From assembly GCA_023053545.1 (NCBI GenBank), contig JAKZAN010000002.1:7250790-7314789 (forward strand): a DNA stretch of 64,000 bases, written 5' to 3'. Below are positions 1 through 64,000 of the stretch, piece after piece. Positions within the stretch are counted from its first letter, which is position 1; the number at the start of each line of letters is the position of its first letter. Both the position numbers and the translations under genes were made by a program. The DNA comes from Lepidurus packardi. Lineage: Eukaryota; Arthropoda; Branchiopoda; Notostraca; Triopsidae. The notes beneath the pieces are model-generated. The model saw nothing but the letters and a program-made list of their open reading frames with translations. It ran no database searches and was not told the origin of the DNA.

Positions 1-3000
1 ATAAAGTTTGTGGTTTGGGTGTTTGTTAGCAAATTAAACCCTCGGTAAAGGAGTTTGATAGCCATCGAAATATATTTCGTTCTTGCAATGGCACAGAGAG
101 TCAGCATGTCTGAAGCTCAATCCATTTTATAAATTTATTTTTGCTCCGGGGTTACTCTGGTTCCAAATAGCGAAATATCGCATTGAAGAATTTCTGCGTT
201 AAGTGTGTACTTTAGTGGACTTTTCCCATAACCCAGAAATTGCGCACTATATTTGTATAACGCGCAAATATTAGTTCACAATTTCGGCGTTATACGTACA
301 GTATTTCTGCAATGCGCAATTAAGCACTATTTTTTTGTATAATTAGATATTTTGAGACCTTTATGCTAAAAAAAGGAATGGTAGAACTTCGAAACATTTT
401 TCGCAGCGTCCCTAAGTGCTTACAATATCTATAGTGCCTAATTTCTGCCCTTTTTGTAGAGTATTCTTGTTGAGCTTATTTACAAGGTTCAAACTCCCTG
501 GTTATTGTCGGTTCTTTGAATAATAACCTAACGCAGATTGCTCTCCTCTTTTGTTACGCACATCAAGCTTGAGTAAAAGTATGCCGCGTAAAGATAAGGT
601 TGGGACCCTAGTGGAGAAATTTGAGAAATGTTGCTTAGGGCAGTAATAAATCTTAGCTGGCCTTTACTGTTGAATAGAAAGGACAGGGGGTTTGAGCAGG
701 AGCATGAATAATTGAAATTTTATCTTGGGTGATCCCATTGAGAAACCCCCAGGACCTGATAACCTTTGTAAGAGGTCTAGGGGAATGAAAGACATTTCAT
801 CAAGACCTGTTTGCGAGCTTTCAAAAGGAAAAAAACAAGCAGAAAAGCCAATATAGAACCCAGCAAAAGTAAAAGAAAGGGGACGCGTGAAAAGACGCGG
901 AATGAGCTAGCCATTGACATGTGACCACCCTACCCCCCAATCGGTGTGACTAATCAGACACCCTCCAGGGGTAATACGCTCGCCCGAGTGAAAAGTGGCC
1001 CAGAAGCCTCCCTTTCCGACGAGATTAACACATTGCTGAATATTCTACTGAATTTCTTCCCGTGACAGTAATATTGACAATTATTGGGTCGGTCGTAGTC
1101 GCAAATTCTGCCGGAATTGTCTTTTTCGCATTCTTTGGAGGTCTTTGGAAAGAAGCGAACACTTTTTTGTATTGTTGTTGCAGTAATGTTACCACTTGAT
1201 GCTTTTTAAAACCTACATTCTTCACAAAGAAGTTACACAGAAATGCTAAGAAGTGTGACAAGATCTTTTCTAGTCTCTCTCTTTTTTCGCAGAATTCTGC
1301 AACAGATGCTGTCATGTCATATTTCAATTTTTTTTTACTTCTTTCTTAACAATATTTATACACTGTCAGGAATTTGCGCCATGGCTTTGTTCGCGATTTC
1401 TGTAGGAAGGCTGTAAGACCGTTCGGCTACTGGCTCGAATCTCAAGTTATGATTGCAATCTCCTCGTGCCAATGGAATCTCAAGGAAAAATTCCTGTGTA
1501 TTTTTTTAATACTGATGATGTTTGACATCTGTTTCAAGTACATCAGAAGCTTAAAAAACCTATTTATATAACTATATTTAAAAGTAATTCACTCCAGATG
1601 AATTGCACTGGAGATTTATCTGGGAGATAGTAAAAATTGAAACTCTACAAAGAAAAAACCTTTAGATAACAAGGCATTGCACATAATTTTAGCCATGAGT
1701 GCTTTTCGCAAGGTAAGAACTAATTTGGAGTAAGCATAAATACCCATAAGGAGCGAAATAACAGCAGACTTGTGCACTCGTCGCCCATGAGATTTTCAAT
1801 GCTTTACTAATCCTGCGGAAACACATAATTTCACAAAACGAGAGATAAAAAACTCGCCAAAAAATTACTCGCACAATCAAAACTTTCTGTGTTGGAAGAA
1901 CAGCACATTAGAATAATTGCTTAATTTTTCCAGCAGTGGTATCAAATTGAACTACGAAGTAATCTTAGCTATTTTGTCAAAAATCTTTCTATATAATATA
2001 GAAGCCAGTGTAAACGTTCAACCAGTTTTATACGCAAGAAACCTCCACAGCGCGATTTATGGAAATCCATTCGAAACCTTTAGTTGTGTAGAAATAATCT
2101 ACGAAATTGACCCCAAAATTCCACCCAAGGTGATTGTAAAGTCCTAGCAAATTATTCCCTTGCCTCGAACATTTCGAACTAAGATTTGGTGAAGGAAAAT
2201 AAAGATTGGACAGGCAGCACTGAATTCAAAGTCAAGGGTCTTTATCTCATAAAAGAGGCAACGGACGTGTGACAGTACAATTCCAGTTTTTATAGGCTTG
2301 GGGTTACTCTTCTGCAAGCCTGGATTACGGGGCGTTACCGCCAGTACCTCTGGATGGAATGACGAATGAAGAAATTGATAGTCCTTCTCGAAGAAGAAGA
2401 CAAAAAGAACAACAATCGCAGCTCGAAGCACGGGTCGCTCACTGTCGTAATTTCTGCCCGACACACACAAAAGTCTTGGGGGGACAATAACCAATAACTC
2501 GCTACCGCGAACACCGCACTAGCCACTGTGGTGAAAGCTTGGGACCGACTGGCGGAGGACGGAAACTGGCCCTGACAGGAGATGTTGCCGGATGCTGGGA
2601 GATATCTGCGTCGCGCACACGAACGTTTTTCTCTGTATCGCGTTTTTGAAGACATCTTTAAATGAATTATTTCTTGGCACAGCAAGTTTGCGCTTGCTTT
2701 CACCCTTTTCCATTCTCACCCCGTTTTGGTGAAAATGTCATTTTTGTGTTTTAAAAAATAACATTTCTGCTCTAGCGGATTCCTGTTAAGCAATTCATAT
2801 TTTTTAAGAGCCTTTCGCAGAAGTCAAGTAGGCGAAACATCGAAAGAGGTGACGACACAGCACAGATGGGAGAGCTCTTGGATTTGTCTAGGATTTGTCT
2901 TGCAAATTGCTTAGGGAGAGGGGCGGAAAGAGGAAAAAACAACTTTCAAAAAGAAATAAGAGAAAGGAATTCATTCTTTTCTCCATCCGTAACTCAGGAG

Positions 3001-4499
3001 AACGTTCTGTTTCACCTCGGTTGGCCTGGCAAACTTCCCTTCCCGGAATTACCCCTGAAGTTTTCCTGCCATCAGAGCAACACCCGCTGAAAAGCCCAAG
3101 AAATTTTCCTTTCAAACGCTGGTTTGCTTCTTAGAGACGTTTCCTGTATGTATGGCCTCTAGCCAGGTAGGAAACTAAGAGAATCTTGTTTTTTTTCTCT
3201 AGATTATCATGTTTAACTCCATTTTAGCAATAAGTGTAGAACGATGACTCTGTTTATAATCAATAAAGAGTGTTAGAGGATATTCATAAGAAAGGTAAGA
3301 TTGGTTAAAAAAATATTTCCCAATTTTTAGTGTCACATTTCGGTAGAATTCTTCGAAAGAAAATCGTTACCATAAATCGGAGCAGCAATTGTGGCGGCGA
3401 AGACCTTTCTCAGTTTGCGTAGGCTAAGACTTTTAAAGTTTATGCGATTTACCTCCCACGTAAATGCCTAATAAGGACCTAAGAATTTTAAAATCAATTA
3501 AACAACGTTGACATAAGTGTTCCTCGTTTCATTCATCTTTTATCAAAGATATACTTATGCAATTTATGTGTACCGAAGGTTTTTAAATCATGAAAGAAAC
3601 CATTAAGCGCCAAAGACTATCAATGAGAATACCCCACGCATTTATAAATCCCTTCTTGCGCATGAGCAAACGCGAGTCGTGAAGAGTTTCAGAGACTTCG
3701 TTATTGTAAAAGATGTGAGAAGTCTTGTTATTAACAAGAATGCTTAAAAAAAAAAAAAAATACGAAGAGATGGAGGAGGAAAAGGAAAGAAGATCCGGTC
3801 GCTTTTCCGTTCCATGGATGTTTCGCAGGAAAGAAAAAAACAAAACATTTTAGGATCTTCCGGTCGTTTTTCCGTTCCATGGATGGTTTGCAGTAAAGAA
3901 AAAAAACTTTAGGAGCGATTTCAGCATTGTTGTATTGCGGTGTGCAAAGCGTGAAGCAACTAGTTTTGGGTAATCGTAGCACTGTTCCAGTTTTCACCTC
4001 TTCTAAGAAAAAGGTATGGATAATTGGATTATTTAACAATTGTTGCAAGTTTTGCAAAGTTCGAAGTGTAGTAGAGAGGTTGTTTTTTTTACGAATTTCT
4101 GCATCCACTAATGAAGGTTAACTGTGCTAATGGCCGTTTCGCGTTTGTCAAATGGGTACGATTATTCGTTTACGTTTTTGCTCTGAAAATAGAGATTTTT
4201 AATAGAGTAGAGGATAAAGTTCGGAAGTAAGGATTACATTTAATGAACCTATTATTTAGATTAATTATTAGCGCTATTCTGGATGGAAAAAATGAACTCC
4301 CTATACTAAAGAAACTGGCTAATTAGTTAGGTAGTTATAGGAATTTAATTTTACAAGATGCCGTTCGAACATTAATTTCAAATGCTCCCTAGGTGGCGGA
4401 ACGTGTCAAAGAAGAAATGTTAACTGGATTGAAATGTCGGAAACAAAACACTGGATTTTCGTTTGCTTGATGCCAAAATTTTTACTAATCGTTTGAAAT
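1..4499. other. Gene-free 5' flank
   Basis: I see no supported gene here. The open frames on both strands are short, lack family resemblance and have no consistent splice sites. The only clear internal structure is a local duplication at 3790-3905, listed separately. A TGA stop at 4494-4496 lies in frame directly before the UVRAG start codon, so UVRAG coding does not extend into this stretch in that frame. Confidence 0.6.
3790..3905. repeat. Imperfect tandem duplication, about 62 bp period
   Basis: The segment near 3790-3840 (GATCCGGTCGCTTTTCCGTT, then CCATGGATG and a GCAGGAAAG tract) recurs at about 3853-3905 with a few substitutions. Both copies end in an A-rich run. No coding role is visible. 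Confidence 0.7.
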
Positions 4500-7400
4500 A
4501 TGGAAAGTGATAAATTTAAGATGCATAAAACTTCAGCATATATTAACCAGAGTCAGGTAAAGTCTTATAGTAAATAGTTAAAAACTGAAACTGAATTGTG
4601 ATACGATAGAATAGAAATAACTTGAAATATTCATTGTTGTGTCTTTTGCAGCTCAAGCTGAGGCATTTGGTCCAAATATCTGCCAGGAATCTCGAAACAG
4701 ATGTACTACACAACGTATTAAGCCCTGAAAAGGGTCTGGAATTAACGAAAACACCTCTTGTTGTACCTCAGTGCGACTTATTTTACCACACGCTACACGT
4801 AACGCCCATGTCTTCGCCGTTTTACACTTCTGAAGCTCTTCCTGGTCCCCATATCGACTGGCCTGACATAGAGCTGCATAAAGTGGCTGAAACTACCACG
4901 ACTTGCATCCCAGGTTTTCCCGTTGTTAACTTTAAAACATAGTAGAATTTAACTTGTTTATATTTTTTAGGGGTGGTGGTCCGAATTTGGCTCAAAGCTA
5001 CAAGTCCACAGCTAATATTCACTTGGGGGGTGTATTTCCGAGGCTTACAGTATCTAGGCAATCAAATGCCCAAAGAACACCAAAATTTGGAGCCCAATAC
5101 TCTCATTTTTGGCTTCAGCAGAGGCTTTTTCACTGCGCCGAGTTCGCTTTTAACGCATTCTGTTCCTCAGTTGCCTTCTAAGAAGCTCCTGGTGTCCGAA
5201 GTATCCAAAAGTTATACTCTCAAAAGCTTCTGCAGGTTAAGAGTCTTAAACAACAAACCAATAGTATACTGAATAGCGTTAATTATTTCGGTAGATTGCA
5301 CTGCACCCAGCGCTTGGTTCATAAACAAGGGACGGAAGCGGATCGTTTACGAAGTGAAATTAATGCTTTAGATACCAAATTGCTTACTTTTCATTGGCGA
5401 GGAACTGGGTCTCATGGCCGAAGTTTTCTGGCGTTAGAAAACGCTACCAAATCGAACGTTGACAGAAAATACCACCGCGAACTATTAGTGGGCAGGGAAA
5501 CGGCGCAATTTCGTGTAAGTTTACTGCGTCAAGAAAAGCTCCAGCAAGAAAAACAGCTTCTTTGCCTCGAACATGCCTTAAGTGACTCGCGTACCCAAAA
5601 CAAGACCCAAAGTAGGCACAGCTCTAGTCTTTTCACTAAAGCATCCGAAAGTTGTCAATTTAAACTTAAAAATATTCCTTTTTTCTTCCTTTCCTAGGTC
5701 AAGAACTCAAACAAAAGTACCTAAAATTGAGGCAAGATAAGGAAAAATTGCTTGAAATCATCCGCGCAGCCACAGACACAAAACTACGCTTGCTAAATAC
5801 CCTAAACCAACTGATGTTCCGTCGAAAGCAATTAATTTCTGAACTGAACTTTATCTATCCCATATCTCAAGTAAATTCGTTGTTGCTATTGAAATTAGGC
5901 ATTCAAATTCTTTTTCTGGGATTTTTTTCCCCCTAAAGAATCCCGACGACAGTTTTGCGATTGCGGGAATACGGCTGCCCAATTCAGAAGACTTTTCTGG
6001 ACAGGATGAAGTAAGCTTGAGTGTGGCATTGGGCTACGTAGCCCACGTGACGCAAATGCTGTCTTATTTCCTCCAAGTTCCTCCTCGTTATCCTATTGTG
6101 CAGTGCGGCTCGCGGAGCCGGATTGTGGACCAAATCACTCGGAAGCTACTCGACCAAGACAGAGAGTAAAAAAGAGAAAAGAGCCTTCAAAATTGCTTAT
6201 TGATTTCCTATATTTTATTTCTTTTCTGCCTTTTTTAATCCTGTTTGGGGAAAAATAGGTTTCCGCTCTACAACAAAGGCAAAGATAAAAGCCACTTCAA
6301 TTATGGCGTGTATTTACTCAACAAGAACATTGCACAACTACGCTGGTTCTGCGGTTTAGCAACACAAGATTTGCCAGCCACCTTGCCAAATTTATCCACA
6401 CTTTTGCAGCTGCGTTTCCTCAAGTAAGCTCTTTACTTTTTGTTTCAAGTAAACACGTGCCTACTTGGCGTAGATTAGTAGAAATGACTCAGAATTTTTA
6501 AAACGGATCGAAAGAAAACATAGCTTTCCCCGTTATTCTGGGACTTGACATTTATTTACGTAATAACAAAACTGTTTTCTTCTTATCAGCGATGAATCGG
6601 GAGGTTTATTCCAACGTGGTACACAACGACGCCTCTCTACGGATAGCCAAAACACATTATTGGCTATTCCGGACATTCCTGACTACGAGGCCAAACCCAA
6701 GTACCACCCCGTGAATCCCAAAGAGTTGAAAGGTCATCGAGCGACGCGATCTCTAGGCGGGAGCGAAGCCAGTCTCAATTCTATGATACGGAATGGCTTC
6801 CAAGCCTTGGCCTACCCTTTCCAGCCAAGCGTGGGTCAGATGGGCAGCTCTACCAGCTTGGAAAGCCATCGAATCCTGTCCAGTGCTGACGGCCTGACCA
6901 GTTTAATGATGATTGACAAAGCAGCTTCCAATTCGCCCAAGGAAAAAGAAGAAGTCTTATTCCTCCCACCCATGTCTGCCCTTCTCCACACCGCCACCTT
7001 ACCCCTTCTCAAATTAGCCAGTTCTGCTAAGAGTACTTCCTTGGATCAAGGTTTGGACCGACACTGGAAGGAAGGCATGTTGGGAAAAAATCATCGAACT
7101 AATTCGTTTCCACATCTGGGTCTGGAAGCTGCGTACCCAAACGTACCCGTGCGTGCAGCTCCTTTTGGAGTTGTGTTGCACTTGCCTAAGCTTGAACAAA
7201 CTTCAGTTTACTCCCAGGAAGAGCTGATGTGGTTGGCAGAGCCAACGATGACGTCATTTGACCCAAACGTGAGACTAAGGTCCCATATTTGTGAAGATTC
7301 ACCCCTGGCAAATACGTTTTCACCAGGAGAAATTATAGTCATTGGAAAAGAGGAGAAGAGCGAAGAAAATCAGCCGAAAGAGTTGATTGTTACAAAGGAG

Positions 7401-7571
7401 CATTTGAAAATCGAAGACGGTGATAAGGAAGAGACTATTATTGAAGAAAGGGAAAAATCCAAGATGGTGGCTGATTTAGATGATTTATTTTCATCCATGA
7501 CTCTGAGGACGGAGGCGTTGGCGAATTCTTCAAGTTCTTTTAAGTTATATAGGGCCAGACCCCCAGTGTAA
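4500..7571 (+). CDS. UVRAG: UV radiation resistance-associated gene protein (UVRAG)
   Basis: UVRAG is a Beclin 1/VPS34 (PI3K complex II) subunit acting in endosome maturation, autophagosome maturation and membrane trafficking. Model: join 4500-4556, 4652-4913, 4971-5235, 5295-5611, 5698-5870, 5939-6165, 6259-6423, 6590-7571, giving 815 residues; human UVRAG has 699. All junctions are GT-AG and in phase. The N-terminal part shows the C2-type block [11 protein letters not shown], then VVVRIW and GLQYLGNQ. Residues about 195-350 are charged and helical, as in the family's coiled coil. The diagnostic stretches are [23 protein letters not shown] and [17 protein letters not shown] (residues about 360-480), which closely match vertebrate UVRAG. 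The start is chosen because an in-frame TGA lies just upstream and exon 1 reads directly into the conserved block. The last exon encodes a poorly conserved, Ser- and acid-rich tail of about 325 residues. Identity is secure; exon 1 is the least certain part. Confidence 0.93.
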
Positions 7572-8282
7572 TACCATTTAAAGGAAAAGGAGTGATGTGA
7601 AGCGGCCAAAAAACGGTTTGGTTAAAGGAAATTAGAATCATTCCGCATTTCTGGAAGAAATTGCTGCCTGTAAAAATTTTGTGTGGTGGCTAGTCATTCT
7701 TGTTTGACAATCCTAACGGGTTCTTGGTGAGAAGTGTTAAAATTATCTGTAAAGAATGTAGAGCCTAGAGTTTATGTAAAAATTTAAATTATATTCGTAA
7801 TAGATGGAATACCGCCAGATCTATACTCCTATCGCCACCTATTGGCTTACTAAGAAATATGTTGAACGAACAACTAGCACAGCATAGTGGATAAATCTGA
7901 AATTTCGTACACTACTAAGACTGACGAAGCAACAAAATTTTTGTTGTGGGTAAAAGAAATAGCGTTTGATGGTGTGTTTTCTTTCGAAAAATACGAGTCT
8001 CAATTTTTCTCACGCGTATCTACTATTAGAGCGTTGCTAAATGGTATGTGAGAATTTGTATAGCCTTTAGGTAGTCAGTTTTTAAATATTTTCTTCATCT
8101 AGGTTTCAGAGGCGAGTTTGGCTTTGCATTCGCGTTTAAGATGGGTGAAAGCGTAAAGAAAAGAAAAAACAATCATTAACAAGTAGGTTCAAACTACAAA
8201 CAACATTGCACGGTTAAAAAGATTACGTGATACTAACTATGAATGTTTAGTAGTCTAGGAAATACGAACTAAATTCATCAAC
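7572..8282. other. Intergenic: UVRAG 3' end and zinc-finger gene 5' region
   Basis: This is AT-rich sequence without a supported gene. It should hold the UVRAG 3' UTR and the promoter/5' UTR of the next plus-strand gene, but I cannot pick out a convincing canonical poly(A) signal or core promoter by eye. Confidence 0.5.
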
Positions 8283-10451
8283 ATGGAGATCGAAGAAGGC
8301 AAGCTATCCTTACGTTTGCAGTTGGACGAAGCTGACTTGAGCAAACTTTGCCAAAATTTAAGTGCGCCTTTGGTCCAACTTCCTAAAGATTCTAGCGCAA
8401 GTGAAACGACATTTAACATTGGGTATTTCGTGAAAGGGTCACTCGCCATTGACCACGTGAACGATATCATTCTTCTCAATATCGACCTCCAGCAATCCAC
8501 ACAAACTCGTGGGACCCAAACCGGCGAGAACTCCTCCACGCCCAGACCTACTCCGTCAACCCCTAAACTTCCTTGGAATATCCACAGCACGAAATCCAAG
8601 TCCGAAGCCCCTCCGGCCTTCTCCAAATCGACAGAAACCCCTCCAGAATCGAATGTGCCCCAAGTTCCAACGTTTACCATTGATAGCGACAGTAATGACA
8701 CAGTAACGAAGCCGGTCCCTTGTAAACCCCCTATCAAACACAAACCACCCTTAAGCCTAAACTGGGGCATCAAAACTAAGTCCGGTAAAACTTCCTGGAA
8801 AGTCCTCAAGCCCCTCAAACGTTTACCCCCTCCCAAAGCCTCCCTGTCCTCAGTTTCGTCTCAAAAAAACACAAAATTTCGCTATCGTGATCCCTATCTT
8901 AAAGTTATCTACCGGCTTAAAAAGAAAGGAGTCGAAATTCCTGCCGAAAACGAGCCCAGTCCACACGAAAACCCCAATACGTCTTCCAATTCCAACTCAG
9001 AAACTCAAGCAGCATTAGAAACTCCATCTTTTGCCCTCACAGACCCCAAATGTGATTCTCCGACTGAAAATTCGTCCTCCGGCAAAATGGTGACTGTCGG
9101 AGGCCGCGAACCCCGCTACGTTTGCAACTTATGTGGCGCGAGATATAGATCCAAGGTCTGGTTCGATGAACACACGTGTTCCAAGCCGAAAGAAGACAAA
9201 GCGTATGAATGCCCTCATTGCAGCCAAATCCTCCACACCAAGTTCTCCCTGGACAACCACGTACGCCTCCATGCGGGTGATTTGCCTTACAGCTGCTCGG
9301 TCTGTAAGCAGTGCTTCAAGTGCTATAGCACTATGCGTTACCATGAGCGTAAACATATGCAAGGCAAACAGTATGAATGCTCCTTGTGCGATAAATCCTA
9401 TACTCACATCACTAACCTGAAAAACCACATGAAAACTCACACGGCGCCAATTCCTGAGCTTCCACCAATCCTATTACTCCCAAGCCGCGCCCCCGAGGGT
9501 GTAAACACCTTCGAAACTGCTGTTGCAGAAGCTTGTGCGGATTTAGCCCAGGAAATCCCTGTCACAACGTCCAATTCGACAGAAGAAGTCGAGCACATGG
9601 AGCCGTTACTCGGGAATGACGTCACAGAGGAAGCGGATCAGGAGGAGGAAGCTCAGTACGTACGGTGTGGAGTGAACCGGCGCAAACGCAAAGTTCGCAA
9701 CAAGGCCGGAAGAGCGAATTACGAATGCCAAGTGTGCGGGATTTCCTACAATTCCCGCATTTGGTTTGAGGAGCATCAGTGCTCGGGCACCAAACGACTC
9801 GTTTATCGCTGCGAAGAATGTGGGAAACTTTGCTACACCAAGTTTTCCTATAGAGCTCATGTAAATTTGCATAAAGGCTTATTACCTTATGAATGCGAGA
9901 CTTGCCACGAAAAATTTGATAGTATTTCAAGGCTGCGGTATCACGAAAAGAAGCACGGTGATAGTTTCCCGTACAAGTGCCATTTGTGCGATAAAGCCTA
10001 TACGCACGTGAGTAACCTGAAAATCCATTTATTGGCTCATAGTGGGTCGCGACCGTACCAATGCGAACATTGCGGAAGAATGTTTAGTACCGCAAGCAAA
10101 TTAAAACTGCATATTAATACCCATACGAGGGTTAATCAAACAGAGTGTCCTGAATGCAAGAAGTTGTTTTCAGCGCGTGAGCAAATGCTGAGGCATATCC
10201 GACGTATGCGTTGCCCGGTCATCAAAGAGCGTATGCGCAGCAATGGGGGCGCCCCAGGGGAAGGCGGGGAAGTTGAAAAGGTGGGCATGGTTGATGGAGA
10301 AGTAGAAAATGTGGAGGTGGACATGAGCGGGTTGTTGCCCGACCAAATCGTGGACACGGTGGTGGTCATTTGCGAAAAAGGCAGCGAAGGAGAATTTGCC
10401 TCGGAGGATGTCTTTCTGCTAACCCAAGATTCCGATGCTGACAAAGCCTGA
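8283..10451 (+). CDS. C2H2 zinc-finger protein with ten fingers, single exon
   Basis: An uninterrupted ATG-started frame of 722 codons. Residues 1-75 form a folded-looking leader (MEIEEGKLSLRLQLDEADLS) that I do not recognise. A Pro/Ser-rich linker follows to about residue 275. Two zinc-finger blocks follow: four fingers from about residue 279, then, after an acidic and basic spacer, six fingers from about residue 480 to 645. Fingers 1 and 5 are atypical, ending in HTC and HQC so that Cys replaces the last His. The rest fit CxxC...HxxxH. Within the blocks the order of finger types repeats, which points to an internal duplication. A sequence-specific nuclear DNA-binding protein is the likely role. 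The orthologue is unknown to me. An AATAAA lies at 10754-10759, 303 nt after the stop. Confidence 0.9.
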   Translation: MEIEEGKLSLRLQLDEADLSKLCQNLSAPLVQLPKDSSASETTFNIGYFVKGSLAIDHVNDIILLNIDLQQSTQTRGTQTGENSSTPRPTPSTPKLPWNIHSTKSKSEAPPAFSKSTETPPESNVPQVPTFTIDSDSNDTVTKPVPCKPPIKHKPPLSLNWGIKTKSGKTSWKVLKPLKRLPPPKASLSSVSSQKNTKFRYRDPYLKVIYRLKKKGVEIPAENEPSPHENPNTSSNSNSETQAALETPSFALTDPKCDSPTENSSSGKMVTVGGREPRYVCNLCGARYRSKVWFDEHTCSKPKEDKAYECPHCSQILHTKFSLDNHVRLHAGDLPYSCSVCKQCFKCYSTMRYHERKHMQGKQYECSLCDKSYTHITNLKNHMKTHTAPIPELPPILLLPSRAPEGVNTFETAVAEACADLAQEIPVTTSNSTEEVEHMEPLLGNDVTEEADQEEEAQYVRCGVNRRKRKVRNKAGRANYECQVCGISYNSRIWFEEHQCSGTKRLVYRCEECGKLCYTKFSYRAHVNLHKGLLPYECETCHEKFDSISRLRYHEKKHGDSFPYKCHLCDKAYTHVSNLKIHLLAHSGSRPYQCEHCGRMFSTASKLKLHINTHTRVNQTECPECKKLFSAREQMLRHIRRMRCPVIKERMRSNGGAPGEGGEVEKVGMVDGEVENVEVDMSGLLPDQIVDTVVVICEKGSEGEFASEDVFLLTQDSDADKA

Positions 10452-10753
10452 GGTCCTTTAAGACGTTGCATAGATTCATGTTCATTGTTCTCTTCGAATG
10501 CGCACGAGTGTACATTTGTAGAAGGAAGATAACTTCTGAGGGTTAAGGTGACCTCTTGTGTTGGATTAGTAACGCGATACATGTGAGAAAATCGTGAAAC
10601 ACGTTTGGGACAATACACAACAACAGAATCTGGGAAAAGTCGACTGGTTCATTGCAGTCAACGAAGAGAAAATTGAATCAAGAGTTGGCGATAGGCTTCC
10701 TTAGATGGCATCAGTTCGAAAACATGCGCTGCCAACAGGTTAACCGGTTTCAG

Positions 10754-10759
10754 AATAAA
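10754..10759 (+). terminator. Poly(A) signal AATAAA of the zinc-finger gene
   Basis: A canonical hexamer 303 nt after the stop codon at 10451, on the same strand, with no gene in between. Confidence 0.45.
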
Positions 10760-10784
10760 AGATAAAACTGACACTTTGTCATAT

Positions 10785-11040
10785 TGTTGCAAAACGTTCT
10801 CCGGAAAAAGTATGACAAACGGGTGTCACTCAGTTTGAAAATGGGTAGTTGGATTGAAAATGAATTATATTAGGCTAGTTAGTTCTCATGAATTTTCGTT
10901 GATGAGAATCGTTAATACTTGTACTTTCTTTCACTCCATTAGCGGAAAAAAATTCATAGTTTAAAAAGTGACAGGGTGGTGTCACTTTTGACAGTGGGAC
11001 ACGTTACGCACGTTTGTCAGTAAATACGGAGAACGTGTTG
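10785..11040. repeat. Dispersed repeat with ACGTTCTCC / GGAGAACGT signature, copy 1
   Basis: Contains AAACGTTCTCCGGAAAAAG followed by GACAAACGGGTGTCAC, then CGTTGATGAGAATCGTTAA, a GGTGTCACTTTTGAC block, and the reverse-oriented CGGAGAACGTGTTG at 11027-11040. The same blocks, in other orders and orientations, recur at 32760-32800 and 36895-37500. No coding capacity is apparent, so I treat it as a non-autonomous element family or the remains of one. Confidence 0.6.
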
Positions 11041-11579
11041 TGCTGCAGATGCGTAAAGAATGAAATATAGACAAGTTGAAGATTTAGTGTCCCAAGTGGC
11101 ATTTACTATCGTTCGTTTCTTAGAAATATTAGGAGGAAAGAATATGACACATTTAGTTAAGGTTTCAGTTCTGGTGAGCGGTAGCTTGTAATTGTTTTCC
11201 ATGGGTGTGTTTTAGGTGGGAAACAGTTCTGTTGCGCATGTGTAGCGGACATGTGGCTTCGGTTATCTAACTTATGTTTTCCGAAAGCTAATTCAATTAA
11301 TTAGTTCATGGAAACGTCAGGTGATTCTAATTAGACGCTTGGGGTGTATGGAAGGGGCGCAGGCGTGACTCATAGTATGGATCCACATTCCCAGATGGCG
11401 TGACTCATGCGAGACTATTCTGAGTGTGTCAATGCGCCGGCGCGACAGACAAGTGTTGAGAAGCCGGAGAAACAGACGGAGGGAAAATTTGTTGTTGCTT
11501 GAGTCAGTTTAGAAGGCCGTTTAATCGAGAAACTTTGCTCTAATCCTTTCAAACACGATTTCTTGCATTCTCTGACTAG

Positions 11580-11951
11580 TGACGCGGAACGATAACCGAC
11601 ACAATTTCGCACCCACCGAAAACGGTAACAAAACGGAATTCTTCAAAGTTGGGGCTCCCAAAAAGTTCGAAATTTTCGAGTGTTACGACGGCTTAAGATT
11701 TGCAACGTGGACGGTGCTCCATAAAAACGGAATACAGTTACAACTCAAGACCTTGTTCGTGGCTCCAATTACGGTTCTTCTGCCCCATGAATTAAAAAAG
11801 AAAAAGAAATCTCTCGGAGGAAACGTCAAGTAAGCATTAAATTCCTAAAGTATTAACGCCGGTATTTCTTTTTATTTTTAGTCCAAGAGAAAGAAGAAAA
11901 TTCCGCAATTCTTGGAACACCAGTTGTGTTGTTTTGAATGCAGACGAATAG
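11580..11951 (+). other. Possible orphan exon pair, unrecognised
   Basis: An open frame at 11580-11829 (reading NKTEFFKVGAPKKFEIF, then LRFATWTVLHKNGIQLQ) is preceded by a polypyrimidine-AG and ends at a GTAAGC donor. After a TTTTTAG acceptor at 11880-11881 the phase is kept and the frame runs to a TAG at 11949-11951. It has no ATG of its own, so it would need an upstream exon. I do not recognise it. It may be an upstream exon of AMOT or simply a chance frame. Confidence 0.2.
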
Positions 11952-12736
11952 AAAGAAAATCGAAAGTCCGACTCAAACCATTTTTTACGTCTTATTTTTG
12001 AAATTTTTTGTTGAGATGCCGAGTTCATCTCGCGCAGCATCATGGAATCTCCCAAGAGCGTCTGCCGCCCACTTGCGAGGCATTCCCAGCCATACCAGTG
12101 ACGCTATAAATAGTCGTTGAGTTCTGCGGGCTTGGACGCCATTTAGCTTGTAATTTTTGAGCGCATTCCAAACGATTCGGTTGGCGGACGTGGATCGACT
12201 ACTTTTTTTCCAAAGATTTTTCAAACAGAAATTTAATTCTTAAAGAAATAGGAAAATAAAAAAAGGACTAGTCGGTTTTTTTTCTCGTTTTGGCTCGAGG
12301 TTCGCCTGTCTGTCTTTTATTATGCTTGTTGTGGGACGGAGAAAGAGAGGGACGATGGAAAAAGGGGCCCCCGAAAGTATGAGAAGAAAGAAGAGCAGCT
12401 GCGGGATCCGATCGCGTGGACCTTTGAATTGTTGCTATGACTAAAAAGGGGGGGACAAGGGGGACCAGCTGCACCAAATGGAACGAGAGGACGGTTGTAG
12501 GAACGAAACATCTGCCTAGCATGTGTGTATGCGTATGTGTGTGGAGTAGGAAAGAGGCGTGACTTGGTGTTTGATAGCCAAATGTTTGCTCATTCCAGGT
12601 TGCCCCCCCAACTTTTCTTCTCCTGGGTTGGGAGTGAAGCTGCATTCCGGTAGAATTCTTGGCGCGAGAGCTACATTGCACCAGTTTCCAAGTGTTGCCG
12701 AACGAAAAGACGAGTTTATTCGATACAGACAAAGAC

Positions 12737-15700
12737 ATGCAAGAGAATCAACCATGCTCCAATCCTGCAGGTAATTTCGACTTTGATTTATAATTATTAT
12801 TATTTTTATTTTATTTTTTCTGGGCTGGAGTGTTGGAAAAGGGTTTTGAGTTTAGCGCTTGTTAAGGAATTTTAACGAGCCTGAAAGAATTTTAATTTCA
12901 CAAATAAGCGAGTTTCTATTTCTTGGGGGGTTGGAATTTTTTTCAGATTATTTTTAGCATCGTCAACGACAAATTCAGAGTGTGATTTGTTTTAGTTTCA
13001 AAGATCATTGTAACCTCTTCATCCAAGTAAATTTTCTGTCGTTTTTGCTTTTAGCGTCGTTGTATTTGATCCTTGTGGACCCCAATTAAGGAGGATATTC
13101 CAATCGGGATGAGGAACTAAGCTATTTTGTACAGATGTTTTTGATTTTGGAATTGCTGAACCATGAAGAGTAATTCTTTTTTCTTATCATTCTCCGAAAT
13201 TTTTTTGAGACCGTGGTTGGAAACCGATGGTCTTGTGACCTTGGGAGAAGATACTGTTTCACCCAGCTTGCATATTTGTCTAAAATTCCGATTTCAAATC
13301 CGTTGGACCCCTTTTCTGGTGAAACAGCCGTGTTTCTCCTGAAAAGCGGGGAATTTCCGATCCAGTTACCAAACGAATTCATAGAAATTCGATCTTTTGA
13401 TAAGAGAGGGATATATTGAGTTTAGTTATGGATTGACAAAGGTTTGGGAGGTTGAAAGGATTACGGATGGAAAGCTTAGACTTCCGTTTTAAAAAAGTTT
13501 TTCGTTAGATTTGAACTGTCGGAAGAAAGTTGAAGACGAAGACAGTGATATCGAAGATTTGACGCAAGAAGAAAAATTCCAGTTGCAACACATGTCGCGG
13601 CAAGACCCCCAAGGCCAAGAAGAAGAAGCGACGTTGCCCGGCGTCGATGATTGGATGCTCAAAGGACACTTGGATGCGGCGTCGTCCTGTGGCACGCTCA
13701 TTATCCATGGAAGTATTTCTGACGACAGTTGGGGCAGGTATGCGACATCTATTTATAACCGTCTTCTCCCCTTTTACTAATTTCTTTCATTATTTTCTTG
13801 CGTGTGCTTTTTATTATTTTCGATTTTCAAAACGTACCATAATTAGTTTGAAGGAACTGAACGCACTTTTGGTGTAATTATTGGTTCATTGATGGGATAT
13901 TTTTGTGTATTTTTTAAGGAATCCTGGGTCGATACAAGATTTGGGTGCGTACCTGACCAGTACTCCTAATCTGCGACGTGGTCAGCATTTTTTAACCTCG
14001 AATGTGTCAGTTTTGTCAAGTCCGGCTGGTACTTTAAAGCGGAATTTGCCGGGAGCGCGAAATTTTAGCAGTTTTGGGAATCTCGCATCGGGGACAGTGA
14101 ATATGAACGTGATGCAGCAGACGAGCGAAGCCAAAGAGCAAATGAAGCGTTTGGAACAGTTTGCGCACGACTTGAATATTTCTTTGCCGCCCATGCCGGA
14201 GAATCCATCCTCGGAAACGTTGGAATGTGCTGACGTCAGCGCCTTATCCATCAGTGACACGCTGTTGACGCAAACTAGTGGTGCGTCGTCTAGTTTTCAG
14301 TATTATGCAGCCAAACCTCCCCCAGCTTACCCCACCGTGCGCAAAAATGCACAGGAACCTGAGGTGACACGACCGCGTAGTCGATTACGCAGAACTTTAT
14401 CCAGATCGCATCCAGATTTGTGTAAAATTGGATGGGAGTTGGGCTTGCGCAGTGGAGAAAAGAGTCCTGTCTTGCGTGATTTGCGCGAAAAACGGTATTT
14501 ATTTCTATTCGGCTTGCGTTTTTTTTTTTTTTTTTTTTTTTCAAAACAAAACATTGTGAATGAAGTGACGTTTTTAAGTTCGAGCATGTCTACGTATTAC
14601 TGCAGGATTCAGTCGCGCAGTCAGAGTCAAGACAAGGACAGCATTGCGTTGGGTTTCCCTTCTGCGAATGCCCGATTGCGTCAAAAGGAACCGGCCGAAG
14701 ATTGGACGTCTGCTGAATTAGTAGATGCACTTTTGGAGGAGAATTTCGCTTTGCGTAAAGAACTGCGTGGACACCATGACAATGCACAAAAATTGCACAA
14801 AGTATTTTGATAAGTTTTATATGCAATAAAATGTAACGCAGTGGTCTAATTGGGTTTAGTTTGAGGAGGAATTGACGAATTTGCACACGGCTTATGAAAC
14901 GTTGGTGAATTCGTGCGAAAAACGCGAAACGCTGCACCGTTCCATGCGCATGCGCTTAGAAACAGAGGTACGACGCCTGCAAGAGTTGAACCGCGCCGTG
15001 CGCAATCAAGCGGATCTTTTTTCCGCGCAATTAGCCATCCGGAACGCGTCGTCTGTAGGTGCGCAAACGGCCAATCCGGAATCAAGTGCGCAAAAAGAAA
15101 TCTCGAGACGTGACTCTTTAATTGCGCAACTCATGACTCAAAGTATGCGAAAATTCTTTCCCTTAAGTTTTCTTTTATTTTGTCTTTTTCATTCTTTTTA
15201 ATTTCGTTTTCTTAATTAGATAAAGAGTTGCTCTCCACTAAAGAGCGCCAGGATGTCGAACTCAACATGCAGCGTGCAACCCTGCAAGATCAGCGTGCGC
15301 ATATCGAAGTTTTGGACGCAGCGTTGACGAATGCTCAAGCTAATATTATTCAGCTCGAAGACGAGGCAAGATCTAAGAAGGTTGCAGTGCATAATTGTAT
15401 ATTTAATGTATGATTTTTTTTGTCTGAGCAGGTTAGACGCAAAGGGACGCTGAATGACAAGGTAGCTCAGCTGCAGAAAGCGTTGATGGCATTGCAGGTT
15501 GCCAGCGAACGACGCGAAAGATCTGAACGGAGACTGCGACAAGACTTAGAAAAAGAAATCTACTACTTAAAGAGTTCGACTGTAGATTTGATGTCGGAAT
15601 CAATGATGAAAAGCGATCCGGAAGAACTTCGCAAGACATTGCGTGTGGCAGCCGAGAAAACGTTGGCTTTAGAAGCCGAAACAGCCCATTGGGAACAACG

Positions 15701-16651
15701 ATACTTGGAAGAAGCTGCTTTGAGACAAGCAATTGTAACAGCGGCTATTTTACCCAAGTAAGCTTCTTATTTTTCGATCCAGTGCTTCAAAATCGTGAAA
15801 TTATTCGGTATTTAAACCTTCGTTATGTTTTTTAGAGACGAAAATAGCGATAATTCCCAGCTCAGCAGAAGCAGGTATGCTGGACGCGATGACGTGTGGG
15901 CTTATAAGCGAATCCTTGATCTGGAATCCAAGTAAAAATGATTTGCTTAATACATTTTTCGAAAAATTTCCTAGTTATACTTCAAACGATATTCATCCGC
16001 TTTTTACCTATTTAAAGATTAAGAGACGTGGAGTCGCGTTGTGAAGAGAAAGATGCCATGTTACGAATCATAAGCCGAGCGTCTTTAAACAAGGAAAGCC
16101 TTTTAAGTAGCAAAGCTCTGCCCATTAGTGAAATTCCAGGTACAGCCTTGATTGAAAAGAAAGCGGTGCGGGATTTGTAGGATTTTGATGGGGTTTTCTC
16201 AAAGTTTAGATTCTTCGAGTACCAGCGGGGCGTACTCTTCACCTGCTTCTAGTTTGCCGCCTAGCGTCGGAGGTAGTGCGGCGAGTGTGGCTAGTAGTTT
16301 GAGTAGTAATCCAGCAGCAGTAGCCGTAGCGGTGCAGCGTGCATCCTCAGTCAATGGTAATGACGTTCGATGGCTTCAAAGGGGGCCTTCGATGAGTCGA
16401 CGAGAACGGGAGACACCTGTAGCACCTTTGCAGCATGGGAATGCGACTGCCACCGCTCCTCAGCCTGCCGCAACAGTGGATGACCAATTAAAAGGCTTAG
16501 ATACCCAGCTTCTTAGTAAAGTAAGCGAATGTTGAGTTTGAAGCATATAGGTTTAGTTGCTCAGCGTTAGTGTTTTGTCTGTTAGGATTCTCTCATTGCT
16601 GCCTTGCGAAACGAAAAAGAGCGCTTTCCTGACCATTACTGGAGACTCTAA
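12737..16651 (+). CDS. AMOT: Angiomotin family protein
   Basis: Angiomotins are junction- and actin-associated scaffolds that bind YAP and LATS in the Hippo pathway. Model: join 12737-12770, 13509-13737, 13919-14494, 14606-14801, 14860-15142, 15220-15380, 15432-15757, 15836-15931, 16018-16139, 16210-16520, 16586-16651, giving 799 residues with all phases consistent. Residues 222-225 are PPAY, a PPxY motif of the kind that binds the YAP WW domains. From about residue 325 to 600 lies the angiomotin coiled coil. Its diagnostic runs include LLEENFALRKELRGH, AYETLVNSCEKRE, AALTNAQANIIQLED and EAETAHWEQRYLEE, which match vertebrate AMOT in order. The C-terminal part is Ser/Ala-rich. The final residues, HYWRL, differ from the vertebrate EYLI but could still be a hydrophobic PDZ ligand. 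Exon 1 (MQENQPCSNPAD) is inferred from phase only. Confidence 0.9.
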
Positions 16652-16850
16652 GTCAAATGTATCAAGTCCAAAGTACAAGTGTTTTAAACGTCCGACCATT
16701 ATGTCGAATTCATTGGCGTTTGAGAGGCTGCAAAGTCCTAGGCTTATATTTGTGTGTACGTTTTGTGGTGAGTTCTTCCGTGTGGGGAAGTTTTGGAACA
16801 AGCACATCTATTTTACATTATGTGGAGAGAATGTCTGGCTTAATTCTATA

Positions 16851-16856
16851 AATAAA
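16851..16856 (+). terminator. Poly(A) signal AATAAA of AMOT
   Basis: A canonical hexamer 200 nt after the AMOT stop codon, same strand, in AT-rich sequence. Confidence 0.55.
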
Positions 16857-19363
16857 GAAATATTTAAAAAATGCTAGCTATTAATCTGGATCTATTCTTT
16901 TTATTTAAGAAAAATCTAAGAAGAAACAACTTCGCAGGAATTTTTCACCTTTGGATTTGCACCTACAATCAAATCCAAGCTATAGCCGCGTTCGTTTTGA
17001 CGAAAGTCGACTTAAAAGTCTACATGGAACTTGCGCTTATAAGCGTTCGAGATGGGTAAACAGCCGGGCTTATAAGTGTTTTATTTAGCTAGTTGACTTA
17101 GACTTTGAAAGTCGACTTCTAGTTTTAGTCTCAAGTCAGGCAAGTCTATAACGAGTACGTGATCATGTGCCCAAACTTATGTGTTTGTATCTATATACTT
17201 ATTTTTTGGCAATTTCCCGCCAAACCTAGTCTTAATTCCTTAAAAACTTAGTTATTGTCATGTCTAGTCCCTTTGCTTAAAACCAGAAAAACACTCATGA
17301 AAGCTCCTTAAAAAGTTTTGTGTTATAAAATCGTGAAATTAGCATATTACGTATGAACACCAAAACGTGTCCGGGCAAGTTCAAGCGAACGAATTCACAA
17401 GTTTGTTGTCGCTGAACTGATGTGCACCCTGAAGCACCAACGTCAACGTCAGTTGCTTGCTAGCAAGCAATCAGTGAACGTGGATATGGCTTTGTCCAGC
17501 GACGTTATTTAAGCTTTATAACATAGTAAGTTAAACATGACCAATCGGATAAAGTGTTATCTTCGAAAAAATCAAGGGCGCGTTTAAAGTGTGGGTTTTG
17601 GCAAAAGGCTGGTCAGGCCTACGTCATTAAAAAAAAAAGAAAAGAAATGTTGGTATTAAATGAGCCGTCTACTTCAGCCTACTTCATCCCTGCCTTGCAT
17701 CATCCTTTGCAGTCGACAAGATTTGCAACTTTAATCTGTTAAGCTGATACTCTGCTACTTGGATGTAGCTACTGAACCTTGTGTGGGAATCAGGAGAACC
17801 AGAAGGAAGAGGTATATGCCAGGAGTTAAAGTGTTGGCCAGTTAGATCTTTTGCCGCAACTTTTAACTGCCTAGGTGGAGAAATCTCTTTGTTGTTGCCA
17901 TTCATTAGGTCTTTAATGAAACAACGAAGCTTTTCTGTGGTTTACGGGGGTCAACGGCTTCGGGAGCCTCTGCTGAAGAAAGCCACCCAGGCAGGGATGG
18001 AAGTTTCGTCTGTGAAAGAATCTGGCTGATCCTTGTGATTCTTACTTGCCCTTTCCTCAGTTCCCAGTGTTTTCAGGAGCGAAAGTTCAACGACGAAACA
18101 GTGTTAAGTGTCTCTTTCCCTCAACCGTCCCGTTCATCGAAAATCAGCCTGGCTCTTCATCATCCATTGATCTAATTACTTAAATTTATGTTTTTATATA
18201 GGCCGTTGCTTCTTTTGGTCCCTTTGTGAGCTTTCTTCAACTCCGGAGTGTTTTCTGTTTCCTGTTTTTTTTTCTGTTTTCCGGAGTGTTTTCAAGATTT
18301 TCTGTCGATGACAAAGTCAACTTTTGGATGTCGGGAGTATTGGCGAGGTCAAGGTAAAAGATAACATTTTTCTTTCCCCAGTCGTTGCGTAAAACGTAAT
18401 AGATTAATTTTGAGGACATTTTCCCTGTCTTTCGATTTTTTTTTTATTCTCGAAAATGTAAAAAGTCTAAAATAAAAATGTATTTTTGTTGAATTTTAAC
18501 GTTAAGAGGAAGATTATTAAAGAATTTTAAAGATATTACAGAGATACAACGTCAGTTAAAGTTTAGTTTTGAATTATTTGTAAAAGTTTCCGACTAAATT
18601 TTTGTCCCCTTAATGTTTTGTTGCAGGACCTTTGGAAACGTTGACCAAGTAAAGAGGGTGGAAGATGGCGAAAGGGGGAGTGGGAACACAATTGTGGGTA
18701 GCGAATTTCTTACGATGCCTCGAACGAAAAGGAAAGGGAGGTCGACTTGGCCAACGTCTCAAACGTGTGCAACTTGTGTTGTTATTTTGTATTTATCACT
18801 GAAAGTCTACAAAAGCGAGCTGGACAAGTTTTAGTTCTTCTCAAAAGTGAAGTGGCTTTTCATGCGTTTTTTGTTTCATACTCGTTTGGGGTGCTTTCCT
18901 CTACGGATGTGTTTGTGGACATTTACACTTATTTGTAAGTTTTAAACATGTGTTAATGAATTAGTTTCATATATAGTGTTATATTTTCTCTTTTCGTCCA
19001 GTTTTCGGTGGCGAAATGAAGGTGAAGAGGAACACGCAGTCTGTGCCAAGAGGGCCTAACGTCCTACTAATTTTAGTTGAAAGGACTTGGGACCGTCGGG
19101 GTGATTGTAGAATTAAACAATTTCTACAATTTTAAGACATTTTAAATTTACATTAGTAACTTTTTAATATCTATTAGTTATATTTCAGGCAAGTAAATAG
19201 AAGCCTGTTTTAAAGTCAGTCGAAGATCGATACAAGATTTTGCAGCCATCTTCAAGATCACTCCAAAAGACAGTAAGAAGCAGATTTACATGCAGTTTGG
19301 ATTGTTGAATTTTCGTTTAAGTTTCAATTTTAAGCTTTTTCACTTTCCATAGTCACGGAATAA

Positions 19364-19423
19364 TGAACTACCAAACGCAGTGCCCAATCACGTTGAACTA
19401 CCAAACGCAGTGCCCAATCACGT
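19364..19423. repeat. 30-bp perfect tandem duplication
   Basis: TGAACTACCAAACGCAGTGC and the ten bases after it occur twice in direct succession, with a period of exactly 30 bp. It is non-coding. Confidence 0.85.
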
Positions 19424-20696
19424 TGCCCGTTCCTAATATTGCATGGCCCTTCTTAGGGAACTTGCCGCCACACGAACTTGCGTAGATGACGGAATTAGGT
19501 CATGCCAGCCATTTTGTTTCGGAAAGAAATCCAACCTCACAAGTTCTTCTGTCAAATTGTCCTTTGTCTACTGCCAAAATTCATACCGCGATCAAGATTA
19601 TACTTATTGGATTCTGCAGTTTTAACACTGGAAGAACGTGTGCCAAATATGTGACTGCATCGACCTCTTGGTAATATATTCTGCCATGTGCTTAAAGGAA
19701 TTTCAGACCTAATTACTTTTTTTAGGTGTTGTTTAACGTTCGTGGATTTCTGGTTGGGAATACAGAAAGGGAAGACTATTAAACGACCCTAATAAGATTC
19801 CTTGCTGCTTTCAAATAACAGTGGATCTTCTGGCCGTGAATCTGTTATAATTGTGAATACGGCTTCGTCCATTATTTGAGAAATTTAAAGGTAAATTATT
19901 TTAATTTTGTGTTTACATTCCAAGTTTTAACCCTTCCAACTGCGGCTATTGTTCTTCAAGGCAAGATTGGCAAATTAGAAGGTCCCGGTGTTCAGCATAG
20001 CAGCTTTTGTGTTTGACTTTGTGTATTATTTTACAAGTTTTGAGAACCTAGTAGAATTGTAACGCTTGTTTTCCCATTTTTTTCTTTCTTGTAAAATGTG
20101 TCCCTCTCAAAAATCTCAGTTGTCCAAATCTAGTTCAATTTTTGTTCTGTGTCTTAGCTCCAAAAATTAGATTGTACATTTTTGCAAATTAGACCTTTTG
20201 CTTCCCCACCCCCGGAATCCCTTATTTGCTTATTTGTTGTGACCAAAAGGTTCCCCGTAAAATCTAGTTTCTAAAAATGTCCTTTCTGTGGTACGTTTTG
20301 GAATTTTTTAAATAAAAGCGGAAATGTGAGAAATTCTTGCACGATTTTCAAAATATCCGCTAAAAGGGTGTGTCCTCTAGGAAAGGGACGAATCCTATTG
20401 GAGGATTGGGCCAAAAAGTGGGCGTGGCTCTTTTTCAAGCTGGAAAAGCGTTTTCAGGGCTTTTCTCCATAAGGAATAATGCTGTATCAAGGGGGTCCCC
20501 TTCAAAAATCGTGAAAAATTGAGAGCCTCGCCCCTTTTCCCTGTTCCCAACTCTCCTGCTCGGTTTCCTATCCCGATATTCATGCTCGTGATGCCGAAGA
20601 TTCACAATTTCGAATATAAGTATAGGAACCTTGCAGAGAAGGCATGAGGTACAGAGAAAGGGAGCCATTTAATATTTCGTTTTTTTACGAAATAAA

Positions 20697-20770
20697 ATGC
20701 CTCGACTAGGTTTCGAACCCACGACCTTCCGATCACAAAGCTTGTGTCTTATCCAATCAGTCATACGCTT
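20697..20770 (-). repeat. tRNA-like relic or SINE head
   Basis: On the minus strand the segment carries a good internal B box (GGTTCGAAACC) preceded by GATCGGAAGGTCGTG, and an A-box-like TGACTGATTGGATAAG at the usual distance. The acceptor-stem halves (GCGTATG against TCGAGGC) do not pair, and the T-stem has mismatches. I therefore read it as a tRNA pseudogene or the 5' end of a tRNA-derived SINE, not a functional tRNA gene. Confidence 0.5.
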
Positions 20771-22274
20771 ACAGTTGGCAGGCGTTGAAACTTCTATAAA
20801 AACTAATATTAACTGAGCCAGTGTACAGTGTGAGGGTAGCATCCATCTTTTGTTCGATTGATAAAGATTATACGGTTCGCCTATAGCCATACCTTATATT
20901 CTCATACCTTATGTTTTCAGTATATCGTATTTCTTTGTATGTATTTAAAAATGTAATAAAACATCCTTACTTAATTTTGCTTAACGAGTCAAAATCATTA
21001 AAAAATAAATACAAGGCCATGTGTTTGCTTTTAAGTTCTTTTTATTTTAAGCTCACACATACAACACAATTTTTCAATGATAACCTATAGTCGCTATAGA
21101 TCGTAAACTCAACTGCCAGTCACGTCCAGTAGTTATGTCCTGAAACAACTGTGAACAATGTGGATGGCGCCAAATTCAAACGGCTGACATTTATAATAGG
21201 TTTTACGCAAATCAGGCTTCACAGAAGTCTCTGATCAATTACGGGTTTAAGTCCAGCCCTAATTTTCCCTAAATCAGTTATAACAAAAGAAACCACATTG
21301 CATTCACATTTGTCCTAATACTCTGTGTAGTCATCTCATACATAGAGCAATTATGTAAAGTAGAAGTGTAATCTTTGTAATATTACATGACTTCTATGTG
21401 TTTTATGTATATTCTTATTTCTTGGCGAGTGCTTTGGCGACTCGCTTTTTGCTAGCTGGCAAGACTTACTTATGCTTATAACCGTTCGTTTTGTACTCAA
21501 GACTTTCGACTTCCATAAACTTTGTTTTGGCTAAACAAAAAAAAAAAGATAAAGTTTGGCTAGTCTAAGTTTAAGTGGACCGTACAAAACGAACACGCCT
21601 TATGAAAGTAAGATATTGGTTGATTCCATACACGCTCTTGAACAGGACAATCCCTCTATACTACTATTAACCAGCCAATACATCACACGAAACGTAAAAT
21701 GTTAATTTAATACACGTTAATCTTACTTATTAGATTCATTTTTGTTTCACCTGAATACGTCCATAATGACGCAAACTGACAACATAGGAGCCTTGGTGAT
21801 GCGAGAGTCGATCTGGAAGTTTCCTGGAAGGTCTAAAACGCTCATCGAATAGTAAATTTGCTTTTTCTCGAAAACTTTTAAGCACTAAAATGCATTAACT
21901 TAGTCATACTTCATACACTTTTGGTGATGCCATTAGCTGCCATGATGAAATATAGCAGGTTACTCAACACTTGCAAATTGGTTAAAAATCTACCCTAAAC
22001 ATTTCTCAGCACGCGTATTTTAGCTTAACATATATAAGCCTACTGCTTACCCAAAACAAAGCGAACAAAAAGGCTCGTAAATAAAACTATAACTCAAGTA
22101 TTAAACGGGATGATTACTCATTCCAAGCCCAAAAAGTTGTGCTAATAAGACTCAAAATTGTGGGGGAAAAAAGCTGTTACACCAGTCTTGGCCTGTGCCC
22201 TCTTTAATAGCTACACTTTCTTAGTCTTCGCTAATCAATATAAAGTATGTGACGGTTTTCCAACTAATGCTGCT

Positions 22275-25200
22275 TTAGGCCTCGGTCCAATAAGCGTCTT
22301 CGCTTTCCTTCCGACTAAACAAACGGAGTCTTCCTGAATGTTGCGTCGCACTGCCAATTACTTCCATCCATCTAAATTCAAGAATTAAAAAAATGCATAC
22401 CAACTTATCGTCTCGATTAAATTAGTAAAAGTACCTGTTGAATGTATATTCACTTTCAGCTCGGAAAAAGTAAACGTGGTTCTTAAACTGCAACTTAAAC
22501 ACGTACTCTTTTTGGATATTATCTTGTTCGCTTGGGCTCGTCACTGAATAACCCAACAAAGGCAAGCTGGCCAAGGGAAAATCGTCCTAAAAATTACCCC
22601 CTTCTTTAAACCCGGCCTAATTGTAAGAAAAATTCAACTTTACTTGAAAGGTTTTGTAGAAGAAAAGGCAAAAGTTGGTGAAGACAACCCACAATTTTTG
22701 CCAGCCATTGCTATTCTTGAATTTCCTCAACAAGTACCCACTCAATTGGTTCTAAGAAACAAAGTACCACAATATACGTATATACGTGTAATATAATCGT
22801 TTGAGAAATAAATAACTACCTCGACTGAAACCAAATGATCCTTAAAGCTCACGGACGTGTTTCTGTGCCAACATACATGCACTGTCGTATTGCTACGTTG
22901 CTGGGTCGTTTTTTCGCTGCCTGGTCGTGTACCTTCATCACTTCCATACGATTTGTCCAAAACTTCTTCGGAAGAACCTGGACAAACAGCTTTGTCTTTT
23001 AGAGAAAACCAATGCGAAAATAAACTAGTTCACTTACTACAGGACTTTAATGAGAGATAGTGTAGCTTGTTATCGCCTCCACGCTCTTTGGCAGCTTGAA
23101 TTGCTTGGCTCAGATCTTCAATCCACTTATCTTTTTCTTCTTGGGAATGAGCAGCGACCAGAAGTGCTCTAAACAATGTTTACGAATTTTTAGCACTGAC
23201 TAATACTATGTTTACGCGTTAACTTTACCTATTGCCCCCGTAAATCGTGAAACAATAGGCGTTTCCCATTTTGGCATCGCTATCTTCCACCATCACACCC
23301 CGCAAAGGCAATTGTCCGTGCACTTTGAACTGCAAACATGGTCCTCCAGCACGATTCGTGTAAAGCAAAACGTCTGAGAACTGAGAACGAATACAATTTA
23401 ATTCCCCCTCTTTAAATGTAACTTCCTCCAAATTAAACAATTCCTTACCAAGAAAAACATGCGTTGCTGAAATCCTTTACGCGATAATTTCTGCAAACAG
23501 CCTTCTCGCAGAAATTCTCTCCCCATTTGGAGCACATTATCCATCCCCACCAAGTCTCTTTGCAACTCAACCAATTTCCCAAAATTTTCCTACAAAAAGG
23601 ACACGAATTAAGTTAAATATGTACGAGAATGTCCTCTTCTGTTACAGAGATGTGAAGGTTTTGCAATATATGCTGCGTGGTCTGGGACAAATGGCACCGG
23701 GCTTGGTAACAGTCATTATAATCCGGATGTTCAGAACCGTAATGCTTTATCAATCCTAAAATAATAATGATTGCTTAAATTTTGAAGCCCCAAATGAATT
23801 CCTAAATGAACTTACGATCCAGAAGTAGCTGATAGTGAAGCAAGCGCTGTAACGGTTTCAACATGAAGGTGTTGAGGGGCAGGTAACAGACTTTTTGTGT
23901 CTCGAAGTCGCGGTAAACTTGCTCAAACTTTTTATTTCGGCGATACGCTTGGTCAATTTTCTCCAAAATTACTCGATGCTTCTCCATATACCGACTATAC
24001 ACCTCCAACTTTCCTAACGTCCTTAACATGATGTCCCCAATTCGCTGATAATCGCCTTTAAAAGTCGTATGACCACGCCCCTCCCTATTATAAAAAAATG
24101 AATCAGTAAAATCATGTAAAAATCTAAAAATATCATATATAAAAATATATTCCTTATAAGCATTATGCTCAATTGTCATAGCTAAAAACAGTAGAATATT
24201 AGTTAGAATAATAACAGGTGTTTTAATTATAACGTAATTATAATTAAAGAGCTAAAACTCTAAAATTACCATGCCGCCAAACGATGTTCCACGTCTTTCA
24301 AGAAAAGACAGTGACTTTCATAAATGGGGTCGATATGGGCAAATAACAACGCTAAAACTTCTTCGGGCATTCCTTCTTCCTTGCTGATTTCATCCCGGAA
24401 CCACTGCGAAATTCACAGTATATTAGCCTCTCTTAACACTTAATGTAAATGTGACATACCAGATCTAAAACTTCCAGATCCTTCTTATAAGTCCGTTCGG
24501 TCATCAATAATTCTTTTGCTATGTAATATGATTTATCCCCGGCATGTCGCTAAATTAATAAACGCTTATTAAAAACAAAAATCTTGAAATTAACCCATGA
24601 TTTACTTTTCTCCGGGTGTCAGGCTCATCACTAGTGTTCTTTGGACTAATGCAGTTATTATTGTCCAAGATATTCGCATGGTTCCTCAATGGAGACAAAG
24701 GTGGCGATTTCATGGAATCGTTATCACTGGCTGCAGCTTCTCCCGTCAGAATTGTCATGCTATTTCCATTCAAGGCTGGCTGTACTACCCCTTCTTCTAT
24801 TTTCTCCCCTCCATTCTCTCCTATACAGATACAAAATTCCAAGAAAATCCATTAGTTTCACGGCAACTCAAAACAAATAAATACGAGACATAGTACAGTA
24901 CTCAAGCTCCAACAAGCATGCAATCCATGAAAATCAGAATGGCAAACTTACCCCCAAAATGTTAATTCACTCGTGAAGCCATAAAAGCAGCAAGAAAAGT
25001 GTTAGTGTTTCTTAGAAAAGCGATGGAAAATGCCAAGCTTAGGCGGTAAATTTATTGAGACCACCCACCCAAATCATGCATTATTTTTTATTCGTTTGGC
25101 TCTGCTCTGATCGTCAAACTTCTTAAACAAACCACTACGAGGCATTAAAACGAACACCTTTCTCTTTCTAAGTATGAAACTCAGAAGGGGGAACAATAAA

Positions 25201-28200
25201 TTCGAGTTCAGTTTCATTATTGGGAGACGTGATAACCAATGGAACACAGACAGAAAAGGGCTTTTTTGTCACATGAAACTCTGGCACATTAGCTCTGGCA
25301 CATTAAACCAAGCCACGCCCCATTTTTGCTTATTACTTCTGAGTTGAACAATTTTTCAAAAAGGTTTTCAAAAAGGTGGGTTTGTACCAAAAAAGGAGGT
25401 GTGTAAGGGCGGGTTTTGGTGTAATCGGCCAGACCTATTAATTCCTTCCATACAAAATTCAACGTTCTGTCAACAACAAAAAGAAAAAAGTGTCCTTTCT
25501 TTAAAATAACATTTTAAAGATTTATTTTTTTTTTAGCCTGGGTAAAGTGGGCGTCCGTTCCGGTAATGCCATGTGGGATAATGCCCAGCCAAGGCTGCGT
25601 GTTAAGAAAGGAAAAGAAAAAAAACGCATGAAAAACGGCAAAAATTTCAGGCACACAAAATTATTTTAATTTCCGTCCAAAATAAGTTTTCTTTCTTTTT
25701 GGTCAAAATCAATAAAAATATATATTTTTATTCAAGGGTAGTGATAAGGAGGAATAGGTCTGGCCGGTAGTTTGATTTAAAGGGAAGAGAATCAACAGAA
25801 AAATGAAAAAAGGGTTACTTTAAAAGATCCGAAAATACGGCGCGCGCTAATGAGCCTAATTAAGGGGGATGGGACATCTTTATTTAGAAAAACAGAGCCA
25901 CGCCTACTGGGATTTGTGTCGAGATTCTACTTCCGAATCGGACTGATCTTCATTGCGCACACGCAACCCCAAGGAGACGCAAACGCGTCGCCGAGTGGCG
26001 GGAGACATGATTTCTTCAGCAGAAATCGAAGGATCGTCGTACTCACTTTGGTCTAAGCTAATTGTAATGCAATCACCGATGAACCCCGATTCTTGCACAT
26101 GATTCTCTTCGCCTTCCGAGCTTTTGGAGTCAGGGTCGAGTTGCAAAAGTGAGCTGGGTGGTGAAGGGAAGATTTCTGCGTCAGGATCAGCCTCTGAATC
26201 GCAAAATTCGACGTCTGGGTCTGCCTCGGAATCGCAATCTCTCGCGCTGAAGTCGTCAACGGGTAGAAACTCCACGAACTCGTTGACTGGAGTAGTATCT
26301 TCTAGAGGATCGCAAGGGAAAGCGTCGTGATTCAGGTCCAAATCGAGATTCAGCTCGCGGCGCTTCTGATTGCTACAAATACTGGCAGAGAAATCGCTGC
26401 AATCACCTAAGTGATCATCGAAATCGTCGTCGTCGTCGGGCGGTTGAGTGATGGAAATCTTTGAATCTGATCGCTCACTAATACGGGAAAGCACTCGGAC
26501 CGGGAATCCGTAGCCAAGTCCCTCCCCCGTGCTTAAGGGCCAATGGCGATGGACACTGAACCGCGAATCGGGATCGTCGTCTTCTTCTAAATCGGGAGGA
26601 TCAGGCAAACCATCGTCGTCTAGGAAATCTTCGAGTTGATCTTCAGACACGATTTGGTCTTCTAGGCTCGTTGAGCTCAAGGTATCTTGTCGGTGGATTT
26701 CGAATTCCGCGTCGTCATTTGTAGGTGATTCTCCTGATTCCACTGATTCGCCTTCAATTTCCTGATCGTCAATGTACGGCAAAGGCCATTCTTCGTTCTC
26801 TAAATCTTCTTCCTCGGACACTTTTGTACCGAGATCTGAATCTCGCGAATCAACGACCCGATTCCCGTCTTCCGCTATGGAATCAAAGTTTTCTCTGCAC
26901 GATTCCATGGATAGAGCTTCTTCATAAGGCGAAGAGGTCGATTCAGTGATGACGGTACTAAGAATCGCCAGATTCACACACTGATTCTCAGAGATTTTCT
27001 CCACGGCTGATTTCAATAATGAATCTTCTGTAGAACCATTTGACCCGGCCGACATACTAGGATCTTCCCCCTGCAGAACCACCGTGATCGGATACGATGG
27101 CGAATCAAGGCGACTCGAGTCCACGTCGATTCTACTCAAAGAATCCTGTTCGCAACAATCAAGCGTGTCGTCATGACTCGAATACGCAGTAGGCGGGGGC
27201 AAATCTTGGAACGCAACGAATTCCACTGATTTGGGTCGCATCAGGCTCCTCGCAAACAACGATCCTACAACGATTTCCGACTGATCCTTTCTATGAAAAT
27301 GCCTAAAACTACGACTTCGTTGAGGATTTGGTGACGATCTCGGATTCGCATTCAGATTCTCACAAGATTTGGATAGAATCGTACCATTCACCGGATTCAG
27401 TGCCCAATCTTCACCAAAATCCTCCGGTGGTGGCACGACGAGTATTATTTCAGATCCTTCCGCTACATTGTATCGATGCAAAATATATGGAATCGCTTCC
27501 TCACTCTTCCGATTCGCTGCAGATTGTACCTTTGAATCGCCGCATTCATTTTCGTCATCTTGGGACAATAGATCCCCCGAATCAATGGAACACGTCCGTG
27601 TTCCCATCTTCCGATGATTCTCGTCTTCCTCTGCCAATAAATCGTAAGAATCGTGCGACACAGTGGCTCCATCCGTTGACGGTGCCCTAATAAAACTCCG
27701 CATTGGCGTCGAAGGCGTGAGTTCGGTCTCTTCGCTCATTAAACTCTCTCGTGAACAGAAAGGGGGTTGGCTGGGCTCACTTTCCTCCCACGCAATCACA
27801 TTATTCACACTTTCCTTCATTTTCCCTACATCCTCAGCTGAAATCACAATACAACTCTCCTCCTTTTCCTCCCCCTCTTCTTCGCAGACAGACACTCCCA
27901 TTTGGCTTAGGCGTGGCTTTTGAGAGTTAAGGACAGTGAGAGCAAAGTTATGACGCTGGGAGGAAACATGCATGAGAGGTGACTGATTCGGCACCGATTC
28001 TAGGGTTAGTAAGCAGCCCTGACTCCGACTGGAAGAAAAATTAACCTGCTGACCTGGATTGTTGCTGTTGGCACGCCCACCGGAGGGCATCCGGGGCAAG
28101 GAACCGTAGCCTGGTTGAGGGGGCGGGCCTGGGTGCTGAGGACTCGACGTGGCCGACGCACTAGACGTCACGGATGGTCCCATTGAAGGAGAACGGGAAC

Positions 28201-31200
28201 GCGCCAACGAAGCATGGCCAACGTCCTCACTTCCGCCCCGCGTAAGGGTGATTTCGTGCACGTCCACCGTTTCCGTACGTTCCGGTGAGGGAAGGGACGA
28301 ATGGCGGCCTGAGTGGGCATGGGAAGCGAAAGACAACGACGTAGGCGTCCCTAATTTTCGTAAAAAAAGAAACGTAGCTTAATGAGATAGAATGCAGGAG
28401 TAACTCATACAGTCGACATTTGACTTTCCAGACCCACTGAATTAGATACAGTACATTTAACTCCATTCCTTTCATTTTCCAACTCAATAAATCGTTCTTA
28501 AGTAGACACTAAGAATTCAAGCTCCATAATTTATGAGTTAATGCAAATGTCAAAAGCGGAGAAGGATTAAATCGATGAAGAAATAGCAAAGGGATTTACC
28601 AGCTACGTTGTCGGCGACGGGCAGTAATGGCTGTGCTGATACGCTCGTTCCCACGCCGGTGGAATGCAGAGGGCTCGTGTGTCGAAACGATTGGGACCTT
28701 TAAAAAAAAAAGAAAAAAGTGACAGCATTACTAACAGGCTCTGGAAAATGTTTATAAAGGTCTTGGACCCATGCATAAACAAAAAGAAGATGAGTTTTTA
28801 CGGAACAGAAGCTTAAATGTGAAAGAGTAAGATGAAAAGAACCAATGAAAATAAAACTAAAAATACTTTGAATACTTTGTAAAAATATTTTGAATACCTT
28901 TGGAAGGATTGACGTTTGACATAATTCTCACGCACATATTCAATGACTTGCTTCTGCGTGCGGCCAGTGTATCTGGTGAAATTGAAAGGAATGATATAAT
29001 CATAAAAAGGCTTTTCCCAAAACAGGAAATCAAGGTTATAATGGTAATGTACGGTTATAAATATGGGTGACTCATCTCCCGTTATACCTAAAGGACGAAC
29101 CGCGAGCCATAACGCGAGGTTTGGGCTTGGCGTCCTTTTTAACAAAAGCGCACCGGAAAAAGCCATGGTGTTCCACGCATTTCTTCCAGAAATTTTTGCA
29201 AGCGTCCCGGTGATCAAACACGAACTCCACGGTGTCCTTATAATAGCCCTGTTAAACATACACAAGACCATGTTTAATTCATTCGTTTCTTCGTCAGAAT
29301 TGTTTGCTCCCAAATTAGAATAATCCCACGCGTCACTAGCGTTTCTTAAGAGAAAAAGAACGAAAACATGGAACTCAGGCTTACAGTTTGACTCACATAG
29401 CCCTCCGGGTGTAATTTAATAAGGAATTTTTTCCGTTTAAAAGATAATTTTCGTATCTTCGCCCAGGAGAAGGTATTGATTTTCGTGAAATTCTGGAAGA
29501 CGAGAATTCCCATACTGGCCACCGCCAGGTTCAGCGGTACGCCCTCATGGTCCTATAAAATCCCATCAAAGAGAATAAACAAAAACGAGTCTCAGAAATA
29601 TGAATAAACACAAAAATCAATGCTCGTCAGAAGACACACAAGAACGACAATCGACCCTTCAAAAGTTTGGGTATATAGGTATGTATGTATATAGAAAAGT
29701 TGGCCTACTTTGGCTGGATGCATACGGCAGCCGTAAAGCTCACATCTCCGAGCCGTTTCAAGCAAATTAACGTCCGCCTCAGCCGGAGTTTGTCCCACGT
29801 GCTTCTTATGGTTTTCCATAATTCGTCTTTCAAGTTCTGCATCTTGGTGAGGAACAAATTTGTACGTCGACAGATAGGTGTGATCGGGGTAATCTTCCTC
29901 CACGAAATCTCCACATTCCGCTATTAAGGAAAAAAAATAAACTTATGAGAAGTCTATCTCGCTTGAAATAGTATGGTGGGTTTAATTACACTTACATTGA
30001 ACGATGTACGAGGCAAGTAATGCTGCTGTATTGTCATTACACTGGAGCCAGCCGTTGGCCAAATCGCGTTTAATTTGCAAACAGAACAAATATCTCGTAA
30101 ACTCTTCTTCTAATTGTGCAGGATCTGGGGTATAGAATTTGATAGCAAAACGCAGCAATGGATTTATTAAGGATAAGCCCATCTGGCGCCCAATCGGCTT
30201 CTCCAAGTCGAGCCAATACTGAAATATTCGATAGTTTAATCGATAACATTGCAAATTTGAAATTAATCTATAACTAACCTAGTCAATATGAATCGATTGT
30301 TTGGTTTTATATAATACCGAATGAAATAACACAAATACTGCAATAATCGGATACTTATTAGGAAATAACAATACTAATGAGGTATAAAAACCATACACAC
30401 CAAATAATGACTTAATAATGAACTGAATTATATAATGAAATATAAGCTAATTATGAGCCTAATTATGATCCTAATATACGGCTCAAGTACAGCAAACATT
30501 AACACTAACTTATAACCATAGTGTAATCGACACTAATAAATATTGGTAAAATACGAGTACAAACTGCTGAATATAAATGAAGGGAAAGGGTGTAGATACC
30601 TTGTTTTCCGCCGAGTCGTCGTATTCCAATCCGAAGTAATCCGATTCCAATAAATTCAGTTGCTTGCAAACTTGGTCAAACAGCACACGCGCAATAGCTT
30701 TTACCTACAAACCAAGAAAAATGTATACTAATAAACCATATCACCCTTTTTGAACAACTTTAAAACATTTTTTTTTTCCCTGTTCTGCTTTTAAGGAGCC
30801 GCAATCAAAAACGGGAACATAAGAGAAAAGTACTAATCAATAAAAAAACCAGCGTTTCATATCCCCTAATATGTTCCGCTTTGGCTTGTTTTCCTCTCCA
30901 ATCTTCCTCCCTTTTCACCAGCCTTTTCTTTCAAGACATTCAGCGGCTTTTCAGCAATTCTCCCCTTACCCCCCAATGCGTCACACACACACATTCACAC
31001 GCAATCTATTTTTACATTTCAAAGTCGTATGCAAAATAGCCACACAACTTCACGTCATCGTGCCGGGCAGGCAAGCTTTCTACTTTTTTATAAAAAAAAA
31101 AAAAATAAAAAAGAGAAAATAAAACTCACTTGGACACGGAAAGTAGAGACGGAATCGTCTACCATTTGCACACGAATATCCACCATTTTCCCGCTTTTCG

Positions 31201-31330
31201 TGGGCCCAACGTTGGGTGTGCTGGTACTATTGGTAGGCGTGGTATGATTTGCATAAAGTCCAGTTTGGTCGACTCCGGCTGGGGACGAATGGGAGTGGCT
31301 TAATTTCCCGGAATTGCTTTCCGTAGCCAT
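22275..31330 (-). CDS. FARP: FERM, RhoGEF and pleckstrin domain protein (FARP1/2, Cdep type)
   Basis: FARP proteins are FERM-domain guanine-nucleotide exchange factors for Rho-family GTPases, acting at the membrane in neurite and synapse development. Model (complement): 22275-22371, 22435-22586, 22644-22751, 22820-22977, 23038-23168, 23229-23380, 23449-23589, 23646-23755, 23816-24084, 24270-24403, 24460-24549, 24606-24820, 26047-28350, 28600-28697, 28898-28972, 29088-29248, 29397-29552, 29709-29920, 29996-30218, 30600-30704, 31130-31330; 1763 residues, phases consistent. Domains in order: FERM (residues about 42-330; [27 protein letters not shown]), FERM-adjacent segment ending [15 protein letters not shown], a 768-codon acidic linker exon, DH (about 1253-1450; [43 protein letters not shown]), PH1 ([17 protein letters not shown]) and PH2 ([17 protein letters not shown]). 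Human FARP1 has 1045 residues; the excess is the linker. The 3' edge of that exon at 26047 (GTGAGT donor) is the most uncertain junction. Confidence 0.94.
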
Positions 31331-32829
31331 TGTTGGCTATTCTCCCACAACTTCACCGTGGATGAATCGCTAAAGGAAGCTGAGCAATGTGTAATTGGAG
31401 AATTTCTTCACTTCCGGGACATTGCAGACGACACCAGCCTACAGTTTTTGAAAACCGGGCTAGGCAATGATGGTGGAAACTTCTCCAGCTGGGACTTTGG
31501 TTCCAAAGCCCTCCGAAATATTCCTGCAGGAAGACAAAATTGTTAGGAAATGGGAGAAATAGACGTCTTGGATTAGAAAACAGGATAAATCTTAAATTCT
31601 AATCCTCTTAGAACGCCAAAAATGCGAGACGAAACACTAAATGTGACTAGATTGGCACAGGATGGTTGTGCTTAAAGTAATCCTGGCTGTTAAACCCATC
31701 AGCAAAGACTTTCGCTCATTCAATTAACCACTTAACAGCGTCTTGACATGGGAGATGAATAGTTACTGAGACCTTTTGAGGTTGCGAAGCAGAGGGGAGT
31801 CATATCGCGGGTTCAAGAACGCAACTAAATCGGGGGAAGCAGGTTTTCAAGCTAAGCTGACAGGGATTTAACTACTTGTATCTGCTGGTTTCTCTATCTC
31901 TGCTTATTCTCTATGGCTTCTCTATTTTCCGTAATTCTAAAATCTTTCACGAAGTTGAAATGTTTGGGCTAAACAAACTTCTGTTCCCAACTACTTACTT
32001 CAATTGGCTTAAAAGGGAGCCTAAAATTGCTAGAGAATCCATCAAGAACTAAATGTTGCCCTTTTATAAAGGCAACTGTGAACCAAGGATTCTTCTTTTC
32101 TCTTTTTGCCACGTTCACAAGAAGATCAAAGAAAGACAAGTATAAAACAAGTAAATATTTACCTGAATATTGCTTGGGTTGCGGAAATTCTGACACACAA
32201 AAACTATGCGCAAATCACCGTGGCGTGTATCGTATCAAACACGGTTGGAAGAGACGGCAAGGAACCGCCCACACATGGGAAGAGGGCTTTAGACCACACG
32301 ACACAGATGCTTGTTCTCAATCCAATTTATGCGTCACCCGAACGCTTTTAGCTACCTCCAAGAGCTGCAATAGTTGCGTAAACGTATAAGAACTTGAGTT
32401 AATATCTTTTTGAGCAACACTCCAATCCAGAAACAAAAATTTACTCCATTTTTGATCACAATATTGACAGCCCCGTCACCGGCCGAACCCGACTGACAAA
32501 ACTACTTCTTACATTAGCTTAACTGCTCTACCGCTAGGTAACGCGCATGGGTCTCGACTTATGAATAACAATTAATATGGAATCAGGCCGTGATCGTTCA
32601 CCAGGGAGAAAAGGTTTTCGTTTGCACTGCCCAGGCCTGTCACAAAATGTGCTACGTCGTCAGATGTTCACGGCAGCAAGAAGATGCATAAAGAGCCTGT
32701 TTTTTCCTGACGAGGAAGCTGTAACTTTGATACCAGAATAAATAACTTGAGTCAAAAACGTTCAACACGTTCTCCGAAAGACTGACAAGTCGGTGTCATT
32801 TAAACCTGTGTCGAAAACTGACATCGATG

Positions 32830-33240
32830 TGTCGTTTGTCCTTTGGTGCTATACGAAAAAGCGGGGCCAACTCTGTAAGGCTCCTTGGGCGTTTTCGAGA
32901 TCAATTACTATTATAAAAGGGTCAGACTTGATAAAAACGATAAAATCATACGTATCGGAGCCTTTTTTGAGTACATATGAGCTTAACAGAGTTAGTTTTG
33001 TTCAGATGGGGAAACCTTGTCACTTTGTCCCTTTGTACTAGACGCAAAGGCGGGTTAACTCTGAAAAACGCCCGCAAAGGGTTAACTCAAGTACTATTAT
33101 AAAAGGGTCAGATTTGCTAAAGACAGTAAAGTTATGAGTATTGGAGGCCGTTTGACGTACACATGAGCTTAAAACAGTTAGTTTTATTCAAGATCGGGGA
33201 AACTGTGTCACTTGTCCCTTCGTACTACACGCAAAGGCGT
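32830..33240. repeat. Two diverged direct repeats of about 200 bp
   Basis: Blocks TACTATTATAAAAGGGTCAGA, GAGCTTAA..CAGTTAGTTTT and TGTCCCTT.GTACTA.ACGCAAAGGCG appear in the same order twice, at roughly 32830-33050 and 33060-33240. Many substitutions separate the copies, so the duplication is not recent. It is non-coding as far as I can see. Confidence 0.65.
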
Positions 33241-33263
33241 GCCAAGACGCATGCGAGGAATCT

Positions 33264-33455
33264 GTAGTGGAAGGCATGCGGGCTTTACTTTCCAGAAGAA
33301 AACAATATGTGCTTTCGTACAAAGCCGAGGCCGTTCGAAAATTTCGAAGTCTAGTCTACGAGCAAAGCAATGTAGAGAATAATTCTGACTGCTCATCTGG
33401 GGAAGACGATTCGGACCAAGAATTGGAAGACGAATTCATAGTAAATATCATTTAA
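33264..33455 (+). CDS. Possible terminal exon or very short gene, acidic tail
   Basis: From the first ATG (33276) an open frame of 59 codons reads MRALLSRRKQYVLSYKAEA, then a Ser/Asp/Glu-rich tail (SSGEDDSDQELEDEF), and stops at 33453-33455. A TAG just before 33264 could be an acceptor. An AATAAA follows the stop by about 14 nt (near 33470), which is what makes this more than a chance frame. I could not find upstream exons and I do not recognise the sequence. If real, the gene converges on the minus-strand gene ending at 33608. Confidence 0.3.
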   Translation, partial: VVEGMRALLSRRKQYVLSYKAEAVRKFRSLVYEQSNVENNSDCSSGEDDSDQELEDEFIVNII

Positions 33456-33607
33456 GCTAACACTTATTTAATAAAGCTTAAGAATGCTTTATTTATAAAT
33501 GGTTCACACATTGGTTCACTTCGTTACTCCCGGACAGTTATCTTCCCATTCGAATTCTATCACCTATTGTAGATCAAACAACAATCAAGGCTAACGTCTA
33601 CCGTGGT

Positions 33608-35054
33608 TCAATTGGATCTTACCACGATCTCCTCTTGTGTGTCTTGGGCATTTCCAATAATCTCACCGGCTGATGGGCTTATAACCTGTAAATTACTCTA
33701 AAACGAGGAAACAGTAAATCGGAAGAAGATAAGACGCTAGAAGGCAAAGCAACAAAATAATGGAAGCTTTACTTCGGTCGGTAGGGCAACGGTGTGAATC
33801 TGCTTCAGCTGGTCATTCGTCCGTCCGGTCACTCGTCCGTCAGGAAATTCAATCACCTAATATTTTACGGATAAAAATATACTTTCCTTGTGTCAGAAAT
33901 CCGGTGACCCTTAACTACTCAATTTAGCATAAAGATATTCAATAGAGTACTTACCACATCAAGCTCAGGTTCAAGTTCTTGGTTACCTTGAATCGAATGC
34001 ATTGCTGGTGAAATAGGCAGCTGTCTTCTTCTAGTCTTCTGGAATGAGTCAATGATGAAACAAATGCTGAGACTAATTTGTGAATAGCTGTACTTGGTTG
34101 CTTTGCTCTTCTGCCATTTTCGTTCTTTTGGCTTCGTTCTCTAATTAATTTCGTTCTCTAATTAATTAAGCGATTACTTATAAAAGGTAACACTTACTTG
34201 AACACGTCTTGAGATCTTTCGCCTTCCTCGCCTTTGTGCGTTTTTTCTTCTCCGTTTTAGTAACACCGGATGTATGAGTAGACTCTTTTCCGTGAGTTAC
34301 ATCAATTGAGAGTTCATCTACGTCTTCCTACATTTTTAACATTAAAGCGCTCAAATATATGAATACAAAATTACCTTGTCAGCCGTATGATCTTCGTCAG
34401 CCGACACTTCCGCTGAATCAGGAAGCGGTTGGGAATCCTCCCTGAAAGTAACGAAGACTTAACATCTTATAATAGTGTTAAAAGGGTATACTACATGGCA
34501 TTATTAAACACAATAGATTATACGAATGCCTGTAAAAGTTTTGTGACTGAACTTGAGAGTGTACTTGTCAACTGCAGAAATGTACTCCTCCTTCAGGAAG
34601 GTAAGGATATGATGGCCTCTTAGGCTTACATCCCTTCGCCCGCAGCTTTTCTCTTCCACAAACATTTTTTCAATTGTTTCGTTATACGTTAAGAAACTTG
34701 ACCTGTAGCTAGGCTTTCGCCCTATAATAAGCAAGACGCTTGCGTAACCGACACCTTCTAATTTTGCCATCTGTAAAATAGTTTTTATTTTCATAATTTA
34801 TGCGCACATAGTCTATGGAAGAAAAGTCTTACTTGTTTAAAAATAGACTGCTTAATGCGCATTAATGAGTTCGACTGTAAGGAAGCCTTCTGCCCTTTCT
34901 CAAAACTTTCTCGCAGCTTTCCATTCCGCTTTTCATTTGTCACTTCTTTGAAATTCGTTGGTTTCTTACATTCTGAACAAGTTTTTCTTAAGTAATGTAG
35001 TGGCTCACTGCAATGCGGGCACGGCTTTTTATTGCTAATATTCCTTTTAATCAT
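33608..35054 (-). CDS. Zinc-ribbon-like orphan protein
   Basis: Not recognised. Model (complement): 33608-33697, 33773-33856, 33955-34038, 34094-34140, 34198-34327, 34375-34441, 34565-34770, 34833-35054; 309 residues, all GT-AG and in phase. Residues 12-33 carry a CPHC and CSEC pair, a CxxC-x10-CxxC zinc-ribbon-like knuckle. A basic helix-rich stretch follows, then a second block (MAKLEGVGYASVLLIIGRKP, about residues 75-140). The remainder is polar, acidic and then Lys-rich, with a late motif VIEFPDGRVTGRTNDQLKQI. The last exon could alternatively use a GTAAGA donor at 33622 and continue elsewhere; here it is read through to TGA. The start codon is chosen because the sequence around it is duplicated at the start of the neighbouring gene. 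A nuclear role is only a guess from the basic, zinc-knuckle character. Confidence 0.55.
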
Positions 35055-35215
35055 TTCCAGTGAACTACCAATTTTCAAATACCAATGTTTGTAAACATAA
35101 ACCAGAAAGAACAACAGCACTCCGAGTGGCGATGTCCCTAAGCTTTCGCCCAGAGGTTTATAGCAAATTCTTCTGATACACTAGTTTCAGTATTCGACCA
35201 GCGGGATACTTTACA
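35054..35215 (-). promoter_or_regulatory. Duplicated upstream/start segment, copy A
   Basis: Upstream of the orphan gene start this strand reads TTTACAAACATTGGT, then TTTGAAAAT and, after the ATG, AAAAGGAATATTAG. The same succession occurs before and at the start of the gene at 36747. Further upstream, GGCGAAAGCTTAGGGACATC and CACTCGGAG recur in a third copy near 36935-36980. The segment also overlaps the last codons of the next gene (stop at 35211), so the intergenic distance is only about 156 nt. Confidence 0.6.
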
Positions 35216-36747
35216 TCTCTTCGTCAGTTGTTACCGGCGAACCTGTTGCAGATGGCACCTCATCGACAAAACCGCTCAGTCCGGACATGCATCGTACCCA
35301 TTCTTCAAATGCGTCCTTAAATGCGATTTGGGAGATTACCTACAAGAAAAGAGGTTACAAGAGAAATAGAATAAGTAGTAATTGTTATGCAATCAGTAAG
35401 TGCAATACTTACGCGTACATCTAAGTCTTTTGAGAGACGTTGAAGGGAAGCAAGAAACGCTCTAACTGAGAGTTGAGGACTGTCCATTTTTAAAAAGAAG
35501 AACGTGCGTAGTGTTTCGGTAGAGAATATATAGCACCCTTTAAAGTAAGAGTAGAAAAAAGTTAGGCAGCCAGTCTTTAAAGGTCCCGTTTACCTCCGTA
35601 AATACTGGACGAACCAGCGAAATAGTTAGAAGCAACGAGATTTTCCCAATCGACTTTATGAATGAAAGTGCACGAAAGGCATTTCACGGCCGGAAGGAAT
35701 ACATCTTGTTGACCTAAGGGGGATGGAAAAAGAAATGCATGTGATAAGACATTACTGCTTATCTGACAGACTACCTCGAACGGACACGAATACGCAGGGG
35801 ATATCAATAATGCACTCGACTTCTTCCGAGCCGCAGTTTTTACAATTGCTTTCAAGTCTTGCCGGGATTGCACGATCTAACACAGATGAACGAGTTTAAT
35901 GTATTTCCTCATCGATATATTACGAATATACCATCGTTGCCCAGAGCGTATGATCCATCCTGCTGTAAAACTAAAGTCTGACAAGGTTTAAGGGTCGTCT
36001 TAAAGTCAACAACCCAGGTATGACGAACATGCGTAGCTAAGAATTTGTGTTTTAGTGCGTCACATGTGACGCACAAAGCCCCACAGCCGTCTTCACACCT
36101 GTAATGCTTCACTAATTGAAAAACTAGAAGCACTTAAAAATGTACCTCATAATCGCCGGATTTGAGTTGCAATTAACACAATTCTCATTGGTGAACGGAG
36201 GAGATTCTTCTTTAAAAAACGCAGTGAATATTTCCGGCCTTCTTGCTTCCCACTCTGAAGATCTCTTTTCTCTCCTTTCAGTCCAAGTCCGAGAAGGGGG
36301 TGGATTTGGTTGTCCTTCAGTGAACGTATTTTCATCCAAAAGTTTCCTGAGCCTCACTGGCTCAACGCGATTACCTACAATAATAAAACATTTAACCAAC
36401 GAGAATAAATATTCTAACTTAGCATCCTTACACGCTTGGGCCTGGGGAATTTCTGGAGCTTCGGACACGAAAGGTTCAGAGGTCGACGCACCATCGTTAA
36501 GATTAAGAGTTTTCGCCATACCAGTGGTCTTAGTTTTGGAAATACGCGATGGTCGGTTTGAGGATTGCAATGTTCCGGCTCTTGTGTGTATATACAGTTT
36601 ACCACGACTTTTTCCGCCATTTTTTCTACTCTTTGCTTTTTCAGCTTCCTTTTTCCTTTTCTGTACAGCTTCATACCGTTCTTTCAACATTTCACCGATC
36701 GTCGAAGCCAACTTCTGCTCGGTCTCCCTAATATTCCTTTTATTCAT
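35211..36747 (-). CDS. CxC cysteine-cluster protein related to KDZ transposons, transposase domain absent
   Basis: Model (complement): 35211-35339, 35413-35537, 35594-35713, 35775-35876, 35932-36098, 36146-36374, 36432-36747; 395 residues, GT-AG and in phase throughout. The N-terminal 100 residues are basic and helical. Then comes a zinc cluster (CVNCNSNPAIMRCEDGCG, ALCVTCDALKH, later HVRH), a Cys pair (CKNCGSEEVEC) and a KCLSC block. After this, ETLRTFFFLKMDSPQLSVRA resembles the segment that leads into the transposase in Kyakuja-Dileera-Zisupton (KDZ) elements. The frame stops soon after, so the catalytic RNase H-like domain is missing. Spliced, uninterrupted exons argue for a retained host gene rather than a dying transposon. 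The family assignment rests on recalled domain architecture, not a search. Confidence 0.6.
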
Positions 36748-37829
36748 TATTCTTTCCGATTTTCAACAACCAATGTTTGTAAACAAAAGCCCTAAGGAAG
36801 AACAACAGCACTCCTAGGGGCGTAAAACGCAAATTCTTAAGACACGATGGTGTCATATTTCATCTGGGTATATTGTACATATATTCGTAACTAAATCCGG
36901 AGAACGTGTTGGAAACCAGATAGGAGAACAACAGCCCTCCGAGTGGCGATGTCCCTAAGCTTTCGCCAAGAGGCATAAACCAAATTCTACGACAAACGGT
37001 TGTCATGTTTGACCAGCGGGGATAGACGTTACACCAATTTTTCACTTTTTACCGGAGAACGTGTTGCAAGTTTTAACGATTCTCATCAACGAAAGTTGAT
37101 AAGAATCGTTAACCTCACCTAAACTAACCTAAAGCTAAGCTAACATAAACTAAACTAACCGAACGTAACCTAATTCATTTCTAACCCAACTACCAAATTT
37201 CGAACTCGAATTTCCAACTAAGGTACTCCGGTAAAAGCTAGCAGTGCGATACATGACACCCGTTTGTCACTCCTTCTGGAAAACGTGTTGAAAACTTGTA
37301 CTTGGTCGAAAAACTTGGTCGAATGTTAAAAAAGTAGTGTCAGTTTTGACTCCCGTTTACGTGACACCACTTTGTCAGCTTTCAGGAGAACGCGTTGATT
37401 AATACAAGAGGTTCTCAATGTTGCAACACGTTCACAATGTTCACAACACGTTCACTAGTGTCACAATGTTGCAACACGTTCTCGGAAAAACTGACAAACA
37501 TGTTTCACGTATCGCGCTGCTGGTTTTGTCCTGTAGCCCATCAGTGACCCATCTGTACCCATCTATGTCTGCAATAAACCATGTAAACTTGATAAACTGA
37601 ACACTAAAATTTAAAAGGAATGCATTAGCAAAAATACGTCGCATTTTAGGATCAAAATTTCAATTGCATGTAGTAACTTTTCCTTACAAAAAGAAATGGT
37701 AATAAAGAGCTAAATTTAAGCATTCCTGTCATTTGAGCATCTTATGATCTTTGTAATTAATATGCAAGATTTCCACTTTCCAAAAAAGAGCACTCGGACA
37801 AAAAGTGTTCATCATCTTCAAATTCATTC
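36748..37829. repeat. Repeat-rich intergenic block
   Basis: Contains copy B of the start/upstream segment (about 36748-36860), a third copy (about 36927-37035) that matches copy A better than B, and several GGAGAACGTGTTG-type signatures (36898-36911, 37052-37066, about 37275, about 37385, about 37475). It also holds a palindromic hairpin at 37075-37110 and a degenerate CCTAA-like run at 37111-37176. No gene is visible. Confidence 0.65.
37075..37110. repeat. Near-perfect hairpin with GAAA loop
   Basis: AACGATTCTCATCAAC, then GAAA, then GTTGATAAGAATCGTT: a 16-bp stem with one mismatch and a four-base loop. One arm of it (CGTTGATGAGAATCGTTAA) is found in the repeat cluster near 10897-10915, so it belongs to the dispersed repeat. 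Confidence 0.8.
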
Positions 37830-40800
37830 TCACTGCATTAGTCCTTGGGAAACCATAAACTGAGTTATTAATTCGGCCAAGACTCGGCGCTTAAATCGCA
37901 ACGATTCTTCAATGACACCTTGGATAAATGCCACTTTCATTTCCGTGCTGCCTTGCACGTTTCCAAGGTCCGTAAACAAACTTTTATAATCTGCAAACAA
38001 CAACACCACCGTTTATAAAAGATTTCCCTCGAAACGTTACATGCACTTTATTCGTATCAAGTAAAGTACCTTTGCCTGGCCTCCGGATAGCCTTGTAGAT
38101 GGACATCTTTAAGCTCGCATTATGTTCACGGATCTCTGCAATCTCGATTTTGCTAGAAACAATATTCCCATTAAGGCGAGGGGCGGGGTGTTCCGCAATA
38201 CCATTAAAGTTGCCTTCATTGGCTTCTCTTTGTCGATGGAGCGCCAGGCCGTTTGGTAATCTGGGTAAGCCTTGTGCTAAACGATCTTCAGCGTCCGAGT
38301 CTACCGGCACATAATCTGAAGAGGGAACATACAAATTACGTTATTCCATATGTTCAAATCTTTGTCCAAAAATTAAAAATTACCTCCATTGACCAAAGGA
38401 TAATCGGGAATTATCGATTCGCGGCTAACTTCATCCGCATTGAGAAGAAAAGGCGAAGAAAGGGGCACAAAGGTCTGTGAAGGACTGGGAATTACCAACG
38501 GAGGTATGAAAGGAGGGTCTGGGAGGACCACAGGCTGGATTATGGGCACTGCGGGGGCGACACTGCAGGAACAGGATACACGACTGGCGGAGGTGAGGGA
38601 CTGGGCGAGATTATTACAGGAAGGGGAGAACTAGGTCGACGAATGACCAAATCTTTGGGTAAAGGCCCCGGTTTTCTTTTGCTGCTTCGCAGCCCGGATG
38701 GGGACATGGGATCAGCTGGACGCTTGATTCCGCGTATGGGACTACTTCCACCGCCCATGAGGTCAATATCTGCTTCATCCACCATCATTCGCTACGAAGA
38801 AACAATAAATTAGAAAAATTTCCTTATTTTGTGTACTAAAAAAACGTTGCAAAACCTTGTCGATTTTAAAAGGATTGCCGAACATGTGCTGCCGAACAGG
38901 TGTGGACTCAATTTCCCTAAGGGGTGGTGGGATCCGCTTGAGATATTCTTGGTAATTGCCCATTTGTGCTACGGGCATACTGTGTAATTGATCTGAAACG
39001 AATATTATTTCATTATCAGACAATTATTTTGATTTTCTTCGTTGTTTTCTTTACCATCATCTTGAAGTTTCGTGTGGGTTAGTGAAGGTTGTAAGAAATT
39101 AGCGCGCATGCGCGCTACCTGGTCTAATAAAGTGGACCGCGGAATGTCATAAGGATTGCGAAAACTTTGTGGTCGTACGTCTTTGTCTTTCATGGCTATC
39201 GCAAAACCAGGGAAGTCCGTCACTTGGTCCCTCAAGTGACTGAACTTACCTAAAGACAGGACATTTTTGTTCAACGAGCACAAAAATACATTAGGTTGAA
39301 TATAAGTAACCAATCAAAAAGAACGTACTTTGCAATTTAGGGTTAGAAATCAAGTCTCGCCTTAAGGGAAACCGTGGTACGACTTTCATGCCTTCCAGGC
39401 TAACCGGTCTCACTCTTCCTACGTCATTGCACAGTTTATCAAACTCCGTTTTGGCTTGATTCTTTAAACGTTTCAGATAATTCACGACGCTGTAGCTTAA
39501 GCTGTTATCCAAGGTCTCGGGAATCAAGGAAGTTGCCAGATTGGGTGCTCCCATTCTTGTCAACGCTCTTCTCAATGGCTGGAAAATCAAAATAATCGTT
39601 ATTTTATCGCTTTAGATCAGAAAAGTGAATCTACCGCAGCGTAATAAGGTGGCATGGTTCGTAAATAATTAGCGAATTGCTGTCTCCACTCTACTGTGGG
39701 CTTTAAACGCAACAGTTTAAACAACTCATCCAAAAGCGGTAACAACGCAGGGTAATTGTAAGGCATAACAAACAGATTCACGGTTTGCAAGTTCGTGGAT
39801 GCTTTCAAATACCCAAAGGGGTGTCCAAGGTCCCCTGCCTTATGGCTACTGGGCACGAACACCTAAGATAATATCACAGAAATTACCACCAGATATTATC
39901 AAAGTATATCAGATAGTATCACAGAAACGACTTGAATGTGATATTTTAAAAAATATGTTCTATTCGAATGAATGATTTTAATTTTAAATACATTTTCGAA
40001 AAATTTTGATATTTTATTTAATCTATACTTTACCTGCCAACAGGTGGTAGCTTGTTTTCGGGACAAAATAAACTGCGTGAGAGGGCAAGGTTCAACCTCG
40101 TATTTGTCAAACGGAAGATTTTCGATCACCATAGGCTCTTGGTTGGTACATGTGAATTTAATTAGGGGATGAGCTGTCCTTGGGGGCTAGAATACAAACG
40201 TTTACTAGTACTTTTACCTATTTATATCTAAATCAATAGGTTTACCAAGGCTGGAGCGTTCATATCGGGCCAGAAAGCTTCTGGAATGGGCCAGAATCCC
40301 ACGGCAAAGCCTTTCTGAGCTGATCGGGGGACCAAAATCATCCGTCTACAGGTTTGCCAGGCTGAAGGCATTGCCGAGTTCAGATTAATTGGTGTGGGAG
40401 TGTGCGGACGGCTCGAGGAGTTGTTATCAAAGGGTTTGATCTCGTTTTCCATGTAAATATCCGTGTCGGATTTCACTAGAATTAAGAAAAAGGGTTTCAG
40501 AATGCGCAGGAGGAAAACAACAGCTATTTAATTACATTCGTTGCCCATTGGAGGAGGATCGGGTCCTACTTTCTCGAAATGGATCACTACGCCACTTTGG
40601 ATCTTCTGGACCAAGCTTTCAACGCACTGCATTAGCATTCGATGGGAAGTAATTGCATACGAGCGACCTAGAAAACAACAACTATATTATGACGGGAGAT
40701 GGCTTTTTGAGCCCTTTGTGTTACCTCCCGTAACCTCACACATGGAATCGATAGGCGAATTGTCACTAGGAACTATTCCTATGCCATCTCGTTCTGAAGG

Positions 40801-41556
40801 AGGCGTGCCAGTCAAGCGGAGAACGAGGCTAAAGAGCCTCTGATCCCAGCGAAATGGTTCTCGAGTCAATTCCGAGCCCGGGATGGTTGAATTCATGGGC
40901 AGATTCAGCTTTTTAAAAAAATGCAATTTTGTTAGGAAACAAAACACTAGAGGTGAAGCGGAGGTTTCTTTTTACCTCTTCCTGGACACCTCCATTGTAC
41001 GCCAATCTACCTCCATCTGTGATGCAAACGATCACAGCAGGCTCTAAATAGAAGGGATATCTGCCTTGACCATACATGTCAATCCCAGTCTGCATCCGAT
41101 TGACATTTAGGAGATCAAACGCGCTTTTCAAGGCCGAACCCATGGTTGTTAATCCGGTGGCTTGTAAGTTCTTCAGTTCATTCATGAACGTGGCTAAATT
41201 TTCCTTCCATCCAGCCTATTAATAATGTGTTATACCGTAAATATTCACTCATAAAAAGTAAAGGATATAGGAATTAAAGGGTGATGTATCGCTACTTTAA
41301 TATTGAAAGGCGGCTCTTCAAACGTAAGCAACATGTAGCGGTCTCCTCGGCTTTCCTGTGAACGCTGGCGAATCTGAAAGGAACAATTGACTTGATTATG
41401 AGTCAAAGGATACGAAAACATATTTGTTTGTTTCTTTACTTTGACGAATGTTTCCACGGCGCCTTTTCCGACGTCCAATAAACTAGGTCTGCCACCGAAA
41501 AAGGCTCGCTGGTTCATAGACGCTGATGTGTCCAGCAGAAACACGATTATAGTCAT
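37830..41556 (-). CDS. INTS6: Integrator complex subunit 6 (INTS6/DICE1)
   Basis: INTS6 belongs to the nuclear Integrator complex, which processes snRNAs and attenuates RNA polymerase II, and recruits PP2A. Model (complement): 37830-37990, 38070-38315, 38384-38548, 38632-38791, 38856-38992, 39055-39249, 39329-39578, 39635-39862, 40034-40186, 40246-40475, 40536-40667, 40725-40908, 40976-41215, 41296-41373, 41440-41556; 891 residues against 887 in human. The N-terminal von Willebrand A domain begins FLLDTSASMNQRAFF with the MIDAS residues DxSxS at 9-13, and continues with SRGDRYMLLTFEEPP and a TDGG near residue 130. The middle (LGHPFGYLKAST, FVMPYNYPALLPLLDELF) is very highly conserved. The C-terminal INTS6/SAGE1 domain is spread over the last two exons (IYKAIRRPGK, FIQGVIEESLRFKRRVL). 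One junction, 38549-38631, is weak and may instead be a frameshift. Confidence 0.95.
38549..38631 (-). other. Weak intron or frameshift inside INTS6
   Basis: Reading straight through, the exon that ends in a Pro/Ser-rich stretch hits a stop (CAGTGCCCATAA), while clear coding resumes at the same place in another frame. An 83-nt intron with a poor donor (CTA|GTTCTC) and a CCGCAG acceptor restores the phase. One extra base in the nearby run of five C would also restore it. Confidence 0.5.
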
Positions 41557-41982
41557 TTTTGAGAGATTTTACTACCACTTTTAAGTTATCACTTTATTTG
41601 CACATTCTCTACCACTTTCGATGGCTAGGGGTAGGACTAATTAAAAGTAACTTTCCCACTCCGCAGCAGTAACGTATCCACGAACGCTAACTTGACAGAT
41701 GAACGGATTGGCCATGTTTTATTTGTACTCTAATAGATGGCGTCCTCCCTTGCTGGTTTTATGTATGCATTTGCAGATGGCGTCACTTTTATTTTTGCGC
41801 CAAAAATTGTTCTCTGGGACTTGCAAAGTTTTTTTTAAAAGAAACGTACTATATTCCATGACTTTCCGCTACAGATAGAGCAACATCGATTCTTAAATTG
41901 CGGTATAAAGAAACATCTACGTTCATACAGAAAAATATAACACAGGCCAAAGCGATACGTTTTCCAAATCTATCTAGTCTCT
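41557..41982. other. Intergenic between GHITM and INTS6
   Basis: 426 nt with no gene. It should contain the INTS6 promoter and the GHITM 3' UTR. On the minus strand the sequence AAATAAAG occurs near 41591-41598, but it is too far from the GHITM stop and on the INTS6 side to be the GHITM signal. Confidence 0.5.
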
Positions 41983-43301
41983 TCATTTCCTCCTGTTTCC
42001 ACCTCCAGCTAAAATGGTGGCAATACGGATGAATATATTGATCGTGTCCATGTAAATCGAAATTGACCTAAACAATAACTCGTTAAAAGCCCCCACATCT
42101 TCAGCTTGACGAATATTCAAACTCACGCATTGACGGGATCAAATGGTCGCATAGAATAATTAGGTACGCTTTCAGCTGCTTTAATTATGCGTTGAGTATC
42201 GTGCAGTAGGAGGCCAGAAAACAAAACCAAACCTCCATAAAGCATCACGGAGTACAATCCTGCCCCTAAGGCCGTCGTCGACGGTAAAAACATGCTTCCT
42301 AGAGCAAAACAGTAGGTTTAAATTCTAACAAAACGAGTTTTAAAAATTACCCAATGACGCCATGAATACAACACCCAAGCCAATTGCCAAGGGACCTCCC
42401 ATATTTAAGAACTTCTCACTGGGAGCGCAAACAGCGATGGTAGAAAGGCCTCCTACCACTCCAGCAGTGTACCAGGCAGCTCTGGTAAGAAGAGCTCCTC
42501 CTAAAATGCACATAGGTGCCACGACTACTCCTATAATGGCTGCGTGCAAGGCCCAGGCTGCTTGTTTTGTTCCCAAACCTTCTTGGTAAGGAATACTGCG
42601 CACCAGGGCTCCACTAGCAAGCATTGCGGCCAAAGAACCAAACAAGGTCTAAAACAGTTTGAGATAAGGGTCAAATTCAAAAGAAATTTGATAAACACCT
42701 TACTATATAGGGGCTGGTGACCATAAAACGCATCAACGCTTGGCTTCTAAAGGCGGCCGCGGCGGATGCCGCTGTGATGGCCAAAGAGCCTCCAAAGTAG
42801 GCGTACGTGCTGTGGATTCGTTGCTTAACATACTCAGGCCATATCCTATCGAAAAGTACGGTGAAGTTGCACCGAAATTAGTACTTATGGATTTAACTAT
42901 AAGAAGAATTGACTTACATAGAGCGATCAATGGCTCCAGCTTCGGAAGATAAACCCAGTCCATAGAAACATAAGGCTCCTAAACCAAGAACGGATGCTCC
43001 AGCAACGATTCCTCGGCCTACAACGAACGCTGGGAAACGAAAAGGAGACATAAACAAACTTTGTTGGGTTTATGAACAGTAGGATGAACTTACAAGATGA
43101 TCCTGCAGGAGACAGAACGGTTTCCCTCAATGTTCTTCGACGTGCCAAGCGACTGGCAACAGACTCACGGCTTCCATTAGCCGAATTACGCACTTGAGGC
43201 AAAACTGCAGGTTGACGAGCCAAAAGAAACCTGGCTGGAGTCTTGCAAGCAGACTGTGCGACGAATTTCGGTGCACCAGCTCGTATAACGCACGACAACA
43301 T
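41983..43301 (-). CDS. GHITM: Growth hormone-inducible transmembrane protein (mitochondrial, BI-1 family)
   Basis: GHITM (MICS1/TMBIM5) is a Bax-inhibitor-like protein of the mitochondrial inner membrane that maintains cristae and conducts cations. Model (complement): 41983-42067, 42127-42298, 42351-42648, 42704-42845, 42918-43029, 43094-43301; 338 residues against 345 in human, in phase throughout. The N-terminus is Arg/Ala-rich without acids, as expected for a mitochondrial presequence. Successive hydrophobic segments follow, with highly conserved runs IWPEYVKQRIHSTYAYF, LVRSIPYQEG, RAAWYTAGVVGGLSTIAVCA, PSEKFLNMGGPL and the terminal SIYMDTINIFIRIATILAGG. The start is the ATG at 43301-43299. 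An upstream in-frame extension to 43418 exists but would spoil the presequence. Confidence 0.95.
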
Positions 43302-45043
43302 TTTCCGTATGTTAACAAGTGACGTTGCGTGATGACTTCTGCTTATTAAAAATTTTGAATGGAACTTATATAATTTAGTTGTGAAGCACTTCAGAAACGA
43401 CTGTCTTCTTAAGAGCACTCGATCGACTGCAAACTGCTGGGTAAGTTACGAAACCAAAACACGGACGTTTCTAGAGCCTATTCTAAGAAACGCGAATTAC
43501 AAGGGTTTCCGATTGTGAATTGCGAACCATGTAAAAACTTACCAAAGGTTAAACGGGGGAAGGTGGAAAAAAGGGACGTAGACACAAAGACTGCGGTTTA
43601 CCCGACACAAGGACTACGGTTCCTTAGGGTGGCCTCACACTGGGTGCCTATGAGGCCTAAAGTCCCTAAGGGTGGACTCACACTGGAGTGCTTAAGCCCT
43701 TAAGGATAGACACCTCACAGACACCAACACGTCTACCTGCGGTGAGCAGGAGGTAGAGGCGGAGACTAGGTATTAGTAGGATGTGGCGATAATAAATTGT
43801 AAGTACAATGCGTGGCTAGATTTACACAAGAATACTCTGGTCTGAGACAAGGACATATGACGAAGGTCAACAAGGATCAAAAGAAACATTCCACAGGGTA
43901 ATCAATGACAATAACATTGTACTACAAATCTTAGTTATTTTTTCCCAACCTTTCCACTACCACGTGTATTCCTAAGTCATGTGACTATACTCTCGTCATT
44001 CGTTGGTCAAATACCCTTTTTTGTGACCCTGCCTCATTCAATTAACGGGCTATCCATAGCTAGCGACCCAAAAAGCCCACTACCCGCTAATTGAAGGTAA
44101 AAGGACGTCATGGTCACTCTCTTAGGGACTTTAGGCCTCATAGGCACCCAGTGTGAGGCCACCCTTACTGGCATTGGTGTTCGAAAGAATAAAAGATTGT
44201 CGCTTTTCGATAAATGTGCTAAAACAGATGTGTGCTTGACACTGGTTCTTTGGTGTGGTCTGTTTTGCTTTTTGTCCTATTGGTATCATACCTATCACCT
44301 TTGTCTTATCAGGATTCCTTTAGTTGTCTGTCTTTCCAAAAGAACAATGGGTAGTTGGAAGGACATGCTGCTAGATTCACTCTGTAAGAGCGACTAATAA
44401 TGGTTGCCGTGTAATAAATTCTCCATTAACGTCTCTACTAGGCGCCCTTTCTATAGACTGCGAGACAGGACAGAATATTTATTCTCAGTTCACCGAGTAA
44501 AAAATCTATGCTTCTTGATTATACTTCTGGAAGAAGGCTTGTGGTTGATTTTTATTTATGTCTAAGGTAAGTCTATTGTTTTAGTAATCTGAGGAACTCG
44601 TGAGGTGTAAGAAATCGGCGAGAAAATGAAGTAATTTCCAGATGATGAAACGTAACGTGTAATGCATTTAGGAAGAGACACTAGGATTTATTCATTGTTT
44701 TCTAGAAATTTTGTGAGCTTTTTCAGATTCCTTCCCAAATCGGTGTAGGCTGTACTGTACATGTACATTAAGGCAGATTATGTGTGTCACGTGTTCCCGA
44801 ACTTGTATTCTTTTTATGCGGCTTTTGTGCGTGAAAAAGAGTGTTAAAAGTGGTCTTTTGTGTAGCCTTAGGTTTATTAGCGGGTCACCTTTTGTGTGAA
44901 TATAATGTATTTTGCTTTCCGGTACACCTGTGGTGGTTAGTAACCGAGTATTGATCGCAATCGTACCATAAAGTGAATAAGCTTGCCATGTGGTATAGGC
45001 TGATAAACTGCATATAATATAGAATATAACATAGGTGAATGTC
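43302..45043. other. Intergenic with MITE copy 1
   Basis: Apart from the mobile element at 43627-44164 I see nothing that supports a gene. The right-hand part should be the 3' UTR of the minus-strand secreted-protein gene. Confidence 0.5.
43627..44164. mobile_element. Long-TIR MITE, copy 1 (rearranged)
   Basis: Begins GGGTGGCCTCACACTGGGTG and ends in its inverted complement (CACCCAGTGTGAGGCCACCC). The outer ends are flanked by TTA on both sides (43624-43626 and 44165-44167), the target-site duplication typical of PIF/Harbinger elements. The right half matches copy 2 closely. The left terminal repeat is intact for only about 45 bp, after which unrelated sequence fills 43672 to about 43907. 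No transposase is encoded. Confidence 0.75.
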
Positions 45044-46427
45044 TTATTTAAAAGCCAATGTGACTTGTGTATAGCTAAGGCTGCCAAACTTCTGAAATTC
45101 ACTCATTAAAAGTAGGTTCGTTCGTTGATTGCAAATGTCGGTGGAATTGGCTGGTATTTTCCAAAATGAACTGCAGAATGAGGTAGTACTTGTTACAAAC
45201 GGGGCGTTAATTAGGGGAGGATATAGGCCATCTGGAGCGTTTAATGAAGCGAGTGGGTTGGAAATATACGACTGTACTGTCAAGGCTCCTTGTGGTCCTA
45301 TATCCAGGCCAGAATAGGTGCAAGACTTATATACTCCATTAATTTTATCATAACCTTCAAATAGCAATACTCTACCGGAACTTTGCACTAACGCGGACAA
45401 AAGTGGGAAATTTAGCTTTAGAATGGAGTTAGTCCATCCGGAGAGGTTTGTAGAAGTAACTTTGTCTCCATACGGCAACAAGGAAGGAAATGGGAAGAAG
45501 TATTGCTGATCCGCGTATCCGCCTTTTCCCTGGACGTAGTAAGGGAAATTTCTCAGTATAGCAGTGTAGCCAAATCTGCAATACGCATATGTGGAATTGA
45601 TCACAGTGGAGTTAATTGCCGCCCAAGGCCAAAGCGGTCGCAGAGTCCAAAGAGCTGAAAAAGTACAAGGATTTCGATAGTTTTATAAGACATCTTCTTA
45701 CAAGTCCCAGGAATTAACATGTTAAAACTTACTGTCGTTGTAGCCTGTTATTTCGTAATCATGACAAGTCCTCGGACGTAGAGCTCCAGGTGTTGTTGGC
45801 AATACAGTACTAATAGTAGCAGAAGCAGTAGTTGGGAGTTTAACAGAGCTAGTATTGATAGGAGTACTCCCAGTAGAGGCCACGGTTGATGCTGTGGCGG
45901 ACGAGGACACGACTGGTGTTGATGGACTATCAGAACTAACGATGGTTGTCAAAGTAGGTAGCTTACTAGTTTGCGTTGTTGTTGGATCTACTACTGAACA
46001 TTCCCCTAAACGTATCGGTACCAGGCTGCCCGGTACCTTTTGCCAAAGCATACCATTCTGGACTTGTGGATCGATGACGATTTGGGCTGGTACTGTGTTG
46101 CTATTGTTTAGGTAACAATTTCGGTCTTGAAATAGATGGCAGCTTTGTAATTGCGTGGCGAGACTGATGAAGGACAAGTAAGCTTGACATGATTCTGATA
46201 TCGCACATTTCCGTCTACAGTCGACATCGTTCAAGTTGTATAAAGCTATAAAAAATAAATTTTCTTATCAAGGAATGAGCGTATTGGCAATTTGTACCGC
46301 GGAATGTGGTGTCCAGGGTTACACTAGGTTGAAATGTAGGACCAGTCAAAAAGAAATTTCCAAGCTCACTAGTAACGAACGGTAGACAAAGTAGAAGTTT
46401 AACCCACAAAAGAGAAACCGATAACAT
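45044..46427 (-). CDS. Secreted PAN-like, mucin-like protein, unrecognised
   Basis: Model (complement): 45044-45654, 45733-46245, 46298-46427; 417 residues, GT-AG and in phase. The start at 46427 opens a clear signal peptide (MLSVSLLWVKLLLCLPFVTS). Then follows a Cys pattern (VDCRRKCAISESCQAY, QSCHLFQDRNC) typical of PAN/Apple modules. Next is a Ser/Thr/Pro-rich mucin-like linker of about 70 residues, and a C-terminal domain of about 230 residues with several N-glycosylation sequons (NST twice near INSTVINSTYAYC, and NLS, NST later). No membrane anchor is seen, so an extracellular glycoprotein is likely. I do not know its family. Copies of the same MITE lie on both sides of the gene. Confidence 0.75.
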
Positions 46428-46699
46428 TGCTGCAAATACCGCCCAGTCAAATACAATATACCGCCACTGCTTGAATGCTTGCACACCTTTACATACGAGG
46501 CTCAAGAGTAACTGTGTCGGATAGAATTGTTTTTTTTCATAAGAAAAGGCGCAGCGATGCTGACGGATTCCTCAAGTCATGAACGTGACGTGAAGAGTGT
46601 CGTCAGCACGGGTTCTTTTTTGACAATATAGGAGACGCTGAATAAAAGTCACATTATTTTTAACTAGTAATGTACTTATTCGTGTTTAGTAGGCTAGAA

Positions 46700-47108
46700 G
46701 GGTGGCCTCACACTGGGTGCCTATGAGGCCTAAAGTCCCTAAGAGAGTGCCCATGACGTCCTTTACCTTCAATTAGCGGGCAGCCCATGGGCTTTTTGGG
46801 TCGCTAGCTATGGATAGCCCGTTAATTGAATGAGGCAGGGTCACAAAAAAGGACAATAACATTGTACTACAAATCTTAGTTATTTTTTCCCAACCTTTCC
46901 ACTACCACGTGTATTCCTAAGTCATGTGACTATACTCTCGTCATTCGTTGGTCAAACACCCTTTTTTGTGACCCTGCCTCATTCAATTAACGGGCTATCC
47001 ATAGCTAGCGACCCAAAAAGCCCACTGCCCGCTAATTGAAGGTAAAGGACGTCATGGGCACTCTCTTAGGGACTTCAGGCCTCATAGGCACCCAGTGTGA
47101 GGCCACCC
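46700..47108. mobile_element. Long-TIR MITE, copy 2 (complete)
   Basis: 409 bp that is nearly a single palindrome. About 150 bp at the left end (from GGGTGGCCTCACACTGGGTG through GACGTCCTTTACCTTCAATT to GGCAGGGTCACAAAAAAGG) is mirrored at the right end, around a core of about 105 bp. The right flank is TTA; the left flank is GAA, so the duplication is not perfect here. No open frame could encode a transposase. A full-length partner should exist elsewhere in the genome. Confidence 0.85.
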
Positions 47109-47194
47109 TTAATCGTCCAAGGGACCAAAGCATTTCGAGTTCAAGAAGTCTGCTCATTGGTTAAGCGCCAACGAGGTTAACTGGTGCCTCAGCT

Positions 47195-47420
47195 CTTAAG
47201 GACTATGAACCTCGATTTCAGGACTACAAACCCCGACTTATGGAATACAAACCCCTAACCTAACCTTAACTAGTCCTAACCTAAATTAATCCTAACCTAA
47301 CGTAACTTAGACCAATCTTAACCTAATCTAGTTTTTTAAGTCGGGTTCATAGTCCTTATGTAGGGGTTCGTAGTCCTAAAGTCCGGGTTCGTAGTCCTGA
47401 AATCGGGTACACGCAGTCCT
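47195..47420. repeat. Fold-back of GGTTCGTAGTCCT-type units around a CCTAA-like core
   Basis: The left side has AGGACTATGAACC and AGGACTACAAACCCC units. The right side has the complementary GGTTCATAGTCCT, GGGGTTCGTAGTCCT and GGGTTCGTAGTCCT units, spaced about 20 nt apart. Between them, 47253-47332 is rich in CCTAACCTAA-like words. The arms can pair imperfectly. Confidence 0.7.
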
Positions 47421-48643
47421 TGCGTCGAGTCGTCCTTGTGTATAATTCTCCTCCTCAAATGTGCAACTCTCTACAGATCTTGGGATTGTTACAATGGTAC
47501 CTCCATAGCGCTACTGTTTCTTTATCCTCAAAAGTTCAGCTCTCTAGGGAGCTTGTGTGAAGCGCTGCAAGTGTACTCTGCTTCTTCAAAGATATTCTGC
47601 CGGGTTCTACCCGGCTGGCAAGAACAAAGGAATCCTAAAGAATGTCACATTAGCGAAGAATCACGTCATTCTTTTTAGAAATTCTGAAAAGCGGAATGAA
47701 TCCTAACAAACTAACAGACGAAATGCACTAACTTGGTCCAATGTAAAAAATAAAAAACTTAGTTTGAATTACGGTATGAATGGAGTGAACAAGACTGAAA
47801 TTTTAGATAGGATAATGTAGAAAAACACCACCAACTCAAGTACTACAAAGGAAAATAGATAGCCTGGGCATTGAAAGTTTTAGTTTAACATGACCCTACT
47901 TCACTTGTATATAAAAGGCAAAAATTTGAGGATATTTTTTGTAATTTTTTTTTAAAGTAAGATAAGGACAGCAGTTTCAAAGTAAACTTATTATTTTCCT
48001 ATGGAAATTTCCAGGGCCAGTGGACAAAATGCTATTTGGGAGAAGTCGTTGCGATATTAAACACTACTTTAAAAAATGAACAAAATAGCCGTTTCCAAGA
48101 ATTCAAGAACGGTAAAAGAAAATTCTCCTTGGGATAACAGTAAGAAAAGGCAAAACAAGCATCATTGGCAGTGACAGAGCTGAATAGGAAATGAACACAA
48201 TTCCCAAACTAGAAGAATCTTTTAACGGAAAGGGCCGAACGTTAAGAACGCATTATTTCTGCTTTTGAAGAAAAAAAAGAAATGTGAAATTTTCTTTCTT
48301 TTTTCCTTTTTGACTTAGTTTGGCACATGTTGCACAAAGAGTAAGACGATCACATAAAAAAGCCGCAGACTTTGGGAGAAATTATACTAAAACCTCAAAT
48401 TAGCGAACAGAAGTTCTAATAAAAAAAATACTTCGAGCTTTAAAAAATCAAAGATTAGCACTGGTTTTCTGTTATGGCCTTCAATGTAAAACACGCCCAC
48501 ATTTTTTTTTCAATATAAAGGCACCTTTTCGTCGTTCGAGGCACATATTTCATAATCGATTAAAGCAGAAACCCAATTTTCATAGTAGAAAAAAAAACGA
48601 AAAAGCCTAAAAAAATTCTGCAAAAACGAATAACGTTCGGTTT

Positions 48644-51600
48644 TTAGGTCTTCCGTATGCAAACTTGGCATCGGCTCACGCGCTGACGCAAATTGCCCGC
48701 TTTCAAAGTTTCGCTCTGGGGTCGTTCGAACTGGTACTGGTCATCCACAGTTGCCAACCAGAAACTCAGCTTATTGGCAAAGTAATGGCAACTACCACGC
48801 GCGCCATTGCACTCGATAAACGGAGTAGCACGGAAATCTTCCAAACAGGATCCAGGACTCGACAAGGACTGACCACCTCCCTCGGCTCCCGCTCCAGTAT
48901 GCTAAAACGACGATAATAAATAAACATTAGGCTAGACAACACCTATTAAGATAAGTTTCCTAAAATGTACCATAGCAAAACTCCAACCCATCCACAAACC
49001 AGACCAGCCTCCGGGACAATCCGGAATATCGTTGGTCTGGCTATGGACAGCAATCACATTAGAAGGCACTTCGCAGACCACGCACCTAAAATTGATGAAT
49101 TAATTACTGTTTCCTAAATGTGTATGCTATTTTATCCCGGTACCGAGAGATGTATTGACGGATTTCATTTTCGGCTACGGGCATCATAGGAATGGGCGCG
49201 GTGGTGGAAAGCCAGTAGGATTTGTCGTTACGGCTGGCGTAATTGCAGACGTTGTTAAAGTCGCAGAACAAGAATGGCATCGTGTTAAAGCGTCTCACGC
49301 ATGATCCGGCCACACCTACTCACAAAAAACGTATTTACTTTCCCATAAAACCACATAAATACACATTTCTACATCAAAGTTTAAAGTACGGACCTAGATC
49401 TTGATTATGGGCCTTTTCGTTGCCTTCCAAGTAGAGTAAACTGTATCCGTTCCATAATTCCACCTGACCTTGGTCACATCTAGGGATGGTCGTGCTCTGG
49501 CTGTGGCGTACGAGCAAGAAGCCAGATAAATAGTCAGTCTGAGCTTGACAACTGCGACCTGCAAGACCTTTGTCACCCTGTAATCCTGGATAACCCTATT
49601 TGGAGAATTTTCGAAAGAAAATTTCAACGAACATCTTTACCGTTCACTTGTTCAATACAAAATTGTATCTTTTTTTATTCACTTTTTCCCATAGGAAATC
49701 TAACCTGTTGTCCGGGAGATCCGGTCTGACCAGGTTCGCCTTTGGCTCCCGCAAAGCCATCCAAACCGGGATTGCCAGGGTTACCCCTCGGGCCCAAATC
49801 ACCCTTTGGTCCGTTCAAGCCAGGCAGTCCGTCAAATCCAGGGGGTCCATTGAGTCCAGCAGGTCCTATTCGGGTAGGAAAAGTGAATAACAAGACGAAA
49901 AATTAGAATATTTCGAGAAGTAACTGCGAAGTTTGTAATGGCTGGTATTTTACCTGGTGGACCACGTTCGCCTTTGGCTGCAACATTACCAGGTTCACCT
50001 TTTCTGCCAAGGTCACCCTTCGGTCCAGGTTGTCCATCTCTGCCAGGTTGTCCGGCATTGCCTGGTAACCCGCGATCTCCTTTCTGGCCGTCATTACCTG
50101 CAAATCCATCTCGACCATTGAGGCCACGGTCACCCTTCATGCCGGGGATTCCAGGTAAACCAGGTAAGCCTATATATAAATAGAACGAAAACAAAATAAA
50201 CTCAATAAACAAAACTCAATATATACTGCAAAGAAACTCAATATATAATATCTAACACACAACCTAAAACCTTTTTATACAATAAAGCTAACTAGAACCA
50301 ATGACAATTATAATGGCTTGTTGTTGTTAATGGCTAAACAATTCAAATTTTGGACAATGAACTGATACAAGTTTGGTTGGTACCAACTAAATTGATCAGA
50401 TTAAAACTGTCGAGACTTTTACAAGAAGGATCGTCTTACCTGGAAGTCCGTCATTGCCTGTTTCGCCTCTCAAACCAGGGAACCCGCGATCTCCTTTCAA
50501 TCCAGAAGCTCCAGGGGAACCATCAAATCCGGGGCGGCCCGCTGGACCATCTTGACCGGTTCTACCCGGAGCCCCCGGCAATCCAGAATTACCCTTGTCA
50601 CCTGAAAATGACGGCATGAGATCGTAAACCTTGCAGTAGAAAAGTGTTCAAAAAGTAAAGCCTACCTTGCATTCCAATAGATCCACTCAATCCAGGCGGT
50701 CCAGTCAATCCGGGCAATCCGGGTAAACCAATATCACCTGAAAGATACACAACACATAATGTATTTAATGATTATTATAGGCATACCAATCAATAAACTG
50801 AAAAAAAAGAATCAGGGATTTTTACCTTTAGCTCCGTCAATTCCACCGAATCCGTCACGGCCCATTTTTCCTGGGAGTCCTGGTAGACCCTTCTCACCCT
50901 TGGTGGTCAAACCAGGTGGTCCTTGAGGTCCCGGGGGTCCAATATCACCTGTAATTTCGAAACATTACTATTTTAGTTGATTCTTTACAAAAATAGTTTT
51001 GGACTTAAAATATAAACTTGGAAAAAATACGTAATCCCTTTCTTGTGAAATGTCTAAGTATTACCTTTAGGACCAGTTGCCCCATCAGCTCCAGGAATAC
51101 CGGCGCCAGGGAATCCCCGATCTCCTTTGGCTCCCACCAATCCAGGTCTGCCAGGCCCACCACTGTCACCTTTTTCACCCGCAAAGCCTGGGAAGCCAAT
51201 TGCGCCAGTATCGCCCCTGTTGCCTTTAGGTCCATCGATTCCAGGAACTCCTGGGCTTCCGGATATTCCACGGTCCCCTTTAGGTCCTTCAAAACCGGGT
51301 CTACCCTGGGGTCCTACACAAAATTGTAAGCAATTCGTACCAGATAAAAGAAAACAGTGTCCTCTTGATGGAATCACTTTGCTCACCTAGAAGTCCAGGT
51401 TCGCCTTTGAATCCGTCCAAGCCTGGGTTACCAGGATAGCCTCTTTCGCCCTTGAGTCCAGGAGTGCCATCAAGTCCGTTAATTCCGGGATTACCTGTGG
51501 GTCCTACAAGTCCATCTAAACCAGGTGTGCCTGGAGTACCCGTCAGGCCTCTATCACCCTAAAAATAAACAAAATCACCCAATAGAAAACTCACTGATCG

Positions 51601-54600
51601 CTCTAACTCTCGACCTAACTGCATTTAAACAATTCAAAAACTGCGTAGTACCTTGCCACCCTTCATGCCTGGGAACCCTGTTAAGCCGTCACTGCCCTTA
51701 GGTCCAGGTATTCCGTCAATTCCAGGTGCTCCGGGTATTCCCCTATCTCCTTTGGTTCCATCTAATCCAGGAACTCCATAACCTGGCAATCCAGGTTCAC
51801 CTTTCACTCCTGGGGTACCACTGAATCCAGCAAGACCCTCAGGGCCTCTAGGTCCAGGAATTCCGGGTTCACCCTTTTGTCCCTTGTCCGAAACTTGTCC
51901 ACTGTCACCTTTTTGTCCCTGAAAAATTCCAAAGATGAAAATCAGATGACCTTCCCTTTCCTTCTTATCTGAAAAAATATCCAGTGTTGAAACTTACAAC
52001 GTCACCAGGGTATCCACGGTCGCCCTTAGGTCCCAAAGGCCCCTCCCTGCCAGGAAGTCCCACCAAACCAATATCACCCCTGTCACCTTTCAAGCCAGGT
52101 AGACCAACTTCGCCAGGAGGACCAAAATCGCCCGTTAAACCCCTTTCACCGGTGGCTCCAGTGAATCCAACATCGCCTTTCAGACCAGGTAATCCATCCA
52201 TACCAGGTCGTCCTAAAAAAAATAAATTAAAATAATAGTTACCATTGTTAATTTTTTTACCTGGTTGCCCAGGTAGGCCTGAAACTCCTTTTTCGCCGCC
52301 AGTTCCTGTTAATCCTAGGTCGCCTTTCTGCCCTGGGAAGCCAGGTAAACCTGATCTACCAGGCTCTCCAGCTAAACCTCGATCACCTGTAAAACATAAA
52401 CTCGAAATGTACGTCACTTTTTAAACTCATTATTATTTATTTATTTACTCATTATTTATTTTATTAACTCATTACTATTTATTACTATTTTAATATGGAA
52501 CGAAATTGTTAACGAATTGAAAGTATCGTTTACGGATTTATTTTAGATTTGTTAAGACCTTTTAAAGAAGACATAAATTCCTTACCCTTGCCGCCATCTC
52601 TTCCGGGTCTTCCAGCCACTCCAGGTGGTCCAGCAGGTCCAGGGAACCCGGATTCACCCTTGTCACCGAACGAACCAGGCAAACCGTCCAATCCAGGGAC
52701 TCCTCTATCCCCCTTTTCACCAGCTATGCCAGGGAATCCTAAGAAAACCCACAAAACCCAATCACATTACAATTTTGATTTCTGAAGCTTTGCATATTTT
52801 CGTTTACTCGTTCGTTTACAAAATAAGAATAAGAATAAGGAGAAGAAAAAGAATTATAACAATAATAAGAATAGCTCTTGCCTTGTAAACCAGGTTGTCC
52901 AGGCTTTCCGTGTAATCCTGGTAAACCCTTTTCGCCAGAAGGTCCATTTAGTCCAGGTTGACCAGGTAAGCCTACTCCCGGAATACCCGCTTCACCTTTT
53001 CCGCCTAAACTCACCCAGAACAATTCCAATTCATTAAAGAAAAAAAGTTACATTTTCAACTGTCCTAAAACTGTCTTCGTTACCTTTCCCTCCAGGTATT
53101 CCACTTCGACCAGATGGTCCTATGTCTCCTTTGTCCCCAGGGAAGCCCATATGTCCGCGATCTCCTTTGTCACCCCTCGGTCCTGGCAAACCCCTCGGGC
53201 CAGGAGTACCCACATCACCGGTGTAACCCCTTTCGCCTATAGGTCCTTGCAACCCGGGCAATCCTTTCTGTCCCGGTTCTCCTTTCTCGCCGTCGGCGCC
53301 GTCAAAGCCCCTTTCTCCCTTCGCGCCCTTGGGCGGCTCAGGTAATGTGAAATTGTCCGGTGCCATACAATTGCCTGATTAAAAATAGTAAAGTACATGT
53401 AGTACGTATTTATATAAATGCTAAAAAATCCCTCCCTTCCCCCACAAAAACAAAAAAACAAACAAGAAAAGAAAAAGTACCAGGCAATCCAGGTTCGCCA
53501 GGAAATCCATTGTCGCCCTTGTCTCCCCTGTGTCCATCGTATCCTGGCGAGCCAGGTTCTCCTTTAACACTCAATCCATCTCGGCCAGGGATTCCAGGTA
53601 AACCTGAGACTCCCGGGAAGCCGTCGATACCAGGCATTCCAAGCCCACCCTTAAATAGACAAGAAAAACAATGGCTTTTCACTTATTACAGAATGAAATA
53701 GAATATGAGGTAACTTCTAAATCGCACAAAAATCGGTATATTACAATTTTTAAACAAAACTAAATACATGAAAAGAAACTTGCTTTGGACTCACTTTGTC
53801 TCCTTTAGCGCCAGGTAACCCAGGTAGTCCACTTATTCCTCTTCCGCCAATTAATCCAGGTGGTCCTTGGGGTCCATCTCGACCAAAGCCGCCTCGTTCT
53901 CCTTTGTCTCCTGGTGGTCCACGCACCAAATCTGCTGCAACGAAAGCAGGGTTGCCTTTCTCGCCAAGAGGTCCTGGAGCTCCGGGCTGTCCAGCTCTTC
54001 CCTATTAAAAAATCATTAGCTTGAATGTAGGTTCCTTTTAAGGGCGAAAATAACAAGTAAATTAAATCGACACCATTACTTTAATAACAGAAATTGAAAC
54101 AAAAAATACTAAATTGAATTCAAACGTACCTCTGCTCCAGGTAGACCGGCCTGTCCTATGGGTCCATCGTCGCCTCTCTCTCCTGGATAACCCCTTTCTC
54201 CAGGGATACCTCTATTGCCTTGCAGTCCTGGTAGTCCATTTAATCCATTGTCACCCTTGTCGCCTTTCTCTCCACCTCTACAAGCAGAACAGCTACCGCC
54301 TTTGTCACCTTTTTCACCCTGGAACCCTACAAAGACATAAAGAGATACACTCAATTTTGATATTCTCAACACAAATTTTTGTCCCCAAAAGTATAGCCAA
54401 TTTAAAAGAAACACAATTACCTGGTAAACCTGGTCGCCCTGGTTGACCATCTCTACCGCCTTCTCCTTTGGCTCCTGCTACTCCAGGTGGGCCACGTATT
54501 CCTTGTTGGGAATCGCCCGGGGCTCCGGTTTGGCCCGGAAAACCACGGTCGCCTTTTAGCCCTGGAAATCCGTCCCTACCATTTATACCGTCAGGCCCTG

Positions 54601-57600
54601 GGGGTCCCTAAATCAGTAAATAAGAAATACTTAACATTTCTTGTCGTTGTTTAAATATACGGAGAAATCAAACACATACCACAACGGAAACTCCCTTGTC
54701 TCCAGGCGAACCAGGCAAACCCCGATTTCCTTGAGGTCCTGTAGGTCCTTGTGCACCCTTTTCTCCCGGGAATCCAGTTAGTCCAGGTTCACCTTTGCCA
54801 CCCTTGTCAGCAGATGGCCCTTCCCTGCCTGGAATACCAGGATCACCCCTTCCACCAGGGGGCCCCATCAAGCCTTAAACATAATAACATGTTGAACCGA
54901 AAATGTAATTTTTAGTGCAATAGACAGCAAAAAAAGAATTTAAAAATAAAGCACACAAGTCCAATGTTTCAGTTATACGCTTCTTGCCATCATAGACTGA
55001 ACAGTAATTGATATTAAAAAAATTAGATTTAAAAATAGAAGATTTAAAAATTAGAAAAATCTCAACAAGTTTAAGTGTTGACTACTTCTTTTTAATTGGA
55101 CTTGAGCTTCTTTCTTTCAAATGATTATTGCTGCAGAAATACGAGAAAAAATGTACCTTGTGGGCCAGGGTAGCCTGGTTCGCCATCTCGTCCGTTTAGT
55201 CCAGCCGGTCCAGTAAATCCAATAGGTCCTTGTTTCCCAGGGGGGCCTGGGATACCTTTACCAGTCTGCAGAAATGATTTAGTAATTATAATTATTACTT
55301 TAATATTCCTTAACCCAAAGATAACCCTCGACGATATCTCAACCTTACAAAGAAATAATGTTTCATCTAATGTATCAGATAAAATGGTGCCTTATCATGG
55401 CCCACATTTTTTCTATAGTCGGGCCACCCGTCGCCAAATCATTCTTATCAAACCCTGTCAGTGCTGTAGTCCAATTCCTAACCTAATACTTATTTAACCA
55501 GCTTAACTAGCATTAAAAAACACGAATGGGTAACTTTTGTTATAGAAAATGGGCAGAATGACTTAATAATTATAATGATAACTTTAATATTCCTTAGCCC
55601 AAAGATAACCCTCGACGATATCTCAACCTTACAAAGAAATAATGTTTCATCTAATCTATCAGATAAAATGGTGCCTTATCATGGCCCACATTTTTTCTAT
55701 AGTCGGGCCACCCGTCGCCAAATCATTCTTATCAAACCCTGTCAAGTGCTGTAGTCCAATTCCTAACCTAATACTTATTTAACCAGCTTAACTAGCATTA
55801 AAAAACACGAATGGGTAACTTTTGTTATAGAAAATGGGCAGAATGACTTAATAATTATAATGATAACTTTAATATTCCTTAGCCCATAGATAACCTTGGA
55901 TGATATCTCAACCTTACAAAGAAATAATGTTTCATCTAATTTATCAGATAAAATGGTGCCTTATCATGGCCCACACTTTTTCTATAGTCGGGCCACCCGT
56001 CGCCAAATCATTCTTATCAAACCCTGTCAAGTGCTGTAGTCCAATTCCTAACCTAATACTTATTTAACCAGCTTAACTAGCATTAAAAAACACGAATGGG
56101 TAACTTTTGTTATAGAAAATGGGCAGAATGACTTAGTAATTATAATGATAACTTTAATATACCTTAGCCCATAGATAACCTTGGATGATATCTCAACCTT
56201 AGAAAGCAATGAATGTTTTCATCTAATTTATCAGATAAAATGGTGCCTTAACATGGCCCAAATTTTTTCTATAGTAGGGCCACCCTTCCCCAAATCATTC
56301 TTATCGAACCCTGTCAAGTCCTGTAGTCTAATTCCTAACCTAATACTCATTTAACCAGCTTAACTAGCATTAAAAAACACGAATGGGTTACTTTGTTATA
56401 GAAAATGGGCACAATTTTTACACTTACCCCAGGTAAACCGGCAGGCCCTGTTAATCCAGGTAACCCGGGTATTCCACTAATGCCTGTATCGCCCTTTTCA
56501 CCGCCTCTGCCTGGTAACCCATTGAGACCGTCATTTCCACGATCTCCTTTTTGGCCAGTAGCACCGAAAGGTCCCGGTAAACCATCTTTTCCCTAAAAAA
56601 ACACACAAATCAGATTACTGTAAACGAAAGACGTATAAACTTTACTCTGATTCCAGGTGGGCCAGGTAAGCCTTTTTCCCCCTTCATGCCAGTCGTACCC
56701 CAAGGTCCGGGCTGTCCAGTATTCCCTGGTGATCCAGGTAAACCCGTCATACCCTTGTCCCCAGAATACCCTCGATCACCCTTATCTCCCGGCGCTCCAA
56801 TAACGGAAGTTCCGTTGGATACTTGTTCGTTATTGCCTGCATCGCCTCGAGGTCCGGGCTCACCCTTTTGACCTGGGGGTCCTTCAAACCCAATGCCCAT
56901 GGCTCCTTTCTCACCTTTGGGTCCAAGCGGTCCAAGAATGCCCTTCACCACGAAACAAATACGTTAAAAGATAAGCAATTAAGTAAATCAGTAAATGAAA
57001 ACTAGCTCAAAACTAATTGGGCAAGATTTTTAAATAAAATTGATGTGATTGATTGAAATTGATTTACAGGTCGTCCACCGTCGCCTTTGTCGCCTTTTGA
57101 TCCAGATAAACCGATCCGTCCAGCGATTCCAGGTGCACCCTGAATACCGTCCAAGCCAGGTTCACCCTTCTGACCCCTTTCGTGTGGCCAACTGTACGCG
57201 GGCTCACCCTTGTCTCCTTTGAAACCGGGGGATCCCGGTAAGCCCCTCGGCCCAGGAACGCCAGACGAGCCGGGCATACCAGGTGCTCCCTATGAATGGA
57301 AGCAAACTATGATTAAACTGAAGAATATTTTGCCATTTTTTCCAAAAATAGATTTTAGGAAAAAAAGCTCTATAGAGCTACTTTAGTTTCCCGTTAATTA
57401 TTCAATCGACATATGTAGGGATATTCATTATAAATTGTGGTTTCAAACGAGCTTAGGTCGTTATTAATTTGAAGTATTGACGTGAATCAATTATCATATT
57501 TACATCAGTTCCATTGCAGCCGTCCAAACCAGGCAAACCACTTGGGCCAGGGGGTCCTTGTACCCCTGGAATACCGTTAATTCCGGGGAAACCTGGCATA

Positions 57601-60600
57601 CCCATTTTACCCTAGAAAGGATTGAAAACCCAGAAAATTTGACAAAATTCGGAAAATGTACATTTAAACTTTACTTACTCGGTCACCTTTAGGACCTCGT
57701 GGTCCCTGAGCTCCGTATTCGCCTTTGTCACCCTTGGGCCCTTCGATACCTTCCACACCCTCCATTCCAGGCAATCCCGGTAATCCAACGGGACCCGCAT
57801 TTCCATGAGGACCCTAAGAAAAATTGTACAAAATGATTACGGATTGTAAATCATTTTCTCTTGAAAATTTTCTTCGACGTTTTTTCTTTAGTTTTTCTTC
57901 TTGATCAAAGTGGAGACAAAAACATATCTAAACGCCAGACATAGCGAAAGTTCAGCTACATATAAATCATGATAAGAAATGTATAACAAAATCCTTCAAA
58001 TAACAGGAAGATTTAGAACCTGATAAGAACAAGAAAAACTGGAATAGCACTACATCTTGAGCTGAAATACATTACCTTCCTTCAATATTGTGAGGATAAA
58101 GGGACAATTTGAACCTTAGTTACAAATGATATTTAATTTGTCATTAATTTTCTTGGAAAATTCCCAGAAATGCCCCTCCCCTTTTGGGTGGTAGTTGTGT
58201 ATACTATATATACAAATGCTGAGCCAGCCCAAGTCCTAGCATAAATGTTTTTGCCCAAATTTTTAAACTCCCAAATTATCTAAGCTTTGGGAAAAGCCAG
58301 GACTTCGCTTGCGCGCTTGTGTTTATTTGTTCGCTTCCCTCATTTCCTGCGTCTGTTTTCTGGTCCCGACGTTGCCCAAAGCTTCTTTTTTTACTTCATT
58401 TTTTGTTTTACTGTAATTCCAGATAAGAATCCAAAAATGCCATGCAAGTCTCTGTTACACTGCATAAAAGAGTCTTGTTTTGCAATGGGAGAAAAGAAAA
58501 CTGAACCACTAAAGTACACTTCTTTTCCTGTTTTATTTTTCGTGAGAAAAGAACGGAAAAATGAACTCACCCGCGAACCCTTTTCTGCTAAACATCTGGG
58601 AGCACATCCTACGCAGCCGCCACATAATTCCGATCCTGTTGGCTGTTGCTGGGAGTAACTACTGTTGAATTGCTGCAAAAATACATAAAACACAACATGA
58701 TTAATTAACTCATTAATTCACTAAGAAGGATTGAACGACTACGCAACTATCAAACCAATCAAACCTGTTTCATCCCAGAAACCATACATTTTCTAGAAAA
58801 AGCAAACTATAAAAGAGTCCGGAAATTCGATGAAAAAAACGACTATAATTGATTCAAAATACCCCCACAAATTACTTGAATAATACCAAATCATGCCCTA
58901 AAATGGTTCAAAAAGTATGCTAACATCAGCCTCTAACCGTGTCGCTTTCTCACTATTTATTTAACATTTCATTTCTCTGTTGTGCAACAAAAAGCACATT
59001 GCTAAGGGTGTGTACTGTTGACATTTAGATGTATGAAACGTTGGCATTTGTCCTTTAGCAACTTTTTATTTTCTATGTCCCTCTAAAACCAACGCAAGAG
59101 AATCGCAAAAGCAAACTAAATTTGGCGAATGGCCAAAAAACGAATTCGTACACTTCCCATGAGTCTTAGGCAAAACTTCCCATGAGTCTTACTTCGGACA
59201 TCTATGTTATGTGCACCGGATCCATTCATAAAATATCAGTCTACATTGGGCAATTTAAATTCATTCAATTGATGACGTCGCAAGTGTTAGTTGAGTCAAC
59301 ACCTCACCTACCTTTCCATCCCTGACAAGTTATTGTTCATATAATTAAAAAAAGACTCTAAAATTAGGTGTTTAACATATACCAATCGAGCTTCCAATCT
59401 GACATTTGAGACGAAACAAGGTAATAAAATTCCTCCCCGCCTCATCAATCCCAAAGAGCAGAAAGAAACATAAAGAAAAAGCTTTCGATTAAACTGAAAA
59501 CGGATCCGGTATTAGTTAAGGAATCTTCTCTCTCTCACAGTTCTTAGGTTTTTTTATGTTACTTTTTATTTTTGCTTTCTTGTCGTTCGAGGAGACTGAC
59601 ATATTCTATGCATGCGCATTTGAACGTTTCTGGCTTTCATCACAGCTGTGTGGCTCCGTATCATGACACTTGACTAAGGTTTCCTTCGCTCAGTCAAGGC
59701 TGAAAATTTTGTTTGTAAATAATCCGAAGCCCCTTCTAACCGACTTTTTACCCAGCAAAGGATCGCAAGTGTCTGTTAATTAGTCCAAGTCTCGTTTAAC
59801 AAATTAATAAACATTGGAGACTTTTTTTTTTCGTTTTTTCAAGCTCATTTGGATCATAGCCCACATTCTTCTCGTGTTTCTTTTCGGGGAGCCTTTTGCG
59901 AAAGAGGTCAAAGGTCAATAACTGACCTCCCCGATTTCGTTTCAAGTTTCTGGTATTCCCTTCCTTTTCATCCAAATCTTTGCGGGAAATTTTCTCTTCC
60001 CTGCTTGTGCTCCTCTCCCATATGCTTTCATGTGCCCCGAAAAGGCTGAATCCCAAACAGACAAACAGCAAATACCAAATGCGACGACGTCATGCTCTTT
60101 TGGTTCTACACTTCTTGCTCCATATTTGCCTATGCAGTACTAAACGCTAATCATATGCACAACGCAAAAAGGCTGCTCCTTATCCCAACCCACACATACT
60201 TGCATTTCCCAGACCTCATTTTCGCTCTTTACTTTATTCCTAAACTCAATTCCGCAACGCTAACATATTCATAACACATGAAAAAACGCAGCCAAACAAA
60301 TACAAACTCCGGAAATGTAAAAAATACGTTTACTTAAATAATCTTCGATTAACTGTGGAATTTCACGAAGTCGAATCCCGGGAAAAGTTTCTTCTCTATA
60401 AAAACTCTTTGCATTCTTACAATTTCTGGAATGGAAGTTTCAAATCCCAAATGTGCCAAGTTTGCGTAATTTAACGTCTTACTCGCGCGTATACAGAATA
60501 GAGGTTCGCATCTCAAACTTGGAAAGTTACAAATCATAAGAAAATTGGAAAATAAGATTAGAATCTGCATAAGATGCCCAAGGCGCTAGTAAAATTGCTA

Positions 60601-62793
60601 AATTATTGCTGAAAATGTGCCGATTTCTGGAAGAGTTACTGACTCTCAATTCAAGATTTCCAAGCCCATAATTTGCACATACTTGGACATTTTTGAATGA
60701 GAAAGGAAGTTAAAAAAGCAAGTTTGTGACTTTGCATCTAATTTGATCCGCAAGAATGCGAGGAAATGTTCCACGCAACGGTTTCCTAAAGAAAAAGGAC
60801 TCAGTATAGAAAGTACACACGACTACAAAATAGAATCTCGCTTTCCCAAACTATATATAGCCCTTAGCAACCAAATTTCTGGCTTAAGGCGACGCTTAGG
60901 ACTCTTTGGAAGAGAAAAGTACTTAAACTTTAACACTGTTTCCCCCTTTGAAACTATAACTTCCTGTCTGTATTCCGAGTTCCTCATCTAAAACCTTTCA
61001 CTTTCACCTAAAACTGCTCAGTTAACATCCATTTTCAACCCAGGTTAATAATCTCTTTTCGAAGAGAGTGCAAAAGCTAATTTAAAGTTATCTACAATAT
61101 TCAATTATATACCTTAATACAGTGCTTCAGAACCCTTAAACAGTCTAAAGTTACGGTTAGTATCAAGCCGTAACGTTGTAGACAGATAAGATTCGCCCAA
61201 CGACGGTAGGAAACTGCAAAGCTGGAATCGCTATAATCCTCTCACGAGACAAAAGCATACGCTTACTGAAACACATTCTCTCATCGTATCCGCAAGACGG
61301 AAATCGATTAAGAAATCTAAAAAAACTTCCTCTTATCATAACGTTATCTTATTATACGGTACTATAACGTTATTTACTTTGTTACCCGTTTAAAATTAAC
61401 TGTTTCAAAAACGTACAAAATCAACTCAAAATAATAAAGTTTATCACTAAACAGCTAAGTAATTAATCTAATCAAGTTTCTCAGTTTCAAAGCCTTATTC
61501 ATCATATTAAGTTTCCTTTCAATAAATTCTGAACAACAACTCCAGACTCCAATATCAGATGTTCTCACCCAAAAGTCCAAATAAGTGAAAAAGAAAGCAG
61601 AAGTTCCGAAAAACAGGTATAATAATGAACCAAAACTCAAGAAACCTCTTCACAATTCCGGAAACCAGTTTCCCTCCACTTCTTCTCACTTTTCGCCCCT
61701 TTTCCTACTCATTCATTCTCTTTAGCTCCACATAAGGTCAAAAATTCCTCCAAAAGAGATCTTAACACTCAGCCCCTTGCTCCCCTTTTCCAAACGCTAA
61801 TTGTAACAAAGTAACAATCCGCATCCTAAGTCCTAACAACAAGAAAAACTACCCATATGTGCCAACCTCTAGTCGCTTTTGGGGACAAATTCTAGAGCCT
61901 TAGACAGTCGTGAGACTTACGCAACTCATTAGGACAAACAGACTGAATTACACACAGGGCGAAAAAAGTAATAACTATTTAAAGTTCTCTTCTATATACT
62001 CTCTTTCTTTGTTCGCTTTGTCCCTATTCAGGTAAGAGTCATGCCTGTTCCTCCAGGTGCTATGGAGCTAAAGGGCAAACAAAAACGTGAACCGCTGAGA
62101 AAGTTGAGATTTAAAAAAAAAAAACACAAATAAAAGGCGAACTTTTTCACGGGAGGTCCATACTTTTTACTTGAAAAGCTGCCCTATAATTCTGGTTTAT
62201 TATTGTCTTATCAGAGAATGCGATATGGGTTGATTGCACCGCACCCTAATCAGGACAATTTGCCTTAAAAAATAGTATCTTTTGACCTCTAGAAAGTCTC
62301 TAGCTCTGGTGATACCAAAGCGCGTGAAAGATAAGAGTTGGCTTCTAACATTTCTCCTCTAGCTTAGCAACCCAAACTGGAAGAAACGGATTTTATTTTT
62401 ATTTTCCTTTGAAAAATGTTTGGGTGTATGGATCGCACTGTTTCAAGCTTTCCTGTTGATAAAGTGGGTTTAAACTTTTATCAACAACCATACAGCATCC
62501 GCTGTGTGGATTTTATAGGCGTGAGACGCTAATGAATCTCCGTCAAAATTGGTGGAAAATTTGGGTCATCCGGTTTTCCTTTCATTTTGGGACAGAAAAG
62601 CGCCAGTTTTTGCGTTCCTATACTTCAGCCTGCCTCGAAGTCTGTTCCGAAGAGGTACAATATTTGCTTAACCGTCTTTTCAAGAAAAACTTGCTGACTT
62701 TGCAAAGTTTAACTTGTAGAGCAAATAATGATGAGTTCACTTACCGCAGTCACCGAAAATAATCCCAACGCCACGAAAAACACCCACGTTATC
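48644..62793 (-). CDS. COL4A2: Collagen type IV alpha chain, alpha-2 (viking-like) type
   Basis: Network-forming basement-membrane collagen. Exons (complement), 3' to 5': 48644-48901, 48971-49085, 49144-49315, 49394-49595, 49705-49865, 49954-50169, 50440-50601, 50667-50738, 50826-50948, 51065-51313, 51387-51558, 51652-51918, 51998-52212, 52261-52386, 52586-52738, 52882-53004, 53084-53374, 53481-53649, 53795-54001, 54130-54326, 54421-54607, 54680-54873, 55157-55265, 56428-56592, 56646-56942, 57068-57289, 57504-57611, 57679-57813, 58571-58672, 62745-62793; about 1740 residues. The 62745 exon gives a signal-peptide core ([16 protein letters not shown]); 58571 gives the Cys-rich 7S start ([11 protein letters not shown]). 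The long Gly-X-Y region has interruptions ([47 protein letters not shown]). NC1 residues [19 protein letters not shown] and [20 protein letters not shown] are of the alpha-2 type. The start codon must lie in a further upstream exon that I could not fix. Confidence 0.93.
52871..52882 (-). other. GC-AG splice donor in the collagen gene
   Basis: After the exon ending CTGGTTTACAAG the intron begins GCAAGAGC; no GT donor fits the phase. The AAG|GCAAG context is the usual strong context for GC donors, and the next exon joins in phase. Confidence 0.7.
55273..56412. repeat. Four tandem copies of a 284-286 bp unit filling a collagen intron
   Basis: The start of the unit (AATGACTTAATAATTATAAT and variants) recurs at 55273, 55557, 55842 and 56127, and the fourth copy ends near 56412. 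Landmarks such as GGCCCACATTTTTTCTATAG, GGGCCACCCGTCGCCAAATC and AACCAGCTTAACTAGC occur once per unit. The array occupies almost the whole intron between the exons at 55157-55265 and 56428-56592. Copies 2 and 3 are nearly identical; copy 4 is the most diverged. Confidence 0.95.
58673..62744. other. Large first intron of the collagen IV gene
   Basis: A 4.1-kb intron between the 7S exon and the signal-peptide exon, by far the longest of the gene. It is AT-rich and without clear repeats. A minus-strand open frame at 59796-60071 starts with a hydrophobic stretch but has no ATG. Long first introns of collagen IV genes often carry enhancers; no specific site is claimed here. Confidence 0.6.
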
Positions 62794-64000
62794 CTGCAAA
62801 AACAGAATCGAAAAAGGAAATGTTACTCATTGCGAAGCCAAAACCTTTCTTTGTTTTTCAACAAGCTAACTGGCTCCATTTTAGGTTAAATGTAATTACA
62901 ATCAAAGCTTGCAGTACGAACATGTGTGTTGTACCACAATTGTGGTAAACACTATGAAAAGGGGGTAAATCTAATTTACCATAGATGATTGGACCACCGG
63001 ACTCCCGGTCCGTTGCCGGACAGTCGGGACTTCATGGTGTGTTGATCACCCGACAATTAACGTTTCAATAATGAGTTTTTTAAATAGATCCCAATTTGTG
63101 GCTAATTAAACCCACACAACACAAACAAATCCGCGGTGGCGCTTCTTCACAGCCAAAAAAGTCTGCATGGGACACCTATTTTTTATAATCTTCCAAATAG
63201 ATTTGTAAGGAGTAATTTGAAAATGGTGTTTGGAAACCCCTTTACACGGTTAAACCGTCAGGAGAAATATCACACTCACACACGGGACACAAGAGCCAGC
63301 GAGACAAACGCCAGCCCTGGCTTTGGCTCTTTTAAACTGCCCAGCTGTCCGTCTATCTCGACCCCGGGAACCCACACTTTTCTCGACGAGACGGGAATCT
63401 CAGCGAACGTGACGAAAAGAACCGCCACCGAGTCAAGGCGCTCTTGTACAGTGCAAGTTCAGAACTTCGCCTGCGCTTATAAAACAGTCACTGCTTTTCT
63501 TATCCGAAATCGTGAGATAATAGTTTCCTTTTGTGGCTTAGGTGGTTACTAAGCGTTTCCGATAACGTGATAACGGAAGACAAAAGGCGAAACTTGAAAT
63601 GAAATCAACTCAACTCGGGCTACGTTCTAGCGCAACATTAATCGTATTGCAGTAACATAGTAACTTGAAGAAGGTCGCATTTTTTATAAAGGTGTTACCT
63701 TTTCTGTCCAAAGTGAACCAAATAGCCACTTTTTACGCATAATTAGAGTTAAATATGAACTTAAGCGACACAAGAACAGAATTTTTTATTTGAATCTTGC
63801 TGAGTTAGCATATCTTATGCCATCTATGTTTGAAGCACACACAACAAGTCACAGCTTGGCGGATTCGACAAGAAATGTGATTTTAGAATTAAATTTGTTA
63901 TTTCAAGCTAGATGTTTGTAATAAAAAAATTTAATACGGATACAAATCCATTATTTTAGTGCTATTATTAATTAATAATAACAATACAGTGGATTTAAAC
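62794..64000. other. 5' region of the collagen IV gene, no resolved gene
   Basis: The start-codon exon and promoter of the minus-strand collagen gene should lie here or beyond the window. The exon at 62793 needs two bases of a split codon from upstream, and none of the ATG-plus-donor combinations I tried was compelling. The plus-strand frame at 63136-63552 is open but shows no family motif. Confidence 0.5.

Follow-up and report, generated by a model that had tools for sequence, protein, structure and literature searches.

The segment common to the upstream regions and first codons of two neighboring minus-strand genes (gene A and gene B) is, at a probability of roughly 0.93, the terminal inverted repeat (TIR) of a two-gene KDZ transposon of approximately 8.44 kb, with the repeat reaching over the first codons of both genes. 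The two genes lie in a 64,000 nucleotide stretch of Lepidurus packardi DNA (GCA_023053545.1, contig JAKZAN010000002.1, positions 7,250,790 to 7,314,789), hereafter the window, in which positions are counted from its first letter.

The initial annotation had reported a common upstream region and common first codons for the two genes, together with a third copy of the upstream part resembling the one at 35 kb, and these observations were borne out. Gene A starts with ATGATTAAAAGGAATATTAG at 35054 and gene B with ATGAATAAAAGGAATATTAG at 36747, both on the minus strand, exactly as had been claimed. Three minus-strand segments were aligned pairwise, namely A (34981-35256), B (36674-36919) and C (36900-37076). 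The local alignment scores of 95 (A-B) and 144 (A-C) exceeded the best of 1000 dinucleotide shuffles in each case (29 and 33, respectively) as well as the top score of 39 among 959 random pairs of 260-bp window pieces, which rules out chance similarity. The B-C score of 40 carries no meaning, because these segments as cut overlap by 20 bases and the shuffles covered the other two pairs. Within the alignments, 35068-35119 and 36756-36807 are 81% identical, and a block spanning both start codons (35035-35055 vs. 36728-36748) reaches 95%. The third copy is 91% identical to the sequence upstream of gene A over one block (35108-35171 vs. 36925-36988) and has no start codons.

Two transposon copies complete at both ends, each approximately 8.44 kb long, were found at C16:1151791-1160229 and C5:11226548-11234991. 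“Complete” refers to the ends; the first exon of gene B is split and contains stops in the C5 copy. The inverted ends align over 199 columns with 88.9% identity (C16) and over 221 columns with 81.4% identity (C5). Their TIRs are approximately 185-220 bp long with CAACACGTTCTCCGG as first bases, and both copies are flanked by perfect target-site duplications of 8 bp (GATAGACC and AATTTCTT). Each end carries one gene that reads inwards, the two genes thus being convergent: gene B encodes a KDZ transposase with a putative CxC3 part and gene A a zinc-ribbon partner, and they are unrelated to each other.

Four family members (C16, C5, C38, C4) contain a KDZ match above the cut-off (59-64 bits), and the C16 transposase exon alone matched KDZ (PF18758) with 64.4 bits at a cut-off of 26.6. 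As to the CxC-type cysteine cluster that precedes the transposase in KDZ elements, CxC3 was the best Pfam match for gene B of the window, with an E-value of 1.9e-4 and 21.6 bits, below the cut-off of 26.6; one of its exons gave 18.8 bits. A genome search with CxC3 produced no match, and the controls of this search were silent, too. The search of solved structures with gene A returned two matches only (best E 0.12) and was uninformative. As a measure of selection, dN/dS in deeper comparisons ranged from 0.11 to 0.49 for gene A and from 0.32 to 0.58 for gene B (three exon pieces each), including 0.11 over three exon pieces for gene A of the window vs. the copy at C2:6.62 Mb. The close copies C16 and C38 gave 1.26 for gene A (6 changes) and 0.76 for gene B (11 changes); the first exon of gene A carries a stop in both C38 copies.

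In the complete-ended copies, everything that the element has upstream of either gene lies within the respective TIR, together with the ATG and the first six codons. When 17 ends were aligned, the resemblance of A to B ends in C16 and C5 broke off directly after ATGAATAAAAGGAATATTA, and both genes start within the TIR ending just past this sequence; therefore, both proteins begin with MNKRNI (MIKRNI in gene A of the window). When the genome was searched for further copies of the segment, this 19-mer was found at 13 places with at most one mismatch, of which 6 coincide with the beginning of the gene A coding sequence and 7 with that of gene B. This count includes the window's own two places and two in its 99.6% copy. 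Two older gene B starts do not have all six codons (MNKRK... at C2:6.62 Mb and MNKNNT... at C2:2.64 Mb). Being a frequent dispersed repeat without relation to gene starts, which the initial annotation had named as an outcome speaking against it, applies to the outer part of the segment alone, while the inner part leads into gene A or gene B at every place found.

Table 1. Element-derived features of the window.
Feature	Position	Strand	Remarks
TIR, gene A end (outer type 2)	35035..35248	-	terminal motif CAACAGGTTCGCCG (35248 inwards) to gene A codon 7
Gene A region, zinc-ribbon protein (CPHC...CSEC)	33737..35054	-	first exon starts MIKRNISNKKPCPHC at 35054
TIR, gene B end (outer type 1)	36729..36911	-	CAACACGTTCTCCGG (36911 inwards) to gene B codon 7
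Gene B 5′ part (KDZ transposase, putative CxC3)	35249..36747	-	starts MNKRNIRETEQ at 36747
Outer part of a third, type-2 terminal repeat (third copy)	36912..37066	-	no start codons
Fragment of element middle	33250..33726	+	82% to C16-element positions 2418-1935
Tandem repeats, unit approx. 186 bp	32828..33245	-	also inside the C16 element, approx. 3846-4491
Inverted gene B fragment, apart from the remaining gene B	32578..32762	+	C16-element positions 6773-6492
Short non-autonomous relative, approx. 251 bp	10790..11040	.	terminal motif at both ends

The copy in the window (Table 1; gene A was divided into several exons at splice sites as we read them) is a rearranged remnant that lacks the KDZ core. 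Its gene B matches C16-element positions 6765-8440 at 92.8% and is cut at 35249, so that the KDZ part is missing; no KDZ match was found in the window. The gene B-end TIR is 97-98% identical to its counterparts in the C16 and C5 elements, and the gene A-end TIR has an 82% match over the whole 241-base query at C2:6623017. The third repeat terminates in the same motif and breaks off at the point where the gene B-end TIR ends. The fragment of the element middle probably represents the 3′ portion of gene B. In the short relative, the left terminal motif differs by one base and the inner stretch resembles the start-codon region of the TIR.

The same-strand gene order of the window is a local rearrangement. 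The gene A half, with its type-2 TIR, lies inverted against a truncated gene B half with a type-1 TIR, which makes convergent genes look like same-strand neighbors. Abortive self-integration, in which the cut gene A end would have inserted into gene B of its own element and thereby inverted the gene A half, is a tentative account to which we give a little less than even odds. It fits the observation that the gene A end runs to its exact terminus, where it abuts gene B at C16-element position 6765, while the inverted gene B fragment stops at 6773; the resulting overlap of approximately 8-9 bp agrees with an 8-bp target duplication, and of the nine bases there, 7 and 8 in the two copies match the C16 element. 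However, these two copies differ from each other, the two window ends are of different TIR types, and a relative at C2:6.62 Mb shows the same order with its joint at 6729 and the left part missing. Further, two nested elements would account for most of these features as well.

The reading favored by the initial annotation was a host segmental duplication, which copied a promoter with its first codons beside a different coding body and so produced a new host gene. Indeed, two unrelated coding bodies follow near-identical upstream regions and start codons, and a second copy of the window region lies 240,861 bp away. However, that duplication (at least 29.7 kb, 99.6%) has borders unrelated to those of the common segment, and the segment is an inverted repeat found at both element ends together with 8-bp target-site duplications. 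As every one of the 13 start-codon places found leads into gene A or gene B of the transposon, promoter duplication as the birth of a host gene was rejected, and its probability is close to negligible. The alternative offered at the time, a single transposon with conserved 5′ end as the origin of both genes, came close; to be added is that a single type of element carries the two as its convergent pair and that their common part is the TIR. Very improbable, too, is that the first codons are alike owing to an independent need for a short basic N-terminus (e.g., for nuclear import), with the TIR covering the untranslated part only. Basic starts do occur in gene B of a related family (MSAKRK, a basic stretch) and in gene B at C2:6.62 Mb. 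However, in two related families gene A has a very different start (MSWICDTKK and METKWRQNRR), and in both C16 and C5 the identity between the A end and the B end continues through the codons at the DNA level (19 of 19 bases in each copy).

Given that the segment is a TIR, its two copies can be compared within and between elements. In C16 and in C5, the A end is 98-99% identical to the B end over the outer and 94% over the inner part, and at C2:6.62 Mb the inner parts of the two ends are 90% identical, whereas the A ends of C16 and C2:6.62 Mb share only 70% (outer) and 76% (inner). Judged by these identities, the two TIRs evolve in concert in the two comparable lineages, as the ends within a lineage resemble each other more than like ends do across lineages. 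Conversion is not continuous, since an insertion of at least 14 bp is present in 4/4 type-1 A ends read and in none of the B ends read. The ends in the window, being of differing TIR types, are not a matched pair. Gene conversion from end to end, or repair copying one end from the other, would keep the ends alike. In the family with start codons in its TIR, the converted tract may have moved inwards past the start codons, whereby the first codons of one gene would have been overwritten by those of the other. We consider such overwriting from the opposite end probable because the repeat covers the start codons here, but not in a related family (two elements read). Hence, the earlier idea of start codons joined to another coding body fails as the birth of a new gene and probably holds in this weaker form; the donor gene of the N-terminus was judged by eye.

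This related family has the same convergent gene pair at C3:2.01 Mb and C1:4.23 Mb, and its TIRs of 137-146 bp (alignment columns) stop 106-127 bp before the start codons. The right end of the C1 element was located at approximately 4.2367 Mb. No TIR was found with the C1:4.2383-Mb and C16:622-625-kb stretches as partner ends, and the other end of an element at C16:631 kb was not found in the stretches read. Gene A forms an old family, with other branches being at most 44% identical. A third gene A family is present on C2, C4, C58, C100 and C1, for which neither a convergent partner nor a TIR was found in the stretches read; on C58 and C100, gene A and the KDZ match have the same orientation.

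On the basis of its KDZ domain, the element belongs to the KDZ (Kyakuja-Dileera-Zisupton) superfamily, and with its TIRs and 8-bp duplications it is a candidate for the Zisupton type. For Zisupton, 8-bp target-site duplications are reported (PMC12730594), and multi-exon genes are described in Zisupton/KDZ transposons (PMC9297572). The element shares with the elements described from fish, fungi, algae and diplogastrid nematodes a KDZ domain above the cut-off, 8-bp duplications, multi-exon genes and TIRs, but differs in its second, convergent zinc-ribbon gene and in TIRs containing both start codons, neither of which is mentioned in the accessible portions of those descriptions. No relevant description of second genes in Zisupton was found in the open-licence literature. 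The layout resembles that of maize MuDR, whose two convergent genes encode the transposase and a protein of unknown function and whose TIRs of approximately 215 bp hold the promoters, with transcription starting within or just inside them (PMC3440606). The likeness is architectural only: both have two convergent genes starting at long TIRs, but the transposase match here is KDZ and the target duplication is 8 bp rather than the 9 bp given for Mu (PMC2563033). No MULE/MURA-type match was obtained, as the 149-aa transposase exon matches only KDZ (Pfam, E up to 0.01), and a second transposase exon of 158 aa had no Pfam match (exons scanned singly). By analogy with MuDR, the TIR would hold the promoter of both genes besides the transposase-binding ends. 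While the two-gene layout itself is MuDR-like, the start codons within the TIR are the unusual part; the excerpted text of PMC3440606 does not state the MuDR counterpart, and a search of the open-licence literature for start codons or promoters within TIRs yielded no match to the start-codon feature, as far as its texts were accessible.

It is conceivable, though unlikely, that the TIR works as a portable cassette of promoter, start codon and N-terminal tag at both ends, such that any sequence just inside would be transcribed and translated with MNKRNI, and conversion of the ends would keep both proteins tagged alike. If this were true, the element could make genes from captured DNA; host gene birth is not demonstrated by these data. 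The finding adds a KDZ element which combines a MuDR-like two-gene layout with a conserved zinc-ribbon partner, a combination unmentioned in the Zisupton/KDZ descriptions to the extent that these were available. Within one genome, the terminal repeats of a DNA transposon extend inwards across start codons, and as the repeats reach over them, concerted evolution can rewrite the N-termini of two unrelated proteins.

The initial annotation had claimed that two unlike minus-strand genes, here called gene A (zinc ribbon; start at window 35054) and gene B (CxC3/KDZ transposase; 36747), share an upstream region and first codons. This was borne out. On the minus strand, 35035-35119 and 36728-36807 align at 81% over 52 bp and at 95% over 21 bp spanning the start codons, and 35108-35171 is 91% identical over 64 bp to 36925-36988 in a further piece of the repeat, the "third copy". 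The local alignment scores (95 for the gene A end against the gene B end, 144 for the gene A end against the third copy) are far over the best of 1000 dinucleotide shuffles (29 and 33, respectively) and the best among 959 random window pairs (39). Gene A begins with ATGATTAAAAGGAATATTAG and gene B with ATGAATAAAAGGAATATTAG; beyond this shared start the proteins differ. Gene A opens in a zinc-ribbon-like region (CPHC...CSEC) with a weak DZR match (E 0.014, under the Pfam cut-off), and gene B has a CxC3-like stretch (E 1.9e-4) and a B-box-like stretch (E 0.0025), both under the Pfam cut-offs.

Two origins had been proposed for the shared segment, namely the making of a new gene by segmental duplication of a promoter with its start codons and, alternatively, a transposon with a conserved 5′ end. 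The second proved close to correct and the first, as stated, was not supported: the segment is a transposon end which carries both starts, and does not reflect the birth of a host gene. In the assembly (108.6 Mb, 344 contigs), window 35000-35240 has at least 21 matches and 36728-36911 at least 39. Facing match pairs approx. 8.2 kb apart were found on contigs C16 and C5, where two elements of about 8.44 kb each have inverted ends (88.9% identity over 199 alignment columns and 81.4% over 221, respectively). Exact 8-bp target duplications (GATAGACC and AATTTCTT) flank both elements, which are 97-98% identical in two long blocks and 94% in a third, with differing flanks. In both, genes A and B start at opposite ends and are directed inwards. 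A KDZ exon of gene B was detected in the C16 element (7300-7746 of the fetched stretch L012; 64.4 bits, cut-off 26.6). "Complete" refers to the ends only: in the C5 element, the first exon of gene B is split and has two stops. The first exon of gene A contains a stop in both C38 copies.

Seventeen ends of the family were aligned, the third copy without its inner part and three C38 ends with the outer part wholly or partly lost. In the C16 and C5 elements, the ends carrying the starts of gene A and gene B (A end and B end) are alike from the terminal CAACACG through ATGAATAAAAGGAATATTA, an insertion aside, and diverge immediately beyond. Consequently, the terminal inverted repeat (TIR) spans all upstream sequence and the first six codons of both genes. 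A 19-mer over the shared first codons (MNKRNI) occurs in 11 exact copies and two with one mismatch, including two in the window and two in the window's 99.6% copy. Compared with the protein searches, all 13 places fall on the start of one of the two genes, gene A in 6 cases and gene B in 7. Eighteen more places have two mismatches, among them the gene A start at C2:6.62 Mb (C2:6623053-6623071); the backwards pattern, used as a control, gave 15 places in all. Two older gene B starts retain only part of the shared codons (MNKRK at C2:6.62 Mb, MNKNNT at C2:2.64 Mb).

Table. Positions of partial copies, small elements and repeats
Feature	Position	Remarks
Partial copy	C38:49663-57027 and 63077-64140	Interrupted by about 6 kb
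Partial copy	C4:1203225-1211265	Without gene A end
Partial copies	C38:166360-167730; C38:28930-30436	
Fold-back element, 1,077 bp	C5:12032190-12033266 (691-1767 of fetched stretch L029)	98.7% to own reverse complement; ends match the element's TIR; GTATCCGA on each flank, with one extra G
TIR part best kept beside both genes	Window 35086-35097 and 36774-36785	TGTTTACAAACA; resembles a forkhead-type binding site
Short element, about 251 bp	Window 10790-11040	Same terminal motif at each end (one mismatch at left); inner stretch similar to the TIR segment with the start codons; flanks show no matching target duplication
Decayed terminal motifs, both orientations	Window 37040-37500	At 37277, 37384, 37424, 37444, 37472
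18-nt inverted repeat	Window 37073-37112	
Repeated pieces, several of 45-198 bp	Window 43626-47111	97-100%; direct and inverted, some about 2.9 kb apart
285-bp unit	Window 55176-56394	Four tandem copies (72-98%) and one further partial; presumably within a long collagen gene, minus strand

The window copy is rearranged. Window 35249-36912 corresponds to C16-element positions 6765-8440 in direct orientation (92.8%), and 32578-35121, in the opposite orientation, to positions 6773-119 (73-86%, with large gaps). The KDZ exon (about 6009-6455 of the C16 element) is absent, and a KDZ search of the window gave no match. Thus, with the gene A half reversed relative to the gene B half and this exon missing, the gene A end abuts a truncated gene B and both genes point in the same direction. 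At the gene B break the sides overlap by 8-9 bp, which would fit integration of the gene A end into its own element. However, the two copies of this overlap now differ from each other, and two nested elements are an almost equally probable origin of the arrangement. At 36912-37066, the third copy represents the outer portion of a further type-2 TIR (see below), cut at the gene B end; 37040-37500, beside the rearranged copy, is a pile-up of short related elements.

Two TIR types were observed, type 1 (C16, C5) and type 2 (C2:6.62 Mb). Within type 1, the A end matches the B end at 98% (C16) and 99% (C5) in the outer part and at 94% in the inner part; in type 2, the inner parts share 90%. The A ends of C16 and C2:6.62 Mb share just 70% in the outer part and 76% in the inner part. 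Similarity is thus greater between the two ends of a lineage than between corresponding ends of different lineages, a hallmark of gene conversion or of one end being copied from the other, and on the basis of these two lineages the TIRs of a lineage appear to evolve in concert. On the other hand, an insertion of at least 14 bp is present in four of four type-1 A ends read and in none of the B ends read, and the window combines an A end of one type with a B end of the other (81% identity in the inner part, 69% in the outer part), which would count against a steady conversion process.

Relatives of gene A were found at six places with 41-44% identity and at seven with 30-36% (E below 1e-4). CPxC...RKxCxxC is in frame at 8 of 9 relatives fetched and translated; a scan of the C1:7.567 Mb relative for this motif gave no match. 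At three of the six places of the 41-44% family (C3:2.014/2.020 Mb, C1:4.228/4.234 Mb, C16:0.631/0.625 Mb), gene A faces a KDZ match in convergent orientation. The two elements read at both ends carry TIRs 137 and 146 alignment columns long, whose first 13 bases are common with the window element's family, and start codons 106-127 bp inwards of the TIRs (gene B, MSAKRKAAELEKL; gene A, MSWICDTKKTCPNC). Gene A and the transposase were therefore paired either before the TIR came to include the start codons or independently of this. For a third gene A family, no partner end was found in the stretches read. Judged by eye, MNKR would be the gene B start copied onto gene A, and AATATTA would have become shared later in the C16/C5 lineage.

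Ratios of dN/dS (Nei-Gojobori; three aligned exon pieces per gene, KDZ part excluded) were 0.11 (window vs. C2:6.62 Mb), 0.45 (window vs. C16) and 0.49 (C2:6.62 Mb vs. C16) for gene A, and 0.58, 0.32 and 0.53 for gene B in the same comparisons. The close copies C16 and C38 gave 1.26 (gene A, 6 changes) and 0.76 (gene B, 11 changes); between gene A and the 41-44% family, synonymous sites are saturated. Both genes were kept as proteins in the long term, as is the case in an active lineage of elements.

Window 20451-50154 has a second copy on the same contig, at a distance of 240,861 bp (C2:7512100-7541800), with 99.6% identity over all 29.7 kb fetched, a lower bound on its extent; it takes in ordinary-looking host genes. 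Either a large block was duplicated recently, or the assembly has retained two haplotypes. Window 43626-47111 is another mobile-element-like cluster.

According to PMC3440606, maize MuDR has two convergent genes starting from TIRs of about 215 bp which contain promoters; transcription begins in the TIRs or immediately inwards of them. The window element's family shares this layout, as far as described there, but differs in its KDZ transposase and 8-bp duplication; the latter matches Zisupton, for which an 8-bp target duplication is reported in PMC12730594. By analogy with MuDR, the TIRs would carry the promoters of both genes. What sets the family apart is a translation start inside the TIR for both genes, besides the putative transcription start; such an arrangement was not found in searches of openly licensed literature. 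The element represents a new variant, modest yet clean: its terminal repeats supply two unrelated proteins with their first codons and, in the two lineages compared, evolve in concert.
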